Part shown: positions 1 through 64,000 of the stretch, in pieces
How positions within the stretch are numbered: the stretch's first letter is position 1
Layout: each line of letters starts with the position of its first letter
DNA from: Sulfitobacter indolifex
GTDB lineage: Bacteria > Pseudomonadota > Alphaproteobacteria > Rhodobacterales > Rhodobacteraceae
Direction: 5' to 3'
Assembly (NCBI RefSeq): GCF_022788655.1
Contig: NZ_CP084951.1
Span: forward strand, 2,046,001 to 2,110,000
DNA: 64,000 nucleotides
Notes under the pieces: generated by a model
Told to the model about the DNA's origin: nothing
Databases searched by the model: none
What the model saw: only the letters and a program-made list of their open reading frames with translations
Position numbers and translations under genes: made by a program

Positions 1-648
1 CCCCATCCGCAGGACCGCCGCTGCGGCAAATGGCATCAACGCCACCACAGCAAGGGTCAGTCCCGCCAGCATCAAAAGCGGCGTGCTGGCATCCAGCCCC
101 GCCGCCCCGCGCCGTGCGACTTCGGCCCCGAAGATGAGAGTTGGAATATAGAGCGGCAGCACCAGCAGTGACAGCAGCAGCCCGCCGCGTTTGATCCCCA
201 CCGTCAGCGCCGCGCCGAACATGCCGATCACCGACAGCGCCGGGGTGCCAAGCGCGAGCGAGGCGAGCAACCACAGATGGCCGGGGGCCGCGAGTTGGAG
301 CATGACGCCGAGAAACGGCGCGGCCAACACCAGCGGCAGCCCAGTGGTCAGCCAATGCGCCAAAGCCTTGATCGCCAGCGCACCTTCCAGCGGCAAAGGC
401 GCAGTCAGCAGCAATTCAAGGGAGCCGTCCTCTAGGTCCAGCGCCAACAGCCGATCCAGCGACAGCAAGCAGGCCAACAGCGCGCCGAGCCAGAGCACAC
501 CGGGGGCGATGGCCTTGAGCAGCGCGCCTTCCGGTCCGACGCTGAAAGGCACCAGCATTGTCACGATCAGGAAAAACGCCAGCCCAAGGCCGAAGCCCCC
601 GCCCGCCCGCAGCGCCAACCGTAGATCGCGAAGCAGTAGCGCCTTCAT
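1..648 (-). CDS. ccmB: Haem exporter membrane subunit CcmB (partial, runs off the window)
   Basis: Membrane subunit of the CcmAB(CD) ABC transporter that works in cytochrome c maturation at the inner membrane. The start codon at 648 shares an ATGA overlap with the ccmA stop. The frame stays open for 216 codons to base 1, so only the last few residues of the roughly 220-residue family length should be missing. The translation begins [20 protein letters not shown] and then runs through several hydrophobic helices separated by short polar loops, as in CcmB. Coupling to ccmA supports co-translation. The identification is from hydrophobic pattern, N-terminal sequence and context. Confidence 0.9.
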
Positions 649-1256
649 AGGAATGCCGCATCGCTGGCGCCGAGATCGACGTCGAGAGCCGCGCGGTAGG
701 CGCTGATGTCGAGCACATGGGCCTCGACCCCGAGATCAATATGCGTGGCCATCAAGGCCGAACCGCCTGCCGCGAGATGCCCGCGCAGAACGCTGCCAAA
801 AAGAGCCACAGCATCCGCATCAAGCGAAACGGTAGGTTCATCCAGCACCCAGATCGGACGGCCCGTCACCAACAGCCGTGCCAGCCCCAAACGCCGCTTT
901 TGCCCGGCGGAAAGCGTCCCTGCCAGACGATCAGCGAGAGGCCGCAGCGCGTAGCCATCAAGGGCACCGGATATATCATTATTCCCAAACACTTGCGCCC
1001 AAAAGCTCAGGTTCTCACGCACCGTCAACATGGATTTCAACCCATCCGCATGGGCGGCATAGGCCACCCTGTCCTCCGCCCCTTCGATCCGCCCCGACAG
1101 CGGTGCTTGCAGCCCTGCAATGCAGCGCAACAGCGTCGTCTTGCCCGCCCCGTTCGGGCCGCGCAGCACCAGCGCCTTGCCCGGTTCCAGTTCGAAGGAA
1201 ACGCCCGACAGAACCGGCACCCCGCCGCGCGCGACGCTTAGATCACTTACTTTCAT
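645..1256 (-). CDS. ccmA: Haem exporter ATP-binding subunit CcmA
   Basis: ATPase of the cytochrome c biogenesis ABC transporter, which energises release of haem-loaded CcmE. The 203-residue length is normal for CcmA. Visible motifs are Walker [10 protein letters not shown] (residues 33-41), the ABC signature LSAGQ (115-119) and Walker B IWVLDEPT (135-142). Its stop overlaps the ccmB start in an ATGA, so the two subunits are translationally coupled. It follows a small Mth938-like gene at 20 bp spacing and appears to be the distal part of the yajC-secDF operon. The rest of the ccm genes are expected beyond the left edge; ccmI is separate, near 26 kb. Confidence 0.95.
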
Positions 1257-1275
1257 GCGCGGTGCGGCTCCGCTC

Positions 1276-1629
1276 TCAGACCGGCAAAAGGGCCAGCGCG
1301 ATGCGCCGCCCCTCGCTCAGCAGGATATTATAAGTGCGGCAGGCGGCGGGAGAGGACATGACCTCAATCCCCAGACCAGCCTCTTCTAGCGTCTCGCGCA
1401 GGTCATCAGGGATATGCGCCACCTCTGCCCCGGTGCCGAGGAAGACGACATCGACCTTGCCCGCCAGCGCCAACACCGGGGCCGCGTCGGCCAAGCCGCC
1501 CCAGCCGGTAATCCCGTCGGGGCCGATCACCTGCGGCCCTTGCACGACCTCTCCGCCGATGCGGAAAAAGCCGGGGCCGTAGCCGTCGATCGGTTTGGCG
1601 TCGGTATAGGTGATCTCATTCAATCGCAT
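1276..1629 (-). CDS. Mth938-like domain protein
   Basis: A 117-residue single-domain protein of the Mth938/Xcc1710 family (related to mitochondrial NDUFAF3). Biochemical role in bacteria is not established. Visible features are a compact alpha/beta pattern with [17 protein letters not shown] near the N terminus and a central segment [11 protein letters not shown] that fits the family fold. It sits between a TauE-type permease (18 bp upstream) and ccmA (20 bp downstream), all on the minus strand. In many alphaproteobacteria this small gene accompanies secF and ccm genes, which matches this position. Function beyond family membership is unknown. Confidence 0.85.
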
Positions 1630-1647
1630 GTCATGTCCCTCTCAGGC

Positions 1648-2403
1648 TCAGATATTCCACAGCGGCAGACCAAGGATAGCCGATGCGGCGATGACGATAT
1701 AGGCCACCGCGCGAAAAAGCCGCTCTCGGCCCGGATCAAACAGCCGCGCCCCAATGATATTGGCGATGATGTTCGGCACCCCAGCGAGCAGCCCGAGGAC
1801 GAGCACCGACCAGACCACCTGCCCCGTCGCAGCCAGCATCACAAAAAGCAGCAGATCGATCCCCAGCAGGTAGAGCAGGAAATTCGCTCGGATTACTGCA
1901 GCGGGCCGCTGACTGGCCATATAGAGCAAAATTACAGGCGGCCCGGCGATGCCAGCAAAGCCCGTCATGAAGCCGCCCAAAGCGCCCGTCCCCACAACCA
2001 ACCGCGCGCCCAGCGGGCCATGATAACGCCAGCCCGCCAGCAGCAGCACCAGAAGCGCCAGTACCACGCCGGAAACGATCCACCCAAAGCCCTCGGGTGA
2101 CATCATCGACAGCCCCCAAAGGCCCAGTGGCATGCCGATCAGCACCCCCAACAATAAGCGCCCCACTTCTCGCGTCGCGCCTTGGCGCAGGGCATCTGGC
2201 AGATTGGGAAGGGGGCCGATCAGTTCGGCGGCGGTCATAAACAGGATGGCTTCGACCGGGGAGAGCACAAAGGCCGCAACCGGCATGATGATCATGGCAG
2301 AACCAAAGCCCGCAAAGCCCCGGACCAGCCCCGCCACGATCACAGCCAGCGCAAGCCATACCACCCCGGGGGTGGCGATGGCCTGCGCCAGCAGGTCAGG
2401 CAT
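1648..2403 (-). CDS. TauE/SafE-family sulfite/anion exporter
   Basis: An inner-membrane permease of the TauE/SafE family, about 251 residues with seven or eight hydrophobic segments. Members export sulfite, sulfoacetate or other organic anions; the substrate cannot be read from sequence. The glycine-rich N-terminal repeat AGLVRGFAGFGSAMIIMP and the later GFMTGFAGIAGPPVILLYMA are the paired family signatures. The ATG at 2403 is preferred over the TTG one codon upstream. The start overlaps the end of secF by 8 bp. A second member of the family is encoded at 28398-29219. Confidence 0.88.
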   Translation of the reverse strand: MPDLLAQAIATPGVVWLALAVIVAGLVRGFAGFGSAMIIMPVAAFVLSPVEAILFMTAAELIGPLPNLPDALRQGATREVGRLLLGVLIGMPLGLWGLSMMSPEGFGWIVSGVVLALLVLLLAGWRYHGPLGARLVVGTGALGGFMTGFAGIAGPPVILLYMASQRPAAVIRANFLLYLLGIDLLLFVMLAATGQVVWSVLVLGLLAGVPNIIANIIGARLFDPGRERLFRAVAYIVIAASAILGLPLWNI

Positions 2404-3364
2404 CAATATTTGCGAATTGCGTACCAGCGCCCGCGTCAGGCTTGGACCAGTCGCGCTTCACACCAAGGAACAGGACGACGTTCTTCGCGACATAGACCGA
2501 CGAATAGGTGCCCACGATCACGCCCCATGTGATGGCGAAGACAAAGGCCCGGATTACGTCGCCGCCAAGGATCAGCAGTGCGATCAGTGCCAGTAGCGTG
2601 GTACCCGAGGTCATCAGCGTCCGGCTCAGCGTTTCGTTGACGGATAGGTTCATCACCTCACGCAGGGGGCGCTTTTTGTATTTGCGCAGGTTTTCCCGCA
2701 GGCGGTCAAAGATCACCACCGTATCGTTGATGGAATAGCCAATGATCGTCAGGATCGCGGCCACTACCGGCAGGTCAAAGCGGATTTGCAAGAGTGAGAA
2801 CAAACCAATGGTCAGCACCACGTCATGGAACAATGCCACAACCGCCCCGACCGAAAACTGCCATTCGAACCGCAGCCAAATGTAGATCAAGATCGCCGCC
2901 AGCGCGCCCCCCACGGCCAGAAACGCCGTCTGGATCAACTCGCCCGAGACCTTCGGCCCAACAGACTCGACAGAGGTGAACTTGATATCCGGGGATACCT
3001 CCTGCAACGCCGTCTGAATTGTCTGGATCGTGTCTGTGGTCGCAGCTTCCTGCCCCTCTTGGGCCTGAACCCGGATCATCGCCACATGCTGATCGTCGCG
3101 AAAGCCGGGGTCAAAGACCTCAGAGATGGTCACGTCACCCAGCTCAAGCACGCTCAGCGCGTCACGGTAAGCGCCCACGTCCACGGCCTCAGTGGCTTCG
3201 GTTCGCAGGGTTGTCCCACCGCGGAAGTCGATGCCAAAGTTCAGCCCCATCACGCCCCAAGCGATCAGCGATAGGATCATCGCCACCACAGACGCGCCAA
3301 AGGTGATCTTGGCATAGCCAAAGAAGTCGAAGTTCGTGTTGTCGGGTACCAGCTTTAGTCGCAT
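2396..3364 (-). CDS. secF: Protein translocase subunit SecF
   Basis: Inner-membrane SecDF subunit that uses proton motive force to help complete preprotein export through SecYEG. I chose the ATG at 3364, just after the secD stop, because GAGG lies about 7 bases upstream and the protein then has the usual 322 residues, beginning MRLKLVPDNTNFDFFGY. A longer in-frame start at 3400 would overlap secD. Family motifs are FGIDFRGG (residues 43-50) before the periplasmic loop and a GYSINDTVVIFDRLREN segment in the later membrane domain. Six hydrophobic segments are visible. Cotranscribed with secD and yajC. Confidence 0.96.
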   Translation of the reverse strand: MRLKLVPDNTNFDFFGYAKITFGASVVAMILSLIAWGVMGLNFGIDFRGGTTLRTEATEAVDVGAYRDALSVLELGDVTISEVFDPGFRDDQHVAMIRVQAQEGQEAATTDTIQTIQTALQEVSPDIKFTSVESVGPKVSGELIQTAFLAVGGALAAILIYIWLRFEWQFSVGAVVALFHDVVLTIGLFSLLQIRFDLPVVAAILTIIGYSINDTVVIFDRLRENLRKYKKRPLREVMNLSVNETLSRTLMTSGTTLLALIALLILGGDVIRAFVFAITWGVIVGTYSSVYVAKNVVLFLGVKRDWSKPDAGAGTQFANIDA

Positions 3365-3365
3365 G

Positions 3366-5015
3366 TCAAACCTCGATTGTCTTGGGACGGCGGCGTTCAA
3401 ACCAGATCACCACCAGCAAGCGGGTGACGAAGAAGGCGGTGAAAACCGATGTCATAATGCCCAGCCCCAGCGTGACGGCGAACCCGCGCACCGGGCCAGA
3501 GCCCAAAGCGAAGAGAATGACCGCGACGATGAAAGTGGTGATGTTGGCATCCAGAATAGCGCTGAGCGCACGCTCATAGCCGAGCGAGATCGCCCGCGCA
3601 GCACCCTTGGCGTTGCGCTGCTCTTCGCGGATACGCTCGAAGATCAGCACGTTGGCGTCGACCGCCATGCCCACCGTCAGCACGATCCCGGCGATGCCCG
3701 GCAGGGTCAGCGTGGCCCCAATCAGGCTCAGCAGGCCAAAGATCAGGCCAACGTTGATGATCAGCGCGATATTGGCGAAGAACCCAAAGAGCCCGTAGGA
3801 TGCCCACATGAAGAAAAGCACGGCGGCGAAGGCCACCATCGTGGCGATCTTGCCCGCGTCGATGCTGTCTTGGCCCAGTTCTGGCCCAATGGTGCGCTCT
3901 TCGACAAAGCTCAGCCCCGCAGGCAGGGCACCAGCGCGCAGCAGCACGGCAAGGTTGGTGCTTTCCTCGACCGAGAAACGCCCGGTGATGATGCCCGACC
4001 CGCCCGGAATATGGCTTTGGATGGTCGGGGCGCTGATGACTTCGTTGTCGAGCACGATGGCAAAGGGCGACCCGATGTTATCAGCCGTATAATCGCCAAA
4101 CTTGCGCGCGCCAGAGGTGTCAAATCGGAAGGACACGGCAGGCGCGCCATTTTGGTCAAAGCTCGGCTGCGCGTCGACCAATTGCTCTCCGGTGACGACG
4201 GGGGCGGTTTCCACGGTGTAGAACACGCCCTCTTCATCCGCCGCAGGCAAGATCGCGTTGCCGATGCCGGGGTTGTCGTTCTCACTAGAGCCGCGGTTGA
4301 CCACCGGGTTGAAGGTCAGCTGTGCCGTGGTGCCGATGATCGCTTTCAGCTCGGCTGCTGAGCCGATGCCGGGCACTTGGATCAGGATGCGGTCCGCACC
4401 CTGACGCTGGATCGTCGGCTCACGGGTGCCGACCTCATCAATACGGCGGCGCACAATCTCAAGGCTTTGCTGCATCGTGCGTTCGTCAGTCGCCTGCTTT
4501 TCGGCGTCCGACAGGGTGATGTTAATGGTGCCATCCGTGCCGCTGACGTTGATGTCGCTGCCACCTGCCCCGGTGACCGTGGTCACAGGACGGGCCAGAT
4601 CGCGGGTGATCTGCAGGGCCTCGGCCATTTTCGACGCATCGTTCAAACGGACCCGCAACTCGCCCGCTGGCGCTTCTTCGCGCCGGACCGGGGTCAGGCT
4701 GCGCAATGCGTCACGAACCTCGGGCCATTGTGCTTCCATGCGCGAGGCATAGACATCGGCAAGCTGCACTTCGGCAAGCAGATGCGCACCGCCGCGCAGG
4801 TCAAGGCCAAGGTTCACCAACCCCGAGGGCATCCACTCAGGCCAAAGCGCGCGCTGCGCTTCCAACTCAGGCGTGCTGCCCTGCACGTCGATGGCCGCCA
4901 CGGCGTCATTGTGCTTTTCGACAGGAGCGTAAAAGGCATTGGGAAGCGCGAGCCAAAGTCCTGCCAAACAGGTCAGGACAATGGCAATCCGCTTCCACAG
5001 ATCAATCTGTAGCAT
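3366..5015 (-). CDS. secD: Protein translocase subunit SecD
   Basis: Partner of SecF in the SecDF-YajC accessory complex at the inner membrane. It has 549 residues: one N-terminal membrane segment, the LDLRGG motif (71-76), a large periplasmic region with the P1 head and base, and a C-terminal block of five membrane segments carrying GIVLTVGMAVDANVLIFERI. All are diagnostic for SecD. The gene starts 35 bp after yajC and is followed almost immediately by secF, the standard order yajC-secD-secF. Confidence 0.97.
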   Translation of the reverse strand: MLQIDLWKRIAIVLTCLAGLWLALPNAFYAPVEKHNDAVAAIDVQGSTPELEAQRALWPEWMPSGLVNLGLDLRGGAHLLAEVQLADVYASRMEAQWPEVRDALRSLTPVRREEAPAGELRVRLNDASKMAEALQITRDLARPVTTVTGAGGSDINVSGTDGTINITLSDAEKQATDERTMQQSLEIVRRRIDEVGTREPTIQRQGADRILIQVPGIGSAAELKAIIGTTAQLTFNPVVNRGSSENDNPGIGNAILPAADEEGVFYTVETAPVVTGEQLVDAQPSFDQNGAPAVSFRFDTSGARKFGDYTADNIGSPFAIVLDNEVISAPTIQSHIPGGSGIITGRFSVEESTNLAVLLRAGALPAGLSFVEERTIGPELGQDSIDAGKIATMVAFAAVLFFMWASYGLFGFFANIALIINVGLIFGLLSLIGATLTLPGIAGIVLTVGMAVDANVLIFERIREEQRNAKGAARAISLGYERALSAILDANITTFIVAVILFALGSGPVRGFAVTLGLGIMTSVFTAFFVTRLLVVIWFERRRPKTIEV

Positions 5016-5050
5016 AGTTCCGCCTTTGGGTTGCGGCCTCGGGGTAGGGT

Positions 5051-5329
5051 TTATTTCGCCGGTTCGGTCTTGGAAACGACGGTCGCGATGGTGGCCTGCA
5101 CCACACGCACTTTCACGCCTTCAGCGATTTCAACTTCGACTTCGCCATCTTCTTTGACCTTGACCACTTTGCCGATGATCCCACCTTGGGTGACGACCTG
5201 ATCACCCCGGCGCAGACCGGCAACCATGGCCTGATGTTCTTTCGCCTTCTTCTGCTGTGGGCGGATGAGCAGAAAATACATGATCGCGAAGATCAGGATC
5301 AGCGGCACAAATTGCTGGATGCCTTCCAT
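5051..5329 (-). CDS. yajC: Preprotein translocase accessory protein YajC
   Basis: Small single-span membrane protein that associates with SecDF. The ATG at 5329 is chosen over an upstream in-frame start at 5362 because AAAAGGA lies about 8 bases before it and the resulting 92-residue protein begins with the membrane helix (MEGIQQFVPLILIFAIMYFL), followed directly by the family motif RPQQKKAKEH. The C-terminal cytoplasmic domain contains LRRGDQVVTQGGIIGKV. It is the first gene of the minus-strand run and is divergent from serS. Confidence 0.95.
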   Translation of the reverse strand: MEGIQQFVPLILIFAIMYFLLIRPQQKKAKEHQAMVAGLRRGDQVVTQGGIIGKVVKVKEDGEVEVEIAEGVKVRVVQATIATVVSKTEPAK

Positions 5330-5548
5330 GGGGGTCGTCCTTTTCGATGGGTATTGGGCCACAAAACGGGCCTTGAGAATTTGGCCAGAACCTAAGCGCG
5401 CTAACAGCCGGGTGCAAGGTGCAAAGCCCCGTGGTTTATATGGGCCCAGACTGGCGCATATCGCCGCATGGTTGCGGCCCCTACCGCCCTGCCACGCTTT
5501 GAGGCATAACGCAGCTAAACCGACTCACCCGATCCCGAGGACAGACTT

Positions 5549-6841
5549 ATGCACGATATCCGCGCCATCCGCGACAATCCCGAGGCTTTTGATGCCGCTC
5601 TTGCCCGCCGGGGCGAAGCTGCGATGTCTGAGGCTGTGCTGTCCCTTGATGCCGCGCGCCGCGCCAAGATTGCTGCGGCTGAGACGGCAAAGGCCGAGCA
5701 GAACAAGGCCAGCAAGGAAGTCGGTGCTGCCAAAGCCAAGGGCGATGAGGCCGAATTTGAACGCCTGCGCGCACTGGTCAGCGACAAAAAGGCCGAAGTC
5801 GCCGCGATGAATACCGAGGCGCAGGAACTGGATGCACAGCTGACGGACATGCTGGCCCGCGTTCCCAACAGCCCCGCCGATGACGTACCGCAGGGCGCGG
5901 ATGAAGGTGACAATGTCGAGGTGAAGGTTTGGGGCGACAAACCCAGCTTTGATTTCACCCCGGTTGAGCATTACGAGATCGAAAGCGTCAAACCCGGCAT
6001 GGATTTCGAGACAGCCTCGAAAACATCGGGCGCGCGTTTTGTCATGCTGAAAGGCGGCGTGGCCCGCATTCACCGGGCATTGGCGCAGTTCATGATCGAT
6101 ACCCATGTGGATGAGAATGGCCTGACTGAGGTCAACACCCCCGTGCTGGTACGCGACGAGGCGATGTATGGCACGGATAAGCTGCCCAAGTTCGGCGAGG
6201 ACAGCTATCAGACCACGAACGGCTGGTGGCTGGTCCCGACCTCCGAAGTGCCCCTGACCTATTCGGTCGGCGGTGACACGCTTGAGCAAAGCGCCCTGCC
6301 GATCCGTCTCACCGCGCATACGCTTTGCTTCCGCTCCGAGGCCGGCAGCGCGGGTCGTGACACCGCAGGCATGCTGCGCCAACACCAGTTTGAAAAAGTG
6401 GAGATGGTGTCGATCACCCATCCCGATGAAAGCGACGCCGAGCAGCAGCGCATGGTTGGCTGTGCCGAGGGCATTTTGGAAAAACTGGGCGTGCCCTATC
6501 GCACCGTGATCCTTTGCACCGGCGACATGGGGTTTGGCGCGCGCCGGACCTATGACATTGAAGCTTGGGTGCCGGGGCAGAATTGCTACCGCGAGATTTC
6601 GTCGGTCTCAACCACCGGCGATTTTCAGGCGCGGCGTATGAACGCGCGGTTCAAGCCCGAAGGTGGCGGCAAGCCGCAGTTCGTGCATACACTGAATGGC
6701 TCTGGTCTGGCTGTAGGGCGGTGTTTGATTGCTGTGTTGGAGAATGGTCAGCAGGCGGATGGGTCGGTGAGGCTGCCGGAGGTGCTTGCGCCGTATCTGG
6801 GGGGCAAGACGACACTGACCGCTGAGGGTGTGCTCGCCTGA
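5549..6841 (+). CDS. serS: Seryl-tRNA synthetase
   Basis: Charges tRNA-Ser (and tRNA-Sec where present) with serine in the cytoplasm. The 430-residue protein has the N-terminal long antiparallel coiled-coil arm (about residues 30-100, rich in Ala, Lys and Glu) and a class II catalytic core. Motif 2 is visible as [20 protein letters not shown] and motif 3 as [24 protein letters not shown] precedes the ATG by about 7 bases. The gene is divergent from yajC across roughly 220 bp. A perfect small palindrome at 5463-5478 (GCCGCA-N4-TGCGGC) lies in that leader. Confidence 0.97.
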
Positions 6842-6877
6842 GGCTATTACCAGGCCCGGAATCAAGCCGCAGGCGCC

Positions 6878-7014
6878 GGGCCATTGCCTGCCCGCCCGGA
6901 CGGGTAGGCGATTTGGTGAGGCTGGGCGCTACTCCGCGAACACACATGCAGGCTGAACTATGAAGCGGCATGAAACAACGGTGAGATCGCCGACCCGCGG
7001 GCAGGCGATGGCCC
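6878..7014. ncRNA. Candidate structured RNA: 137-nt nested inverted repeat
   Basis: Between serS and the next gene lies a long imperfect palindrome. The outer arm 6878-6895 pairs with 6997-7014 at 17 of 18 positions. Immediately inside, 6901-6912 pairs with 6986-6997 at 11 of 12 positions. Together the stems close a loop of about 73 nt. A GGCCCGG/CCGGGCC stem (6853-6859 with 676-82 of the same block, i.e. 6876-6882) competes for the left arm. No T tract follows, so it is not a simple terminator. Size and a long closed stem with a large central loop are compatible with 6S RNA, but no diagnostic sequence was recognised and the strand is undetermined. Confidence 0.45.
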
Positions 7015-7084
7015 TTAGTTGCCGAAAGCACCCGACGCTCTAAGATTAGATGTAACACAACACCTAATCCCGCGAGGCCCCCGC

Positions 7085-7801
7085 TTGCCCAAATCATCCC
7101 GCACCCTGATCGCAGCGCTCGCGCTGCTGCTCAGCATCGCCTTCGCGATTTCGCCATTCTTTGTCCCCAGCTTTTCGGGCTTTGATCCCAACCAGTTCCC
7201 CGTCCCGCAAGAGAACCCGCCCGCACAGCCCGCAGGCTATGCCTTCTCTATCTGGGGCCTGATCTATCTTTGGCTGATCGTCGGTTTGGCCTACGGCCTG
7301 TTGCGCGCACCACGTGACGCGCAGTGGCATGACATGCGCGTGCCGCTGTGCCTCTCGCTCGCGGTGGGCACCACATGGCTGGCGGTGGCCACCATGAGCC
7401 CGATCTGGGCGGCAGTGCTCATTTGGATCATGCTGATAACCGCGTTGATCGCCCTGTTCCTCGCCCCGGTCGAAGACCCGCTCTGGGCTGCCGCGCCGGT
7501 GGGCCTTTACGCTGGGTGGCTCTCTGCCGCGTCCTGCGTCTCACTGGCGCTGCTAGCGGCAGGCTATGGCTATCTTGAGGGGCAAACGGCAGCCGTGGTG
7601 TTTGTTGGGCTGGCGATTGCGATTGGGGCGATCGTGCAGACCGCCTTGGGACGCACGCCGACCTACGGCATCGCGGTAATCTGGGGGCTGGTGGGTGTTA
7701 TCGTGACCAACTGGGGCGAAACACCCGTGGTCGCCTATCTGGCGCTTGGGGGCAGCGTCGCGGTGGCGCTGCCCACCCTGCGGGCGTTTCGGCGGGGCTG
7801 A
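7085..7801 (+). CDS. TspO/tryptophan-rich sensory-like membrane protein
   Basis: A 238-residue integral membrane protein with about seven hydrophobic segments. The motif PAGYAFSIWGLIYLWLI near residue 48 is typical of the larger TspO-like (tryptophan-rich sensory protein) family; true TspO binds tetrapyrroles and modulates stress or photosynthesis genes in Rhodobacter. The TTG at 7085 is preferred (GCGAGG about 8 bases upstream) over an upstream TTG at 7019 that would extend into the inverted repeat region. It is convergent with der, ending 11 bp from its stop. Ligand and role are unknown. Confidence 0.7.
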   Translation: MPKSSRTLIAALALLLSIAFAISPFFVPSFSGFDPNQFPVPQENPPAQPAGYAFSIWGLIYLWLIVGLAYGLLRAPRDAQWHDMRVPLCLSLAVGTTWLAVATMSPIWAAVLIWIMLITALIALFLAPVEDPLWAAAPVGLYAGWLSAASCVSLALLAAGYGYLEGQTAAVVFVGLAIAIGAIVQTALGRTPTYGIAVIWGLVGVIVTNWGETPVVAYLALGGSVAVALPTLRAFRRG

Positions 7802-7812
7802 TGCCCCAGCCG

Positions 7813-9294
7813 TTAGTCCTTGCGGCGCCCTGCTGTGTGTTTGCGCAGCTTTGAAGGCGCGGCTTTCTTGCGGTTCTTATAGGGGTTCGCGTCCGACTGG
7901 CCACGCATCCACAGACGGATCGGCGTGCCGGGCATGTCAAAGTCGACCCGTAACCCATTGACCAGATAACGCGAATAGCTCTCTGGCACCTTGTCAGGAT
8001 GGCTACACATTACCACAAAACCCGGCGGGCGGGTCTTGGCTTGGGTCATATAGCGCAGCTTGATGCGTTTGCCCTGCGGCGCGGGGGGCGGGTGCGCCTC
8101 CATCATGCCCGAGAGCCAGCGGTTCAGCTGGGCGGTGGTGATCCGGCGGTTCCAAACCTCATAGGCGCGCATGATGGCGGCTTGCAGACGGTCAAGGCCC
8201 CTGCCCGTTTTGGCGCTCACGGTGATCAGCGGCGCACCACGAAGCTGTGGCAGAAGGCGCTCAAAGCTTTCCTTCAACTCGCGCAGCTTGTCCTGACGGT
8301 TCTCTTCGATGTCCCATTTGTTCACGGCGACGACCACGGCGCGGCCTTCGCGCTCGGCCAGATCGGCAATACGCAAATCCTGCTGTTCGAAGGGAATTTC
8401 GGCGTCCAGCAGAACCACCACGACTTCGGCAAATTTCACTGCGCGCAGACCGTCGCTAACGCTAAGTTTCTCAAGCTTTTCCTGAATCTTCGCCTTTTTC
8501 CGCATACCTGCGGTATCGAAGATTCGCATCGGCACCGGATCGCCGTCTGGCCCGGCCCATTCGGTCATCAGCGAGATCGCATCGCGGGTGATCCCGGCCT
8601 CGGGGCCAGTTAACAAACGGTCCTCGCCCAGAATCTGGTTGATCAGCGTCGACTTGCCCGCATTGGGGCGGCCCACCACGGCAACCTGCAACGGCTTGGC
8701 TCGCGTCGGCATGGGGACGGTTTCGGCCTCAAGATCGGCGTCATCCTCGGGCAGGTCCACGTCTGTTTCAGGCGCGTCCTGCACGGCGCGGTCTTCGTAT
8801 TCATCGGCCAGCGGCATCAGCATGCTGTAAAGGTCGTTCAACCCTTCCCCATGTTCGGCGGACAGGCGGATCGGCTCCCCCAGACCTAGCGAATAGGCCT
8901 CGATCATACCCGCATCAGCGGCTTTGCCCTCGGCCTTGTTGCCCGCAAGGATCACATGCGCGGATTTCTTGCGCAGGATTTCAGCGAACACCATGTCGGA
9001 CGGGGTCACGCCGACGCGGGCGTCGATCATAAACAGGCAAATGTCGGCCATATCAACCGCGCGTTCGGTCAGGCGCCGCATACGGCCCTGCAGACTGTCG
9101 TCGGTGACTTCCTCAAGACCGGCCGTGTCAATCACGGTAAAACGCAGGTCTGCCAGTTTGGCAGCACCTTCGCGCAGGTCACGGGTCACGCCGGGCTGGT
9201 CGTCGACCAGCGCGAGACGTTTGCCGACAAGGCGGTTGAACAGCGTGGATTTCCCGACATTGGGGCGGCCCACGATGGCAAGGGTAAAGGACAT
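7813..9294 (-). CDS. der: Ribosome assembly GTPase Der (EngA)
   Basis: Essential GTPase with two tandem G domains and a C-terminal KH-like domain, needed for 50S subunit assembly. The 493 residues show G1 motifs GRPNVGKS (residues 9-16) and GRPNAGKS in the second domain. G4 motifs are AGNKAEG in the first domain and VNKWDIEE in the second. An acidic linker joins them, and the C-terminal part contains KIRYMTQ-like [15 protein letters not shown]. Length is slightly above E. coli Der. It lies downstream of bamB on the same strand (60 bp), a conserved pairing in proteobacteria. Confidence 0.97.
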
Positions 9295-9354
9295 AATTCA
9301 GGCTCCGGGCCCCGGTTGGGCCACTTCAGACACGCGCCTTAGCCTATTTGCGGC

Positions 9355-10737
9355 CTAACGGAAAGCGTGCAATTGCCCCTTGGTGGACACGACATAAAGC
9401 GTACCGCCCGCCACAACGGGCGCTGTGGTCGCGCCGCCGGGGATCTGAGTGGTGCCCGTCAGGCCGCCATTGGTGGGGTTAAAGCTGCGCAATACGCCAT
9501 CGTTGGAGGCGACGATGACACGCCCTCCGGCGATGATCGGACCATAATGCGCGACGACTTCGGATTGCTTCTTTGGCTTGTCTTTGACGAAATTCGGCAA
9601 AGGCGTGCCCCAGATGCGGCGTCCGGTGCTGGCATCAAGCCGCACAAGTTCGTTCAGATCGGTCACCGCAAAGACAGAATCGCCTGCGGGCCAGACCGGG
9701 CCAATGGCCCCATCCCGCGCGACCCATTTGCGGTCACCGCTGTTCACGTCCAGCGCCGCCAAACGGCCCGAATGGTTCCCCACATAGACCGTCCCGCCCG
9801 AGATCACCGGCGCGCTGGTCACGTCACCGACAAAGCTTAACGCCCGGCCTACGCGCTTGCCTAGAACGGAAGTCGACCACCGCTCAAGCCCGCCTTGGCG
9901 GAAGAGCCCTTGCACCTCGCCCGACCCAAAAGCAAAGATTGCCAGATCACTCGTTACGGCGGGTGCGGGCGCGCCCAATACGTTGCTGAGGCTGGTGGTC
10001 GCGCCGGTTTGCCATTGGATACGGCCATCGGTTTTATTGAGCGCCCAGCCGGTGTCATCCCCGGCCGTGAGATAGACGAGATCGCCCGAAACGGTCGGGG
10101 TGCCAGAGCCTGTGGCGTTAAGGTCTTGGGTCCAGCGCACACCGCCGGTTGTCACGTCCAATGCGGCCAGAACGCCGAAACCGATGGAGACATAAAGAGT
10201 CTCACCATCCACGGCGAGCCCGCCGCCGGTGGCTTGGCCCTGACGGTCAGAAGAAGGGGTAAGATCGCGGGTCCATAGGGTTTGACCAGAGGTCGAGGTT
10301 GCCGTGACCTGAGCACCTGCATCAAGGGTAAAGACGCGCCCGCCTGCGACCACCGGGTCGGCAGTGATACGCTGCTTGCGGCTGTCGCCGGCACCGATCT
10401 TTGCGCTCCACACGGGCTGCAGCGTGCTGCGCAATGCAGGATGGCTGACGCGCGTCGACGCGGTGCCAATGCTGTGGGTCCAATTGGCGTTGTTTACCGT
10501 GCCGCCCAGAGCAATGGCGCGGCTGGTGTTCGCGGGCACCGGACCGTCCACTGCTGCTAAAGCAAGGTCTTGCGGTCCGGGGTTCTGCAACACAGCGCGC
10601 ACATCTTCGCGTTTGCCGGGAAGATAGGTTTGCTTGTCTTCGCAGGCACTTAGCAGTAGCGCAGCGCCTACGGCACCCGCCACACCCAGACGACGCAGAC
10701 CCGGATGCCCGAGGTTGATTTCGCGATGCTTTGTCAT
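9355..10737 (-). CDS. bamB: Outer membrane assembly lipoprotein BamB-like (PQQ beta-propeller)
   Basis: Probable BamB, the beta-propeller lipoprotein of the BAM outer-membrane protein assembly machine. The ATG at 10737 gives a 460-residue protein whose signal peptide ends in the lipobox LLLSAC with lipid-attachment Cys32. An upstream in-frame start (10785) would put 16 residues before the signal and is rejected. The rest is a run of PQQ-like repeats with recurring motifs such as GGRVFTLD, GDLVYLTAGDD and GGTVYVGNHSGRLAALD. Neighbours der (downstream) and a YfgM-like gene (upstream) match the known yfgM-bamB-der order. Confidence 0.88.
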   Translation of the reverse strand: MTKHREINLGHPGLRRLGVAGAVGAALLLSACEDKQTYLPGKREDVRAVLQNPGPQDLALAAVDGPVPANTSRAIALGGTVNNANWTHSIGTASTRVSHPALRSTLQPVWSAKIGAGDSRKQRITADPVVAGGRVFTLDAGAQVTATSTSGQTLWTRDLTPSSDRQGQATGGGLAVDGETLYVSIGFGVLAALDVTTGGVRWTQDLNATGSGTPTVSGDLVYLTAGDDTGWALNKTDGRIQWQTGATTSLSNVLGAPAPAVTSDLAIFAFGSGEVQGLFRQGGLERWSTSVLGKRVGRALSFVGDVTSAPVISGGTVYVGNHSGRLAALDVNSGDRKWVARDGAIGPVWPAGDSVFAVTDLNELVRLDASTGRRIWGTPLPNFVKDKPKKQSEVVAHYGPIIAGGRVIVASNDGVLRSFNPTNGGLTGTTQIPGGATTAPVVAGGTLYVVSTKGQLHAFR

Positions 10738-10805
10738 GGACCTGCTCACTTCTTGTCGTTCCTCAACCTTCACGTCTCCGCCCATTTTTGGGCGGTAGAG
10801 ATGTG

Positions 10806-11510
10806 TCAGTCGCCCGTTGTTTCTGGGATATCCAGTTCAGCCTCAGCGGCGGCACCATCAAGCTCCGGTTCCTTACCCAAAGCCACAATCACCTGAAGGG
10901 CGCGTTGTTGCAAGTCCGGGGTGGTTTCAGCATCGGAAAGAATGGATTGATAGCGCGCGACGGCTTTGCCGGTCTCGCCCTCTTGGATATCGATCAGGGC
11001 CAGTTGTTCTTCGGCCAGCAGACGCAGGGCCGCGCCGGGCTGTGCCAGCGCTTCGAGGGCTTGACGGCGTTCAGCCACCGGCACCGACTGGCCCTGTAGC
11101 GTCACGGCTTTGAACTGTGCAAGCTGGCGGTAGATCGGCGCAAGATCGCCGTCGAGCGCGATGGCGTCGAGCTGTTCCACCGCGGCGTCAATCTCTCCCG
11201 CCTCGGCCAGTGCATCGGCGCGCATGAAATTCAGCACGGCATTGGCACCGGGGCCTTCGGCCTCAATCGGGGCAAGCGCTTCGGCGCGGGCATTGCTGGC
11301 ATCAGCTTCCAATGCGGCGAGCATCGCATCGCCCAAGGCTTCGGCCTGCGCGCGTTCCTGCGCTTTGCTGTATTCGTTCCACGCAGCACCACCGACAATG
11401 GCAATCACAGCGACCACGGCGATCCAGCCATAGCGGCGCATCAGCCCATAAAGCCGATCACGGCGGACTTCTTCGTTCACTTCGTCAATAAAACTGTCGG
11501 TATCGCTCAT
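10806..11510 (-). CDS. YfgM-like tetratricopeptide membrane protein
   Basis: A 234-residue protein with a short cytoplasmic N terminus, one membrane helix (about residues 29-43) and a periplasmic helical repeat region, the architecture of YfgM/ancillary SecYEG translocon subunits. The ATG at 11510 is chosen over the longer frame to 11624 because CAGGG sits 6-10 bases upstream and the family starts with a short acidic tail before the helix. It precedes bamB by about 70 bp and der lies beyond, the usual gene order. Likely links Sec export to periplasmic chaperones; that role is by homology. Confidence 0.82.
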   Translation of the reverse strand: MSDTDSFIDEVNEEVRRDRLYGLMRRYGWIAVVAVIAIVGGAAWNEYSKAQERAQAEALGDAMLAALEADASNARAEALAPIEAEGPGANAVLNFMRADALAEAGEIDAAVEQLDAIALDGDLAPIYRQLAQFKAVTLQGQSVPVAERRQALEALAQPGAALRLLAEEQLALIDIQEGETGKAVARYQSILSDAETTPDLQQRALQVIVALGKEPELDGAAAEAELDIPETTGD

Positions 11511-11661
11511 CGCGCCCTGCCCCCGGCCTGATTTTGCCCCTCTTACCGCGCGCGGCCAGCCAAGCCAAGACCCAGCGAACTTACGCGCGCCTTCTGATGA
11601 CCGCTTGGCGCGGGCCAAGGTCACGCTAGGTCAGGGGCAGAATGCAGCAAAGGAGACGATG

Positions 11662-12111
11662 ATGAGAGCGATTGCAATGGCGGCAGGTCTTATGATGGCC
11701 GCGGTCCCAGCCTTGGCGCAGGATTTGGTGGCCAAGGTCTCACCCCATGACGTGGTAACCACAATGGACCGGCTGGAAAGCGCGGTTGAAGAGGCCGGGG
11801 CCGAGGTATTTGCCCGCGTCGATCACGCCGCTGGGGCCGAGAAGGTCGAGATGGAGCTGCGCCCGACGCAGCTTTTGATCTTCGGCAACCCCAAGCTTGG
11901 CACGCCCGCGATGCAGGATGCCCAGACGGCCGGGCTTGATCTGCCGTTGCGCGTGCTGGTCTATGCCGATGGCGAAGGGGCCGTGCATGTCACCTATGCT
12001 GACCCCGAAACGCTGGTAACGGCCCACGGCCTGCCGGAAGAGGCTGAGTATATCACCAAGATGACTGAGGCGCTGGATAACCTCACCGCCAAGGCGATTG
12101 GCGAAGAGTAA
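11662..12111 (+). CDS. DUF302 domain periplasmic protein
   Basis: A 149-residue secreted protein with a Sec signal peptide (MRAIAMAAGLMMAAVPALAQ, cleavage after about residue 19) and a DUF302 domain. The domain pattern is visible in TMDRLESAVEEAGAEVFARVDHAAGA and LLIFGNPKLGTPAMQDAQTAGLDLPLRVLVY. The function of DUF302 is not known. Two consecutive ATGs occur at 11659 and 11662; the second has a better 6-base spacing from AAAGGAG. It stands alone on the plus strand between minus-strand genes. Confidence 0.85.
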   Translation: MRAIAMAAGLMMAAVPALAQDLVAKVSPHDVVTTMDRLESAVEEAGAEVFARVDHAAGAEKVEMELRPTQLLIFGNPKLGTPAMQDAQTAGLDLPLRVLVYADGEGAVHVTYADPETLVTAHGLPEEAEYITKMTEALDNLTAKAIGEE

Positions 12112-12132
12112 CCCCTTTTCCCCGCCCGGACC

Positions 12133-12948
12133 TCAGCGTTTGGGCGGGGTGTTCTGCGCTTTGATCAGGTTTTCCAGATCGGTCAGCCGCGACATGACCT
12201 CATCACGGTAGGTATTGGTCTGCTCGTTGCTTTCCTCATGATGCGCGTCTTGCATCGAGTTGACGATCAGACCCACCAACAGGTTCACCACCGCGAAGGT
12301 CGTGACCATGATGAAGGGCACAAAGAACATCCACGCATAGGGATAGATTTCCATCACCGGGCGCACGATCCCCATGGACCACGACTCAAGCGTCATGATC
12401 TGAAACAGCGAATAGCCCGACCGGCTTAGCGTGCCGAACCACTGCGGGAAGTCAGCGCCAAAGAGTTTCGTGGCCATCACGGACGCGATGTAAAAGATCA
12501 CCCCCATCAGCAGGAAAACCGACCCCATGCCCGGCAGCGCATTGACCAGCCCCTCGACCACGCGGCGCAGCGAGGGGGCGACGGAGACAACGCGCAGCAG
12601 GCGCAGGATGCGCAGGGCGCGCAGAACGCTAAGGCCTTGGGTGGCCGGGATTAGCGAGATGGCGACGATCACAAAATCAAAGATGCTCCATCCGCGTTTG
12701 AAGAAATCCATCCCCCGGCCGTAGAGCTTGATCGCGATCTCAATGACAAAAATGCTAAGGCAGACCTTGTCGAGCAGCAGGATCAGCGGGCCCACCTGCG
12801 CCATCACCTCGTCCGAGGTCTCAAGCCCCAAGATCACGGCATTAAAGAGAATCACGGCCAGAATGAAATTCTGGAACGAGGGGCGGTCAGCCAGTCGTGC
12901 CGCACGGGCGCGGAGCGATGATTGCGGTGAGGTGGAGAGATCGGTCAT
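12133..12948 (-). CDS. NaChBac/NavBac-type voltage-gated ion channel
   Basis: A 271-residue six-helix channel subunit that should form a homotetramer in the inner membrane. The S4 sensor is clear: arginines at 110, 113, 116 and 119 spaced every third residue. The selectivity filter TLESWSM (186-192) is of the bacterial sodium-channel type. S6 is followed by a helical tail (SNEQTNTYRDEVMSRLTDLENLIK) expected to make the tetrameric coiled coil. The ATG at 12948 is chosen over the 30-residue extension to 13038. Homologues studied from Sulfitobacter and Roseobacter give sodium currents; selectivity here is inferred from the filter. Confidence 0.92.
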   Translation of the reverse strand: MTDLSTSPQSSLRARAARLADRPSFQNFILAVILFNAVILGLETSDEVMAQVGPLILLLDKVCLSIFVIEIAIKLYGRGMDFFKRGWSIFDFVIVAISLIPATQGLSVLRALRILRLLRVVSVAPSLRRVVEGLVNALPGMGSVFLLMGVIFYIASVMATKLFGADFPQWFGTLSRSGYSLFQIMTLESWSMGIVRPVMEIYPYAWMFFVPFIMVTTFAVVNLLVGLIVNSMQDAHHEESNEQTNTYRDEVMSRLTDLENLIKAQNTPPKR

Positions 12949-13058
12949 GGCGGTAGATATCGTGTGCCGATTGGCGCAGCGCAAGAGCAGATCAGCGTCA
13001 AAAACGCCATCGGCGGCAATGCCCCGCCCGCCTGTCATAACAGAGGGCGGGGTTTGCG

Positions 13059-14936
13059 TTAAATCTGCTCTTCTTCCGCCTGTTGGCGCTGCCAGAGTTG
13101 AGCATAACGCCCGCCTTTGGCCAGCAGTGCCTCATGGCTGCCCTGCTCCATGATCTCACCCTTTTCCAGCACGACGATGCGATCCGCCTCGGCGATGGTC
13201 GACAGACGGTGGGCGATGGTCAGTACCGTGCGCCCCTGCCCTGCACGGCGCAGCGCGTCTTGGATCTCATGCTCCGTCTCACTGTCGAGCGCGCTTGTCG
13301 CCTCGTCCAGCAGCAGGATCGGCGGGTCTTTCAACAACGTCCGGGCGATGCCCACGCGCTGTTTCTCACCGCCCGAGAGTTTCAGCCCGCGTTCGCCAAC
13401 TGTGGTCTCATAGCCCTGCGGCAGCGTCATGATGAAGTCATGGATTTGCGCCGCGCGGGCGGCGTCCTCGACCTCCGCCTGCGTGGCCCCGTCGCGGCCA
13501 TAGGCGATGTTGTACCCAATGGTATCGTTGAACAGCACCGTGTCCTGGGGCACCACGCCAATCGCCATATGCAGCGAATGCTGCGTTACGTCGCGCACAT
13601 CTTGGCCGTCAATCTTCAGCGCGCCACCGGCCACATCGTAAAAGCGGAACAACAGCCGCCCGATGGTGGACTTGCCGGACCCGGTCGAGCCGACAATCGC
13701 CACAGTCTCCCCCGGTCGCGCCTCTAGCGAGACGCCTTTGAGGATTTCCCGGTCGGTGTCATAGGCAAAGCGCACGTTTTCCAACGACACATGGCCGCCG
13801 GTGACTTTAAGGTCTGGCGCATTGGGCTTGTCATCAATCTCAGCCGGTTGTTCGAGCAGGCCGAACATCTGCCCCATATCCACCAGCGCCTGACGGATCT
13901 CGCGATAAACGGTGCCGAGGAAGTTCAGCGGCACGGTCAATTGGATCATATAAGAGTTGACCATGACAAAATCACCGACGCTAAGCTCACCGCTTTGCAC
14001 GCCCATCGCCGCCATCACCATGACGCCGATAAGCCCTGCCGTGATGATCAGCGCTTGGCCGAAGTTAAGGAACGCGAGCGAATAGTTCGTCTTGATCGCC
14101 GCGTTTTCATAGTCGGCCATCGCTAGGTCATAGCGCGCGGCCTCGCGGCCCTCGGCACCGAAATACTTCACCGTCTCATAATTCAGCAGACTGTCGATCG
14201 CGCGTTGGTTGGCTTCGGTGTCGCTGTCGTTCATCTGCCGCCGGAGGCGCACCCTCCATTCGGTGACGGCAAAAGTGAACCAGACATAGATCGCGATGGT
14301 CACGGTCACGACCACCAGATACCAAATGTCGAACAGCACGGCGAGGATCACGCCGACAAGGATCAACTCAAGGATCAGCGGCCCGATGGAGAAGAGCAAG
14401 AAGCGCAGCAGAAAGTCGACACCCTTGACCCCGCGCTCGATGATCCGGCTCAGCCCCCCGGTTTTGCGGGTGATGTGGTAGCGCATCGACAGTTTGTGGA
14501 TGTGCTGAAAGGTCTCAAGCGCCAGCATCCGCAAGGCGCGCTGCCCGACGCGGGCAAAGACCGCATCGCGCACCTGTTGAAAACCCACGCCCATCAGCCG
14601 CGCCATGCCATAAGCCACGGTAAGACCAATGGCCCCAAGCACCAGCATCGGCGCACCCTCGCCCGCCAGCGCATCCACCGCGTCGCGGTAGAAGAACGGC
14701 GTGGCGACGATGATCAGTTTCGACACGAAAAGCGCCAGCATGGCCAAGATCACCCGGCGCTTCACCCAAGGCATATCCTTGGGCCAAAGGTAGGGCGCTA
14801 CTTTGCGCAGCACCAAAAAGCCCGACTGACGCTCGGCGGCGTCAATCATCTCGGCCTCGGTGGGGATGCGGTCAGGCTTAGGGGTTTTGCGGTCGCGCCG
14901 ACGCGCGGCGGGCGTTTGGTCTGTATCGGCTGGCAT
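13059..14936 (-). CDS. Atm1-type ABC exporter (permease fused to ATPase)
   Basis: A 625-residue half-transporter: about 50 polar N-terminal residues, six membrane helices, then the nucleotide-binding domain. Walker A is GSTGSGKST, signature LSGGEKQRVGIART, Walker B ILLLDEATSALD and the H-loop IAHRLST. The linker VKYFGAEGREAARYD and the loop PLNFLGTVYREIRQALVDM are typical of the Atm1/ABCB7 group, which exports glutathione-linked metal or sulfur species. Substrate is inferred from family only. It stands upstream of, and on the same strand as, the channel gene, 110 bp away. Confidence 0.88.
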   Translation of the reverse strand: MPADTDQTPAARRRDRKTPKPDRIPTEAEMIDAAERQSGFLVLRKVAPYLWPKDMPWVKRRVILAMLALFVSKLIIVATPFFYRDAVDALAGEGAPMLVLGAIGLTVAYGMARLMGVGFQQVRDAVFARVGQRALRMLALETFQHIHKLSMRYHITRKTGGLSRIIERGVKGVDFLLRFLLFSIGPLILELILVGVILAVLFDIWYLVVVTVTIAIYVWFTFAVTEWRVRLRRQMNDSDTEANQRAIDSLLNYETVKYFGAEGREAARYDLAMADYENAAIKTNYSLAFLNFGQALIITAGLIGVMVMAAMGVQSGELSVGDFVMVNSYMIQLTVPLNFLGTVYREIRQALVDMGQMFGLLEQPAEIDDKPNAPDLKVTGGHVSLENVRFAYDTDREILKGVSLEARPGETVAIVGSTGSGKSTIGRLLFRFYDVAGGALKIDGQDVRDVTQHSLHMAIGVVPQDTVLFNDTIGYNIAYGRDGATQAEVEDAARAAQIHDFIMTLPQGYETTVGERGLKLSGGEKQRVGIARTLLKDPPILLLDEATSALDSETEHEIQDALRRAGQGRTVLTIAHRLSTIAEADRIVVLEKGEIMEQGSHEALLAKGGRYAQLWQRQQAEEEQI

Positions 14937-15064
14937 GGGAATTCCTGAAGTGATTACAGGCTACATAGGCCCCAAAGCCAAGGGTTGCCAGTGGGGGGCG
15001 GCGCACAGCGGCTCTGCGCGCTGCGAATGCCGCCCCGGTTTCGGCCCCTGAGGTCGGGCGTCGA

Positions 15065-17029
15065 TCACTCCGAAGCGGGCTCTTCGGGAAGGTCAAAGAC
15101 CTGTCCGGGGTAGATCAGATCGGGGTCGCCGATGTTGGCGCTATTGGCCTCGAACACCTTAACGTAAAGCAAGGGATCGCCGTAGCGGTCACGCGAGATC
15201 GCCCAGAGCGTATCGCCTTTTTGGACTGTCACTGCGTTCAGCGGTCCGGTCTGCCCCTCCGTGGCGGCGGCCAGCACCTCGGGGGATTCGCGCTTGAACG
15301 GGGTCTCCACCCGGCTCGTCACATCGCCTGCACTGGAAAGCTCATCCACCCGCAGAGTATAGACGCCCTCATCAACATTGGGCAGATCGCCCCGCCAACG
15401 GCCCTCTTGATCGACCGGCAGGCTGATCACCGCGTTGTTGTTCAGATAGACGCGCACTTCGCTGGTATCGGGTTGGGCCCGGCCTGCAAGTTGCACATCC
15501 CCCTGATCGGAATAGCCGATAGTGTCGAGCGCCACATTGGTCATGACCTGCGGTGGCGCGGTGTCGAGCCGCTCAACCCCGTCAGCGGTGGATTTCAGCA
15601 CCGGAGCCGGCGCGGGAGGTCGGGTTGGCGCGGTTTCTGGCGCGGCTGGGTTTTCGAAGGCTGGCGCCGTGCTCTCGGGAACGGTGGTAGTGTCCGGTGT
15701 CAGCGTCGCTTGGGCGGATGGTTCTGCGTTTGAAGGTACCTCTGGCTCCGCAGTTCCCGTCTCAGCCAACGGCGTGGCTGGGGTCGGAGCGGTTCCATTC
15801 GCGAGCCCCTCAACCTCCGCACCATCTGGGTTCTGCCCTGTCGGCGCGGGACTGTTGGTTGTGCCGACGCCGGAAAGCGGCGTGGCCTGCGCCGGATCGG
15901 TTTCGGTATCAGACGCGCCCCCTTCTTTAGCGGCGCGCGTCTGCTCTGCGGACGTCGAGGCATCTGACGCATCGGTCCCGGTGCCAGATAAGGGCGTGGC
16001 CTGCGCCGGATCGGTTGCACCGTTGATCTGGCCTGCCTCGCTCGTCGGCGCGGCCTGCCCCGCCGCTACGGTATTGTCGACTTGAGCCGTACCGGTATCT
16101 GCAAGCGGCGTTGCAGCGGTGGTTGTACCCATCTGGCCTTCAGCCTCGGCATTCTGCGGCACCGAGGTTGCAGTTCCTGCGAGCGGGGTCGCCGGCTCAG
16201 GCGCTGTGTCGGACAACGTAGCCTCGCTATCAGTCGCCGCTGACGTCTCGGCAGGACCATCTGAATCGCGGGTCTTCTCTGACGGGGCCGCATCCGCGCT
16301 CTGCTCTTGAGCCGTCCCAGCTCCAGCAAGCGGTGTTGTGTCTTGAGTTTCGGGCACGCCCTCAGCCTCAGCCGACTTAGCTGCGGCACCCTCGCTCTGC
16401 GCACCAAGGTCAGCAGTCTCTTCCACCAGATCAAGCGGGCTTTGCTTGGGCGCGGTATCTGCCTGAGCCAACTCTACCGGCGCATCGGGGGAAGCCGTCG
16501 GCGTAAGAATGATTTCCTCTTCCGACGCGATCTTGTTTGCACCGTCCTGACCCAAAAGGGTTAACACATGGCCCGTCTCACTTGGTTGAACCATCGCGAG
16601 GGTGGCAAACTTGCCCGACCCATCGGCGGTGGCGCTGGCGATCTCTTCACCGTCTTTCAGCACGAGGACGGTGCTGCCGGGCGCCGCGCGGCCTGCGATC
16701 ACGGTCATCCCGTCGCTTTCGCGACGCACTTCGTCAAAGGTGGGCGCCTGGTGGTTCGGGGCCACCTCAGAAGTATCAACCGGGGCGTCAGGCGCTGTCG
16801 CCGCCGCGCCTTCGGGCCCGACAGAAACGCCCTGCACGGCATTTGGCGCAAGGGTGGCATTTTCCGGCGTAGCATCGCGTTCAGGGACCACGGCCACGGC
16901 GCTTTGCGGCGCGTCTTCCGGGCCGGCGCGTTTGCTGCCGATCCACGCCCCAAGTGCGAGCACCGCCGCCGCAAAGGCGCCCGCCGCCATTGCCCCCATG
17001 CCGCCAAACCGACCAAGTCCCTTTAACAT
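15065..17029 (-). CDS. LysM-domain cell-envelope protein with a repetitive linker
   Basis: A 654-residue protein with an N-terminal membrane anchor (MAAGAFAAAVLALGAWIG, about residues 13-30), an Ig-like segment (VIAGRAAPGSTVLVLKDGEEI), a long low-complexity Ala/Thr/Pro/Glu linker, a second Ig-like segment (VQLAGRAQPDTSEVRVYLNNN) and a C-terminal LysM domain (VQKGDTLWAISRDRYGDPLLY). LysM binds peptidoglycan, so the protein probably spans from inner membrane to cell wall. The linker contains six degenerate copies of an ATPLxGxGT unit. Related proteins are common in Rhodobacterales as LysM peptidoglycan-binding proteins of unknown role. Confidence 0.85.
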   Translation of the reverse strand: MLKGLGRFGGMGAMAAGAFAAAVLALGAWIGSKRAGPEDAPQSAVAVVPERDATPENATLAPNAVQGVSVGPEGAAATAPDAPVDTSEVAPNHQAPTFDEVRRESDGMTVIAGRAAPGSTVLVLKDGEEIASATADGSGKFATLAMVQPSETGHVLTLLGQDGANKIASEEEIILTPTASPDAPVELAQADTAPKQSPLDLVEETADLGAQSEGAAAKSAEAEGVPETQDTTPLAGAGTAQEQSADAAPSEKTRDSDGPAETSAATDSEATLSDTAPEPATPLAGTATSVPQNAEAEGQMGTTTAATPLADTGTAQVDNTVAAGQAAPTSEAGQINGATDPAQATPLSGTGTDASDASTSAEQTRAAKEGGASDTETDPAQATPLSGVGTTNSPAPTGQNPDGAEVEGLANGTAPTPATPLAETGTAEPEVPSNAEPSAQATLTPDTTTVPESTAPAFENPAAPETAPTRPPAPAPVLKSTADGVERLDTAPPQVMTNVALDTIGYSDQGDVQLAGRAQPDTSEVRVYLNNNAVISLPVDQEGRWRGDLPNVDEGVYTLRVDELSSAGDVTSRVETPFKRESPEVLAAATEGQTGPLNAVTVQKGDTLWAISRDRYGDPLLYVKVFEANSANIGDPDLIYPGQVFDLPEEPASE

Positions 17030-17133
17030 CTTCTACTTCCCCTGTGGTTGAGCCTTTTTAGCAAGCAGGCTAACAGGGGTCAAAAGCGCAGACCATCTGC
17101 GCCGATTTTTCCAAATCATCAGGACACTTTACC

Positions 17134-17682
17134 ATGCAACATTCTGTCTGTGTCTATTGCGGCTCCCGCCCCGGCGATAACGATGCATTCACCCAAGATG
17201 CCGAAGCACTTGGCCGGGGTCTGGCCGAAGCCGGGCTGCGGCTGGTTTACGGGGCGGGCGATGTGGGCCTTATGGGCAGTGTCGCGCGCGCGGCGCAGGC
17301 AGCGGGCGGCGACACCTTTGGCGTGATACCTGCGCATCTGGTAGCATGGGAAGTCGGCAAGACCGATCTGACCCGCTACATCGTGACCGAGACGATGCAT
17401 GAGCGCAAAAAAGTCATGTTCATGAACTGCGATGCCGTGGCGGTCTTGCCCGGTGGTGCGGGATCACTGGATGAGCTTTTCGAAGTGCTGACATGGCGCC
17501 AGCTGGGCCTGCATGAAAAGCCAATTTTCCTTGTAAACACAAACGGCTATTGGGATCCGTTCATGTCGCTGATGAACCACGTCGTGGCCCATGGTTTTGC
17601 CGATGCGACCCTGCTGGATTACGTCACCGTGGTCGCGGATGCCGATGCGGCCCTTAGCGCCCTGCGGCGCGCTTTGTCCTGA
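17134..17682 (+). CDS. LOG-family nucleotide phosphoribohydrolase
   Basis: A 182-residue protein of the LOG (Lonely guy, TIGR00730) family. Members hydrolyse nucleoside 5-prime monophosphates, including cytokinin ribotides, to base and ribose 5-phosphate. Motifs include the N-terminal VCVYCGSRPG, the YGAGDVGLMG loop and the catalytic region LPGGAGSLDELFEVLTW, where the usual PGGxGTxxE has Ser in place of Thr. Whether this enzyme makes cytokinin or only salvages nucleotides cannot be told. Its 3-prime end overlaps the converging permease gene by 64 bp. Confidence 0.9.
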   Translation: MQHSVCVYCGSRPGDNDAFTQDAEALGRGLAEAGLRLVYGAGDVGLMGSVARAAQAAGGDTFGVIPAHLVAWEVGKTDLTRYIVTETMHERKKVMFMNCDAVAVLPGGAGSLDELFEVLTWRQLGLHEKPIFLVNTNGYWDPFMSLMNHVVAHGFADATLLDYVTVVADADAALSALRRALS

Positions 17683-18539
17683 CGGAACGTGCTGACCGAG
17701 TAGAGCGCCAAGGCGCACCAGATCAGCACGAAGGCTTGGACATGCCAGCCGGTGAACGGCTCTTGGAATAGGACGACGGCGCAGAAAAACTGCAAGGTCG
17801 GGTTGATGTAGCTTAGCAGTCCGGCGGTCGCCATCGACGACCGCCGCGCGGCGTAGCTGAACAAGATCAGCGGTGTCGCCGTGATCGGACCCGCCAGCAT
17901 CAACAGCGCCGTATCGCGAAAAGACACACCAAAGGCCCCGGCCCCATTGTCACCCGTTTGCCACAGCACGAGGACCGCGAGGGGCGACAAAAGCAAGACC
18001 TCCGCCGTGACAGAGACCACCGGCCCCACCGCCAACCGCTTTTTGGCGAGCCCATAGAGCCCGAAGGAGGCCGCGAGTGCCAAGGCAAGCCACGGCGCGG
18101 TGCCCAGTCCATAGGTAAGCACCGAAACCGCCACAGACACCAAACCCACCGCAAATAGCTGCACAAGGCTTAGCCGCTCGGCATAGACCAGACGACCCAG
18201 CAGCACGGAAACCAGCGGGAAAATGTAATAGCCCAAGGCGGCCTCCGTCGCCTGCCCGCTTTGCACCGCAGAAATGAACAGATACCAATTCGTCGCGATC
18301 ATCAAAGCTGCGAAGGCCAGCAGGCCAAAGGCCCGTAGCCCGGCCATCGCGTCGAATACCGCGCGCAGGCGTCCCTGTACGGTCAGCAAGATCACGAAAA
18401 ACACGAGCGACCACAGGGTACGGTGCGCCAGCACTTCGGCAGCAGGCACGTGGGATAGCAATTTGTAGAAAATAGATGACAGCCCCCAAATGGAACAAGC
18501 CGCGATCATAGCGGCGATACCTTTGGTGGTGTCGGTCAT
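17619..18539 (-). CDS. RarD-like EamA-family permease
   Basis: A 306-residue ten-helix permease of the EamA/DMT superfamily, RarD branch. The N terminus TKGIAAMIAACSIWGLSSIFYKLL and the motif AAEVLAHRTLWSLVF are typical of RarD (chloramphenicol-sensitive protein) homologues; physiological substrate is unknown. The ATG at 18539 is chosen over a start at 18581 that would add a polar 14-residue tail. The last 21 codons lie antisense to the 3-prime end of the LOG-family gene, an unusually long convergent overlap. Confidence 0.85.
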   Translation of the reverse strand: MTDTTKGIAAMIAACSIWGLSSIFYKLLSHVPAAEVLAHRTLWSLVFFVILLTVQGRLRAVFDAMAGLRAFGLLAFAALMIATNWYLFISAVQSGQATEAALGYYIFPLVSVLLGRLVYAERLSLVQLFAVGLVSVAVSVLTYGLGTAPWLALALAASFGLYGLAKKRLAVGPVVSVTAEVLLLSPLAVLVLWQTGDNGAGAFGVSFRDTALLMLAGPITATPLILFSYAARRSSMATAGLLSYINPTLQFFCAVVLFQEPFTGWHVQAFVLIWCALALYSVSTFRQDKARRRALRAASASATTVT

Positions 18540-18605
18540 TGGGAATCCTTGGCGCGGTAGATTGCCTAGTTGTGACGGCAATCAATTCCCGCGCCAAGGG
18601 TAAAG

Positions 18606-19061
18606 TCAGGCGTCTGCCAGTTCCCCAGCGACGATCTTTTCGATCTCATCAATGGGGTGGTTGGTCAGGGTCTTGGGGATTTCACCCACGACCTTGTTCT
18701 GCACCTCTTTGTGGAGGTTGTCACGCAACTCTCCCAGCACCGCGGGTGGGGCAACCAAGACGATCCGGTCATAGCTGCCCTTATGTGCGAGCTTGTAAAG
18801 AATGTCCGACAAGTCTTTGGCAAAGCGCTCTTTTTCCAATTCATGCCAATCTGTATCATCGAAAGCTGAACGGTGGCCGCTTGGCCCATCGCTCATCCGT
18901 CCGGGGCGGTTGGCGGCCTGCTCTCTTGTGGGGGGATTTTCCTGCTCTTCTTTCCGCACGACCTGAAGGTAAGGGTCATCGCCGTCGGTATGATTTTGCA
19001 GGAAAAGGGCTTTCTGGCCATCCGCGATCAACACCCAAGTGTCTTGGCTAAGTTTGGTCAT
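18606..19061 (-). CDS. Host-attachment-type protein (baeRF-like)
   Basis: A 151-residue protein of the family annotated as protein required for attachment to host cells. It begins with the family signature TWVLIADGQKALFLQN and has the later block DRIVLVAPPAVLGELRDNLHKEV, resembling a release-factor-like fold. Molecular function is unsettled; the family name comes from a plant-associated Agrobacterium gene. Its ATG overlaps the stop of a small upstream gene in an ATGA, so the pair is translationally coupled. Confidence 0.85.
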   Translation of the reverse strand: MTKLSQDTWVLIADGQKALFLQNHTDGDDPYLQVVRKEEQENPPTREQAANRPGRMSDGPSGHRSAFDDTDWHELEKERFAKDLSDILYKLAHKGSYDRIVLVAPPAVLGELRDNLHKEVQNKVVGEIPKTLTNHPIDEIEKIVAGELADA

Positions 19062-19267
19062 GAAGGCTCTCCGTGGTTGCGCTTATCTTCGCCAGTGACG
19101 CGGGTTACGCCGTCCTCACCCTTTTCGGCGCGGCGCAGGGCGTCTTGGGTGCCTACGTCCTTTTGCAGCCCCCCACCGGCGCGGCCGCCTTGATCTGGTG
19201 TATCGGTGTCAGAAAGGAACTTATCGGTTTCTTTGCTGCCGTCGTTGGATCGATTTCGCTCGGCCAT
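19058..19267 (-). CDS. Small hydrophilic protein coupled to the host-attachment gene
   Basis: A 69-residue very hydrophilic protein rich in Asp, Lys, Gly and Arg, with no membrane segment or known motif. The start at 19267 follows a strong ribosome binding site, AAGGAGGAC, five bases upstream; an upstream in-frame start (19330) would read through the terminator of sodB. The stop overlaps the ATG of the next gene by 4 bp. The composition suggests an intrinsically disordered stress-type protein. Function unknown; I recognise it only as a recurring Rhodobacterales hypothetical. Confidence 0.75.
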   Translation of the reverse strand: MAERNRSNDGSKETDKFLSDTDTPDQGGRAGGGLQKDVGTQDALRRAEKGEDGVTRVTGEDKRNHGEPS

Positions 19268-19333
19268 CTTGTCCTCCTTATGACGTGAAGTCTCAGTAGG
19301 AAAACAGTTCTGGAGGGTCTTGGGTTCCAACGA

Positions 19334-19362
19334 AAAACCCCGCAGCTGGACTGCGGGGTTTT
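19334..19362 (-). terminator. Rho-independent terminator after sodB
   Basis: A perfect 12-bp stem (AAAACCCCGCAG with CTGCGGGGTTTT) around a 5-base loop lies 40 bp beyond the sodB stop. On the minus strand the stem runs into five Ts. The A/T ends make it symmetrical, so it could also stop plus-strand transcription. Confidence 0.92.
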
Positions 19363-19402
19363 GGTCTTGGTTAACTGCAACTTAAAGGCTGCGTTCGTCA
19401 AA

Positions 19403-20002
19403 TCACAGGCGCGATGCGACGTTTTCCCAGTTCACAAGATTGTCGAGGAAGTTCGACAGGTAGTCAGGGCGCGCGTTGCGGTAGTCGATGTAGTAGGAGT
19501 GCTCCCACACGTCACAACCCAGCAGTGCAGTCTGGCCAAAGCAAACGGGGTTCACGCCGTTCTCGGTCTTGCTGACCTTCAGGCCGCCGTCTTTGGCCTT
19601 GACCAGCCAGGCCCAGCCAGAGCCGAACTGACCCGCGCCTGCGGCTTTGAACTCGTCTTTGAACTTGTCGACCGAACCAAAGCTCTCGGTGATCGCTTTT
19701 TCCAGCTCACCGGGCATTTTGCTGTCGTTCGGGGTCATCATTTCCCAGAACTGGTTGTGGTTCCACAGCTGGCTGATGTTGTTGAAGATGCCATTCTGGG
19801 CGACCGCATTCGCGTCATAGGTGCCTTTGATGATCTCTTCGAGGGTCTTGCCCTCCCACTCGGTACCTTCGATCGCCTTGTTACCGTTGGTCACATAGGC
19901 GTTGTGGTGCTTGTCGTGGTGGTATTCCAGCGTTTCCTTGGACATGCCTTTGGAAGCAAGCGCATCGTGGGCATAGGGAAGATCGGGAAGTTGAAAAGCC
20001 AT
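19403..20002 (-). CDS. sodB: Fe-type superoxide dismutase
   Basis: Dismutates superoxide to oxygen and peroxide in the cytoplasm. The 199-residue protein shows metal ligands His28, His82, Asp164 and His168 (in DVWEHSYYIDY). Gln78 in SQLWNH occupies the position that marks iron-type enzymes. The start at 20002 has GAGGAGG about 9 bases upstream; a 27-residue upstream extension is rejected. An FNR-type box lies 40 bp upstream of the start. It adjoins the sarcosine oxidase genes, whose reaction makes hydrogen peroxide, but has its own promoter and terminator. Confidence 0.96.
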   Translation of the reverse strand: MAFQLPDLPYAHDALASKGMSKETLEYHHDKHHNAYVTNGNKAIEGTEWEGKTLEEIIKGTYDANAVAQNGIFNNISQLWNHNQFWEMMTPNDSKMPGELEKAITESFGSVDKFKDEFKAAGAGQFGSGWAWLVKAKDGGLKVSKTENGVNPVCFGQTALLGCDVWEHSYYIDYRNARPDYLSNFLDNLVNWENVASRL

Positions 20003-20041
20003 TTCGGGGGCCTCCTCATTTTGGAATTTCGCTGCGGCCAC

Positions 20042-20055
20042 TTGATGTGCATCAA
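20042..20055. promoter_or_regulatory. FNR/FnrL-type box upstream of sodB
   Basis: TTGATGTGCATCAA matches the FNR-family consensus TTGAT-N4-ATCAA at all ten fixed positions. It sits in the sodB leader, 40 bp before the start codon. Position near the promoter would suit repression or activation by FnrL; direction of effect is not known from sequence. Confidence 0.7.
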
Positions 20056-20125
20056 GCGGCAACGTCAAGATCAACGTCCGCAAATCATATCCGTTCCGAG
20101 CAGAATAGTCGGACTTTCCTCTGCT

Positions 20126-20704
20126 TTATCCGGCTCCGAAATGCCCGACTTCGCCGCCGGGCTGTGCTGCGACCTTAAGCTGGTCGAACATATATTGCGC
20201 GACAGAGCGGAAGCAGACCACCTGAAAGGCACCGTCTTCAAGCAGCCAAAAGGCGGCGGGCACCTGACCAATTCGGGTACGGCGGAACATGCCGGGGGTG
20301 AATGTCGCGGGCGCCAGATCAACCGGGGCAAGCTTGGCCAACACGTCGCGGGCATGAGGGCCTTCGATCCGAAATGCCGCCCGCGCGCCGGAGACATCGA
20401 CAGCCAGCGTATGGGTATCTTCAAACGCTGCATGGAGCCGCGCCAGCACCTCGGGCACCTGCGCGTGGGGGCACATCAGCAGCAATTCATCCGGCGACAT
20501 CCAAGCGACCCCAGCCACGCCTCCGGTGTTGCACATGCCGCGGTCGGGGCGCTCAACGCCGGTGACCTTTTTAACAACCTTGCGCAGGAACGGCGCATCA
20601 AGATCGCCGCGAATGGTGATCATTCCCAAGGGGCCAACCTCAGAAATCGTTGCAATTTCAGCATCATAACGCGCGTTCTTCAAAGCGGTGACGGCTTCAG
20701 ACAT
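20126..20704 (-). CDS. soxG: Sarcosine oxidase gamma subunit
   Basis: Smallest-but-one subunit of heterotetrameric sarcosine oxidase. The 192-residue protein begins MSEAVTALKNARYDAEIATI and contains CNTGGVAGVAWMSPDELLLM, which fits SoxG. The ATG at 20704 overlaps the end of soxA by 8 bp. The gene is the last of the soxD-soxA-soxG run. SoxG is related to the GcvT-like tetrahydrofolate domain and is needed for complex stability. Confidence 0.93.
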   Translation of the reverse strand: MSEAVTALKNARYDAEIATISEVGPLGMITIRGDLDAPFLRKVVKKVTGVERPDRGMCNTGGVAGVAWMSPDELLLMCPHAQVPEVLARLHAAFEDTHTLAVDVSGARAAFRIEGPHARDVLAKLAPVDLAPATFTPGMFRRTRIGQVPAAFWLLEDGAFQVVCFRSVAQYMFDQLKVAAQPGGEVGHFGAG

Positions 20705-23700
20705 TCTGTTTCTCCCCTTTGGGGTCGTAAAATACCGGGTCGACGATTCTAGCCTCATAGGTTTTGCCGTCCGTGCCAGGGAAGGTCAGCACCTCGCCCA
20801 TCCGGTCCGGCCCGTTGAGCACCAGCCCCATGGCAATGCCGCGATCAAGCGTCGGCGACTGATAGGTCGAGGTCACGCGCCCCTGCATCACCTTTTGGCC
20901 GTTCTCGTTCTCGCCCTCGCCAAGCGCATAGGCACCATCCGGCAGGGTGCTGCCATCGGTGGTTTCTAGCCCGACCAGCTTCCAGCGGGTCGGATCCTGC
21001 ATGTGGCTGCGCTCCTGCGCGCGCTTGCCAAGGTAGTCGTCTTTCTTTTTCGAAATCGCCCAGTTGAGGCCGAGGTCTTGCGGGATCACCGTGCCGTCGG
21101 TTTCATCCCCGATCATGATAAAGCCCTTCTCGGCGCGCAGAATATGCAAACATTCCGTGCCATAGGGCATCACGCCCAAGTCATGCCCCGCGATCAGCAG
21201 CGCGTCCCAGAAAGCTTGCCCCTGCCCGGCCTCAACCGCGATCTCATAGCTCAGCTCGCCCGAGAAAGAGATGCGGAAGACGCGCACCTTGAAGCCCCCA
21301 AGTTCACCTTCGGTCCACTCCATGAAGCCAAGTGCCTCACGGCTCAGATCCATTCCGCCGAGTTTCTCAAGACATTTGCGTGCGTTGGGACCAACCACGG
21401 CAACTTGCGCATAATGTTCGGTGGCGTTCACCACATGCACTTTCCAGTCCCACCACTCGGTCTGGAGCCATTCTTCCATATGGGCATGGATGCTGTCGGC
21501 CCCGCCGGTGGTCGTGTGGCAGAGGAAGGTCTGCTCATCCAGCCGCGCGACCACGCCGTCGTCGATCAAGAAGCCGTTTTCATTGCACATCAGCCCATAG
21601 CGGCATTTGCCGGGCTTCAGCGTCGACATCATATTGGTGTAAAGCATGTCGAGGAACCGCGCCGCATCCGGGCCGCGCACGATCAGTTTGCCCAGTGTCG
21701 AGGCATCAAGCAGCCCGAGGTTTTCGCGTGTGTTGGTGACCTCGCGCATCACCGCGTCATGGGTGCTCTCGCCGCTTTGCACATAGGCATAGGGCCGCCG
21801 CCATTGGCCGACCGGCTCCCAGATCGCGCCGTTGCTTTCGTGCCAATCATGCAGCGGTGTGCGGCGGATCGGCTGGAAAGTGTCGCCCCGCGCCGCGCCC
21901 GCAATCGAGCCCATCGAAATCGGGTGATAGGGCGGCCGGAAAGTGGTGGTGCCAACGCTGGGAATTTCGGCGTCCAGCGCCCCCGCCAACGTGGCCAGCC
22001 CGTTGATATTGCTGAGCTTGCCTTGATCCGTCGCCATGCCAAGCGTGGTATAGCGTTTGGCATGCTCGACCGAGACGAACCCCTCCTGCGCGGCCAGCCG
22101 CACATCCGAGACTTTCACGTCGTTCTGATAGTCCAGAAAGGTCTTTTCGCGCAGTTTCACACTGGCGCCCTGTGGCATCTGCCAGACCGGCATCATCGGC
22201 GCCTCTTCACGGCGCGTAGCCTCAGGCGAGGTGAAATCGCGGGGCAGTTTGAACCCAAGCGAGGTGGCCACGCCATCAGCGGCGGCGTGGGCGTCATGCA
22301 GCACGTCATCCAAGGGGAACACCCCAGCGGCAGCCCCGGCGGGCGTGACGAAACCGTGCCCGTCTGCGCCGGTTGGTGGATGATCCTGATCGGGGCGGAA
22401 GCAGGCATGGGTCGTATCCCACGTCAGTTTGCCGCCACAATGGGACCACAGGTGCACCACAGGCGACCAACCGCCCGACATGGCGACCGCGTCGCAAGCG
22501 ATCTCTTCCAGCACCGCGCCTTCACCAGCCTGCGAACAGACGGCCACGCCCGTAACCCGTTTGCCGCCCAGAACCGAGGAAACCCCTTGCCCCATGACCA
22601 CCCGAATGCCGAGCGCCTTGGCCTGCGCCACCAGTTCGCTGTCTTGTGGCAACACACGCGCATCAAGCACGGCAGGTACCTCAAGACCCGCCTGTTTCAG
22701 CGCGATGGCGGTCAGATAGGCGTTGTCATTATTCGTTACCAGAACGGTGCGATCCCCAGGCGAGACGCCGTAATTCGCCACATAGTCCCGCATGGCCGAG
22801 GCCAGCATCACACCGGGCACGTCATTGCCAGCAAAGCTTAGCGGGCGCTCGATCGCCCCGGTGGCGGTGATCACATGGCCCGCGCGCACGCGCCAAAGGC
22901 GGTGGCGCGGCCCGGCAACTTCAGGCGCATGATCGCGCAGCCGTTCATAGCCCAAGACATAGCCGTGGTCGTAAACACCCGCGCCCATGGTCCGGTCGCG
23001 CAGATCAACATTCTCCATCCCGCGCAGGCGGTCGAGGGTCGCGGTGATCCACGTCTCGACCTGCGCGCCGTCGACCGTGCCGCCATCGACCGGCGCACGC
23101 CCGCCCCAAAGGGCCGACTGCTCCATCACGATGACCCGCGCACCGCTAAGACCCGCCGCCAGTGCTGCTTGCAGCCCCGCGACCCCGCCGCCGATGACCA
23201 GCACATCGCAGAAGGCGTGGAAATGCTCATAGGTATCCGCATCCGCCGCCTTCGGCGCTTTGCCCAAACCTGCGGAATGACGAATGATCGGCTCGTAAAG
23301 ATGCTTCCACAACGGGCGCGGATGCATGAACATCTTGTAGTAGAACCCGGCGGGCAGAAAGCGGCTTAGGTGTTTGTTCAACGCGCCCACATCGAACTCT
23401 AGGCTCGGCCAATGGTTCTGGCTCGCCGCCTCCAGCCCCTCGTAAAGCTCGGTCGTGGTGACGCGGGCGTTGGGTTCAAACCGCCCCTCTTGGCCAAGGC
23501 CGACCAGACCATTGGGCTCTTCCGGGCCAGAGGTCACGATGCCGCGCGGGCGGTGGTATTTGAACGAGCGCCCAACCAGCACTTGGTCATTGGCCAGCAG
23601 CGCCGACGCCAGCGTGTCCCCCTCATAGCCGCGCATCTGTTTGCCGTTAAAGGAGAAACTCAGCGGTTTGCTTTTGTTCAGCAGGCGGCCGCCTGTGGCC

Positions 23701-23714
23701 AGTCTTGTGCTCAT
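20697..23714 (-). CDS. soxA: Sarcosine oxidase alpha subunit
   Basis: Large subunit (1005 residues) of the enzyme that oxidises sarcosine to glycine, feeding the methyl carbon to tetrahydrofolate and releasing peroxide. Order of domains: N-terminal 2Fe-2S-ferredoxin-like fold lacking the cysteines (about 1-100), NAD/FAD-type Rossmann domain starting CDVLVIGGGVAGLQAALAAG, then a GcvT-like aminomethyltransferase C-terminal half from about residue 600. The ATG at 23714 (MSTRLATGGRLLNKSKPLSF) is preferred to 23804, whose extra 30 residues overlap soxD. Couples to soxG by overlap. Confidence 0.96.
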   Translation of the reverse strand: MSTRLATGGRLLNKSKPLSFSFNGKQMRGYEGDTLASALLANDQVLVGRSFKYHRPRGIVTSGPEEPNGLVGLGQEGRFEPNARVTTTELYEGLEAASQNHWPSLEFDVGALNKHLSRFLPAGFYYKMFMHPRPLWKHLYEPIIRHSAGLGKAPKAADADTYEHFHAFCDVLVIGGGVAGLQAALAAGLSGARVIVMEQSALWGGRAPVDGGTVDGAQVETWITATLDRLRGMENVDLRDRTMGAGVYDHGYVLGYERLRDHAPEVAGPRHRLWRVRAGHVITATGAIERPLSFAGNDVPGVMLASAMRDYVANYGVSPGDRTVLVTNNDNAYLTAIALKQAGLEVPAVLDARVLPQDSELVAQAKALGIRVVMGQGVSSVLGGKRVTGVAVCSQAGEGAVLEEIACDAVAMSGGWSPVVHLWSHCGGKLTWDTTHACFRPDQDHPPTGADGHGFVTPAGAAAGVFPLDDVLHDAHAAADGVATSLGFKLPRDFTSPEATRREEAPMMPVWQMPQGASVKLREKTFLDYQNDVKVSDVRLAAQEGFVSVEHAKRYTTLGMATDQGKLSNINGLATLAGALDAEIPSVGTTTFRPPYHPISMGSIAGAARGDTFQPIRRTPLHDWHESNGAIWEPVGQWRRPYAYVQSGESTHDAVMREVTNTRENLGLLDASTLGKLIVRGPDAARFLDMLYTNMMSTLKPGKCRYGLMCNENGFLIDDGVVARLDEQTFLCHTTTGGADSIHAHMEEWLQTEWWDWKVHVVNATEHYAQVAVVGPNARKCLEKLGGMDLSREALGFMEWTEGELGGFKVRVFRISFSGELSYEIAVEAGQGQAFWDALLIAGHDLGVMPYGTECLHILRAEKGFIMIGDETDGTVIPQDLGLNWAISKKKDDYLGKRAQERSHMQDPTRWKLVGLETTDGSTLPDGAYALGEGENENGQKVMQGRVTSTYQSPTLDRGIAMGLVLNGPDRMGEVLTFPGTDGKTYEARIVDPVFYDPKGEKQNV

Positions 23715-23779
23715 CGTGGGAAACCTTGCGGGCTGGTGGAGGGCGGATGCCTCCCGGTTGGGTTGGGGCCGAGGCGGGC

Positions 23780-24109
23780 TTAGCTGGCTGCGTGCCATTG
23801 CCAATCGGGATGCCGTTTGCGGATTGCGTCAGTGATATGATCCGGCGGCTCAAGGGTCTGGGCCGAATAGCTGCCAAAGACCTCTAGCGTGGCGGTATCG
23901 CGGGCCATGTGGAACCACTTGCCGCAGCCAAATGCATGCCGCCAGCGTTCTAGATGCACGCCTTTTGGATTTTCGCGCATGAACAGGTAGCTTTCGAAAT
24001 CGTTTTCCGACCCGCCCGGGCCCACACGTTTCAGATGCGCTTCACCGCCGCCGTGAAACTCTGTCTCCTCGGCGGTGACATGGCAGCAGGGACAGGTGAG
24101 GATCAACAT
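23780..24109 (-). CDS. soxD: Sarcosine oxidase delta subunit
   Basis: Zinc-binding subunit, 109 residues. The N-terminal LTCPCC motif (residues 4-9) and the later RHAFGCGKWFHMARDT carry the cysteines and histidines expected to hold zinc. It lies 65 bp upstream of soxA and about 500 bp downstream of soxB; a hairpin and an unrelated small gene intervene, so it may have its own promoter or depend on read-through. Confidence 0.95.
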   Translation of the reverse strand: MLILTCPCCHVTAEETEFHGGGEAHLKRVGPGGSENDFESYLFMRENPKGVHLERWRHAFGCGKWFHMARDTATLEVFGSYSAQTLEPPDHITDAIRKRHPDWQWHAAS

Positions 24110-24141
24110 GGGCAGGCTCCTGAGCAGGGGGAGAACGGCAA

Positions 24142-24176
24142 AACGCCGCCCCGGCGCAAAAGCGCGGAGCGGCGTT
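24142..24176 (-). terminator. Hairpin terminator between the small membrane gene and soxD
   Basis: AACGCCGC pairs with GCGGCGTT around an inner GCGC-AAAA-GCGC hairpin. On the minus strand four Ts follow the stem. It lies between the 96-residue gene and soxD and would reduce transcription into soxD. The T run is short, so termination may be partial. Confidence 0.6.
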
Positions 24177-24217
24177 GGTCGTAACTGGGCAGAGCGCTGC
24201 GCGCTGCCAAGATGCGT

Positions 24218-24508
24218 TTATTCAGTCGGTGTAGCCGTCTCTTCAACAGCGTCCGCTGTGCCTTCGGCGGCACCTTCGATGGTTTCGCCGGTGCTTTCGG
24301 CTGCGCCTTCGATGTTAACATTGACGTCATTCGCGCCGTCGATGTCACCACCTGCGAAGAGGAAGTAGGCCAACAGAGCCACAACAACGACAACCGCACC
24401 CACGATAAACGCGAGGCTGCTGCTGCCACCACGGTCAGTTGTGGTTGTGGTCGTGGTGGTATTTGTGTGGTCGGTATGGTCGGTACGATTGTTTTCCGGG
24501 ATTGCCAT
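24218..24508 (-). CDS. Small single-span membrane protein inside the sox cluster
   Basis: A 96-residue protein not related to sarcosine oxidase. It has a polar Thr-rich N terminus with eight consecutive Thr (coded by an ACN-rich repeat), one strong membrane helix (SLAFIVGAVVVVVALLAYFL, about residues 31-50), and an acidic tail containing two copies of a GAAExT-like repeat (EGAAESTGETIEGAAEGTAD). It lies between soxB and soxD on the same strand and is followed by a terminator-like hairpin. No function is recognised. The strong helix and clean start make it likely to be a real gene. Confidence 0.65.
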   Translation of the reverse strand: MAIPENNRTDHTDHTNTTTTTTTTDRGGSSSLAFIVGAVVVVVALLAYFLFAGGDIDGANDVNVNIEGAAESTGETIEGAAEGTADAVEETATPTE

Positions 24509-24611
24509 TGTTCAGCTCCGTTTATTTCAAGTTCTGAACAGGCAACGCCAGCGCGGGCGAATTCGTTCCGTGCAATACAACGCATCAGCGACTTGTGGCC
24601 GATCCGCAACA

Positions 24612-25856
24612 TCAGTGCGCCACCCCTGCAGCCACGGATTCGTCAATAAACCGCCCTTCGGCGAAACGCTCCATCCCGAAAGCCTCCGTCAACGGCGAAT
24701 GCCCCTTTGCCATCAACTCCGCAAAGCCCCATCCCGAGCCGGGGATCGCCTTGAACCCGCCCGTGCCCCAACCGCCGTTGATAAAGACCCCTTCAACCGG
24801 GGTCTTGCTAAGGATCGGAGAGCGGTCGCCCGTCACATCCACGATCCCGCCCCATTGGCGCAGCATTTTGAGGCGCGAGATCATCGGGAAAGTCTCAACC
24901 AGCGCGCGCACCGTCTCTTCGATATGGTGAAAACTGCCGCGTTGGGTGTAGTTGTTATGCCCGTCCGTGCCGCCGCCAATGACCATCTCACCTTTATCGG
25001 ACTGGCTCATATAGCCATGCACCGTATTGGCCATCACCACGACATCCATACAGGGTTTGACCGGCTCGCTGACCAGCGCTTGCAGGGCGACGCTCTCAAT
25101 CGGCAGCCGGAAGCCCGCCATATTCGCCAACTGGCCCGAATGCCCTGCCACCACCATGCCAAGCTTATCGCAGTCAATATCGCCGCGCGTGGTGCTGACG
25201 CCGATGACCTTGCCGCCTGATTGGCGCACACCGGTGACTTCGCATTGCTGGATGATGTCCATGCCCATGTCCGAGCACGCCCGCGCATAGCCCCAAGCGA
25301 CCGCATCATGCCGCGCCGTGCCGCCCCGCGCTTGCCAAAGACCGCCCAGCACCGGATAGCGCGGCCCGTCGATGTTGATGATTGGCACCAGTTGTTTCAC
25401 ACGATCTGGCCCGATGAATTCGGTGGTGACGCCCTGCAGCGCATTGGCGTGCGCCGTGCGTTTATAGCCGCGCACCTCATGTTCGGTCTGCGCCAGCATG
25501 ATGACCCCGCGCGGGGAGAACATGACGTTGTAGTTCAGATCCTGGCTCATCGTCTCGTAAAGGCTGCGCGCCTTTTCATAGATCGCGGCAGAGGGGTCTT
25601 GCAGATAGTTAGAGCGGATGATCGTCGTATTGCGCCCGGTGTTACCGCCGCCAAGCCATCCCTTCTCAAGCACCGCCACATTGGTGATGCCGAAATTCTT
25701 GCCAAGGTAATAAGCCGTCGCCAGCCCATGCCCCCCGGCACCGACGATAATCACATCATAGCGCTTTTTCGGCTGCGCATCGCGCCACGCGCGGGTCCAG
25801 CCCGTATGATGGCGCATCGCCTCTCGGGCCACTGCGAAAACGGAGTATTTCTTCAT
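24612..25856 (-). CDS. soxB: Sarcosine oxidase beta subunit
   Basis: Catalytic FAD subunit (414 residues) carrying covalent FMN and non-covalent FAD sites. N-terminal dinucleotide motif VIIVGAGGHGLATAYYLGK is clear, as is INGGWGTGGFKAIPGSGWGFAELMA near the C terminus. The ATG at 25856 (MKKYSVFAVAREAMRHHTGW) matches the family start; the six extra upstream residues are omitted. It is the first gene of the sox region and is divergent from ccmI across about 200 bp. Confidence 0.95.
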   Translation of the reverse strand: MKKYSVFAVAREAMRHHTGWTRAWRDAQPKKRYDVIIVGAGGHGLATAYYLGKNFGITNVAVLEKGWLGGGNTGRNTTIIRSNYLQDPSAAIYEKARSLYETMSQDLNYNVMFSPRGVIMLAQTEHEVRGYKRTAHANALQGVTTEFIGPDRVKQLVPIINIDGPRYPVLGGLWQARGGTARHDAVAWGYARACSDMGMDIIQQCEVTGVRQSGGKVIGVSTTRGDIDCDKLGMVVAGHSGQLANMAGFRLPIESVALQALVSEPVKPCMDVVVMANTVHGYMSQSDKGEMVIGGGTDGHNNYTQRGSFHHIEETVRALVETFPMISRLKMLRQWGGIVDVTGDRSPILSKTPVEGVFINGGWGTGGFKAIPGSGWGFAELMAKGHSPLTEAFGMERFAEGRFIDESVAAGVAH

Positions 25857-26052
25857 CACGTCACTTCCCAGCAAGGATTCGGGCCGCGCGGGCGGCTGTG
25901 GTCTTTTCTGAGCCTAGGAACACATTTGCGAAATGACCACCACGGCATTTAGACGCGGTTTTGCGACATGTGGCGCAATTGGTGAAAAATGCCGCAGGGG
26001 GCGTGGCAAATGCGGTCTTTTGTCGGCGCCGGGCAAAGGTTAGGTAGAGGGC

Positions 26053-27282
26053 ATGATATTTTGGTTTCTCTCTGGCGCAATGGCGCTTGTCGTGGGTGGT
26101 TTTCTGGCACGGGCCGCATGGCGCGGTGCGGATACGCCCCTTCCCCCACAGGCGGATTATGATCTTAAGGTCTACCGCGACCAATTGGACGAGGTGGAGC
26201 GTGATGTTGCGCGCGGTGTGGTGCCTGAGGCCGATGCCGCGCGCATCCGTACCGAAATCTCGCGCCGGATCCTTGCCACCGACGCCGGGCGCGACACGCG
26301 CGCGCAGAGCACGTCGCGCCCCGCGCCCGTCGTCCTGATCGCAAGTATTCTAGCCTTGGGTGCCGGGTCACTGGCGCTGTATTGGCATCTGGGCCAGCCC
26401 GGCTATGGCGATCTGGCGCTGGCAGACCGCATTGCCTTTGCCGAGGACATGCGCCGCAACCGTCCCAACCAGCAAAGCGCGGTGGAAAGCCTGCCTGCCA
26501 GCCCCAACACCGAAGGGCTGAGCGCCGATTATCTTGCCCTGATCCAACAGCTTCGCGCGACGATCAAAGAACGCCCAGAGGATGTGCAAGGTCAGGTATT
26601 GTTGGCCCAGAACGAAGCCCGGATTGGCAATTTCGCCGCCGCAGCCGAGGCGCAGGGCAATGTGCTGCGCCTCAAGGGCGCGGATCGTACCACCAAGGAC
26701 ATCGCCGATTACGCCGAGCTTTTGGTGCTGGCGGCGGGGGGCTATGTCTCTCCCGAGGCGGAAACGGCCCTGCGCGAAGTGCTGAACCGCGATGAGCAGG
26801 ATGGCCGCGCGCGCTATTACCTTGGGCTGATGATGGTGCAGACCGGGCGACCGGATGTCGGTTTCCGTATCTGGGACGCGCTGTTGCGGCGTGGGCCAGC
26901 AGATGCGCCCTGGATCGAGCCGATCCGCGTACAGGTACCACAGGTCGCAGCCCTTGCCGGGGTGGATTACGAGATACCTCAGACAGGCACTGGCGCGCCT
27001 GCGCGTGGTCCATCGGCCCAAGACATCGAAGCTGCCTCGGAAATGGACGCAGGTGACCGGATGGAGATGATCAGCGGCATGGTCGCGGGCCTCTCTGACC
27101 GTCTGGCCAGCGAAGGCGGCCCGCCGCAGGACTGGGCGCGGCTGATTACGTCGCTCGGCGTTTTGGGCGACACAGATCAGGCCCGCGCAGTCTATGACAA
27201 TGCGCTTGAGGTCTTCTCGGGCGATAACGCGGCATTGGACATGATCCGTAACGCCGGAGAACGCGCAGGGGTCGCAGGATGA
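26053..27282 (+). CDS. ccmI: Cytochrome c biogenesis protein CcmI
   Basis: Haem-ligation component that holds apocytochrome c for CcmF/CcmH. The 409-residue protein has a membrane helix at the N terminus (FWFLSGAMALVVGGFLARAAW), a short cytoplasmic loop with KVYRDQLDEVERDVARGVV, a second helix (VVLIASILALGAGSLALYW) and a periplasmic TPR domain. This is the CcmI layout. It overlaps ruvX by 4 bp. The remaining ccm genes in view are ccmA and ccmB at the left edge, so the pathway is split. Confidence 0.92.
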   Translation: MIFWFLSGAMALVVGGFLARAAWRGADTPLPPQADYDLKVYRDQLDEVERDVARGVVPEADAARIRTEISRRILATDAGRDTRAQSTSRPAPVVLIASILALGAGSLALYWHLGQPGYGDLALADRIAFAEDMRRNRPNQQSAVESLPASPNTEGLSADYLALIQQLRATIKERPEDVQGQVLLAQNEARIGNFAAAAEAQGNVLRLKGADRTTKDIADYAELLVLAAGGYVSPEAETALREVLNRDEQDGRARYYLGLMMVQTGRPDVGFRIWDALLRRGPADAPWIEPIRVQVPQVAALAGVDYEIPQTGTGAPARGPSAQDIEAASEMDAGDRMEMISGMVAGLSDRLASEGGPPQDWARLITSLGVLGDTDQARAVYDNALEVFSGDNAALDMIRNAGERAGVAG

Positions 27283-27752
27283 TCTTTGACGACACCGCTG
27301 ATTTCCTTGCCGCCCTGCCCCCGATGCAGGCGCTGATCGGGCTCGATCTGGGCGAAAAGACCATTGGCGTCGCGGTGAGTGATAGCTTTCAGTCGGTTGC
27401 CACCCCGCTGGAAACAGTGCGGCGCAAGAAGTTTGGGCTGGATGCCGCGCGTCTGGCCGAGATCATCGCCAAGCGTCGCATTGGTGGGCTGGTCTTGGGC
27501 CTGCCGCGTAACATGGACGGCTCCGAAGGGCCGCGCTGCCAATCTACCCGCGCCTTTGCCCGCAACTTTGATCGGCTCACCCCGCTGCCGATTACCTATT
27601 GGGATGAGCGCCTGTCGACCGTGGCCGCCGAACGCGCGCTTTTGGAGGCCGACACAACCCGCAAACGCCGCGCCGAGGTGATCGACCATGTGGCGGCGGG
27701 CTACATCCTTCAGGGGCTTTTGGACCGCTTGCAGGTGATGCGGCGTGACTAA
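27279..27752 (+). CDS. ruvX: RuvX/YqgF putative Holliday junction resolvase
   Basis: A 157-residue RNase H-fold protein. The family start LIGLDLGEKTIGVAVSD carries the first catalytic Asp, and later motifs YWDERLSTVAAERALLEAD and DHVAAGYILQGLLD supply the remaining acidic residues. Members act in pre-16S rRNA processing and possibly recombination. Its ATG overlaps the ccmI stop in ATGA and its own end overlaps the next GTG start by 8 bp, so three genes are coupled. Confidence 0.93.
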   Translation: MIFDDTADFLAALPPMQALIGLDLGEKTIGVAVSDSFQSVATPLETVRRKKFGLDAARLAEIIAKRRIGGLVLGLPRNMDGSEGPRCQSTRAFARNFDRLTPLPITYWDERLSTVAAERALLEADTTRKRRAEVIDHVAAGYILQGLLDRLQVMRRD

Positions 27753-27984
27753 AAAGGTCTGGCAACGCGATGAGGTCGAAAGCCCCTGCATCAACATCTG
27801 CGTGGTGCATCCCGAAAGCCGGCTTTGCACCGGTTGCCTACGCTCGATTGATGAAATCGGTCGCTGGTCTGCCATGAGCGGTGAGGAACGTCGCGCGATT
27901 ATGGAAGAGCTGCCCCAACGCGCCACTGCCCACGCCAAAAGGCGCGGGGGCCGTGCTGCCAAGCTGGCGCGGCGCCGAGACTAG
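27745..27984 (+). CDS. DUF1289 small cysteine-rich protein
   Basis: A 79-residue protein with the DUF1289 pattern SPCINICVVHPESRLCTGCLRSIDEIGRW: four cysteines likely to bind iron or zinc. The start is a GTG inside the end of ruvX. The C-terminal tail is strongly basic (KRRGGRAAKLARRR), which could contact nucleic acid. Function of the family is unknown; the ruvX neighbourhood is common in Rhodobacterales. Confidence 0.88.
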   Translation: MTKKVWQRDEVESPCINICVVHPESRLCTGCLRSIDEIGRWSAMSGEERRAIMEELPQRATAHAKRRGGRAAKLARRRD

Positions 27985-27991
27985 CGCAGCG

Positions 27992-28246
27992 TTACGCGCC
28001 GCGGCGTTGGATGATCTGATTTAGGAAAATAAGGGCCGCTTCGCCATCTGTGGCATCATCGTAGCCCATGGGCGTCGCGTCGTAGTTGGCCGCAGGGATA
28101 GACGCGCGGGCGAAGGACAGGCTGGTTTCGCGGGTGAACATCCCGTCAAAACGAAACGCCCGACGACCACTGCGCGCAGGTCTCCAATAGGCGAGGTCGC
28201 TGCCCTGCCCCTTGAGGATGATTGCTTTGGTCCCGGTCTGGCCCAT
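27992..28246 (-). CDS. Hypothetical 84-residue protein
   Basis: An 84-residue frame convergent with the DUF1289 gene, ending 7 bp from it. It begins MGQTGTKAIILKGQGSDLAY and has mixed charge with no membrane helix. The block RSGRRAFRFDGMFTRETSLSFAR looks folded rather than random. An alternative frame at 28021-28254 has a more skewed composition. No family recognised; coding status is moderately supported by the snug fit between neighbours. Confidence 0.5.
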   Translation of the reverse strand: MGQTGTKAIILKGQGSDLAYWRPARSGRRAFRFDGMFTRETSLSFARASIPAANYDATPMGYDDATDGEAALIFLNQIIQRRGA

Positions 28247-28397
28247 CTCTTCACGTCCCTTGGTTTGGATGATTCTGCGTTTGTTAAGGCATTAAGCCCT
28301 TACTTTGTGTCGAGATTGCGGCGATTTAATGAACATTGTCCGAAATTAGGCAGAAACAGCCGCATTCCGGCAGGTTTAAGGTGAAAAACAGGTCGGC

Positions 28398-29219
28398 TTA
28401 GCCCCAAAGCGCCTTTCTCAACATGTTCATCGCCACCAGCACCAGAAACACGGCAAAGATTCGTTTCAGCGGTTTGGGGTCCATCGCATGGGCCAAACGC
28501 ACGCCCCACGGCGCAGTGATCAGGGTCATAGTAATCACGGTCCCAAAGGCCACCAGATTAACCGCGCCTACAGTGAACGGCGGGCGGTTTTGATCAATAT
28601 CAACAAATAGGAATGCGATGACCGAGGGCACAGCGATCAACAGGCCAAAGCCTGCTGCCGTGGCCACGGCCCGATGAATGGGACGTCCGTGCAATGTCAT
28701 CAGCGGGACGCCAAAGCTGCCGCCGCCGATCCCCATGAGCACCGACAAAAACCCAACCATCGGCGACAAGATCGCGCGTTTGATGCCGCGCGGCATGGTC
28801 TCTCCCAGCCGCCATTCACTGCGCCCGAAGCCAAGGTAAAGCCCCACAATCAACGCCAGCCCACCAAAAATTGCCTGAAGCGTGACCGTGCGCAATTGCG
28901 ACACCAACAGCACGCCCAGAACAGCCCCAAGCATAATCCCCGGCGCCCAACTGCGCAGAATGTCCCAATCAACCGCGCCCTTCTTGTTATGCGCATGGAC
29001 CGAGCGCGCGGAGGTGACGATGATCGTCGCCAGCGATGTCGCCAAGCAAATCTGCATCAGTTGCGGCCCGTCATAGCCCAGCGACTGCAGCGCGTAGAAA
29101 AACGCAGGGACCAAGACGATCCCCCCGCCCACGCCCAACAGCCCTGCCAGAACACCGGCAAACCCTCCGATTAGGGCGATAAGCACCAGCATCGGAAAAA
29201 GATCGTTCAACTCTGGCAT
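28398..29219 (-). CDS. TauE/SafE-family permease (second paralogue)
   Basis: A 273-residue membrane protein with the TauE/SafE glycine repeat GFAGVLAGLLGVGGGIVLVPAFF near the N terminus and its second-half counterpart SVLMGIGGGSFGVPLMTL. Eight hydrophobic segments are visible. The ATG at 29219 is chosen over a start at 29297 that would add a basic, proline-rich 26-residue tail. Likely exports sulfite or an organosulfonate-derived anion; this is inferred from family and from the known sulfur metabolism of the presumed host group. Confidence 0.85.
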   Translation of the reverse strand: MPELNDLFPMLVLIALIGGFAGVLAGLLGVGGGIVLVPAFFYALQSLGYDGPQLMQICLATSLATIIVTSARSVHAHNKKGAVDWDILRSWAPGIMLGAVLGVLLVSQLRTVTLQAIFGGLALIVGLYLGFGRSEWRLGETMPRGIKRAILSPMVGFLSVLMGIGGGSFGVPLMTLHGRPIHRAVATAAGFGLLIAVPSVIAFLFVDIDQNRPPFTVGAVNLVAFGTVITMTLITAPWGVRLAHAMDPKPLKRIFAVFLVLVAMNMLRKALWG

Positions 29220-29404
29220 GGGGCCCCTCCGGCTGTCGTTGCGCTCTATCAAGCCGTTTCGCGCCGGGGGTTCAAGGCGATAACGCGGGGGTTGCACTTC
29301 CTCCCGCTCAGGTTAGGTTGCGCGCGAAAGTTGGCCCCAAGCGTTGGCCTGCGCTTGCCGCCTCCCCCATTTGGCCCCGGCCATCCCATCCGAAAGGACA
29401 TAAC

Positions 29405-30592
29405 GTGCTACGTTCAGCGCTCATTCTCGGGTTGCTGGGGCTGGTCGGCCCCTTCGCCATCGACATGTATCTGCCCGCCATGCCCGCCATCGCCGCCAGC
29501 TATGGCGCGTCTGAAACGGCAGTTCAGGCAACCATCACCGCTTATTTCATCGCCTTCGGGCTGGGTCAGCTTTTCTACGGTCCTTGGGCCGATCAGGCGG
29601 GGCGCAAGCTGCCGATCATGGTGGGGCTGGTGCTCTTCGTGGTCGCCTCATTCGGGGCTGCCTTCGCGCCGACGATGGCGGCATTGACCGGCTGGCGGGC
29701 GCTGCAGGGGCTTGGCGGCGCCGTGTTGATGGTGGTGCCGCGGGCGATCATCCGGGACCAATACACCGGCACGCAGGCCACGCGGTTGATGGCGATGCTG
29801 ATGCTGGTGATCTCAATCTCGCCGATGTTGGCCCCTCTGGCGGGCAGTGCGGTGATGGCACTGGCCGATTGGCGCGGCATCTTCGTGACACTGGGCGTGC
29901 TGGCCATCGCCGCGCTGGCGCTGACCGCCCTCGCCCAGCCCGAGACGCTGCCCGTCAAACGCCGTGTGCGGATTAATCCGCGCAACCTTTGGCGCGGGGC
30001 GAAAGTGCTGCTGAGCGATCCAATCTTCATGGGGCTGACCTTTATCGGTGGCTTCGCCATGGGATCGTTTTTTGTCTTCATCGCCTTCGCGCCCTTCGTC
30101 TATACCGGGCAATACGGGCTGGGGCCGACGGGGTTTTCGCTGGCCTTTGCGGTGAATGCGGTCGGCTTCTTCTCGGCTTCGCAACTGGCGGGATGGCTCG
30201 GTGAACGCTGGGGCATGCGCAGCCTCGTTCGGCGCGGGGTGGCGGGCTTCGTCTTCTTCTCCGCGGCGATCTTTCTCACGGCGTTGGCAACCGATCCGGG
30301 CCTCTATCTGGTGATGGCGGGGCTGTTCTGCGCCAACGCCTGCCTCGGCGTGGTGGTGCCGACGGTCATGGTCGTGGCGCTGGACGATCACGGCGATATC
30401 GCAGGGCTGGCCTCATCACTGGGCGGCACCTTGCAGATGGTGGCGGGGGGTCTTTCCATCGCGCTGGCCGGGCCGTTCTTTGACGGGACTGTCACACCGA
30501 TGCTGGGGGCCATTGCGGCCTGTGGTCTGGTGGCGGCCCTCCTCACGCTGGTGCTGCTGCGGCCGCGCCCGGTGGCAGAGCCCAGCGTTTAA
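29405..30592 (+). CDS. Bcr/CflA-type multidrug efflux permease
   Basis: A 395-residue, 12-helix major facilitator permease of the Bcr/CflA drug-resistance group. Signature segments are FAIDMYLPAMPAIAASYGAS at the first helix and GQLFYGPWADQAGRKLPIM between helices 2 and 3. The GTG at 29405 has AAAGGA 7 bases upstream and puts the first helix at the N terminus; the longer frame from 29318 adds 29 polar residues. Converges with dusA, leaving 2 bp between stops. Substrate unknown. Confidence 0.88.
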   Translation: MLRSALILGLLGLVGPFAIDMYLPAMPAIAASYGASETAVQATITAYFIAFGLGQLFYGPWADQAGRKLPIMVGLVLFVVASFGAAFAPTMAALTGWRALQGLGGAVLMVVPRAIIRDQYTGTQATRLMAMLMLVISISPMLAPLAGSAVMALADWRGIFVTLGVLAIAALALTALAQPETLPVKRRVRINPRNLWRGAKVLLSDPIFMGLTFIGGFAMGSFFVFIAFAPFVYTGQYGLGPTGFSLAFAVNAVGFFSASQLAGWLGERWGMRSLVRRGVAGFVFFSAAIFLTALATDPGLYLVMAGLFCANACLGVVVPTVMVVALDDHGDIAGLASSLGGTLQMVAGGLSIALAGPFFDGTVTPMLGAIAACGLVAALLTLVLLRPRPVAEPSV

Positions 30593-30594
30593 CC

Positions 30595-31602
30595 CTACCC
30601 CGCCGCGGCATTTTCCTGCGCCGCGGCGACCTCGGCCAAGGCGGCCTCAACCAATTCCGGCCCTGCGCCGGGCTTATGCGCCCCTTCGGACAGGATGCGC
30701 CGCCACTGCCGCGCCCCGGGCCGCCCGGCGAAAAGCCCCAGCATATGCCGGGTGATCTGCCCCAAACGCCCACCGCTCGCCAGATGTGTCTCGATATAGG
30801 GCAACATCCCCTGCACCGCTGCCTCAGCACTGCTGTCCGCGCCCTGCCCGTAGATGCGCCGATCCGCGCCGGCAAGGATGTCGGTCGGCGCATGATAAGC
30901 GCTGCGCCCCACCATGACGCCGTCCAAACCTGCGTCAAGAAAGGCTTCGGCCTGATCGAGCGAGGTAATCCCGCCATTGACCGAGATATGCAGGTTCGGA
31001 AACAGCCCCTTCATCTGATGCACGAGATCATAATCCAACGGCGGGATATCGCGGTTCTCCTTGGGGCTCAGCCCCTGCAACCACGCTTTGCGCGCATGGA
31101 TCGTAACGCGGGTGCAACCCGCCGCCACAATGCGCGCCAAAAACTCGGGCAGGATTTCCTCAGGGGCCTGATCGTCCACGCCAATGCGGCATTTCACCGT
31201 GACCTCGACATCGCAAGCTGCGCGCATGGCATCGACACAATCCGCCACCAGCCCCGGCTGCTGCATCAACACCGCGCCAAATGCGCCTGACTGCACCCGA
31301 TCAGACGGGCAGCCGCAGTTGAGGTTGATCTCATCATAGCCCGCCTCTGCCCCCAACCGCGCCGCCTGCGCGAGTTCTGTGGGGTCCGAGCCGCCAAGCT
31401 GCAGGGCCACGGGATGTTCAGACGGATCGTGATCCAGCAGATGCAGCGCGCCGCCGCGTACCAAAGCGGGGGCGGTGACCATCTCTGTATAAAGCAGGGT
31501 TTCGCGGCTCAGCAGCCGGTGGAGATAGCGGCAATGGCGGTCGGTCCAGTCCATCATCGGGGCGACGGAGAGGCGGGCCGCCGTTTCAACATTTATGTTC
31601 AA
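30595..31602 (-). CDS. dusA: tRNA-dihydrouridine(20/20a) synthase DusA
   Basis: FMN enzyme that reduces U20/U20a of tRNA. The family core begins ETAARLSVAPMMDWTDRHCR, followed by EMVTAPALVRGG, INLNCGCPSDRVQSGAFGA with the catalytic Cys, and SVNGGI. No ATG stands at the usual place; the TTG at 31602 gives 335 residues, close to the family length, but has only a weak ribosome site. The frame stays open upstream to 31842 with an ATG 45 codons above the TTG, so the 5-prime end seems rebuilt. The upstream DNA is accessory, and the dusA 5-prime end is a recognised integration site. Confidence 0.88.
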   Translation of the reverse strand: MNINVETAARLSVAPMMDWTDRHCRYLHRLLSRETLLYTEMVTAPALVRGGALHLLDHDPSEHPVALQLGGSDPTELAQAARLGAEAGYDEINLNCGCPSDRVQSGAFGAVLMQQPGLVADCVDAMRAACDVEVTVKCRIGVDDQAPEEILPEFLARIVAAGCTRVTIHARKAWLQGLSPKENRDIPPLDYDLVHQMKGLFPNLHISVNGGITSLDQAEAFLDAGLDGVMVGRSAYHAPTDILAGADRRIYGQGADSSAEAAVQGMLPYIETHLASGGRLGQITRHMLGLFAGRPGARQWRRILSEGAHKPGAGPELVEAALAEVAAAQENAAAG

Positions 31603-32428
31603 GTACTTATCCAAACTTCGCGATTGCAACCTTCTGACTGCACTTCTTTTGATTCCCTTGGGTTTCCCACGGTTTCCGGAAGTTCTCCGAGATCGATTGC
31701 TACCTAGTAGCATTACGCAACCGACCGATAACGTTCGAGCCTGACCCGCGCCAATGTCGGGCCATCCAAGCGAATCCGGCCAACTCCGACTTATTCCACT
31801 TACGCTGCTTCCGGCCAGATCGAAGTGGCACCAAATGCTCAAAAATCAACAATGAAAGGGCACCCGATATCTCAACAGGCCCAACATAGCTCAGCGAAAC
31901 TGCTTCAGCAAATCTCCCGTGACCGCTCAACGGGCTCTCCATTTGCCACACTCGCTGGATTACCCGCTAAGGCACGAACCGATGAGGAGCCCAAGCCGAG
32001 TGCCGAGCGCATTAAGCGAAGCGAAGCCAATGAGTAAATGTGTTGGTCGGATCGCTACCATTACATGTTTGTTATGATAGTGTGGGCTCGAAATTACGAG
32101 CTTGACCGCCTCCACGTATTCCTTCGCAGTTGCGTATCTGGTGCAAGCTTCACGATTCAATTTCGTAGACTCCATGCAAAAATGCGCCATTGAGAATGGG
32201 AGATATGGGGGGCCGTCTTTAAGGCAATGAAGGGCTCGAACCGGTGATACCGCGCTACTGGTGCTCATATGACCAATGCGGTGGAGCACCAGGATGCTCT
32301 CCGCCCGAAGCCGACATTCAAGTATCCACGGATTAGGGGGTGTGCTGCGGTGCGGAAGGCGGCATGGACACCGTTTCACCGCTTACTTCACTTAGCTTAA
32401 AACGGCTGCGATATTGGCAAGCGAAAAC
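31603..32428. other. AT-richer gap upstream of dusA, no recognised gene
   Basis: No convincing gene is seen in these 826 bases. The part next to dusA is open in the dusA frame up to 31842. Two GGTTTCC copies sit 10 bp apart at 31661-31667 and 31671-31677, and a perfect palindrome TGCTAC-CTA-GTAGCA spans 31698-31712. A 139-codon minus frame (31960-32379) has an odd composition and no family match. Probably the edge of an integrated element. Confidence 0.5.
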
Positions 32429-33883
32429 TTAGGCGGCGTCTTGCAGAGGCACCCCCTTATCTTCCATGCCAATTGGCACGACGAAAAAGAATTCGCTTCC
32501 TGCACCCTCGACACTGGTAACGCCGATATCACCACCATGGGCCTCAACAATGCCCTTCGAAATAGCCAAACCCAATCCTGTTCCTCGGTGCTTTCGCGTG
32601 TTTGACGAATCGACTTGCGTAAACTTATCGAAAATCCTTACGCAATCTACTTTTGAGATACCGCAACCCGAGTCCGCGACGTCAACCCGCACCGACTGGG
32701 CTTCCTTTCTAACAGAAACGACAATCTTTCCGCCTTTCGGTGAGAATTTGACTGCGTTTGACAGTAAATTTCGGACAATCTGGGCTATTCTATCGGGATC
32801 GACATGGGCGACGAGCGGCCCCTCGACTCCTGAATAGAAATATTCCACCTCTTGTTCTGTATCATAAGATTTCATTGTCTCAATTTCATCTTTTACAATG
32901 CCGACAATATCAGATGGTCGCTTGGTTACCTCAAGGTTTCCGGTGTCAATCCGCTCAAAGTCCAATAGATCATTCACGAGAAGATTTAGAATATTTGCGT
33001 TCTTTGCCGCCATCCCCACCAATCTTTCTGCGGCGCCCGATAAGTCAATTATCTTTCCTGATTTTAACATTTCGAGGGAACCTTTTATCGAGGTCAAAGG
33101 CGTCCGCAATTCATGGCTGACCGTGGAGATAAATTCGCTCTTGCTCTTGTCTGAGGCCATTGCGCGTATCTGAGCATGCTTCAACTGTTCATTATTATGT
33201 TTGAGGCGTCGGAACATAACCCATAAACCAGCCGATGGAACAGACAGTGCTAATAGTACCATGCCGGCCATCACCGCGCCGACGAAAGCATATTCAACTC
33301 TCACGGCCGCTGTCTTGCTCGTTTGATCCATGTAGGTCTCAGCGATCGCAACTAACCGGCCGCCGTCGTATACTGGCAGGTAGGTTTCGCTATATAAGTC
33401 AGGCCGATTGGGCTTCGAGTGCCCGCTCTCTACGGTAGTATAGGCCTCGCCGGATTTCACAACGGATGCGGCAATAGCATTATGCTTGCCCAAACTTTCA
33501 CCTGTAGCGGTAGGATCATCTGATTCGAAGCGTAGCACCCCTTCGGGACTGAAGATCTTGAATCGAAAGACTCCGCCAAAGCTGGCGAGATCTCGGAATG
33601 CGTCCCAATTTTCTGGTTTAATCGGCGCCCCGACAGCCAAGGCAGCTATTTCAGGAACTTGTTTTACCGCAAATTCCGCCCACTCGAGTGACCTCCGAGA
33701 CGCATCACGTTGCACCCCATGGTGAACCATAACGGTGACGATCTGATAGGTCGCAACGGCCAACAAGATGAAAAACCCAATAGTAAATGCTACGACAAAT
33801 TTGGGCTCAATACGAGCGGGCGCATTGCCTGTAGGGACCGTAGTTGCGTTAGCGCTATGGGCAGTGCTGTAAATTTTTGTCAT
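32429..33883 (-). CDS. Orphan sensor histidine kinase
   Basis: A 484-residue hybrid-free sensor kinase. It has a membrane helix at about 29-52, a periplasmic sensor of about 145 residues, a second helix at about 199-222, a HisKA domain with the phosphorylated His257 in FISTVSHELRTP, and an HATPase domain with DSGCGISKVDCVRIFDKF and GTGLGLAISKGI. The start at 33883 has GAGGAAGAG just upstream. No response regulator adjoins it. Base composition is visibly more AT-rich than the flanking genes, supporting acquisition with the surrounding island. Confidence 0.9.
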   Translation of the reverse strand: MTKIYSTAHSANATTVPTGNAPARIEPKFVVAFTIGFFILLAVATYQIVTVMVHHGVQRDASRRSLEWAEFAVKQVPEIAALAVGAPIKPENWDAFRDLASFGGVFRFKIFSPEGVLRFESDDPTATGESLGKHNAIAASVVKSGEAYTTVESGHSKPNRPDLYSETYLPVYDGGRLVAIAETYMDQTSKTAAVRVEYAFVGAVMAGMVLLALSVPSAGLWVMFRRLKHNNEQLKHAQIRAMASDKSKSEFISTVSHELRTPLTSIKGSLEMLKSGKIIDLSGAAERLVGMAAKNANILNLLVNDLLDFERIDTGNLEVTKRPSDIVGIVKDEIETMKSYDTEQEVEYFYSGVEGPLVAHVDPDRIAQIVRNLLSNAVKFSPKGGKIVVSVRKEAQSVRVDVADSGCGISKVDCVRIFDKFTQVDSSNTRKHRGTGLGLAISKGIVEAHGGDIGVTSVEGAGSEFFFVVPIGMEDKGVPLQDAA

Positions 33884-34495
33884 TTGCTCTTCCTCATGTC
33901 CATGCGCCGCTTTCGAAGTATGGCCAAGTTGGGTCATTCGGCGTTAAATTTTCTTGCGCTTCTGCGTTCTTGCTAACTAAGCTGCCCTTTCCATTAGTTA
34001 GCGAATTAGACTAAATTGCGGCCCACTCGGCGCTTACTCACGGCATTTGGTGGATCGGCTCAATGATGAAGCTTTCTGAGGCTAACTTTCGAATTTTGCA
34101 GATCGATTTGTAGGGCAGCGAGGCCGTTGAACGACTTCAGACTTCGGGCAAAGTTGTAGCCTGCCATGGGTCGCCACGATGCGTGTGTCGTTGATAATTG
34201 CTGTCGTAATGGTAGCATTTGAAAACTCAACCCGCTGTTGCGGACGGCAGAAAGTCCGCAGATCGACACTCTGGCTGACAAATTGCTGCACGACCCACGA
34301 ACGTCTCCTTCGACGGGCGGCACTGCAGCATTGAGAAGTCGCAGGTGATGCCGCAACTGGGAATAGCTTTAAGCTTGGCACGGTTAATAAGGGCTCGAAG
34401 CTGACCTCGGATGCGTTGCAGCATCCTGTGATATGCTGGCTCGGTCAACGTCAGGTTGTCGATGTGGGAGTGATTAGCGGATCGAAGGATCGGTC
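33884..34495. other. Gap between kinase and recombinase remnant, no recognised gene
   Basis: About 610 bases with no supported gene. Three overlapping minus-strand frames (34060-34448) read through each other and none resembles a known family; they could be remains of a frameshifted gene. The kinase promoter must lie near 33900-34020, a stretch rich in A and T. Confidence 0.5.
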
Positions 34496-34939
34496 ATGAA
34501 AACACGAAACTTACCTGCCATTCTCGCGCTTCGCCCTGTCTGGAACAAGGGCCGCATTGTCGGTCAGAAGCGCCCACAGAAATCTGTGCGCTTCGAGATT
34601 TCCGAAGGAACCAGAGCCTCGCTCGCGAAGTGGATGGAACACCCGCTAATGGTTTGGTCAGAGTACCTATGGCCCGGGCGCTTTCACGAGCGGTTGCACA
34701 TTTCGACCCGCCAGTTTGCCCGCATTGTGCGGAAATGGGTTTCGTCGATTGGTTTAGAAGTGACGGCTTATGGCACTCACTCAATGCGGCGCACGAAAGT
34801 CATTTAGATATACAAGAAGACGGACAACTTGCGCGCAGTTCAGCTTCTATTGGGTCACACCAAGATGGACAGTACGGTGCGCTATCTCGGCGTTGAGCTG
34901 GAAGATGCCCTCGCAATCGCTGAAGCCTTCGAAATTTGA
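34496..34939 (+). pseudogene. Decayed tyrosine recombinase (internal deletion plus in-frame stop)
   Basis: Reads from ATG 34496 as a small tyrosine recombinase. The N-terminal WNKGRIVGQKRP jumps directly to KSVRFEISEGTRASLAKWM, so roughly 60-70 residues that in this integrase family include the first catalytic Arg are absent. The frame then meets TAG at 34805-34807, inside the HSMRRTK block, and continues in the same frame through NLRAVQLLLGHTKMDSTVRYLG to a TGA at 34937. The second His and the nucleophile Tyr are therefore cut off. Two independent lesions make it inactive. It is the only mobile-element gene seen in the window. Confidence 0.85.
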
Positions 34940-35216
34940 TGATTTGGGCCGTTCGAGGCACCGTGCAGCATAACCCGGGGATAGAACTCCGGTGAGCGGT
35001 AACGCTGTGTATATTCGGTTTTGCAGAATGGCTTCAGGCCTTCTAAGACGGTGCCGATAAGCTTTAATCTATGGCGCCACACCCAAAAGGGCGTGCAGGC
35101 AAGCTCGGGTAGACTTTGGGTTTCACCCAACCTCTAATTGCGGTAGTTAGTGTCTGTTTCTCTAATCGGAGGCTCTGACTGCTTTCAGCAGTTAGACGCA
35201 GCATGGAGCCGGAACA

Positions 35217-36317
35217 TTGAGTTTTACAGTGCCTGGTTCAGATCAATTGCCCCACACCTTGAACGACTATTACAGCCGCGCAAGTGCAGGCATGGGTCCG
35301 CACAACCGAGCGTATTTTTTGGCCGGTTCTGGCGATGAGCAGACCGCCTCCGCCAATGAAGCCGCTTTTCAGCAGGCTCAGGTCATGCCACGGATGCTGC
35401 GCGATCTGCGGGGCGGGTCGACAGAAGTGTCGGTGCTGGGGCAAAAGCTTGCTGCGCCGTTGTTAATTGCGCCCTTTGCCTATCAGCGATTGCTGCATAA
35501 CGAAGGCGAAACCGCAACGGCCCGCGGGGCCGAGGCCCAGTCGATCAAGATGGTGCTAAGCGCGCAGAGCAGCGAACCGCTTGACAGCGTGCGCGCCAGC
35601 GGGCCGAGCAGTGATTGGTTCCAACTGCATTGGATGGGCAGCCGGGAGACCACGCAGGCGCTTGCGCAAATGGCATTGGCCGCGGGTTTCAACAGGTTAA
35701 TCCTGACCATCGATGCGCCAGTCCAAGGGGTGCGAGACCAGGAAATCGAGGCCCAGTTTCAACTGCCGCCCGATGTCAGCGCTGTCAATCTCGCACAGTT
35801 CGCGCCGCCCGCCTTCACGCCGCGTGAAAACGCGCAGTCGATCATTTTCGATCACATCGCCGAAACCTTGCCCACATGGGCTGATGTCGCTTGGCTAATC
35901 AAGACGCTACAGGTTCCGCTACTGCTGAAAGGTATCCTGCACCCCGAGGATGCAGCGCAGGCGCAGAGGATCGGGGCGGCGGGCGTAATTGTCTCGAACC
36001 ACGGGGGCCGGGTGCTGGACCGGGCGCCCGCGACGCTAAGCGCCCTGCCTGCGATCGTCGACAGGGTTGGGCCCGACTACCCCGTGCTGATGGACGGGGG
36101 CATCCGGCGCGGGGTCGATATCCTGATTGCGCTGGCCCTCGGGGCGAAGGCCGTTCTGGTCGGGCGTCCGATCGCCTGCGGCTTGGCGGTGGCGGGCGAT
36201 CTGGGGGTCAGCCACGTGCTGCGCCTGCTGCGTGACGAGTTGGAAATCGCCATGCTGCTAAGCGGTTGTGCGACGGTGCAGGACATTCGCCGCGATATGG
36301 TTCACCTGAAGCTGTAG
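35217..36317 (+). CDS. FMN-dependent alpha-hydroxy-acid oxidase/dehydrogenase
   Basis: A 366-residue TIM-barrel enzyme of the lactate/glycolate oxidase family. The catalytic block VSNHGGRVLDRAPATL gives His262 and Arg265; Lys238 lies in LLLKG and the phosphate-binding MDGGIRRGVDI follows. The position of the usual substrate-binding Tyr in FQLY is His138 (FQLHWM), an unusual change. TTG start at 35217 with GGAG 9 bases upstream. A small palindrome ACTGCT-TTC-AGCAGT lies at 35178-35192. The 3-prime end overlaps tonB by 16 bp from the other strand. Substrate unknown; neighbourhood suggests a link to iron uptake. Confidence 0.85.
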   Translation: MSFTVPGSDQLPHTLNDYYSRASAGMGPHNRAYFLAGSGDEQTASANEAAFQQAQVMPRMLRDLRGGSTEVSVLGQKLAAPLLIAPFAYQRLLHNEGETATARGAEAQSIKMVLSAQSSEPLDSVRASGPSSDWFQLHWMGSRETTQALAQMALAAGFNRLILTIDAPVQGVRDQEIEAQFQLPPDVSAVNLAQFAPPAFTPRENAQSIIFDHIAETLPTWADVAWLIKTLQVPLLLKGILHPEDAAQAQRIGAAGVIVSNHGGRVLDRAPATLSALPAIVDRVGPDYPVLMDGGIRRGVDILIALALGAKAVLVGRPIACGLAVAGDLGVSHVLRLLRDELEIAMLLSGCATVQDIRRDMVHLKL

Positions 36318-37147
36318 CGCAGCGGGATGATGAGGGTGAACTCCTTACCGGTCAGATAGTTTGGCGGCGTGGGCATCTTTTCCAGCTTCTCCACAGTCTG
36401 GACGGCAGCCCTGTCGAGAACGTCCGAGCCGGAGCTTTGCGCGACTTCCGCCGAGAGAATTGCGCCATACCGGTCCAGCGTAAAACGCACCTGTACCTCG
36501 CCTTCGATCTTGTCGCTGCGCGCTTTGGCCGGATAGGTTTTTGCGCCGCTGATCAGCAGAACGATACTTTTCTGCCATTCGCGGATTTCCTCCGTCTGCT
36601 CGGCGGTCAGTCCCTCGCTTTCAGCCTTGGCAGTCTCGGCCACAGTCTCGGCCTCGACCCCTGCCACAGACTGCTCAGAGGCTTGCAGATCCTCTGCACC
36701 GACTTGGCTTTCCGCGTCGATCTGTTCGGGGTCTTGCTCGGTGGCGACTTCCTCGGCCACCTCCTCCGTCTCGGCGTCGGGCTTGGGGGCGGCCACGCCG
36801 AACTTCAGGCTTTCGTCTTCGACCTCATAAGGAATTTGGCTCAGGATCGGTTGTTCGGCGGCCTTTGCGGCCTCCAAGACTTCTGGGCTTTCGGTTACGG
36901 TGGGCGCCTCCTGTGCCTCGACCTGCGCCACACTGTCTTCTTGCAAGGCCGAAGGGGCCGCGATGATGTCCGACAGGTCGAACATCATGGCCCCGGTGAT
37001 CCCATCGGCCTCTGGTTCAGCCCGTTTGTCTACTGCATCATGATCTAACAGCAAGACAGGAAGGCCGGCATGCAGGGCACCGCTCAGGACGATGGCGGCA
37101 CACCAGAACAGCGGCCTGACGCGGCGTGACGCGTAGGTCAGGCTCAT
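36302..37147 (-). CDS. tonB: TonB-family energy transducer
   Basis: A 281-residue periplasm-spanning protein: N-terminal helix (PLFWCAAIVLSGALHAGLPV), a linker of about 150 residues and a C-terminal TonB domain (EVQVRFTLDRYGAILSAEV, then the PPNYLTGKEFTLIIPLRY end). The linker is rich in Glu, Asp, Ala and Val rather than the usual Pro-Lys/Pro-Glu repeats. The ATG overlaps the exbD stop in ATGA. Last gene of a receptor-piuC-exbB-exbD-tonB run, so it probably serves the co-encoded receptor. Confidence 0.9.
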   Translation of the reverse strand: MSLTYASRRVRPLFWCAAIVLSGALHAGLPVLLLDHDAVDKRAEPEADGITGAMMFDLSDIIAAPSALQEDSVAQVEAQEAPTVTESPEVLEAAKAAEQPILSQIPYEVEDESLKFGVAAPKPDAETEEVAEEVATEQDPEQIDAESQVGAEDLQASEQSVAGVEAETVAETAKAESEGLTAEQTEEIREWQKSIVLLISGAKTYPAKARSDKIEGEVQVRFTLDRYGAILSAEVAQSSGSDVLDRAAVQTVEKLEKMPTPPNYLTGKEFTLIIPLRYSFR

Positions 37148-37611
37148 TGCGCTGCCTCCGTCTGTGGCATGCTGGAGTCGCGCGCCCCTTCGACGTTTTC
37201 ATTTAATCCAACCAGCCCGACCATAAGAAACCCATCAGCCCTCAGGATGTTCATCACCCGCATGAATTCACCGTAGGGCACAGATTTGTCAGCGCGGATG
37301 TAGATACGGGTGTCGCGTTTTTGCAAGGTGGCAATGCCGATGTCGATATAGAGCCTATCATGCGTCGTGGCCGTCTCGCCCACCGACAGGGAGAGGTCTT
37401 CGGTGATGGTGACAAACACCGGATCACTGGGCCGTTCCGGCGCTTCGGCCACCGCCACGGGCAGCTCCACCGGGATGTCGACCGTCGACAGCGGCGCTGC
37501 GATCATAAAGATGATCAGCAGCACCAGCATGACGTCGATAAAGGGGGTGACGTTGATCTCGCTGTTTTCGCTGAGGTCGCCTTCGTCGTCACCGCGCAGT
37601 CGTGCTCCCAT
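37144..37611 (-). CDS. exbD: ExbD-type biopolymer transport protein
   Basis: A 155-residue single-span protein of the ExbD/TolR family that forms the proton channel with ExbB. The N terminus NSEINVTPFIDVMLVLLIIFMI holds the functional Asp in the membrane helix and the typical NVTPFIDVMLVLL motif. The periplasmic domain follows. Four-base overlap with tonB and 5 bp spacing from exbB show a tight operon. Confidence 0.95.
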   Translation of the reverse strand: MGARLRGDDEGDLSENSEINVTPFIDVMLVLLIIFMIAAPLSTVDIPVELPVAVAEAPERPSDPVFVTITEDLSLSVGETATTHDRLYIDIGIATLQKRDTRIYIRADKSVPYGEFMRVMNILRADGFLMVGLVGLNENVEGARDSSMPQTEAAQ

Positions 37612-37616
37612 ACTAC

Positions 37617-38450
37617 TTACTCCGCCGCCGGAGCCGAAACGGCACCCAGACGGAAGGCGGGCCGGCTTTCAGCGGCCTCGGAGGCGGCAAGGTCCAGATC
37701 TCGCGACAAGGTTCGCTCGACCAGCGCGCCCGCATCTGCCAGCATGACCTTATAGCCCCCCAGCCCCCGCGCCATGATGTTGTAGAAGATCACCGCCGGG
37801 ATCGCCGCGACAAGGCCGATGGCCGTCGCCAGCAGCGCTTCGGCGATACCGGGGGCGACGATGGCCAGATTGGTGGTATTGCTCTCCGATATCGAGATGA
37901 AGCTGTTCATGATCCCCCAGACGGTGCCGAACAGCCCGACAAAGGGCGCTGTCGAGCCGACGATGGCCAGCACCCCTGCCCCGTGCCCCATGCGTCTGGC
38001 GGCCCCGGCCTCGATCCGAGCGATTTCCGAACCGGCGCGTTCCTTGATCCCGGGCTTCAGCGCAGCGCCTTCGCCAGTGGTGGCGCGTTCGCGTTCGGCG
38101 GCCCGCACCATCTGCCCCATGACGCCCTTACGCTTGGCAAAGATTTCGCGGGCCGCGACGAGCGACCCTGCCCGGTCCAGAGCGCGGTACCGGCGGCGCA
38201 GTGCCCCGCGTTCCCACCGCAGGATCAGCACCCGTGCGACGAAGATCACCCAGACCAGCGCCGAGGCAAAGAGCAGCGACAGCATGACGCCTTTGACGAC
38301 CCAATCGGCCGCCATGAACATTCCCAAAGGCGACATCTCGTCATGCTCGGCTCGCTCAAGCAGTGCGGTCAGTGTCTCGAGATCAAAGGCGACGGCGGGG
38401 GCCGCGACGACACATAGGGTGAAGGTGGTAAGGATCGGGGAAAGTTTCAT
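37617..38450 (-). CDS. exbB: ExbB-type proton channel protein
   Basis: A 277-residue MotA/TolQ/ExbB protein with a signal-like N terminus and three membrane helices, the last two in [25 protein letters not shown] and [24 protein letters not shown], both diagnostic. Works with ExbD and TonB to energise outer-membrane receptors. Only 3 bp separates it from the upstream dioxygenase gene. Confidence 0.95.
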
Positions 38451-38453
38451 CGT

Positions 38454-39137
38454 TCAGGTCTCGGCCCATGTGCGGATAAGGTTATGGTAAATGCCCGTGA
38501 GGCGTACCGTTTCGGGATCATTGTCCCCGATGCTGTTGCTCAGGGATTGGATCGACTGATCCAGATCGAACAGGATGCGGCGGTTTGCGTCAGAGCGGAT
38601 CATGCTTTGCAGCCAGAAAAAGGACGATACTCGCGCACCGCGCGTAACGGGGGTAACCTCATGCAGGCTGGTGGCCGGATAGAGGATCATATCCCCTGCT
38701 GGCAGTTTCACGGTCTGGTGGCCATAGTGATCCTCGATCACCAATTCACCGCCGTCGTAGTCTTCCGGCTCGCTTAGAAACAGCGTCATTGAGAGGTCCG
38801 TGCGCAGCCGTTCCTGCGTCAGTGGGTTCACCCGAATGGCATTGTCGATATGCGCGCCAAAGGTCTCGGCCTCTTCGTATTTGTTGAACATCGGCGGAAG
38901 AATACGCGCCGGTAGGGCGGCTGAGAGAAACAGCGGATCGGCGGTAAGCTTTTGCAGGATAAACTTGCCTAAGGTCTGCGCCGTCTCTGAGGTCGGTGGC
39001 AGCTGCTGATTGCGTTTGACCTCGCGCGATTGCGGGCCGGCGGTGGTTGATCCGTCCTGCCAGTCAGCCGCATCAAGATGCGCGCGGACCTGTTTGACGT
39101 CGTCTTTGCTCAGGATCGAAGGGAGTGTGATCAGCAT
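38454..39137 (-). CDS. PiuC/YbiX-type Fe(II)/2-oxoglutarate dioxygenase
   Basis: A 227-residue PKHD-type hydroxylase. Iron ligands His96, Asp98 and His159 (SLHEVTPV) and the 2-oxoglutarate-binding Arg169 are visible. The family is regularly found beside TonB-dependent catecholate receptors of the Fiu/PiuA type, and is thought to modify or help release the imported siderophore; the exact reaction is not established. It lies between the receptor and exbB, and its leader contains a very stable UUCG hairpin. Confidence 0.92.
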
Positions 39138-39157
39138 TGCGTACCTCTTGGGTCTGT

Positions 39158-39177
39158 GGGCAGCCCGAAGGCTGCCC
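39158..39177 (-). other. Intercistronic UUCG hairpin between receptor and piuC-like gene
   Basis: On the minus strand, GGGCAGCC-TTCG-GGCTGCCC forms a perfect 8-bp stem closed by a C(UUCG)G tetraloop, 20 nt before the dioxygenase start and just after the receptor stop. There is no T tract. It is more likely an mRNA stabiliser or processing barrier than a terminator. Confidence 0.7.
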
Positions 39178-39194
39178 GCGTTGGTAAGTCAGGC

Positions 39195-41687
39195 TCAGAA
39201 CTTCATTTCCAAAGAGACAGAAACCTCACGGCCCGGCGCGACATAGGTAAACGGCGTGCCAGAGCGGTAGGCCGCGTCATAAACCGTTTCGTCCGAGACA
39301 TTGGTGATGCCCATCTTCAACAGGGTGTTGTCGGCGACTTTGTATTCGCCAAGCAGATCGAAGGTCCAAGCGTCGGGGATGGACCGGCCATTCGCTGCCA
39401 CACTGCCCAGATCGATTGCGCCTTGATAGTTCACACGCCCGCCCAGCATCAGCTTGTCCGTCACCTGATAGGTGGCGAGAAGATTCAGCTGCTCATGCGC
39501 GACATTCGCCACCGAGAGGCCGATGTTGTCGCTGTCGGCACTGCGCAAGACCTTGCTGTCCATGAAGTTGGCGCCGCCAAAGAGGCTCAACCGTTCGGTC
39601 ACCTTGCCTGCAACACCGAATTCAAGACCCCGCATGCGGTACTTGAGCGTGTCGGAGGTGACGGTCGCACCGCGCGGTCCGATATCCTCACGCGCTTGAT
39701 CTTTGGTGGTCTGGTAGAGGGCTGCGGTGAACAGAAAGTTCGGCGTGAAGCTGTATTTCGCACCGATTTCTAGTGAGGTGTTCTCTTCGGGCGCAAGTCC
39801 TGCGCCGCCATCATCCAACCCGCCGTAGAAACCACCGCCTGCTTCGAGTTCCTGTCCCGCAGGGTTGGTCGAAGTCGCCGCCGCCGCGTAGAGATTCAAA
39901 CGATCATCGAAGGCATAGGTCGCGCCCAAGTTCCAGTTCATCATGACATCATCACGCGACAAGGAATAGGCATCCTCGCCTGTGCCGCCAGTGCGAGCAA
40001 TGTCATACATGTCGACCCGCAGCCCGCCATTAACCTTAAGACGGTTCGACAGGGTCACAGTATCAAGCGCATAGAGAGAGGTGGTCTTGACCGTCGTTTC
40101 CGTAAGGTTCGTTCCTAATACGGGCTCTTCACCGGTCCAGCAGCCTTCACCGATGGGATCGGGATTGATGGCGCTGACGGTGCAGCCGCGTTGACCGGCC
40201 GGTGGCTCATAATCTTCACTGGAGAGGTTCGAGTAGCTTAACTTCTCGATTTCTTCACGCGAGGTGGCAAGGCCAAATACATAAGAATGCGATGCTCCGG
40301 CGAATTGGGCTGCCCCGCTGAGTTCCAGCACATTGGCAAGCACATCGGTCTGCTGATTCCAGCTCTTGAAGCTGAGCCCGACGTCCCAGTCCTCGGGATT
40401 GGTGGAACCATTGTCGATCAGGCTGCTTGGCGCTGTCAAAACATAGTCGTTGGTCGAGCGTGCTGCGCGGAATGTGTTGGTAAGCGTCATGCCATTGTCA
40501 AAGGCATAGGTTGCCTTGGCCGTGGCCACCGTCTCTTCGGCAGTCTGGAAATCGCGCCCGGGCACCCCGTAGAAGGTATCGCGGTCAATGCCGTATTCGG
40601 TAACAGGACCGATCAGCCCCAGCTCTTCGTTATTGACGTAAGGCACCCCCCAGTCCGGCGTCTGCTCAATCTTGGTGTAGCTCAGGTTGCCTTCCAAGGT
40701 CAGCGCATCGGTCGCCGCGAATTTCAGTGCCAGCGCCGCGCCTTGGCGGTCATCGGTGATCTCATCGCGCCCCGCCACTTCGCCGTCTTGCAACATGCCA
40801 TTAAAGCGCAGTTGCAGGCGGTCGTTGATGACCTTGTTGGTGTCGATGGTCTGACGCACGGTCGCCGCGTCGGTCACAGTTGTTACTGTCTTAGTAAAAT
40901 CGACGTTCTGCGGGCTTTTGGAGATCACATCGATCGCGCCGCCGGTTGTGCCGCGTCCGCCAACTGTGCCAGCCGGGCCTTTGGTCACTTCGACCTGTTC
41001 GGTGTTGAAAGTCTCGGCAACACCGGTGCCGGGGCTACGGATGCCATCGGTATAGGTGTCGTTGTTGGCCTTGAACCCGCGGATATAGATGTTGTCACCA
41101 AAGGAGTTCCCGCCCTCGCCGAAGCCAAGCGAAATCCCCGGTGTCGAACGCGCCAACTCCCGCACGCTGGTTGTACCAGTGGTTTCCAGAACCTCTTGGG
41201 TGATCGCCGTTACCGTGCGCGGATTGTCTTTCATCGGGCCGGGCATCCGGCTGTTGGCAAGCGTGTTGGCTTTGAACGGGGCGTCCTGATTAACGTAAGA
41301 ACTGCCACCTGCTGCTGCTTTTGCTGCAGTGCGGGCCTGCGCTTCGGCCAGTTCTTGCGCTTGGCGTTCTGCGGCTTCTTCGGCGGCGCAGATTGGGGTC
41401 CCCGCCAATGCGGGTGTGCAGACCGTGGGTTCAGCCGCACGCGGCTTGGCTGCTCGGCGCGGGGCTGGCTGAGTAGCGCGCGGCGCCGGCTTTGCCGCGG
41501 GCCGGGGCGTCGGCTTTTCGGTTGTCTCGACCTCGACTGTCGGCAGGATGATCAGATCACTGTCCTGTGCGGCACCGGGTGTGGCCATACAGGCCACGGC
41601 CAAAGAGGCACCAAAGCCCCCGATCATCATCGTGGAGTGTCTGTGAATTTTGTCTGGGCAGTTTTCGGAGTTGTTGGTTCGGCGCAT
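39195..41687 (-). CDS. TonB-dependent siderophore receptor (Fiu/PiuA type)
   Basis: Outer-membrane receptor of 830 residues. A signal region leads to a TonB-box-like IILPTVEVE, then an unusual Pro/Ala/Arg-rich stretch and an Ala/Glu helical stretch (about residues 58-125), then the plug (NPRTVTAITQEVLETTGTTSVREL, IYIRGFKANNDTYTDGIR, VEVTKGPAGTVGGRGTTGGAID) and a 22-strand barrel ending in a C-terminal Phe. A pair of cysteines lies in an extracellular loop (RGCTVSAINPDPIGEGCW). First gene of the iron operon. Ligand unknown, a catecholate being most likely by association with the PiuC-type gene. Confidence 0.92.
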   Translation of the reverse strand: MRRTNNSENCPDKIHRHSTMMIGGFGASLAVACMATPGAAQDSDLIILPTVEVETTEKPTPRPAAKPAPRATQPAPRRAAKPRAAEPTVCTPALAGTPICAAEEAAERQAQELAEAQARTAAKAAAGGSSYVNQDAPFKANTLANSRMPGPMKDNPRTVTAITQEVLETTGTTSVRELARSTPGISLGFGEGGNSFGDNIYIRGFKANNDTYTDGIRSPGTGVAETFNTEQVEVTKGPAGTVGGRGTTGGAIDVISKSPQNVDFTKTVTTVTDAATVRQTIDTNKVINDRLQLRFNGMLQDGEVAGRDEITDDRQGAALALKFAATDALTLEGNLSYTKIEQTPDWGVPYVNNEELGLIGPVTEYGIDRDTFYGVPGRDFQTAEETVATAKATYAFDNGMTLTNTFRAARSTNDYVLTAPSSLIDNGSTNPEDWDVGLSFKSWNQQTDVLANVLELSGAAQFAGASHSYVFGLATSREEIEKLSYSNLSSEDYEPPAGQRGCTVSAINPDPIGEGCWTGEEPVLGTNLTETTVKTTSLYALDTVTLSNRLKVNGGLRVDMYDIARTGGTGEDAYSLSRDDVMMNWNLGATYAFDDRLNLYAAAATSTNPAGQELEAGGGFYGGLDDGGAGLAPEENTSLEIGAKYSFTPNFLFTAALYQTTKDQAREDIGPRGATVTSDTLKYRMRGLEFGVAGKVTERLSLFGGANFMDSKVLRSADSDNIGLSVANVAHEQLNLLATYQVTDKLMLGGRVNYQGAIDLGSVAANGRSIPDAWTFDLLGEYKVADNTLLKMGITNVSDETVYDAAYRSGTPFTYVAPGREVSVSLEMKF

Positions 41688-42372
41688 AGGTCCCTCGCAG
41701 AGTTTTTTTCTGGCTGACCGCGCTGCGAACGGCTGGCTATGTTGATGGAGGGCCGATTAACCTGACTATTTTAGTAAGTAAATATTTTACCTTAGTAAAA
41801 CGGTCATGTTTCATATTTAGTTGCTCATTTACAACGCCCGCCAAGAAACGTTGGCCCTAAGGTTCCAACAGCCTGGCTCCTAATAGCGGATGCCATTCTG
41901 CGGACCGTGACGCCTATAGGGCCGGAGGCTATTACAGGGAAAAGAGCTTGCGCGAATGCGGTTTCGAAGCACTTACAGCGACCTGATAAACTCGTCAGGA
42001 AACGCGAATACTGGGAGATCGGATATGACATCTCCTTTGGCATGCGCACTCAGGTGATGGTGCTGACCATTTAGTCGTCAGATAGCGCCCGCTGCCAATA
42101 ACTCAGCTCTAGCGGCAATGGACCTGAGAGTCCTCGAACACGCAAACTCCAGCGCCTGCGCCTCCATAGGAATCTCGGTGCGCATTGGAACGTCCGCTTT
42201 GATGAGTTTGGGCATCGTAGTTCGCTCAGGCAGCGAATGACCGCTATCCGCCCTCTCTCACATCATCAAAGATTTAGTCTGGGTTTGGCGCCAAAAACTG
42301 GTTCCGAATAGACGTCCGACAAAGTCTGCGGCCATCTCGCATTTACTGTGGCCCATCGTCTTCCTTTTTAGC
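41688..42372. other. Intergenic region with receptor promoter, no recognised gene
   Basis: About 685 bases. The right part of the receptor leader (41760-41820) is extremely AT-rich and should hold the promoter and operator. From 41825 to 42372 I see no supported gene; the minus frame at 41825-42049 lacks any family resemblance. This stretch separates the iron operon from the D-amino-acid operon. Confidence 0.55.
41771..41800. promoter_or_regulatory. Candidate iron-responsive operator upstream of the receptor
   Basis: Two direct TTAGTAA copies (41771-41777 and 41792-41798) lie 21 bp apart, two helical turns, and flank a near-perfect palindrome GTAAATATTTTAC (41778-41790). The site is about 90 bp before the receptor start. 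Which iron regulator (RirA, Irr, Fur/Mur or IscR type) might bind cannot be decided. Confidence 0.4.
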
Positions 42373-43272
42373 TCATGCGATCAACCCATTGAGCTGCTGT
42401 TCTACACGGTCTGCGTCGAAGCGCTTGCGCTCTCCGATCAGTACAAGTCGGCAACCCTGCTGGGCGGCGCTTGCCACCTCAGGCGCACGTGAGAGAGTGG
42501 CGCGGGTGCCGGTCATCTGGAATAGCAAGCTACCCTCTGCCACCCAAACAAACCCCTTTGCACGTAACAAGTCGGGGGCAAGCGCGGACATTACACTTTG
42601 AAATCTTCGCAAATCTATTTTGCCATTGTATTGCCATTCGAGGTGGGCAAACCGGTCATCCTGCAACGGCTTATTCAAAGCTGTGCGCTTACGAGGTTCG
42701 GGGTGGAACACCGCCATTTGGGGAAAACCTTTGGAAAGGTCGAAAACATGCTGTTTGCCCAGATCAGCAAGAGTTCCGTGAACGGCGGTAAGTTCAGTTA
42801 GTGTCGTTCCTTCCGTCTTGGCCAAACAATGGATGTCGGACCCGGACACCTGAGCTTTCCACAGCGGGTCGTCAGCACGCGCAGCTAGATCGGGTACGTC
42901 GATCAGACAAGCTATGGTCTCAAGTCGGACTTGCGACCACAGTACCGGGTCGGTCAGGGACTGCGCTATCCCAGCAGGATCGGCAACGCCGCTGGCCTCG
43001 ATCACGATGTGGTCGGTCCCGGGATTTTGGTTGAGGACGATCTTTAACGTCCGCAAAAGATCGCCTTGCAGCGAACAGCAAATGCAGCCATTTTTAAGCC
43101 CGATCACCCCGTCCGCGGCCCCTTCGAGAAGCGCTGCGTCGATGTTGATCGAGCCGAAGTCGTTGACGATGGCGGCGATGCGCAGGCCGTGGTCCGCCTG
43201 TAGGAGCTGATTGATGAAACTTGTTTTGCCCGCCCCCAGAAATCCGGTGACCAACAGAACCGGAACGCTCAT
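42373..43272 (-). CDS. CobW/COG0523-family metal-chaperone GTPase
   Basis: A 299-residue G3E GTPase. Walker A GFLGAGKT (10-17), the metal-binding CICC (63-66) in KNGCICCSLQGDL, and EASGVADP are present, with a CobW C-terminal domain. The guanine-specificity motif NKxD is degenerate (LAKTEG). It is the last gene of the D-amino-acid operon, overlapping the deacylase by 4 bp. It may deliver zinc to the two metallohydrolases encoded just upstream; that is inference. Confidence 0.88.
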   Translation of the reverse strand: MSVPVLLVTGFLGAGKTSFINQLLQADHGLRIAAIVNDFGSINIDAALLEGAADGVIGLKNGCICCSLQGDLLRTLKIVLNQNPGTDHIVIEASGVADPAGIAQSLTDPVLWSQVRLETIACLIDVPDLAARADDPLWKAQVSGSDIHCLAKTEGTTLTELTAVHGTLADLGKQHVFDLSKGFPQMAVFHPEPRKRTALNKPLQDDRFAHLEWQYNGKIDLRRFQSVMSALAPDLLRAKGFVWVAEGSLLFQMTGTRATLSRAPEVASAAQQGCRLVLIGERKRFDADRVEQQLNGLIA

Positions 43273-44771
43273 GTTGGTTGGCAGCGGATCGGGCGCCCGG
43301 GGGACGCAGCAGTATCGAGTGCGCCTTCCGCAATCACCGCAACGCCGTTTACAAAGAGATACCGCACCCCTTCGGACGCGCGATTCATCGCTGTGAACTC
43401 GGCCTTATCGGTCAGCGTCTCCAGATCAAAGACCACCAGATCAGCATCACACCCCTCCTGTACCCGCGCCTTTTTACGGATTTGTGGGACACACCCCTCA
43501 ATAACCCGCGCAGGCAGGATTGTGCATTTCGCCACCCCCTCCATCAACGTCATGACCGCCCGGTCGCGCACGTAGTCGCGCAAAAAGCGGGTGAATGTCC
43601 CAGATGACCGGGGATGCGCCGAGAGACCATCGGGCAAGGGCCAGTCGAGCCCTTCATAGATGCTACCATCTTCGTTGATCCAAGGCATCGCATCCGAGGC
43701 GATCGAGCCACCCGGATAGGTAACCGATAGATCCAGCAAACGTCGGTGCTCATCATTTACCTCTACATCAAGGAAATGCCACATGACCAGATCGGTCGGC
43801 GAGGCATCGCGCGCCCGCACGACATCTTCGCGGTCAACAAAGCGGTGGTGGTTGTGGATCAATTCGACATTTGAATAGGCGCTGCCGGTGCGTTTGGTAA
43901 AATCTGGATCAATGAAGAATCCCGCGCTGACCACCGTCGCGCCGGCACCATACGGGTAGGCTTCGGTGGTGACGGGCAACCCCTGTTCTTGGGCCTTAGA
44001 TACCAGTTCGGTCACCCGTTCGATGTCCATCAGCGAGGTCGAGTTCAAATGACAAATGTGCATATGCGCGCCGGTCGCTCCGGCAAGACCGATGAGCCGC
44101 ACGTAGCTGTCGACTGAGCTTTGAGGGTCAATATTGCTGAGGTAGGCGATATGAGTATAGGTCGGCGTTCCGTACTCGAAGGCCAGATCGCAAATGTCGC
44201 TCATTTCTTTGACCCCGGCACCAGGGGCATAGCCGTTGGGCAGACCAATACCGATAGCGCCCTCATCAAGCCCCTGCCGCACATGTGCAACGATAGCGCG
44301 GGTTTGCACGGCGTCTGCGGCCTCGGTTGACCAGCGCATATCGTCAGCTCCGGCGCCCATCTGATCAATCGGATGGATGTCGGGATCGAGATCAAGCCCG
44401 CCCATTACCGCCTTACGAGCAAATATCCACGCCGCCGCAGTGCCGTAGTTCAGCGCGCGCGGGATGCCCGCCTGACGATCATACCAGCCGGCTACCGGTA
44501 ATGCCCCCACTTCGAGCTCAAGCGTGGTGGTGACCCCATCAAAAGCCTGCATACGGTCTGCCGCGACGGATTGGCCGTGCGCGTGCAGATCAATGAACCC
44601 CGGTGCCACGATCAGACCCCTGGCATCAATCTCTTGCCCGGCCCCGCCTTCGACGATGCCGATCTTTACGATCAGCCCTTTTGCGATGGCCACGTCGCAT
44701 TCCCGGTCAAATCCTGTTTCGGGGTCCATGACGCGGCCGCCCCGCAAGATGACGTCGTAAGCCTCGATCAC
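43269..44771 (-). CDS. N-acyl-D-amino-acid deacylase (amidohydrolase)
   Basis: A 500-residue metal-dependent amidohydrolase of the D-aminoacylase group, releasing D-amino acids from N-acyl derivatives. The metal motif is VAPGFIDLHAHG (His63, His65); later HIAYLSNID, HMHICHLNSTS and FVNGVAVI match the group, closest in style to N-acyl-D-glutamate deacylases. GTG start at 44771 with AAGGAG 8 bases upstream. It sits 12 bp after the M81 peptidase gene and overlaps the cobW-type gene by 4 bp. Confidence 0.9.
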   Translation of the reverse strand: MIEAYDVILRGGRVMDPETGFDRECDVAIAKGLIVKIGIVEGGAGQEIDARGLIVAPGFIDLHAHGQSVAADRMQAFDGVTTTLELEVGALPVAGWYDRQAGIPRALNYGTAAAWIFARKAVMGGLDLDPDIHPIDQMGAGADDMRWSTEAADAVQTRAIVAHVRQGLDEGAIGIGLPNGYAPGAGVKEMSDICDLAFEYGTPTYTHIAYLSNIDPQSSVDSYVRLIGLAGATGAHMHICHLNSTSLMDIERVTELVSKAQEQGLPVTTEAYPYGAGATVVSAGFFIDPDFTKRTGSAYSNVELIHNHHRFVDREDVVRARDASPTDLVMWHFLDVEVNDEHRRLLDLSVTYPGGSIASDAMPWINEDGSIYEGLDWPLPDGLSAHPRSSGTFTRFLRDYVRDRAVMTLMEGVAKCTILPARVIEGCVPQIRKKARVQEGCDADLVVFDLETLTDKAEFTAMNRASEGVRYLFVNGVAVIAEGALDTAASPGRPIRCQPT

Positions 44772-44783
44772 GGGGGCATCTCC

Positions 44784-46232
44784 TTAGCTGAAAGGATTTT
44801 CTGTCTTAGGCCAGTAGTTCCGGTCCCGCTTGGTATAGGGAACGATTGTAAAGTTGGGCGTGATCGCGCCGGGCGTGCCAAGGTGTATGACCTCTGCGGC
44901 AATCGGCGCGAAACCGTCGTAAAAATGCTGCGAGGATTTCACCACGACATACTTCATCTGACTAAGATCAAGGCCAAGATTTTCGAAGGCTTCGGGATGG
45001 AAGATCTGGGTGCGTTTGGTGTTTACAACGACGTGAAGCCCATCACTTTCCATCCAGACGCAATCGCCCATATTCATTGCCGCTGTTCCCAGATGCTGCA
45101 CCGCATCACGCAAGATGCCACGGACAGTGATCCTTAGATCAACCGGATCGCCCGACATCGGGCCGATCTTGCCTCCGAGCCTTACGTCCATTTCCGCTCC
45201 GATACCTGCGTCAATGCACATGCCCACCAGCACCGGATCCCAAAACGTGCCAAAGGCGATGTCGGTCAGGCCCCGGTCAAGGGCTGCCTTGAGAACAAAG
45301 GTCGAATCTGAGGGGGCACCCCCGCCCGCGTTGTCTGCAAAATCCGCCAGAACGATGGGTGCGCCCTCTAAGGCCACGGCACGATCCAGCCCCTCGTCCA
45401 TGGTCGGGAAGGTGCGCAGCTCATGCCGCATGTCCCAAAGCTCGCACCCAAGCGCCTCTGCACGTGAGGCCGCAAGATCGGCATCGCCATCGGTCATAAC
45501 CAGTACCCGTGTACCGCTGCGCGCGTTGTCTCCCCATGGGAAGCCATGGACCAGCGAAACGGACAACACGCCCTCCCTGCCCTCCTGCGCGGACATGCGA
45601 TCAACGTAGCTGCGCACCGGCTCGAAAGGCGTGTGGTACATTGCCATCATGCGGCAGTCATAATCGCGCATGACTGGGGTGGTCTTTCCCGCAGCAGCGT
45701 CGGCACAGAGCGTAAAAAGCTCTTCCGCGCGGGGCACAACATCGACATGGGGGTATTCTTTATAGCAGATGATCGCGGTGGTGTTCTCGAGCATCGTCTC
45801 GGTCAGGTGGCAATGCGGATCAAGTTCCAACCCGATCTTCGCCTCCGGCCCCACGATCTCGCGGATGCGGGCCATCATGTCGCCTTCGCAATCGTCATAG
45901 CCCTGCGCGATCATCGCGCCGTGCATCGACATCAGCACAACGTCAACTGGCAATGCGGCACGCAGATCGTCGAGAATGTCGTCTCGCATGGTTTCATAGA
46001 CTGAACGGACAGTCGGGCCAGCGGGCTGCGCATAGGTCGACAGCCCCTCGACCACCTCCCACCCAAGCGCTTCGGCGCGGCGACGCCAGACTGTGACTGC
46101 GGCAGCATAGAGCCCCGCCTCTCCTTGCGAAGCAGTCTTGGTGTGTAGATGTTCTTTGAAACCACTCCAACCGGTGGGAATGGGAGAAAAGGAATTGGTC
46201 TCGGTGGCCAAAGAGGCCATGAAGAGCTTCAT
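44784..46232 (-). CDS. M81-family metallopeptidase (MlrC-like)
   Basis: A 482-residue protein of the MlrC family, named for the microcystin-degradation peptidase MlrC. The N-terminal ATETNSFSPIPTGW and MSMHGAMIAQGYDDCEGDMM are strong family signatures; LELDPHCHLTETM supplies zinc ligands (Asp and two His). In this operon a role in cleaving peptides or amides with D-residues is plausible; microcystin itself need not be the substrate. Overlaps dctQ by 4 bp. Confidence 0.9.
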   Translation of the reverse strand: MKLFMASLATETNSFSPIPTGWSGFKEHLHTKTASQGEAGLYAAAVTVWRRRAEALGWEVVEGLSTYAQPAGPTVRSVYETMRDDILDDLRAALPVDVVLMSMHGAMIAQGYDDCEGDMMARIREIVGPEAKIGLELDPHCHLTETMLENTTAIICYKEYPHVDVVPRAEELFTLCADAAAGKTTPVMRDYDCRMMAMYHTPFEPVRSYVDRMSAQEGREGVLSVSLVHGFPWGDNARSGTRVLVMTDGDADLAASRAEALGCELWDMRHELRTFPTMDEGLDRAVALEGAPIVLADFADNAGGGAPSDSTFVLKAALDRGLTDIAFGTFWDPVLVGMCIDAGIGAEMDVRLGGKIGPMSGDPVDLRITVRGILRDAVQHLGTAAMNMGDCVWMESDGLHVVVNTKRTQIFHPEAFENLGLDLSQMKYVVVKSSQHFYDGFAPIAAEVIHLGTPGAITPNFTIVPYTKRDRNYWPKTENPFS

Positions 46233-46753
46233 TGTGTATTCCTCAGCTGAGTGAGCGCCTTTGCTACATCAGCAATCACGTGCAAAAGTATCAGGCTGAA
46301 TGCCAATGGGATAGCGATGCCGAAGACCACCATGGGCAGGTCCATCGTCTCGGTCTGCCGTCCGGCGAGCCGCGCAAGATAGCCGCGCGCCGGGTTCGCG
46401 CCGGGGCCAAAGAAGCAGAACCACAGGATCGGCAGGGCAAAACAGAGGACGCCAAAGGCCCGAAACACAGTAAAGGCAAAGCCCCGAGCGCCCTTCACGG
46501 CAAGCGCTTCGGGAAACAGCGTCGGATCAAGCCTGTAGCGAAAGGCACAGGAGGCACCAAGCAGTCCGCCCCAGACCATTGAGAAACGCGCCAATTCCTC
46601 GGTCCAGATCGGTGGCTGGTTAAGGAGGTAGCGGGCGATGACCTGCCAGCCGGCGGCGGCCAGCATGAGGGCAACGGCCAGCGCCGCCCCCACTAATGCC
46701 GCCCGGTTCAGACCTGCAGAAAGCCGATCAAGCAGATGTGCCACCGCCCGCAT
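46229..46753 (-). CDS. TRAP transporter small permease (DctQ type)
   Basis: A 174-residue four-helix protein with the DctQ motif YLLNQPPIWTEELARFSMVWGGLLGASCAFR. Works with the large permease and the binding protein. The ATG at 46753 follows the dctP stop by 4 bases; the longer frame from 46819 would lie inside dctP. It shares an ATGA overlap with the peptidase gene downstream. Confidence 0.9.
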   Translation of the reverse strand: MRAVAHLLDRLSAGLNRAALVGAALAVALMLAAAGWQVIARYLLNQPPIWTEELARFSMVWGGLLGASCAFRYRLDPTLFPEALAVKGARGFAFTVFRAFGVLCFALPILWFCFFGPGANPARGYLARLAGRQTETMDLPMVVFGIAIPLAFSLILLHVIADVAKALTQLRNTQ

Positions 46754-46757
46754 CGGT

Positions 46758-47729
46758 TCAGCGACCGACCGCTGTGTTCCAGGCCTCAAGCGCGCCCTCG
46801 GGCATGTCTGTGGCTTCATAGATCGGCTGGCTGGCGGCGCGGAATTTTTCGCGTTCTTCTGCAGTCAGTTCGATCACTTCGATGCCCGCCTCTTCGAGCT
46901 GTTTAAGCACCGCGGAATCGTCCGAAACCAGTTTTCGGTTCGCTTCATGGGCCGCATTAACTGCCTGCTCAACGATCTCACGCTCTTCGTCAGATAGGCT
47001 CTGGTACCAGTCCTCGGAGGCAATAGCGACGCGCACCGAAGGGCTCATCTCGGCATTGGTGAAATACTTGATGAAGGCCGTGTGCCCATAGGTAAGTGGT
47101 ACAAAGGCGGGGTTGATGTAGCCACCCGCAACACCGGTCTGCAACGCGTTGGGGACTTCGGACCAAGACACGATGGTGCCTTTGGAGCCCCATTGTTCGA
47201 AGGTGTTGATCTGGACCTCGTCCAATGCGCGCATCCGGACGTTCTGCATGTCCTCGAAGGCACGGATCGGCACTTCGGTGGTGAAAATGCCGGTGGCCGT
47301 ACCGGTCATCACCAGGTCAAGCACGCGCACGCCCTTGGGGGTCGTACCCTCGTTGATCCGCGCCAACATGCCACCTTTGTCCAGAGCCATGTCCAATTGG
47401 TCAAGATCGTCAAAAAAATAGGGCATCGAGGCGCCCGAAACGGTGCCATTCAGCGTGCCTGCCGATTTGGCATCCGACATCGAAACTTCGAGAAGACCTT
47501 GGCTCACTTGATCGAGCCGCTCTGCTTCTTCACCGAGCGAGTTGCGCTCGTATTCTTCGGCGTCCATGCCGTGTTCGTTCAGGTAATTGCCGAAAGTATG
47601 TGCCCAAACATAGGTGCCGGATTTTTCCAAGTCTGGCGGGCTATCGAGGGCGATTTTGACCTCTGCAGCGGCAGGCATCGAGACTGCCATGGCCAGAGCG
47701 GAGAGTGCGGATACATGTGTTAGTTTCAT
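46758..47729 (-). CDS. TRAP transporter solute-binding protein (DctP type)
   Basis: A 323-residue periplasmic binding protein: signal peptide (MKLTHVSALSALAMAVSMPAAA) followed by a DctP fold with EVPIRAFEDMQNVRMRALDE, whose Arg normally binds the substrate carboxylate. Start at 47729 preceded by GGGAAGGAAAT. Context suggests a carboxylate-bearing amino acid or acylated amino acid as ligand. Encoded between the large and small permease genes, not before them as usual. Confidence 0.93.
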   Translation of the reverse strand: MKLTHVSALSALAMAVSMPAAAEVKIALDSPPDLEKSGTYVWAHTFGNYLNEHGMDAEEYERNSLGEEAERLDQVSQGLLEVSMSDAKSAGTLNGTVSGASMPYFFDDLDQLDMALDKGGMLARINEGTTPKGVRVLDLVMTGTATGIFTTEVPIRAFEDMQNVRMRALDEVQINTFEQWGSKGTIVSWSEVPNALQTGVAGGYINPAFVPLTYGHTAFIKYFTNAEMSPSVRVAIASEDWYQSLSDEEREIVEQAVNAAHEANRKLVSDDSAVLKQLEEAGIEVIELTAEEREKFRAASQPIYEATDMPEGALEAWNTAVGR

Positions 47730-47761
47730 TGTATTTCCTTCCCTGATTGGTTCTTCTTTTG

Positions 47762-49045
47762 TTACTTCCACAGCCCCAGAGTACGGGGCAGCCAAAGACT
47801 GATTTCTGGCGTGAAAACGAGGATCCCCAGAACGACGATCTCAGCGAATACGAAAGGCATGACCGCGCGGGCGAGCTTCCAATAGTTCACCCCGGTCACC
47901 GTTGAGACGATCAGCAGGCACCCTCCTAAGGGCGGCGAGACCAGCCCGATGCAGAGGTTGAAGCAAATGACGATGCCCAGATGCACGGGGTCGGCGCCAT
48001 TGGCGAGCGCCACGGGGGCGAGCAAGGGTACAAGCAGTGCCAGTGCCACGGGCACGTCCATCACCATGCCTGCAAAGATGAAGATGACATTCATCAACAG
48101 CAGGAAGCCAACTGGACCCAAGCCCATCTGCTCAACCAGACCGGCTATCGCCTGCGGGATGCGCTCCAACGCTGCCAGGTGACCGAAGGCTGCGACCGCG
48201 CAAAGGATCATGAAAATCGAACCTGTCAGGATCGCGGTCCGGGAAAAGCTCTCCCAAATGTCCGTGGGGGTTAGCGGGGAGTAGAAGAAGGCTGCAACGA
48301 CAGCGGCGAATACGGCTACGGCGGCGGCTTCGGTCGGGGTCATCCACCCCAAAACGATGCCGCCTACAATAATGACCGGTAGGCAGAGCGCTGGCAGCGC
48401 CGCAAAGATCGCGGGTAGCAGCGCTGGCGCCTCGCCCTTTTCCACACGCGGATGGTCGTCGCGCCAAGCATAGAACCCGTTGACCAGAAACAGGGCCGCG
48501 GCAAGAACAAGCCCCGGCAGTATCCCTGCCACAAACAGCGCGGCGACCGAGGTCTGCATTAACGCACCGTAGAAAATCAGGATGATTGAGGGGGGAACAA
48601 TTGGGCCGATGATGGAAGAGGCCGCCGTGATCGCTCCGGCATATTCGGCGCTATAGCCGCGCTCCCGCATCGCTGGCACGAGCGTATTCGACAACGCCGC
48701 TGCATCCGCCACCGCGGAGCCGGAAATCCCGGCAAAGAAAACTGAGGTCATGATGTTCACATGCCCTAACCCGCCGCGCATGCGTCCAATCAGCGCCATG
48801 GAGAGATCGATGAGAGATTTGGTAACACCGCCTCGATTCATGAGCTCGCCCGCAAGAATAAAGAGCGGCATCGCCAGAAGCGAAAAGACGGATATCTGTG
48901 AGAAGACTTTTTGCGGCAGCACGGCCAGATACCGCGTGTTGTCGGATATCACGAAAGCCAGCACAGCCGCGCCGCCGATGACATAGGCCAGCGCCAGTCC
49001 CGACGCGAGCAAGACAGCGGCGATAAGTGGGACGACCCAGATCAT
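47762..49045 (-). CDS. TRAP transporter large permease (DctM type)
   Basis: A 427-residue, 12-helix permease of the DctM family. Segments LLAMPLFILAGELMNRGGVTK, GISGSAVADAAALSNTLVPAM and GLVSPPLGGCLLIVSTVTGV are characteristic. Uses the sodium gradient to take up the solute handed over by DctP. Its start overlaps the DauA-like gene stop by 4 bp, making it the second gene of the operon. Confidence 0.95.
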   Translation of the reverse strand: MIWVVPLIAAVLLASGLALAYVIGGAAVLAFVISDNTRYLAVLPQKVFSQISVFSLLAMPLFILAGELMNRGGVTKSLIDLSMALIGRMRGGLGHVNIMTSVFFAGISGSAVADAAALSNTLVPAMRERGYSAEYAGAITAASSIIGPIVPPSIILIFYGALMQTSVAALFVAGILPGLVLAAALFLVNGFYAWRDDHPRVEKGEAPALLPAIFAALPALCLPVIIVGGIVLGWMTPTEAAAVAVFAAVVAAFFYSPLTPTDIWESFSRTAILTGSIFMILCAVAAFGHLAALERIPQAIAGLVEQMGLGPVGFLLLMNVIFIFAGMVMDVPVALALLVPLLAPVALANGADPVHLGIVICFNLCIGLVSPPLGGCLLIVSTVTGVNYWKLARAVMPFVFAEIVVLGILVFTPEISLWLPRTLGLWK

Positions 49046-50175
49046 TGCACGATCCCCGCTCGGTCAGGCGCCACCCGCGCCACATCGAAACCGGCGGTAG
49101 CAATATGATCAGGCACTGGCTTTCCCTGGACCAGCGCCGCTGCCAGGTTTCCGGCGGCGGGTGCCGACTGGATCCCATACCCCCCCTGCCCGGCCATCCA
49201 AAAAAATCCCGGCGCGCATTTCGAGAAGCCAATCACCGGCTCCTTGTCCGCGACGAAGCTGCGCAGTCCGGCCCATTTGTTTTCGATGCGTCGGATGTCG
49301 ATGTCAAAAGCCGTCATGATCCGGTCCGCGCAAATCGCCACATCCATCTCATCAGGCTGCACATCGCAAGGATCGCATGGCGTTTCATCAGCAGGCGAGA
49401 TCAACAACCGCCCCGCGTCGGGCTTGAGATAGAAGTTCTCATCAATATCAATTGTGATCGGCCCATCGCGGTGGGTGAAGCCATTCGGCTCGGCTATAAC
49501 CATGGCGGTACGGCGCTTGGGTACGAGCCCAATGCTCTCCGCGCCCGCCATCAACCCAACTTCACCGGCCCATGCCCCAGCGGCGTTTACCACCACGGGC
49601 GCCACAAACCGCCCCTGCCGGGTCTCGATAGTCCATCCCGCACTATCATGTGTCAACGCTTGCACCGCAGCCTTGGTGATAAGAACCCCACCTGCCGCCT
49701 TGAACTGACGCAAATAGCCCTGATGCAGCCCGGCTACGTCAATATCTTGGCCGCCCGTATCCAGCATCCCAGCCGAGGCATAACCTGTGCGCAATAGCGG
49801 TTGTTGCGCCTGCATCTCTTCAGCAGTCAGCAGTTCAACGGGGCTGACGCCCGCGGCTTCTTCGTACAGAGTCTGAAGCGCGCCAACTTGATCATCTCGC
49901 GCGATCATGAGAATTTGGCGCGGGGTCAGCAGCGGTGCGGCGGCAAAACCTTCGGACGGCGCGTCGAAGAACTCCCGCGAGGCCCGTGTCAGGGCGCGCA
50001 CGCCGGATGGCCCGTAATTCGGCGCAAACACTGCCGCGGAGCGCCCTGTCGTGTGATAGCCAGGCTGAGCTTCCATCTCCACAAGGATAACGCGCATTGA
50101 CGGTGCGAGACCGGCTGCCAGAGAGGCCCCGGCGATGCCCGCGCCGATGACGACCACGTCTGAATTCTCCGCCAT
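49042..50175 (-). CDS. DauA-like FAD D-amino-acid dehydrogenase
   Basis: A 377-residue flavoprotein with the N-terminal VVVIGAGIAGASLAAGLAP nucleotide-binding motif, followed by VEMEAQPGYHTTGRSAAVFAPNYGPSG, which closely resembles D-arginine dehydrogenase DauA. It should oxidise D-amino acids to 2-oxo acids and ammonia, passing electrons to a carrier. Substrate range is unknown. First gene of the seven-gene operon; start at 50175 chosen over 50211. The upstream palindrome at 50252-50269 is well placed to control it. Confidence 0.85.
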   Translation of the reverse strand: MAENSDVVVIGAGIAGASLAAGLAPSMRVILVEMEAQPGYHTTGRSAAVFAPNYGPSGVRALTRASREFFDAPSEGFAAAPLLTPRQILMIARDDQVGALQTLYEEAAGVSPVELLTAEEMQAQQPLLRTGYASAGMLDTGGQDIDVAGLHQGYLRQFKAAGGVLITKAAVQALTHDSAGWTIETRQGRFVAPVVVNAAGAWAGEVGLMAGAESIGLVPKRRTAMVIAEPNGFTHRDGPITIDIDENFYLKPDAGRLLISPADETPCDPCDVQPDEMDVAICADRIMTAFDIDIRRIENKWAGLRSFVADKEPVIGFSKCAPGFFWMAGQGGYGIQSAPAAGNLAAALVQGKPVPDHIATAGFDVARVAPDRAGIVQ

Positions 50176-50251
50176 CTGATGCAACCTCAAGCCCCCAAGT
50201 GTCGATTCCACTGCTCAAACGCTACCTCTATTTTCCCATTAATCAATAAAA

Positions 50252-50269
50252 ATTTTCGGATACGAAAAT
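50252..50269. promoter_or_regulatory. Perfect palindrome in the divergent DauA-like/XRE promoter
   Basis: ATTTTCG-GATA-CGAAAAT: seven-base arms, four-base centre, no mismatch, in an AT-rich intergenic stretch between the divergent operon and regulator genes. It is the natural candidate operator for the adjacent XRE-cupin protein. Confidence 0.6.
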
Positions 50270-50330
50270 ATTTCCCTTTCCGACAACCTGAGGGTAGTCT
50301 GTGTTTTTATCGCCAGAAGGACTATCGCCT

Positions 50331-50948
50331 ATGACCACTGCCCATGCCTTGGGCGCGAGACTCCGCCACCTTCGCAAGTCCCGCAAACTTACCTTGAGCG
50401 CGCTGGCATCCTTGTCGGGCGTCGCTGTTTCCACCATCTCCAAGATCGAAAACGGCGCGCTGTCACCAACGCTCGACAAGGTGTTGCGGCTGGCCGATGG
50501 GCTCGACTTGTCGATCGGCCAGTTGATTGGAGAAGAACAGATCGACGATCACAAAAGCCAACCAAACAGCCGTCTCCTGTCCGCACGCGCCGACGACGGG
50601 ATCGTAATCGACACGCAGAATTACGAATATCGCTATCTCTGTGCTGAGTTGACGAATAAACGCATGGTCCCGATACACGCGCGTATCAAGGCTTCAGGCT
50701 TGCAGGAGTTCGGCCCGTTGGAGCGCCATGGCGGAGAGGAGTTTCTGATTGTACTTGATGGTGAGATTGAAGTGCATACTGAATTCTATGCCCCCATTCG
50801 GCTAAGCCGCGGCGAGAGCATTTACCTCGACAGTACGATGGGCCATGCCTACGTTAGCGTTGGCGACCAAGAAGCAGAAGTATGCTGCATTTGTACGGAG
50901 CCTCTCCGCGTCACCGTCGACGGTCAAAGAGATCACGACAGTATTTAA
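50331..50948 (+). CDS. XRE-family regulator with cupin sensor domain
   Basis: A 205-residue regulator: helix-turn-helix at about residues 7-62 (LRHLRKSRKLTLSALASLSGV, STISKIENGALSPTLDKVLRLA) and a C-terminal cupin (about 120-195; ERHGGEEFLIVLDGEIEVHTEFYAPIRLSRGESIYLDSTMGHAY). Such proteins commonly sense a catabolic substrate and control a divergent operon. ATG at 50331 with AGAAGG about 11 bases upstream; the upstream frame from 50301 covers promoter DNA. Regulates, by inference, the D-amino-acid operon. Confidence 0.9.
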   Translation: MTTAHALGARLRHLRKSRKLTLSALASLSGVAVSTISKIENGALSPTLDKVLRLADGLDLSIGQLIGEEQIDDHKSQPNSRLLSARADDGIVIDTQNYEYRYLCAELTNKRMVPIHARIKASGLQEFGPLERHGGEEFLIVLDGEIEVHTEFYAPIRLSRGESIYLDSTMGHAYVSVGDQEAEVCCICTEPLRVTVDGQRDHDSI

Positions 50949-51318
50949 TCGCTGGTCGTCAAGGTTTGTTAACCCCTTGACCTCCAATCATCGTATCGGC
51001 TGCTTGTGTAAGTGCCGATCGGGTTCGACCCGTTAAATTGGTATATTTGCCGACACGTCACCTATCCACAATATGTCCGTTCGCGGCCCAAATCGGTCAT
51101 TCGTTCTCTGTCGCATCTTCGGAACTCAGCCGCCTCGCCGATCCGTATGCGCCGGTTGGACAAGGAACCGAATTCATGAAGATTGGGCACCTGCAAGTAA
51201 GCGAAGCTGACATAGCTCGGATTGTGCGCAACAAACCACGAGGCGGCCGACAGGCTTTGTGCATCGACCCGCTTATCCGGTTGCGCGAAGTAAGATAGAA
51301 AGCCGCGCGCGGTTTATG
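50949..51318. other. Intergenic gap, hairpin near its left end, no recognised gene
   Basis: About 370 bases. A GTCAAGG/CCTTGAC stem (50958-50981) without a T run follows the XRE gene and may protect or end its transcript. The short plus-strand frame at 51038-51298 resembles no family. The region marks the boundary between the two catabolic loci. Confidence 0.5.
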
Positions 51319-52689
51319 TCAGGGTTTTGCGGTCGGCGACAGCGACGGAATTTTAAACTTTACCACCAGTCCCCTGTCCTGCGGCAACAGCTCGACTTCA
51401 CCACCGTGACGGCGCAGGACATCTTGGACGATAGCAAGGCCAAGGCCGCTGCCCTCTCCTTCGCTCAATTGACCGAACCTTTGAAACGCGGCCTGCCCGC
51501 TGCTTTTGGGGATGCCAATGCCGTCATCTTGTACGATCAGCGCCGCATATCGTCCCTCGGCCATAGTACTCACGCGGATCGTTGAGAGGCCTGCACCACC
51601 ATGAGATAGCGCGTTTTCAAGTAGATTGATGATCGCCTCACCGAGCAGCACATTGTCCCCATTCACCGGCAAAGGGGCAGGATGTGGCTCAAAGCCAAAG
51701 CCAATGTCCCGCGACAGGACCGTCGGGGCAAAGTCGCTGCACACTTCGGCAGCGATAGAGTTGAGTTCAAGCGCATCGAACGTTGGTGTCTCATCGTAAC
51801 GCAACCGTTCAAGAGACAACAACTGATTGGCGAGGCGCGCAGATTTACGTGCGGCAGCAATCAATTCGCGTTCCCGCAAACGACGCTCTTGTGGATCGCT
51901 GACATCTGGCAAAACCTCGGCCAGCGACAACAATGCCGACGCGGGGTTGCGCAGCTGATGCGCGGCGTTGGAGATGAAGACCTGATGATCCTCGATGCTC
52001 TGCCGTACTTGCCCGAACAGCCGGTTCAACGTGGCGACAATGCCAGAAACCTCTGTCGGCACCGCGCGGCGAATATCACGCAGGTCATCGGGGGATCGGT
52101 GCTGAATAGCGTCTTGCAAATCGTTCAAGGGACGCAGGCCAATCTTCACCCCGAACCACACCACAAACGCAAGTGCGGCCATCAAGCTGGCGATCAGAGC
52201 AGCAGCGCGCCGCGCCAAGGCGGCGGCAAAGGCGTTCCGATCACTGTCCCTTTGCCAGACCGTTACAATCGTGTCGCCGGTCAAGTTGCCGATGGTCGTG
52301 CTTTCCGTCATCCGCAATACGCGCACCGGCTCGCCCCGATATTCCGCCATCGAGTAGTTCAGCCTATCCTCGCCTGTTCGGTTGCCGGATACCGGCGGAT
52401 AGGCATAGCCGGTGATGTAAATACCGCCGGGACCCGTTACGTGATAAAAAAGCTCACCTCCCCCGGCGTCAGAGACAAAATCCCGCGTGCTGGGTGACAG
52501 CGCGTCCCCACCAGAAATTGCCACATCACGGGAAATGGCCAAAGCTGCGGCCAGCAGGCTGCGGTCGAACAGGGTTTCAGAGGTGCGCTGCGCGACTTCA
52601 AAGCGCCAAAACCCCAGAATGACAGAGAGCAACAGCAGCGGCGGCAGGATCAGCAAGAAAAGCCGCGAGCGTAGCGACATCGCGGTCAT
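51319..52689 (-). CDS. tctE: TctE-type sensor histidine kinase
   Basis: A 456-residue inner-membrane kinase: helix at about 10-28, periplasmic sensor (about 30-160), second helix (about 163-183), HAMP-like linker, phosphorylated His244 in FISNAAHQLRNPASAL and ATPase domain with NLLENALSHG and GEGSGLGLAIVQD. The NAAHQLRNP form of the H box is typical of TctE. ATG overlaps the tctD stop (ATGA). Should sense an external tricarboxylate and phosphorylate TctD. Confidence 0.9.
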   Translation of the reverse strand: MTAMSLRSRLFLLILPPLLLLSVILGFWRFEVAQRTSETLFDRSLLAAALAISRDVAISGGDALSPSTRDFVSDAGGGELFYHVTGPGGIYITGYAYPPVSGNRTGEDRLNYSMAEYRGEPVRVLRMTESTTIGNLTGDTIVTVWQRDSDRNAFAAALARRAAALIASLMAALAFVVWFGVKIGLRPLNDLQDAIQHRSPDDLRDIRRAVPTEVSGIVATLNRLFGQVRQSIEDHQVFISNAAHQLRNPASALLSLAEVLPDVSDPQERRLRERELIAAARKSARLANQLLSLERLRYDETPTFDALELNSIAAEVCSDFAPTVLSRDIGFGFEPHPAPLPVNGDNVLLGEAIINLLENALSHGGAGLSTIRVSTMAEGRYAALIVQDDGIGIPKSSGQAAFQRFGQLSEGEGSGLGLAIVQDVLRRHGGEVELLPQDRGLVVKFKIPSLSPTAKP

Positions 52690-53357
52690 GCGCTGTCGAC
52701 CTCAAGCATATAGCCCAGCCCACGGGCGGCTTTGATGCGGATGCCGAAGGGCTCCAACCGTTTGCGAAGACGCGACACATGCGGCTCGATTGCGCTGTCT
52801 TCCTGCTCGGCCCCGGTGCCATAGACATGGGTGATCAACTGGGATTTCGACACGATCCGCCCGCGCCTTTCCAGCAGGCATTCAAGCGTCGCTAGCTCTT
52901 TGCGGGGGAAGGCCAGTGGCTGTTCATCCTTCAACAATTGGCGGTTAGTGCGGTCAAAGATCAAGGGACCGAGCGCGTCGCGGGCGGCAAACTCAAGGTT
53001 CTTGCGCCGCGCCATGGCCCGCAGTCGGGCCTCTAGCTCATCCATTTCGAAGGGCTTGGTCAGGTAATCGTCGGCCCCGGCATCCAGCCCTGCCACTCGC
53101 TCTGACGTCTCTGCCCGGGCGGTCAGCAGGATCACCGGCGTCCCGTCGCCACGGCGGCGCAGACGGGCCAGAACCTCCAACCCATCACTGCCGGGCAAGT
53201 TGCAATCGAGCACGATCAGGTCTGCCCCCTCATGGCGCAGAAAAGCGTCTGCCTCTTCACCGTCATGCAGCAGGTCCACCGCATGGCCACGATCCCGCAG
53301 GCGATGGGCAATTCCTTGCGCAAGGGCCTCATTGTCTTCGATGACTGCAATACGCAT
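52686..53357 (-). CDS. tctD: TctD-type OmpR-family response regulator
   Basis: A 223-residue regulator with receiver Asp51 (DLIVLDCNLPGSDGL), the conserved Lys in DDYLTKPFEMDELEARL, and a winged-helix DNA-binding domain ending HVSRLRKRLEPFGIRIKAARGLGYML. Divergent from tctC across 150 bp. Two palindromes lie directly before its start codon, so autoregulation is likely. Known homologues activate tct transport genes in response to tricarboxylates. Confidence 0.92.
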   Translation of the reverse strand: MRIAVIEDNEALAQGIAHRLRDRGHAVDLLHDGEEADAFLRHEGADLIVLDCNLPGSDGLEVLARLRRRGDGTPVILLTARAETSERVAGLDAGADDYLTKPFEMDELEARLRAMARRKNLEFAARDALGPLIFDRTNRQLLKDEQPLAFPRKELATLECLLERRGRIVSKSQLITHVYGTGAEQEDSAIEPHVSRLRKRLEPFGIRIKAARGLGYMLEVDSA

Positions 53358-53392
53358 GATTAAAACTTAATCCTAATGCGCAAGCTTTGCGC
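53358..53392. promoter_or_regulatory. Twin palindromes in the tctD-tctC divergent promoter
   Basis: GATTAA-AAC-TTAATC (53358-53372) and GCGCAA-GCT-TTGCGC (53378-53392) are both perfect 6+3+6 palindromes with centres 20 bp apart. The first touches the tctD start codon, leaving tctD without a well-placed Shine-Dalgarno. Candidate binding region for TctD or another regulator. Confidence 0.45.
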
Positions 53393-53507
53393 AAGGTTGG
53401 GAAGGCAGTGTGCCCGTGTTGGAGGAGGGATTCGTTCCCTAAAACAAATACGAATTACGGCAGACGTGAAAGTCTGACCGATACAAAATGTCTACGGGAG
53501 GACACCT

Positions 53508-54584
53508 ATGACTATCAAGTATTTCGCCGCAACCGCTGCATCCGCCGCTTGCCTTGCTGCCCCGGCGCTCGCCGAGGTTGACTTTGCAGGAAAGACGATC
53601 GAGTGGGTCATCCCCTTCTCGGAAACCGGTGGGTCGGCCAAATGGGCCAACTTCTTTGCCCCGCTTTTGTCCGAAGAACTGCCGGGCAACCCGACAGTCG
53701 TCGTCAAGTTCATGCCGGGTGCCGGTTCAACCAAAGGCGCCAACTGGTTCCAAGAGCAAGAGCATGACGAGGGCACGGTCCTGTTCGGCACCTCCGGCTC
53801 GACCCAGTTCCCATATCTGCTGGACGATCCGCGCGTGCGCTATGAGTACAGCGACTGGAACCCAGTTATGGCATCGGGCACCGGGGGCGTCGCCTATCTG
53901 AACCCCACGGACGGTAAGAAGTTCGACGGCACCGCCAATAACCTCAAAGACGTCAACTTCATCTACGGCTCGCAGGGGGCCACGCGCCTTGACCTCGTGC
54001 CGCTGCTGGCATGGGAAATGCTGGGCATGAACGTCGAGCCGGTCTTTGGCATCAAAGGCCGTGGCGATGGCCGCCTGATGTTTGAGCGCGGTGAGGCCAC
54101 GATCGACTATCAGACCTCGTCGAGCTACCTCGGTGCCTCTGCTGATCTGGTCGAAAAGGGTCAAGCCGTGCCGATGATGACATGGGGCGCGCTGGACGAG
54201 GACGGCAACATCGTTCGCGACCCCACCTTCCCCGAAATCGCGACCTTTAAGGAAGTCTGCGAAGCGACCGAAGGCTGTGAGACCGAAGGTGAGGCATGGG
54301 ACGCATGGAAAGCATTCTTTATCGCTGGTTTCCCTGTGCAAAAGATCGCCTTCCTGCCTGCAGGCTCACCCGACGATGTGATCGCAACTTACACAGCGGC
54401 TTTTGACGCAGTGCGCAACCGCGAAGACTTTGCTCAGATTGCCGAGAAACGCGTCGGTAAGTACCCCGTCTTTGTAGGCGAAGGCGCGGCCAAGGCGACG
54501 CAGCGCGGCACGACTGTCTCTGCGGAGGCGAAGGCCTTCGTCACCAACTGGCTGCAAGAAGCCTATGGCGTTTCGCTGAAGTAA
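53508..54584 (+). CDS. tctC: TctC-type tricarboxylate-binding protein
   Basis: A 358-residue periplasmic solute-binding protein of the tripartite tricarboxylate transporter family. Signal peptide MTIKYFAATAASAACLAAPALA is followed by TIEWVIPFSETGGSAKWANF, the usual start of TctC folds, and NPTVVVKFMPGAGSTKGANWF. GGAGGAC lies before the ATG. It is longer than typical TctC (about 320), with an extra Cys pair region ATEGCETEGEAWDAW. A terminator-like hairpin after the gene should give it higher expression than the permease. Confidence 0.92.
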   Translation: MTIKYFAATAASAACLAAPALAEVDFAGKTIEWVIPFSETGGSAKWANFFAPLLSEELPGNPTVVVKFMPGAGSTKGANWFQEQEHDEGTVLFGTSGSTQFPYLLDDPRVRYEYSDWNPVMASGTGGVAYLNPTDGKKFDGTANNLKDVNFIYGSQGATRLDLVPLLAWEMLGMNVEPVFGIKGRGDGRLMFERGEATIDYQTSSSYLGASADLVEKGQAVPMMTWGALDEDGNIVRDPTFPEIATFKEVCEATEGCETEGEAWDAWKAFFIAGFPVQKIAFLPAGSPDDVIATYTAAFDAVRNREDFAQIAEKRVGKYPVFVGEGAAKATQRGTTVSAEAKAFVTNWLQEAYGVSLK

Positions 54585-54597
54585 GCGAAACCCTACC

Positions 54598-54634
54598 GGC
54601 CCCGGGACAACCTCGGGGCCACCCCCCCTTTTTC
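54598..54634 (+). terminator. Intra-operon terminator between tctC and tctA
   Basis: GGCCCCG (54598-54604) pairs with CGGGGCC (54614-54620); a C run and five Ts follow (to 54634). This has the form of a rho-independent terminator and lies 22 bp before the tctA start. Partial read-through would explain how permease genes are still expressed at a lower level than the binding protein. Confidence 0.75.
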
Positions 54635-54655
54635 TAACATTTCGAGGTCGGTGCG

Positions 54656-56686
54656 ATGGATCTGTTCGCAACCGCTCTGCCTGCGCTTGGCGAGGCATGG
54701 GCTCTAATTCTGCAACCTATGGTTCTGGGATATCTGGTGCTGGGCGTGGTCATGGGCCTCGCGGTCGGGGTCTTTCCCGGTCTCGGTGGGATCGCGGGGC
54801 TGTCGCTGCTCTTGCCGTTCATGTTCGGCATGGACCCGGTGCTGGGTCTGGCGCTGATGATCGGCATGGTCGCGGTCGTGCCGACCTCTGACACTTTCGC
54901 CTCGGTCCTAATGGGCATCCCCGGCTCCTCGGCCAGCCAAGCCACGGTGCTTGACGGCTTCCCGATGGCTAAGAAGGGCCAAGCCGCGCGGGCGTTGTCT
55001 GCGGCGTTCACCTCATCGCTTTTCGGCGGGCTGGTCGGCGCGGCATTCCTGACAATGTTCATCGTCGTGGCGCGGCCCATCGTGTTGTCCTTTGGCCTGC
55101 CCGAGATGCTGATGATCTCAATCCTCGGCCTGTCGATGGTGGCGGTGCTGGCGGGGCGCGTGGCGCTCAAAGGTCTTGCGGCGGCGGGGCTCGGCCTGCT
55201 CATCGGCACCATCGGTGAGGCCGACGCGGGCGGCTCCCTGCGCATGGCGACCTATGACATCCCCTACCTGACGGACGGGCTGAAACTGGTGATCGTTGGC
55301 TTGGGCATCTTCGCGGTGCCAGAGATCGTATCGCTCCTGCGCCAAGACCGTGCCATCTCAAAAGAAGCCAAGCTTGGCGCAGGCTGGGGCGAAGGCGTGC
55401 GCGACTGGGTTGATAACAAATGGCTCTCGGTGCGCTGCTCGCTGATCGGCGTTGTGGTTGGCGTTATTCCGGGCCTTGGTGGCTCGGTCGTTGATTGGAT
55501 CGCCTATGGCCATGCGGTTCAAACGACGAAAGACAAATCGAACTTTGGCAAGGGCGAAGTGCGCGGCGTAATCGGGCCGGAAAGCTCGAACAACGCGAAA
55601 GAGGGCGGCGGCTTGGTCCCTACCCTGCTCTTCGGCATTCCCGGCTCTGGCTCCATGGCGATCTTCATTGGTGCCATCGCGCTGTTGGGATCTGGCGAGA
55701 TCGAAGTCGGCCCATCGATGCTGCGCGACAATCTCGACATCACCTATTCGATCGTATGGCTATTAGCGCTGGCCAATGTCGTTGGCACGCTGCTGTGCAT
55801 CGCGGCCTCGGGCGGGATCGCCAAGCTGACCACCATCCGCTTTACCTACCTCGCGCCGTTCCTCTTCATGCTGATCTCCTTCGCGGCGTTTCAGTCTGGG
55901 CAGAACTTTGAAGACATCCTCGCACTTTTCGCAATCGGCCTGATCGGCATCTTCCTGCGCCGCTTTGATTGGTCACGGCCGGCGTTCCTGATCGGTTTCG
56001 TTCTGTCCAACCCGGTCGAGAAATTCTCGAACCAAGCGTTTCAGATCGCCTCTTTCCGGTTCCGCAAATCCTTTGAGGAAGGCATGGAGTACATCTTCTC
56101 GCCTATCGTCATCGTTCTGCTGATCGTTACCGTCGTTTCGGTGGTGCTGGGCCTGCGTCAAGCCAAGTCGATCATGGCCGAAGGCGATGTCCAGTCCGGC
56201 TCTAAACGCGCACCGTTGGTCTTTTTGCTGATCATCATGGGCTATGTCGTGGCCGCGCTGATCAATGCCTCGCTGATCCCTGACTACAACATGACCGACA
56301 AGATCGTGCCGCTGGTTGTGGGTGGCATCGCATTGGCCGCGCTGCTGATCCTGCTGGTGCAGATGATCCTGCGCCCTGAAAGCAATGCGATCTTTGCCGA
56401 TAAGGAAGTCTCAGGCGAGGACGCAGATGCGCCCTATGGCCTTTGGGGTACTTTGGCTTGGTTCGCGGGGCTGATCGTTGCGACCTACTTCGTCGGGTTC
56501 ATCCTCGCGCTCTTGGGCTTTTTGGTCAGCTTCCTGCGGGTCCGCGCCCAAGCACATTGGCCGAAAACCTTAATCCTGACCGCCTGTGGCATTGCGCTGA
56601 TGTGCGTCATGGCTGGTGCGCTCAACCGCGATTTCCCGCCGGGTCTGCTGCAAGACGCAGTCGACTTGCCGTGGCCGCTGAATTGA
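54656..56686 (+). CDS. Tricarboxylate transporter permease, TctA fused to TctB
   Basis: A 676-residue membrane protein. Residues 1 to about 500 are TctA (VGVFPGLGGIAGLSLLLPFMFG, MGIPGSSASQATVLDGFPMAKKG, GVIPGLGGSVVDWIAYGHA, GPESSNNAKEGGGLVPTLLFG). The remaining part, from about residue 515, has four further helices in the pattern of the small TctB subunit (APLVFLLIIMGYVVAALINASL ... LVGFILALLGF-like end). No separate tctB gene is present, so the fusion likely supplies both subunits. Followed at 11 bp by the prpF-type gene. Confidence 0.9.
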   Translation: MDLFATALPALGEAWALILQPMVLGYLVLGVVMGLAVGVFPGLGGIAGLSLLLPFMFGMDPVLGLALMIGMVAVVPTSDTFASVLMGIPGSSASQATVLDGFPMAKKGQAARALSAAFTSSLFGGLVGAAFLTMFIVVARPIVLSFGLPEMLMISILGLSMVAVLAGRVALKGLAAAGLGLLIGTIGEADAGGSLRMATYDIPYLTDGLKLVIVGLGIFAVPEIVSLLRQDRAISKEAKLGAGWGEGVRDWVDNKWLSVRCSLIGVVVGVIPGLGGSVVDWIAYGHAVQTTKDKSNFGKGEVRGVIGPESSNNAKEGGGLVPTLLFGIPGSGSMAIFIGAIALLGSGEIEVGPSMLRDNLDITYSIVWLLALANVVGTLLCIAASGGIAKLTTIRFTYLAPFLFMLISFAAFQSGQNFEDILALFAIGLIGIFLRRFDWSRPAFLIGFVLSNPVEKFSNQAFQIASFRFRKSFEEGMEYIFSPIVIVLLIVTVVSVVLGLRQAKSIMAEGDVQSGSKRAPLVFLLIIMGYVVAALINASLIPDYNMTDKIVPLVVGGIALAALLILLVQMILRPESNAIFADKEVSGEDADAPYGLWGTLAWFAGLIVATYFVGFILALLGFLVSFLRVRAQAHWPKTLILTACGIALMCVMAGALNRDFPPGLLQDAVDLPWPLN

Positions 56687-56697
56687 GGAGCGTTGAG

Positions 56698-57786
56698 ATG
56701 ACCCAAACAGCTATCCCTTATCTCTTCATGCGCGGCGGTACATCGCGTGGGCCATATTTTAACCGCGCGGATCTGCCAGAGGATCGCGAAACATTGGCCG
56801 AAGTGCTGCTCGCCGTTGTCGGCTCCGGCCATCCGCTCAACATCGACGGCATCGGCGGCGGCGCGGCGGTGACGACCAAGGTCGCGATGCTTTCCCCGTC
56901 GGAGGACGAGTGGGCCGATGTGGACTACTTTTTTGCGCAGGTTTCGGTTGAAGATCGGTTGGTCGATTTCAAACCCACCTGCGGCAATATCCTGTCGGGT
57001 GTCGGCCCTGCGGCGGTCGAAATGGGCCTCGTTCGACCTGACGGCGATGTAACGGATGTGAAAATTCACGCCATCAATACTGGGGCCAAAGTGCTGGCCA
57101 AGGTGCTGACCCCCGGCGGCGTTTTGACCTATGACGGCGACACCGAGATCGCAGGCGTGCCCGGTGCTGGTGCCGCCGTGGCGCTGAACTTCATGGGGGT
57201 TGTCGGCTCTTCGACCGGGGCGTTTTTGCCCACGGGCAACATCCGCGATACCTTTGACGGGATCGAGGTCACCTGCATGGATGTGGCCATGCCAATGGTC
57301 ATCGCCCGCGCGACGGACTTCGGCCTGACCGGCTATGAGAGCGTCGCTGTTCTCGATGCAAACAAAGATTTCTTTGCGCGTATGGAAGCGATCCGTCTTC
57401 AGGCTGGAGCAGCAATGGGCATGGGGGACGTGTCAAAGTTCGTTACGCCAAAGTTCGGCCTGCTGGCCCCTGCCCGAGACGGCGGCACCATCACGACACG
57501 CTATTTTATGCCGTGGAACACGCACCCATCCATGGCGGTGACCGGGGCACAGTGCCTTGCCTCCTGCGCGCTCACGCCGGGCAGTGTGGCGGATGGGCTG
57601 CTCGACCGCCCCACCCAGAGCCCTGCCGATATAGTGCTCGAACACGCCTCGGGCACGATTGACGTGCTGGTGGATTACGAAACGTCAGAGGGGTTCGCGC
57701 TGAACTCCGCCGGGTTGCTGCGGACGGCACGGAAACTGGCGGATGGCTGTGTCTTTGTTCCGTCGCGCATCTGGGAGGGTCGCTGA
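56698..57786 (+). CDS. PrpF/GalD-family isomerase (aconitate isomerase or oxalomesaconate tautomerase)
   Basis: A 362-residue protein with the diaminopimelate-epimerase-like fold of PrpF. The start LFMRGGTSRGPYF, GIGGGAAVTTKVAML and catalytic-Cys motif FKPTCGNILSGVGPAAVE (Cys95) are diagnostic. Family members shift double bonds in 2-methylaconitate, aconitate or 4-oxalomesaconate. Beside a tricarboxylate transporter and tcuAB, interconversion of trans- and cis-aconitate is the most economical role (inference). Starts after GAGGAG; the longer open frame to 56443 is antisense-like shadow of tctA. Confidence 0.88.
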   Translation: MTQTAIPYLFMRGGTSRGPYFNRADLPEDRETLAEVLLAVVGSGHPLNIDGIGGGAAVTTKVAMLSPSEDEWADVDYFFAQVSVEDRLVDFKPTCGNILSGVGPAAVEMGLVRPDGDVTDVKIHAINTGAKVLAKVLTPGGVLTYDGDTEIAGVPGAGAAVALNFMGVVGSSTGAFLPTGNIRDTFDGIEVTCMDVAMPMVIARATDFGLTGYESVAVLDANKDFFARMEAIRLQAGAAMGMGDVSKFVTPKFGLLAPARDGGTITTRYFMPWNTHPSMAVTGAQCLASCALTPGSVADGLLDRPTQSPADIVLEHASGTIDVLVDYETSEGFALNSAGLLRTARKLADGCVFVPSRIWEGR

Positions 57787-57787
57787 T

Positions 57788-58603
57788 ATGCCCGTGATGA
57801 ACTTGCTTGTCGCCTTCAACGGCTCCGACGCCTCCGTCGCCGCATTGCGCTATGCCGCTTCTCTCGCCAAACAGCGTGGCGCGCATGTCACGGCGATCCT
57901 CGCCCATACCGCGCATGAGGTGATCGACCGTCGCTCGCGTTGGATCCCCGAAGAGGCCCGCGCCCTGCTGGAGGCTGCCAATAGCGAGATTGTGGCCGAG
58001 GTTACCCGACAGTTCGAAGAATTACGCCCCGCGCTTGATCTGGGTGACGCGCTGGATTTCCGTGATGAGACTGGCCGCGTTGACACGCTGCTTTCAGAGG
58101 GCGCGCGGTACTATGACATGCTGATCGTCGGTGCCCGCGCCGAGAGTGATGATGCCCATGTGACCCACCACCCCGATCGCATCGCGTTGCAATCCGGACG
58201 TCCGGTCATCGTGGTCCCGGCGGGCTATGACGCGGGCGCGCAGCATAGCCATGCGGCATTGGCGTGGGACGGCGGGCGCGCCGCCGCGCGGGCACTGTCA
58301 GACAGCCTGCGTCTGCTTGAGGCCGAAGGCCGGGTCAGTGTTTTGACGGTCGGAAAACGGACCTCCTGGCCGATCACCGATCTGATGACCCATCTTGACC
58401 GCCACGGCGTCGAAGCGGTGCATGAGAACTTCCCCACGAGCCATCCGGTGGCGCAAACTCTGCTGTCCTATTGCGAACGCCATGATCCCTCCCTGCTGGT
58501 CCTCGGAGCCTATGAGCATTCCAAGTTCCGCGAAGACTTCCTTGGCGGGGTGACTGCCGAGGTGCTGGAAAAGATCAAGATCCCCGTTTTGTTGTCCCAC
58601 TGA
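57788..58603 (+). CDS. Universal stress protein with two tandem Usp domains
   Basis: A 271-residue cytoplasmic protein. The first Usp domain starts MNLLVAFNGSDASVAALRYAASLAKQRG and ends SGRPVIVVPAGYD; the second, weaker, ends with LLVLGAYEHSKFREDFLGGVTAEVLEKIKIPVLLSH, which has the usual Usp phosphate-binding glycine pattern. The ATG is 1 bp beyond the prpF-type stop, so it belongs to the tct operon. Role in this locus is unknown. Confidence 0.88.
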   Translation: MPVMNLLVAFNGSDASVAALRYAASLAKQRGAHVTAILAHTAHEVIDRRSRWIPEEARALLEAANSEIVAEVTRQFEELRPALDLGDALDFRDETGRVDTLLSEGARYYDMLIVGARAESDDAHVTHHPDRIALQSGRPVIVVPAGYDAGAQHSHAALAWDGGRAAARALSDSLRLLEAEGRVSVLTVGKRTSWPITDLMTHLDRHGVEAVHENFPTSHPVAQTLLSYCERHDPSLLVLGAYEHSKFREDFLGGVTAEVLEKIKIPVLLSH

Positions 58604-58610
58604 GAAGCGA

Positions 58611-58769
58611 ATGATGACCAATTACGAGAAAATCCGCATCGCCCGCCATGATCTGGAAAAACTGCGCGCCGAGCTGATTGCCAGCCTCAACACGCAAAAA
58701 GACCGCGACCCTGATCTGCTCATCCTCCATGAACGGGTGAGCAAAGCGATCAACGCGCTTTCCGCGTAG
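58611..58769 (+). CDS. 52-residue helical protein in the tct operon
   Basis: A short gene between usp and the dehydrogenase, 7 bp after the former and 9 bp before the latter. The start is ATGATG with AGAAG 4-7 bases upstream. The translation begins MMTNYEKIRIARHDLEKLRA and predicts two amphipathic helices joined near DRDPD. The pattern recalls the two-helix Spo0E-like phosphatase fold, but the SQELD motif is replaced by HERVS, so no function is claimed. Spacing and composition support a real gene. Confidence 0.65.
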   Translation: MMTNYEKIRIARHDLEKLRAELIASLNTQKDRDPDLLILHERVSKAINALSA

Positions 58770-58778
58770 GGGGCTGCG

Positions 58779-59753
58779 ATGAAAGTCCATATCCTCGACG
58801 ACTGGTTCGACACCCTGCGCAGCCTGCCCTCCTTTGACCTGCTGGCAGGGCACGAAGTCACCGTCTGGACGGACCATCAGCCCGATGAGACCGTCTTGGC
58901 TGACCGTTTGCAGGATGCCGATTGCGTGGTGCTCTTTCGCGAGCGGACGAAGGTGACGCGGGGGCTGCTGGAGCGACTGCCGAACTTGCGGTTAATTTCG
59001 CAGCGCGGCGCCTATCCGCATGTGGATGTCGCGGCCTGCACTGACAACGGCGTGTTGCTGTGTTCCAACAAAGGGGCAGATGGGGCCAACCATGCGGCGG
59101 CGGAGTTGACCTTCGCGCTGATCCTCGCTGCCATGCGGCAACTGCCGCAGCAGATGGCCAGCGCCAAGGCTGGCAACTGGCAGATGGGCGTCGGGCGTAG
59201 CCTGCGCGGGCGGCGACTGGGGCTTTATGGCTATGGGCGCATTGGCCGTGTTGTGGCCGACTATGCGCGCGCATTCGGGATGGAGGTCGTCTGGTGGGGG
59301 TCCGATGCCGGGCGCACGCGGGCGAAAGGCGACGGTGAGACTGTCGCCGAAAGTCGCCAAGCGTTTTTCGGAACATGTGACGTGGTCTCGCTGCACCTGC
59401 GGCTCACCCCTGAGACTCGCGGCAGCGTCACGGCTGAAGACCTCAGCGCCATGCCGCCCCGCTCGATACTTGTGAACACCTCGCGGGCCGGGCTGATTGC
59501 CGAGGGCGCGTTGCTGCAGGCGCTAAATGCTGGTCATTTAGGCACGGCAGCGGTGGATGTCTTTGACACAGAGCCGCTGACCAACCCTAATGACCCCCTG
59601 CTCTCACACCCCAAGCTGATCGCCACCCCGCATATCGGCTTTGTCACCGAAGACGAATTCGACAAGCAATTCGCTGATATCTTCGCGCAGGTGAATGCTT
59701 ACGCGGCGGGCGCACCCATCCATATGATCAACCCTTCCGTCTACGTGCCATAA
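58779..59753 (+). CDS. D-2-hydroxyacid dehydrogenase family protein
   Basis: A 324-residue NAD(P)-dependent oxidoreductase of the D-isomer-specific family. The nucleotide-binding motif GLYGYGRIGRVVADYAR, the catalytic Arg region VNTSRAGLI and the final His in ATPHIGFVTEDEFD are present. It would interconvert a 2-oxo acid and its D-2-hydroxy acid. Last gene of the tctC-led run; the substrate may be a product or side product of tricarboxylate breakdown. Its end overlaps the converging AbrB-type gene by 26 bp. Confidence 0.88.
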   Translation: MKVHILDDWFDTLRSLPSFDLLAGHEVTVWTDHQPDETVLADRLQDADCVVLFRERTKVTRGLLERLPNLRLISQRGAYPHVDVAACTDNGVLLCSNKGADGANHAAAELTFALILAAMRQLPQQMASAKAGNWQMGVGRSLRGRRLGLYGYGRIGRVVADYARAFGMEVVWWGSDAGRTRAKGDGETVAESRQAFFGTCDVVSLHLRLTPETRGSVTAEDLSAMPPRSILVNTSRAGLIAEGALLQALNAGHLGTAAVDVFDTEPLTNPNDPLLSHPKLIATPHIGFVTEDEFDKQFADIFAQVNAYAAGAPIHMINPSVYVP

Positions 59754-60774
59754 GGCCCGCAACCAGCGGCGCGCCGACGATCACCAGCACGATGCGGGTC
59801 AGGTGGTGCGTGATGACAAAGCCCAGATCTGCGCCGGTTACGATGGCCAACACCGTCATTTCGGCCTGCCCCCCCGGCGCGAAGGCGAGGAACGCTTCGA
59901 CCGGATCGCCCAGCCCCATCCCGGTGACGAATGCGGTAAAGCCTGCCGCAAGCACCGCTAGTACCAGCACATAAGCGATGCCCGCCAGCACCACCCGCGT
60001 CAGCTCGCCCCATGTCACGCCCAGAAAATGCACGCCGATTCCGCAGCCGATAAAGAACTGCGCGGCAAGGATGGCCTCGGCTGGCGGGCGGCTGTGGATC
60101 AGGCCGGAAAGTGACAGCACGGCGGTGACGATCATGGGGCCAAGGATTGACGCGCCGAACAGGCCGATCCGCTCTCCCCCCTTCCAACCGATCAGGGCTG
60201 CGGCGGCCATCAAGGCCATCTCGCCCAGAGGTAGTTCAGTCACCGGGGCGCCTATGGGATTGGTCAGCCCCGCCCCGTAAGCCAGGGTCAGGAAAGCTGG
60301 CGCAAGGGTGACGATAATCAGCACCCGCGTGGCGTGGATCAACGACAACGCACGCGGATCGCCCCCCGCTTCTGCACCAAAGATCACCATGTCCTGCAAG
60401 CCGCCCGGCATCGCGGCGTAATAGGCCGTCGGCGCGTCGAACCCCCAGACCCGGCGGAAGAACGGGACACCGATTAAGCCGATGAGCGCGATGAAGACCG
60501 GCACCAGCGCCACCGACAGCGCCATTTGAGGAAGTTGGTGAAACAGGTCAGGCGTGATTGACGCCCCCACTGCCACCCCAAGGATCGTGCGCGCCGCGAT
60601 CGAGACCTGCCCAAAGCCTTTGATCGGCACGTTCGACAATGCCGCGATAAGGCAAGCCGCCATGGGGCCAAAAAGGAATGGCAGCGGCAGATCAAGCCAC
60701 CAAAAGAGCAAAGTTCCAGCCCCCGTAAGGATCAGGGTAAGCGCGCGGCTTCGGGTCGGTTGGGAGATGCGCAT
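59728..60774 (-). CDS. AbrB-family membrane protein (putative permease)
   Basis: A 348-residue protein with about ten helices arranged as two repeats of the AbrB duplication domain; LPFLFGPMAACLIAAL and IHATRVLIIVTLAPAFL in the first half and the FAPGGQAEMTVLAIVTGADLGFV block in the second are characteristic. The unrelated AbrB repressor shares only the name. ATG at 60774 preferred to the TTG at 60783. Divergent from the GntR gene across the operator palindrome, so probably part of the regulon; substrate unknown. Confidence 0.85.
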   Translation of the reverse strand: MRISQPTRSRALTLILTGAGTLLFWWLDLPLPFLFGPMAACLIAALSNVPIKGFGQVSIAARTILGVAVGASITPDLFHQLPQMALSVALVPVFIALIGLIGVPFFRRVWGFDAPTAYYAAMPGGLQDMVIFGAEAGGDPRALSLIHATRVLIIVTLAPAFLTLAYGAGLTNPIGAPVTELPLGEMALMAAAALIGWKGGERIGLFGASILGPMIVTAVLSLSGLIHSRPPAEAILAAQFFIGCGIGVHFLGVTWGELTRVVLAGIAYVLVLAVLAAGFTAFVTGMGLGDPVEAFLAFAPGGQAEMTVLAIVTGADLGFVITHHLTRIVLVIVGAPLVAGLMARRRKG

Positions 60775-60813
60775 CGGGTTCAACTCGCTTATTCTTCCGG
60801 GCTTGACCGCTAT

Positions 60814-60831
60814 TGGATACGATTGTATCCA
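60814..60831. promoter_or_regulatory. GntR-type operator between AbrB-like and GntR genes
   Basis: TGGATAC-GATT-GTATCCA is a perfect 7+4+7 palindrome. A further TTGTATGCA at 60834-60842 repeats the right half-site TTGTATCCA at 60824-60831 with one change, 10-11 bp on. The shape agrees with operators of FadR-type GntR regulators. It lies 33 bp before the regulator start. Confidence 0.7.
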
Positions 60832-60863
60832 CTTGTATGCAATAGCGACTGTAGGGGCATTTC

Positions 60864-61544
60864 ATGAGCGAAGAAGACCGCACACCGCAGGGCAACTCTG
60901 CCTATGCTCAGCTGATGGATGAACTTCGCGCCGGACGGCTGAACCCCGGCGACAGGCTGCGTGAGACTGAATTGGCAGAGCGTTTGGGCGTCTCCCGCAC
61001 CCCGGTGCGCGAGGCGATCCGCCAGTTGGAGGCTGACGGCGTCGTGGCTCACATCCCGCGCCAGGGTGCAAGCATCCGCACCCTGGACTATGCCGAGGTG
61101 ATGGAGCTTTACGAGATGCGCGCCGTGCTGGAGGGCACCGCCGCGCGACTGGCTGCCCGCGCCGCGTCGGACATCGAGATCGAAGAGTTGCAGGACATGA
61201 ACCGGCAACTCGCCACCCTAGGCAGCGTGCCCGAAGCCTTCACCCTCAACCGTCAGTTTCACGCAGCCCTCTTGGACGCAGCCAAGAACCGTTTCCTAAC
61301 CCGTTCGATCCATACGTTGCAGAAGACGCTGATGATCCTTGGCCCGACGACACTCACCGATCCGGCCCGCGCCGAGAGAGCGGTGGAGGAGCACTTTGGC
61401 ATACTCGACGCGATCAAGGCCCGCGATGCTACCCTCGCCGAAGCGGCCATGCGCGCGCATATCGAAGCGGCCCAGCGGGTCCGGGTTCGCGCCCTGCGCG
61501 CACAGCCGTCGCGCGATCAGACCTATGACGGAGACCTGCTGTGA
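60864..61544 (+). CDS. GntR-family regulator with FCD domain
   Basis: A 226-residue regulator: winged helix at about residues 10-75 (RLNPGDRLRETELAERLGVSRTPVREAIRQLEADG) and an all-helical FCD ligand domain (ALLDAAKNRFLTRSIHTLQKTLM, with histidines in NRQFHAALLD, EEHFGILDAI and RAHIEAAQRV that would bind a metal and a carboxylate). It overlaps tcuA by 4 bp, so regulator and enzyme are coupled. Likely represses tcuAB and the AbrB-like gene through the palindrome just upstream. Confidence 0.93.
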   Translation: MSEEDRTPQGNSAYAQLMDELRAGRLNPGDRLRETELAERLGVSRTPVREAIRQLEADGVVAHIPRQGASIRTLDYAEVMELYEMRAVLEGTAARLAARAASDIEIEELQDMNRQLATLGSVPEAFTLNRQFHAALLDAAKNRFLTRSIHTLQKTLMILGPTTLTDPARAERAVEEHFGILDAIKARDATLAEAAMRAHIEAAQRVRVRALRAQPSRDQTYDGDLL

Positions 61545-62926
61545 CCGAGCCTTACGATATTGTCGTGATCGGCGGCGGCAATGCAGCACTTTGTGCCGCG
61601 ATCACCGCAGCCGAGGCCGGCGCCCGCGTGCTGATCCTAGAAACGGCACCGAAACCCTACCGGGGCGGCAATTCGCGCCACACCCGGAACTTCCGCTGTA
61701 TGCACCACGGGCCGCTGGGGCCACTGGTGGAAAGCTACACCGAAGAGGAATACCTCGCCGATTTGATGAAGGTGACGGGTGGCCAGACGAATGAGCACCT
61801 CGCCCGCCTCGCCATCCGCACTTCAGAGGAATGCCTGCCTTGGATGGAGGAACATGGCGTTCGCTTTCAGCCATCGCTCTCTGGCACCCTGTCCTTGGCA
61901 CGCACCAACGCCTTCTTCCGTGGCGGCGGCAAAAGCCTTGTGAACGCCTATTACCGCACTGCCGAGGGGTTGGGCGTGGATGTGCTTTATGAAGCTGCCG
62001 TGACCCATCTGGAACTGGAAGGCGACCGGGTGACGCGGGTGGATTACACCCATGAGGGGGCCGCTAAGAGCCTTTCGCCCAAATCTGTCGTCGTTGCTTC
62101 TGGTGGCTTTCAGGCGGATACCGACTGGCTGGCGCGCGCATGGGGACCAGCGGCGAAGAACTTTTTGATCCGCGGCACACCCTACAATCGCGGCGTGGTA
62201 CTGGCGGACCTGCTGGACCAAGGCATCGCACAGGTGGGCGACCCGACCCAATGCCATGCTGTCGCCATTGACGGGCGCGCGCCAAAGTTTGACGGCGGGA
62301 TCGTAACGCGGCTGGACTGCGTGCCCTTCTCCATCGTCGTCAACAAGGACGCGCAGCGTTTCTATGATGAGGGCGAAGATGTCTGGCCCAAACGCTACGC
62401 GATCTGGGGCCGTTTGGTGGCTGCCCAGCCCGAGCAGGTCGGTTATGTCATCATTGATGCGAAATCGTTGAACCTGTTCATGCCTTCCGTTTTTCCACCG
62501 ATTAAAGCCGATACGCTGGCGGAACTGGCCGGAAAGATGGGCCTACCCGCTGACGCGCTGGAGCAAACCGTGGCTGAGTTCAACGCCGCCTGCGGCGATC
62601 AAAGTGCCTTTCACTCCACCGAGCTTGACGGCGTGGCAACCACTGGGCTCACCCCGCCCAAGACGAACTGGGCGCGACCGATCACAGAGCCGCCGTTTTA
62701 CGGCTACAGCCTGCGCACCGGCGTCACTTTTACCTATCTCGGGCTGAAAGTGGATGAAAATGCGCAGTGTTCTAGCGCCGACCAGCCGGTCAGCAACCTC
62801 TGGGCGGCGGGGGAAACCATGGCGGGCTCAATCTTGGGCCAAGGCTATCTCGCCGGGTTTGGCATGACCATCGGCACCGTCTTCGGACGTATCGCAGGTA
62901 AGGAGGCCGCAGCTCATGCAAACTGA
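61541..62926 (+). CDS. tcuA: Tricarballylate dehydrogenase TcuA
   Basis: A 461-residue FAD enzyme of the succinate dehydrogenase/fumarate reductase flavoprotein superfamily. It starts YDIVVIGGGNAALCAAITAAEAG (GGGNAA at 11-16) and has YRGGNSRHTRNFRCMHHGP, the pattern of TcuA, which oxidises tricarballylate to cis-aconitate in Salmonella. The C-terminal GETMAGSILGQGYLAGFGMTIG closes the FAD site. Overlaps tcuB by 11 bp. Substrate assignment is by homology plus tctABC-like transport genes nearby. Confidence 0.9.
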   Translation: MTEPYDIVVIGGGNAALCAAITAAEAGARVLILETAPKPYRGGNSRHTRNFRCMHHGPLGPLVESYTEEEYLADLMKVTGGQTNEHLARLAIRTSEECLPWMEEHGVRFQPSLSGTLSLARTNAFFRGGGKSLVNAYYRTAEGLGVDVLYEAAVTHLELEGDRVTRVDYTHEGAAKSLSPKSVVVASGGFQADTDWLARAWGPAAKNFLIRGTPYNRGVVLADLLDQGIAQVGDPTQCHAVAIDGRAPKFDGGIVTRLDCVPFSIVVNKDAQRFYDEGEDVWPKRYAIWGRLVAAQPEQVGYVIIDAKSLNLFMPSVFPPIKADTLAELAGKMGLPADALEQTVAEFNAACGDQSAFHSTELDGVATTGLTPPKTNWARPITEPPFYGYSLRTGVTFTYLGLKVDENAQCSSADQPVSNLWAAGETMAGSILGQGYLAGFGMTIGTVFGRIAGKEAAAHAN

Positions 62927-63983
62927 TCTACTCCAAGAGGCGCGCCGTCAGGCCGAGATCTGCAACGCTTGCCGTTATTGCGAGGGCTACTGTTCTGTCT
63001 TCCCGGCTCTCCAAGCCGACCGCGCCTTCTCTGACGGGGATCTGACGCAACTTGCAAACCTCTGTCACAACTGTCGTGGCTGCTACTACGCGTGCCAATA
63101 CACCGCCCCGCATGAGTTTGAGCTGAACCTGCCGCAAGCCTTGGCCGATGTGCGCCAAGACAGCTGGGAAGAGTTCGCCTTTCCCCGCGCCGCCGGGAAA
63201 GCCTTTCAGAAAAATGGCCTCGCCATCGTGCTCGCCACCATCTTAGGCTTTGCCTTGCTGTTTTGGGCCGCCCGTGCGCTGGCCGCCGCGGGGGGCGAAG
63301 GTTTCTACGCGGTGCTGTCTCACAATGCGATGGTAGCGATCTTCTTGCCCGCCTTTCTATTTCCACTCTTCAGCATCGCCATCGGTCTGCGGCGTTATTG
63401 GCAAACGGTTGGCGGTGCCCCGGTTCGCCTATCTCACTTAAGCGGAGCCATCGCCTCGATTGCCGACATGCGCAACCTCAAGGGCGGCCACGGCGACGGC
63501 TGCAACTTTGAGGACGAAGACCGTTTCACCCATGCCCGGCGCTATGCGCATCAGGCGATTATGTATGGCTTTCTTCTGTGTTTCGCGTCGACCAGCGTGG
63601 GAACACTGATGCACTATCTACTGAATATGCCCGCCCCCTATGGGCTGTTCTCGGCGCCCAAGGTTTTGGGGCTCTCCGGTGGTGTTCTATTGGTGTTGGG
63701 CTGTAGCAAGATGGTCTGGCTCAAGCTGCGCTCGGACAAATCGCTCGGCGCGACCAATGCCTTTGGGGGAGAGATTGCTTTTACCGGGCTGTTGGGGTTT
63801 GTCGGGTTGAGCGGACTGTTGCTCTATGCGGCAAGTGGCACTGGCTGGATGCCGGGCCTTTTGGTCATACACCTTGGCGCGGTGCTGGCGTTCTTTCTGC
63901 TGACACCTTTCACCAAAATGGCGCATGGGTTTTACCGAATGGCGGCATTGGTAAGGGATGCGCAGAGGCGTGAGGGGGGCTAA
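62916..63983 (+). CDS. tcuB: TcuB, Fe-S membrane partner of tricarballylate dehydrogenase
   Basis: A 355-residue protein that reoxidises TcuA-bound FADH2 by passing electrons to the membrane. Two Cys clusters lie at Cys16/19/22/26 (ICNACRYCEGYC) and Cys50/53/56/60 (LCHNCRGCYYAC), suited to two 4Fe-4S centres. Six or so membrane helices follow, with conserved histidines (HARRYAHQAIMYGF, LMHYLLNM) that may ligate haem. Stop is 17 bp from the right edge of the window. Confidence 0.92.
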   Translation: MQTDLLQEARRQAEICNACRYCEGYCSVFPALQADRAFSDGDLTQLANLCHNCRGCYYACQYTAPHEFELNLPQALADVRQDSWEEFAFPRAAGKAFQKNGLAIVLATILGFALLFWAARALAAAGGEGFYAVLSHNAMVAIFLPAFLFPLFSIAIGLRRYWQTVGGAPVRLSHLSGAIASIADMRNLKGGHGDGCNFEDEDRFTHARRYAHQAIMYGFLLCFASTSVGTLMHYLLNMPAPYGLFSAPKVLGLSGGVLLVLGCSKMVWLKLRSDKSLGATNAFGGEIAFTGLLGFVGLSGLLLYAASGTGWMPGLLVIHLGAVLAFFLLTPFTKMAHGFYRMAALVRDAQRREGG

Positions 63984-64000
63984 CTTTGCGCTCTGCGAGA

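Follow-up and report, generated by a model that had tools for sequence, protein, structure and literature searches.

Gene content and borders of the locus

The window is the whole stretch of 64,000 nucleotides that was analysed, and the locus occupies positions 51319 to 63983. It opens with two genes on the reverse strand: a TctE-like sensor histidine kinase (51319–52689; Pfam 2CSK_N and HATPase_c) and a TctD-like response regulator (52686–53357), for which TctD is the best NCBIfam match although the NF012023 cut-off is not reached (214.6 against 337 bits). Facing these on the forward strand are a divergent TctC-type periplasmic binding protein (53508–54584), a 676-residue TctA-TctB fusion permease (54656–56686), a 362-residue PrpF-family isomerase of the YbhH type whose start codon is at 56698 (56698–57786), a tandem universal stress protein or Usp (57788–58603; two stretches of PF00582), a 52-residue protein (58611–58769) and a D-isomer-specific 2-hydroxyacid dehydrogenase (58779–59753; PF02826 and PF00389). 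The 52-residue protein is an open frame with no NCBIfam match and a weak Pfam match (E 0.059). An AbrB-family membrane protein (PF05145) follows on the reverse strand at 59728–60783. Beyond it, again on the forward strand, lie a GntR-FCD regulator (60864–61544; PF00392 and PF07729), TcuA, an FAD-dependent tricarballylate dehydrogenase (61541–62926), and TcuB, an iron-sulphur membrane electron carrier (62916–63983).

The AbrB-family gene, between the dehydrogenase and GntR, was absent from the original prediction. The other genes had all been named there, and each is an open frame as placed above. Profile searches matched the families expected for them, with no direct match for the TctC protein and a weak one for the TctB half of the fusion. 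Downstream of TcuB are queC, queE and queF, each above its own cut-off in profile searches, with a frame among them that reads as queD-like; the locus therefore ends inside the window. No RNA family was matched between 50900 and 64000 at gathering thresholds.

The TctA part of the fusion is matched by PF01970 with an E-value of 2.5e-112, while PF07331 reaches 21.9 bits on the TctB half, under the Pfam cut-off of 29.1. The TctC assignment holds at the level of distant relatedness and not as a direct match. No Pfam or NCBIfam model matched at 0.001, and the direct search against Pfam TctC gave an E-value of 0.17. Profile–profile comparison (hhalign) with four proteins, each of which passes Pfam TctC, returned a probability of 96.9 % and an E-value of 1.7e-10 over 272 columns. 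Pfam TctC is also matched, at E-values of 1 or less, by 6 of the 14 aligned members of this TctC group, the best at 0.0022.

A separate TctED/TctCBA set is present elsewhere in the genome, and its TctC, TctB and TctA are all Pfam-positive. In a roseobacter, Ruegeria pomeroyi, tctABC is described as the proven citrate carrier (PMC10130141). Because of these two points, citrate is, by gene layout, probably served elsewhere in the genome. They also bear on the proposal that the transporter of the window is a simple citrate carrier like Salmonella TctDE-TctCBA, which has the TctDE neighbours and the Ruegeria precedent on its side. Set against the second set with its separate A, B and C genes, a TctC too divergent for Pfam, and an isomerase and TcuAB for which citrate has no need, that proposal is very improbable.

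The identification of tcuAB is borne out by curated tricarballylate models. TcuA scores 678.7 bits with NF006130 (cut-off 369) and 606 with TIGR02485 (372.55). TcuB passes the equivalog model TIGR02484 (351.4 against 246.6) and lies under the cut-off of the subfamily model NF011607 (365.2 against 524). Tricarballylate oxidation is the best reading of what TcuAB would do.

Control sites and conservation of the two halves

The locus comprises two transcription units with different conserved sites. The first is a direct repeat, GCAAGCTT-TGC-GCAAGGTT, before TctC (53380–53398, forward strand), which is exact in the window, where 0.03 occurrences are expected at up to one mismatch. The second is a triple TGnATnCA box with a period of 10 bases (60814–60841, forward strand) in the gap between AbrB and GntR, with no second occurrence in the 4.5 Mb genome even when three mismatches are allowed. 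Counted over distinct gap sequences, at least two copies of GCAAGNTT occur in 82 of 101 TctD–TctC gaps and in 0 of 56 AbrB–GntR gaps, and the triple box scores at least 15 out of 18 in all 56 of the latter. The repeat is proposed as the TctD box and the triple box as the GntR operator, a putative pairing of regulator and site. Since the control sites of the halves differ, these look like two modules rather than one operon with one switch.

Co-occurrence of the genes in relatives, the test by which the original prediction could have failed, is clearly present across the family: the gene set recurs in many genera and does so beyond chance. The sample was made up of 149 genomes representing 148 genera, close to one per genus. 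A relative of TctC is found in 38 of these and TcuA in 37, with both in 32 (32/38 and 32/37; Fisher p 2.5e-21, uncorrected for descent). Nine TctC rows below 45 % identity, eight TcuA rows at 37–40 % and one 67-residue PrpF fragment (G098) were left out of this count. A PrpF-family gene lies within 5 kb of 40 of the 42 TctC copies. Five genomes have TcuA without TctC. Among the six with TctC and no TcuA, four carry a TcuA-like flavoprotein (34–36 % identity) beside the transporter; all four flavoproteins pass NF006130 (534–552 bits against 369) and not TIGR02485. In the other two, G054 and G148, TcuA was detected neither at E 1e-60 nor in the locus retrieved.

These counts argue against the idea that a TctDE-controlled transporter and isomerase and an independent tcuAB are unrelated neighbours, brought together by chance or shared inheritance. 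Different control sites and a convergent and divergent gene order fit that idea, and in 11 of the 32 genomes TctC and TcuA are separated by more than 15 kb or lie on different contigs, partly because contigs are broken. However, the halves co-occur even when apart, the TcuA-like gene stands in for TcuA in the four genomes above, and two genomes from another family of the class (L216, L217) again have transporter-isomerase and TcuAB side by side. Mere neighbourhood is thus a poor bet as an explanation.

AbrB, at 50 % identity or more, tracks the transporter in occurrence. It is present in 35 of the 38 TctC genomes, including all six that lack TcuA, in 2 of the 5 with TcuA and no TctC, and in 21 of the 106 with neither (23 if two partial matches are included; these and rows below 50 % were dropped from the count). 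As the AbrB–GntR gap is common to AbrB and TcuAB, AbrB had been considered as a replacement for TcuC, a role rejected on these same counts, which track TctC and not TcuA without TctC. Because AbrB co-occurs with the tripartite tricarboxylate transporter (TTT), transport in the locus may not depend on the TTT alone.

Gene content was tallied in a named set and a family set of loci, which have four loci in common. Loci that reach 2.5 kb upstream and 9.4 kb downstream of TctC were taken as complete, 75 of 80 and 32 of 40, respectively. Matches of at least 40 % identity were counted, and any match for TctD, TctE and the 52-residue protein. The isomerase is present in 75 of the 75 complete named loci, as are matches to both TctE and TctD. 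Usp is found in 41 and the 52-residue protein in 17 of them. The dehydrogenase occurs in 71 of the 75 and in 21 of the 32 family-set loci. Its nearest solved chains, 3gg9 and 4s1v, are titled phosphoglycerate-dehydrogenase-like only. A gene like isocitrate/isopropylmalate dehydrogenase joins 11 of the 75 loci and a thiamine-enzyme gene is found elsewhere, which suggests further chemistry.

The dehydrogenase has no place in the breakdown of aconitate or tricarballylate, which counts against the reading preferred below. It would have one if a single unfamiliar hydroxy- or oxo-tricarboxylate were broken down in series by the dehydrogenase, the isomerase and a TcuA-type flavoprotein, with trans-aconitate as a look-alike. 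The named set, in which it is kept nearly as tightly as the isomerase, and the 11 loci with the isocitrate/isopropylmalate-family enzyme are in line with such a series. So is the gene company of the TcuA-like flavoprotein in L172 and L173, namely a PrpF homologue and methylisocitrate-lyase-like and MmgE/PrpD-like proteins (the L172 proteins all being below the family cut-offs), a set that would act in series on tricarboxylates. Conversely, about a third of the family-set loci do without the dehydrogenase, six phylum-level versions of the unit consist of transporter and isomerase only, the control site of TcuAB is separate, and in the 11 genomes already mentioned TcuAB lies outside the 15 kb range. 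We regard the series as unlikely, though a serious competitor.

The isomerase and its relatives

The isomerase had been called a PrpF-type enzyme. Membership of the PrpF family stands, as do both known PrpF catalytic residues, but the enzyme is not PrpF proper and groups with YbhH. It passes NF033377, the model for 4-oxalomesaconate tautomerase (466.6 bits against a cut-off of 440), and does not reach the cut-off of TIGR02334, the PrpF 2-methylaconitate isomerase (164.7 against 440.55). The catalytic lysine and cysteine, K61 and C95, are conserved in all 56 aligned sequences. For SoPrpF, conversion between cis- and trans-aconitate is described, with K73 required and C107 also important (PMC5690661).

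By identity, E. coli YbhH (48 %) and LigU (47 %) are about equally close. The trees separate them: the window enzyme groups with YbhH to the exclusion of LigU, with support of 91–100 in the first tree and 82–100 in the second. The LigU clade, itself supported at 100, contains the window enzyme in neither. The first tree and its alignment omit matches of less than about 300 residues and those interrupted by a stop where aligned; similar sequences were collapsed from 145 to 56, which left three of seven LigB-linked copies in the tree. The second holds 47 sequences, with the clade of the window enzyme partly thinned.

The genome has no LigB-family gene, and its best match to the ligK aldolase stays below the cut-off (74.9 bits against 304.5). 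In the family set, a LigB-family gene lies within 20 kb of 1 of the 40 isomerase copies in the window enzyme's own clade, against 7 of 35 (28 unlinked) in the class at 43–50 % identity; anywhere in the genome, the figures are 8 of 37 genomes and 19 of 35. The name 4-oxalomesaconate tautomerase, carried by many named entries in the list of 120 relatives, is probably wrong for the window enzyme, because the tree places it with YbhH and the genome lacks a LigB-family or above-cut-off LigK gene. Because the enzyme groups with YbhH, itself of unknown function, activity on aconitate is something we infer.

Is the enzyme nonetheless a true 4-oxalomesaconate tautomerase, in a locus that feeds a protocatechuate- or gallate-type cleavage pathway? 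The NF033377 score, the identity to LigU and the names of relatives speak for it. As the leading explanation for this genome it was rejected on tree position, the lack of LigB and of an above-cut-off ligK, and the low LigB linkage. It is kept as a rival, if an improbable one, because of L218, a distant relative. Its gallate/oxalomesaconate-type cluster contains a TctC-TctAB 67–68 % identical to that of the window, together with a LigU-clade enzyme, an aldolase of the ligK type (377 bits against 179), a member of the PIG-L family and a dioxygenase-like protein with a glyoxalase fold. Since the dioxygenase of L218 is not of the LigB type, the absence of LigB is not enough by itself to rule out a gallate-type pathway. 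With a similar transporter in this cluster, the ligand range could extend beyond aconitate and tricarballylate. A report that deletion of a Vibrio TTT left protocatechuate uptake unchanged (PMC13253662) does not bear on the matter.

Proposed route and comparison with known systems

The reading preferred here, which we put at an even chance of being right, is a two-module locus for the uptake and breakdown of aconitate-like tricarboxylates; its substrates and direction of flow we infer. Module 1 would comprise TctC, TctAB, the YbhH-type isomerase, Usp, the 52-residue protein and the dehydrogenase, with the facing TctE/TctD pair as its sensor and activator. TctC would capture an unsaturated tricarboxylate in the periplasm, most likely trans-aconitate, and TctAB would import it. 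The isomerase would then move the double bond by 1,3-allylic proton transfer, using K61 and C95, and the cis-aconitate formed would enter the housekeeping TCA cycle. Module 2 would consist of GntR, TcuA and TcuB with the divergent AbrB, under GntR control at the triple box. TcuA would oxidise tricarballylate to cis-aconitate and TcuB would pass the electrons to quinone. Both modules would probably be supplied by the TTT; one transporter feeding two entries to the TCA cycle, as originally proposed from gene content, is plausible.

No description of this gene set was found in the open-licence literature, as far as titles, the beginnings of abstracts and passages go. In the open-licence full texts searched, tricarballylate does not appear together with Roseobacter, nor 4-oxalomesaconate tautomerase with tripartite tricarboxylate. 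A report of Tct expression in estuaries (PMC11837527) has, in what it describes, no bearing on the case. If true, the preferred reading would mean that a marine bacterial group of wide distribution has a pathway dedicated to trans-aconitate and tricarballylate, and it would provide a testable function for E. coli YbhH, which has a solved structure without a known role. The public annotation model would then overreach, and the name 4-oxalomesaconate tautomerase would be wrong for the roseobacter entries that bear it, hinting at an aromatic breakdown that may be absent. To our knowledge, trans-aconitate and tricarballylate are not usually counted as marine carbon sources.

In Salmonella tcuABC, TcuC is an MFS carrier and the regulator is LysR-type. 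The locus shares TcuA and TcuB by curated models, in the same two-gene order, and differs in having GntR instead of LysR and in adding the TTT and AbrB-family membrane proteins. Replacement of the LysR regulator by GntR holds for the window and part of its relatives; in 11 of 120 loci, however, a LysR faces TcuA, and one of these (L081) has GntR as well. No MFS gene lies between 51319 and 63983. That the TTT replaces the MFS carrier is qualified by the AbrB-family protein, which may also take part in transport. One source names TcuC simply as the transporter (PMC10468695). The Ruegeria carrier, named as three genes (PMC10130141), belongs to the same transporter class; in the window, by contrast, TctC is divergent and TctA and TctB are fused. 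LigU/GalD 4-oxalomesaconate isomerase shares the Pfam family, the NCBI model and the catalytic lysine and cysteine, but forms a separate clade, and the 43–50 % identity class holding most of its sampled relatives is the more often LigB-linked, as counted above.

Outside the family, 6 of the 9 phylum-level loci have a LysR regulator facing a bare isomerase-TctC-TctAB unit, as does one more locus inside it (L225), and the isomerases of these units are placed on YbhH's side in the tree. This layout resembles E. coli ybhD-ybhH-ybhI and Bacillus tarR-tarA-tarB (PMC11495376). In E. coli ybhD-ybhH-ybhI-ybhJ, a same-clade isomerase adjoins a putative tricarboxylate transporter (ybhI), with, unlike the window, a single-gene carrier, a LysR regulator and a putative hydratase; the cluster has been tied to L-malate (PMC9068703). 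Bacillus velezensis tarR-tarA-tarB is described as serving trans-aconitate assimilation through a LysR regulator, a PrpF-family aconitate isomerase and a carrier. It is thus alike, by description, in pairing a PrpF-family isomerase with an adjacent dedicated carrier and, among the phylum-level relatives of the window unit, in its LysR regulator; its carrier is MFS where that of the window is a TTT, and the window has TctDE instead of LysR (PMC11495376). More tentatively, and with somewhat less confidence than in the two-module reading itself, the YbhH type may be a separate class of tricarboxylate isomerases, likely trans-aconitate isomerases that have been misnamed. The roseobacter locus, the LysR-isomerase-TTT units of distant Pseudomonadota and E. 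coli ybhHIJ would then be one functional kind with interchangeable carriers, into which roseobacters would have merged tricarballylate oxidation, a second regulator and the triple-box operator.

Gene layout and spread

The window covers bases 2046001-2110000 of contig 1 in a 4.5 Mb genome. At window 51319..63983, TctE and TctD form the left end of the locus on the minus strand. These are followed on the plus strand by TctC, TctAB, the PrpF-family isomerase, Usp, a 52-residue protein and a 2-hydroxyacid dehydrogenase; as the gaps between them are only 1 to 71 bases, TctC through the dehydrogenase can be read as one operon. An AbrB gene on the minus strand separates the dehydrogenase from GntR, and the ends of GntR, TcuA and TcuB overlap. 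Downstream of TcuB are queC, queE and queF, each exceeding its family cut-off, which means that the locus terminates within the window. All of the genes named in the original prediction were found, confirming that observation, with the AbrB gene having been overlooked; its interpretation (import of trans-aconitate-like tricarboxylates, isomerization to cis-aconitate and oxidation of tricarballylate by TcuAB) is supported in part. Upstream, at window 47762-50948, a TRAP large permease and a glycine-oxidase-like FAD oxidoreductase face an XRE-type regulator with a putative cupin-like tail, a group that is probably a locus of its own.

The locus is a well conserved combination of already known parts, and a search of the open-licence literature found no paper on this gene set. 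The family set comprised 149 Rhodobacteraceae genomes from 148 genera, in which TctC was counted at ≥45 % identity and TcuA at ≥56 %. Here, a TctC relative is present in 38 genomes, TcuA in 37 and both in 32 (Fisher's exact test without correction for descent, p 2.5e-21), bearing out the co-occurrence on which the original prediction depended. The two genes are at most 15 kb apart in 21 of these 32 genomes and not so in 11, in part because contigs are broken. In addition, a PrpF-family gene lies within 5 kb of 40 of the 42 TctC copies. The locus is accessory, since under the search thresholds applied one genome of the same genus as the window (G055) shows no match to TctC, TcuA or the isomerase.

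Scanning GTDB contigs identified 471 stretches that encode TctC relatives, and the 80 best-scoring of them were taken further; 26 of the 80 are Ruegeria by title, so the set is not made up of independent loci. Among the matches listed, from which records very close to the window may be missing, the closest named TctC is from Sulfitobacter dubius (97 %); for the isomerase, the nearest cluster carries the name of Sulfitobacter pontiacus (95 %). The 75 named loci with enough flank contain TctDE (75), the PrpF-type gene (75), the dehydrogenase (71), TcuA (61), TcuB (61), AbrB (56), GntR (56), Usp (41), the 52-residue protein (17), an isocitrate-dehydrogenase-like gene (11) and LysR (8). In the 32 family-set loci, the counts are PrpF-type 32, TctD 24, TctE 23, dehydrogenase 21, AbrB 20, TcuA 19 and GntR 16.

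In the named roseobacter set, conservation of the dehydrogenase is nearly as strict as that of the isomerase, and neither of the proposed reactions has a place for it. Of the 38 genomes with TctC, 35 also encode AbrB, and all six that lack TcuA are among them; AbrB is present as well in 21 of the 106 having neither TctC nor TcuA. Usp and the 52-residue protein (window 58611-58769) are passengers in a subset of loci: the latter is beside Usp in each listed case and has no convincing family match in Pfam or NCBIfam. The isocitrate/homoisocitrate/isopropylmalate-dehydrogenase-like gene is mostly positioned between TctAB and the isomerase (L069 10708-11913; also loci L039, L049, L066, L068 and L070), and the copy tested falls under every curated cut-off. 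Separately, an acetolactate-synthase-like thiamine enzyme is encoded in or near the core locus in L042, L044, L046, L051, L056 and L073, accompanied in several of these by a putative TauE-like membrane protein.

Candidate control sites and TcuA-like stand-ins

Two clear candidate control sites are present. The AbrB-GntR gap contains three TGnATnCA units with a 10-base period in all 60 loci examined (56 distinct sequences). This triple box scores 15-18 of 18 positions, while 180 shuffles reach at most 13, 105 TctD-TctC gaps (101 distinct) at most 11 and 11 LysR-TcuA gaps at most 10; the units, like the repeat described below, were derived from the sequences then scored, so the scores are not blind, and many loci are closely related. 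The box also occurs at four of five GntR starts having a different left neighbour, and the copy at window 60814-60841 is the only one in the genome at up to 3 mismatches. The TctD-TctC gap carries a GCAAGNTT repeat, which appears at least twice in 82 of the 101 distinct gap sequences and is missing from 5; it was not found in any of the 56 distinct AbrB-GntR gaps. The simplest reading of these sites would be two modules with two sensors, TctE monitoring the cell's surroundings and GntR its interior.

Four genomes without a close TcuA (G045, G049, G081 and G146; loci L040, L041, L071 and L076) have a TcuA-like flavoprotein, 34-36 % identical, in its place, with unchanged neighbours and no TcuB. 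All four pass NF006130 (534-552 bits vs a cut-off of 369) and fail TIGR02485 (227-244 bits vs 372.55). A TcuA-like flavoprotein, 41-42 % identical to the other TcuA-like type, is also found in L172 (4002-13149) and L173 (4946-13934), adjoining a PrpF homologue, methylisocitrate-lyase-like and MmgE/PrpD-like proteins and a class III CoA-transferase. These clusters look like a methylcitrate-style route starting at a saturated tricarboxylate; family searches on the L172 neighbours gave only matches below cut-off.

Identity of the isomerase

The isomerase (window 56698..57786) passes the 4-oxalomesaconate tautomerase model NF033377 (466.6 vs 440) and fails the PrpF model (164.7 vs 440.55). Of 7716 relatives scored, 120 were listed; many of those with a name are called tautomerase, and a few isomerase, PrpF or hypothetical protein. 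The closest solved structures are E. coli YbhH and LigU chains. A 56-sequence tree groups the TTT-linked isomerase clade with YbhH, with basal support of 91 and internal support of 100, and LigU occupies a separate clade (support 100) together with the three LigB-linked enzymes kept. L186, which belongs to the 43-50 % identity class and is linked to a TTT, is on the YbhH side. The split persists with ten further loci (YbhH side 82 and 100, LigU side 100).

Genomic context differs as well: a LigB-family gene is within 20 kb of 1 of 40 own-clade copies vs 7 of 35 in the 43-50 % class, and anywhere in the genome for 8 of 37 vs 19 of 35. The window genome contains one PrpF-family gene, no LigB-family gene and no ligK aldolase above cut-off, the better of two weaker matches reaching 74.9 bits vs 304.5. 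K61 and C95, which correspond to K73 and C107 reported to matter in Shewanella PrpF (PMC5690661), are kept in 56 of 56 aligned sequences. The tautomerase name is probably wrong for this clade, and the locus provides a link to E. coli YbhH.

Transporter ligand and distant relatives

TctC is strongly divergent, matching Pfam TctC at E 0.17. When a profile of 14 relatives was run against the PDB, the matches were limited to two TctC/Bug chains at E 0.05 and one chain of an unrelated protein at 0.51; profile-profile comparison with four Pfam-positive TctC proteins, three from the window genome and one from a relative, gave 96.9 %. Elsewhere in the genome is a second TctED/TctCBA set, of which A, B and C are all Pfam-positive. 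As this separate set is present and tctABC of Ruegeria pomeroyi, likened here by gene layout, is reported as a proven citrate carrier (PMC10130141), we think that citrate is not the main ligand of the window transporter.

Among 398 phylum genomes, a TctC relative at E 1e-15 is present in 14, nine of them outside the family. In L218 (4657-12388), the transporter shares 67-68 % identity with the window TctC-TctAB and lies within a gallate/oxalomesaconate-type cluster, with a ligK-type aldolase, a LigU-clade enzyme, a glyoxalase-fold dioxygenase-like protein and a member of the PIG-L family, to which GalB-type hydratases belong. 4-Oxalomesaconate is trans-aconitate extended by a carbonyl, and a binding protein gripping the shared end could accept both, which would make L218 compatible with trans-aconitate-like import.

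In two outside-family loci, both of the same genus, GntR and TcuAB adjoin a set made up of TctDE, transporter, isomerase and an isocitrate-dehydrogenase-like gene. Six of the nine, and L225 from the window's own family, have a LysR gene facing the PrpF-type gene, TctC and TctAB alone. This bare unit resembles both ybhD-ybhH-ybhI of E. coli and tarR-tarA-tarB of Bacillus, the latter described as a trans-aconitate system (PMC11495376).
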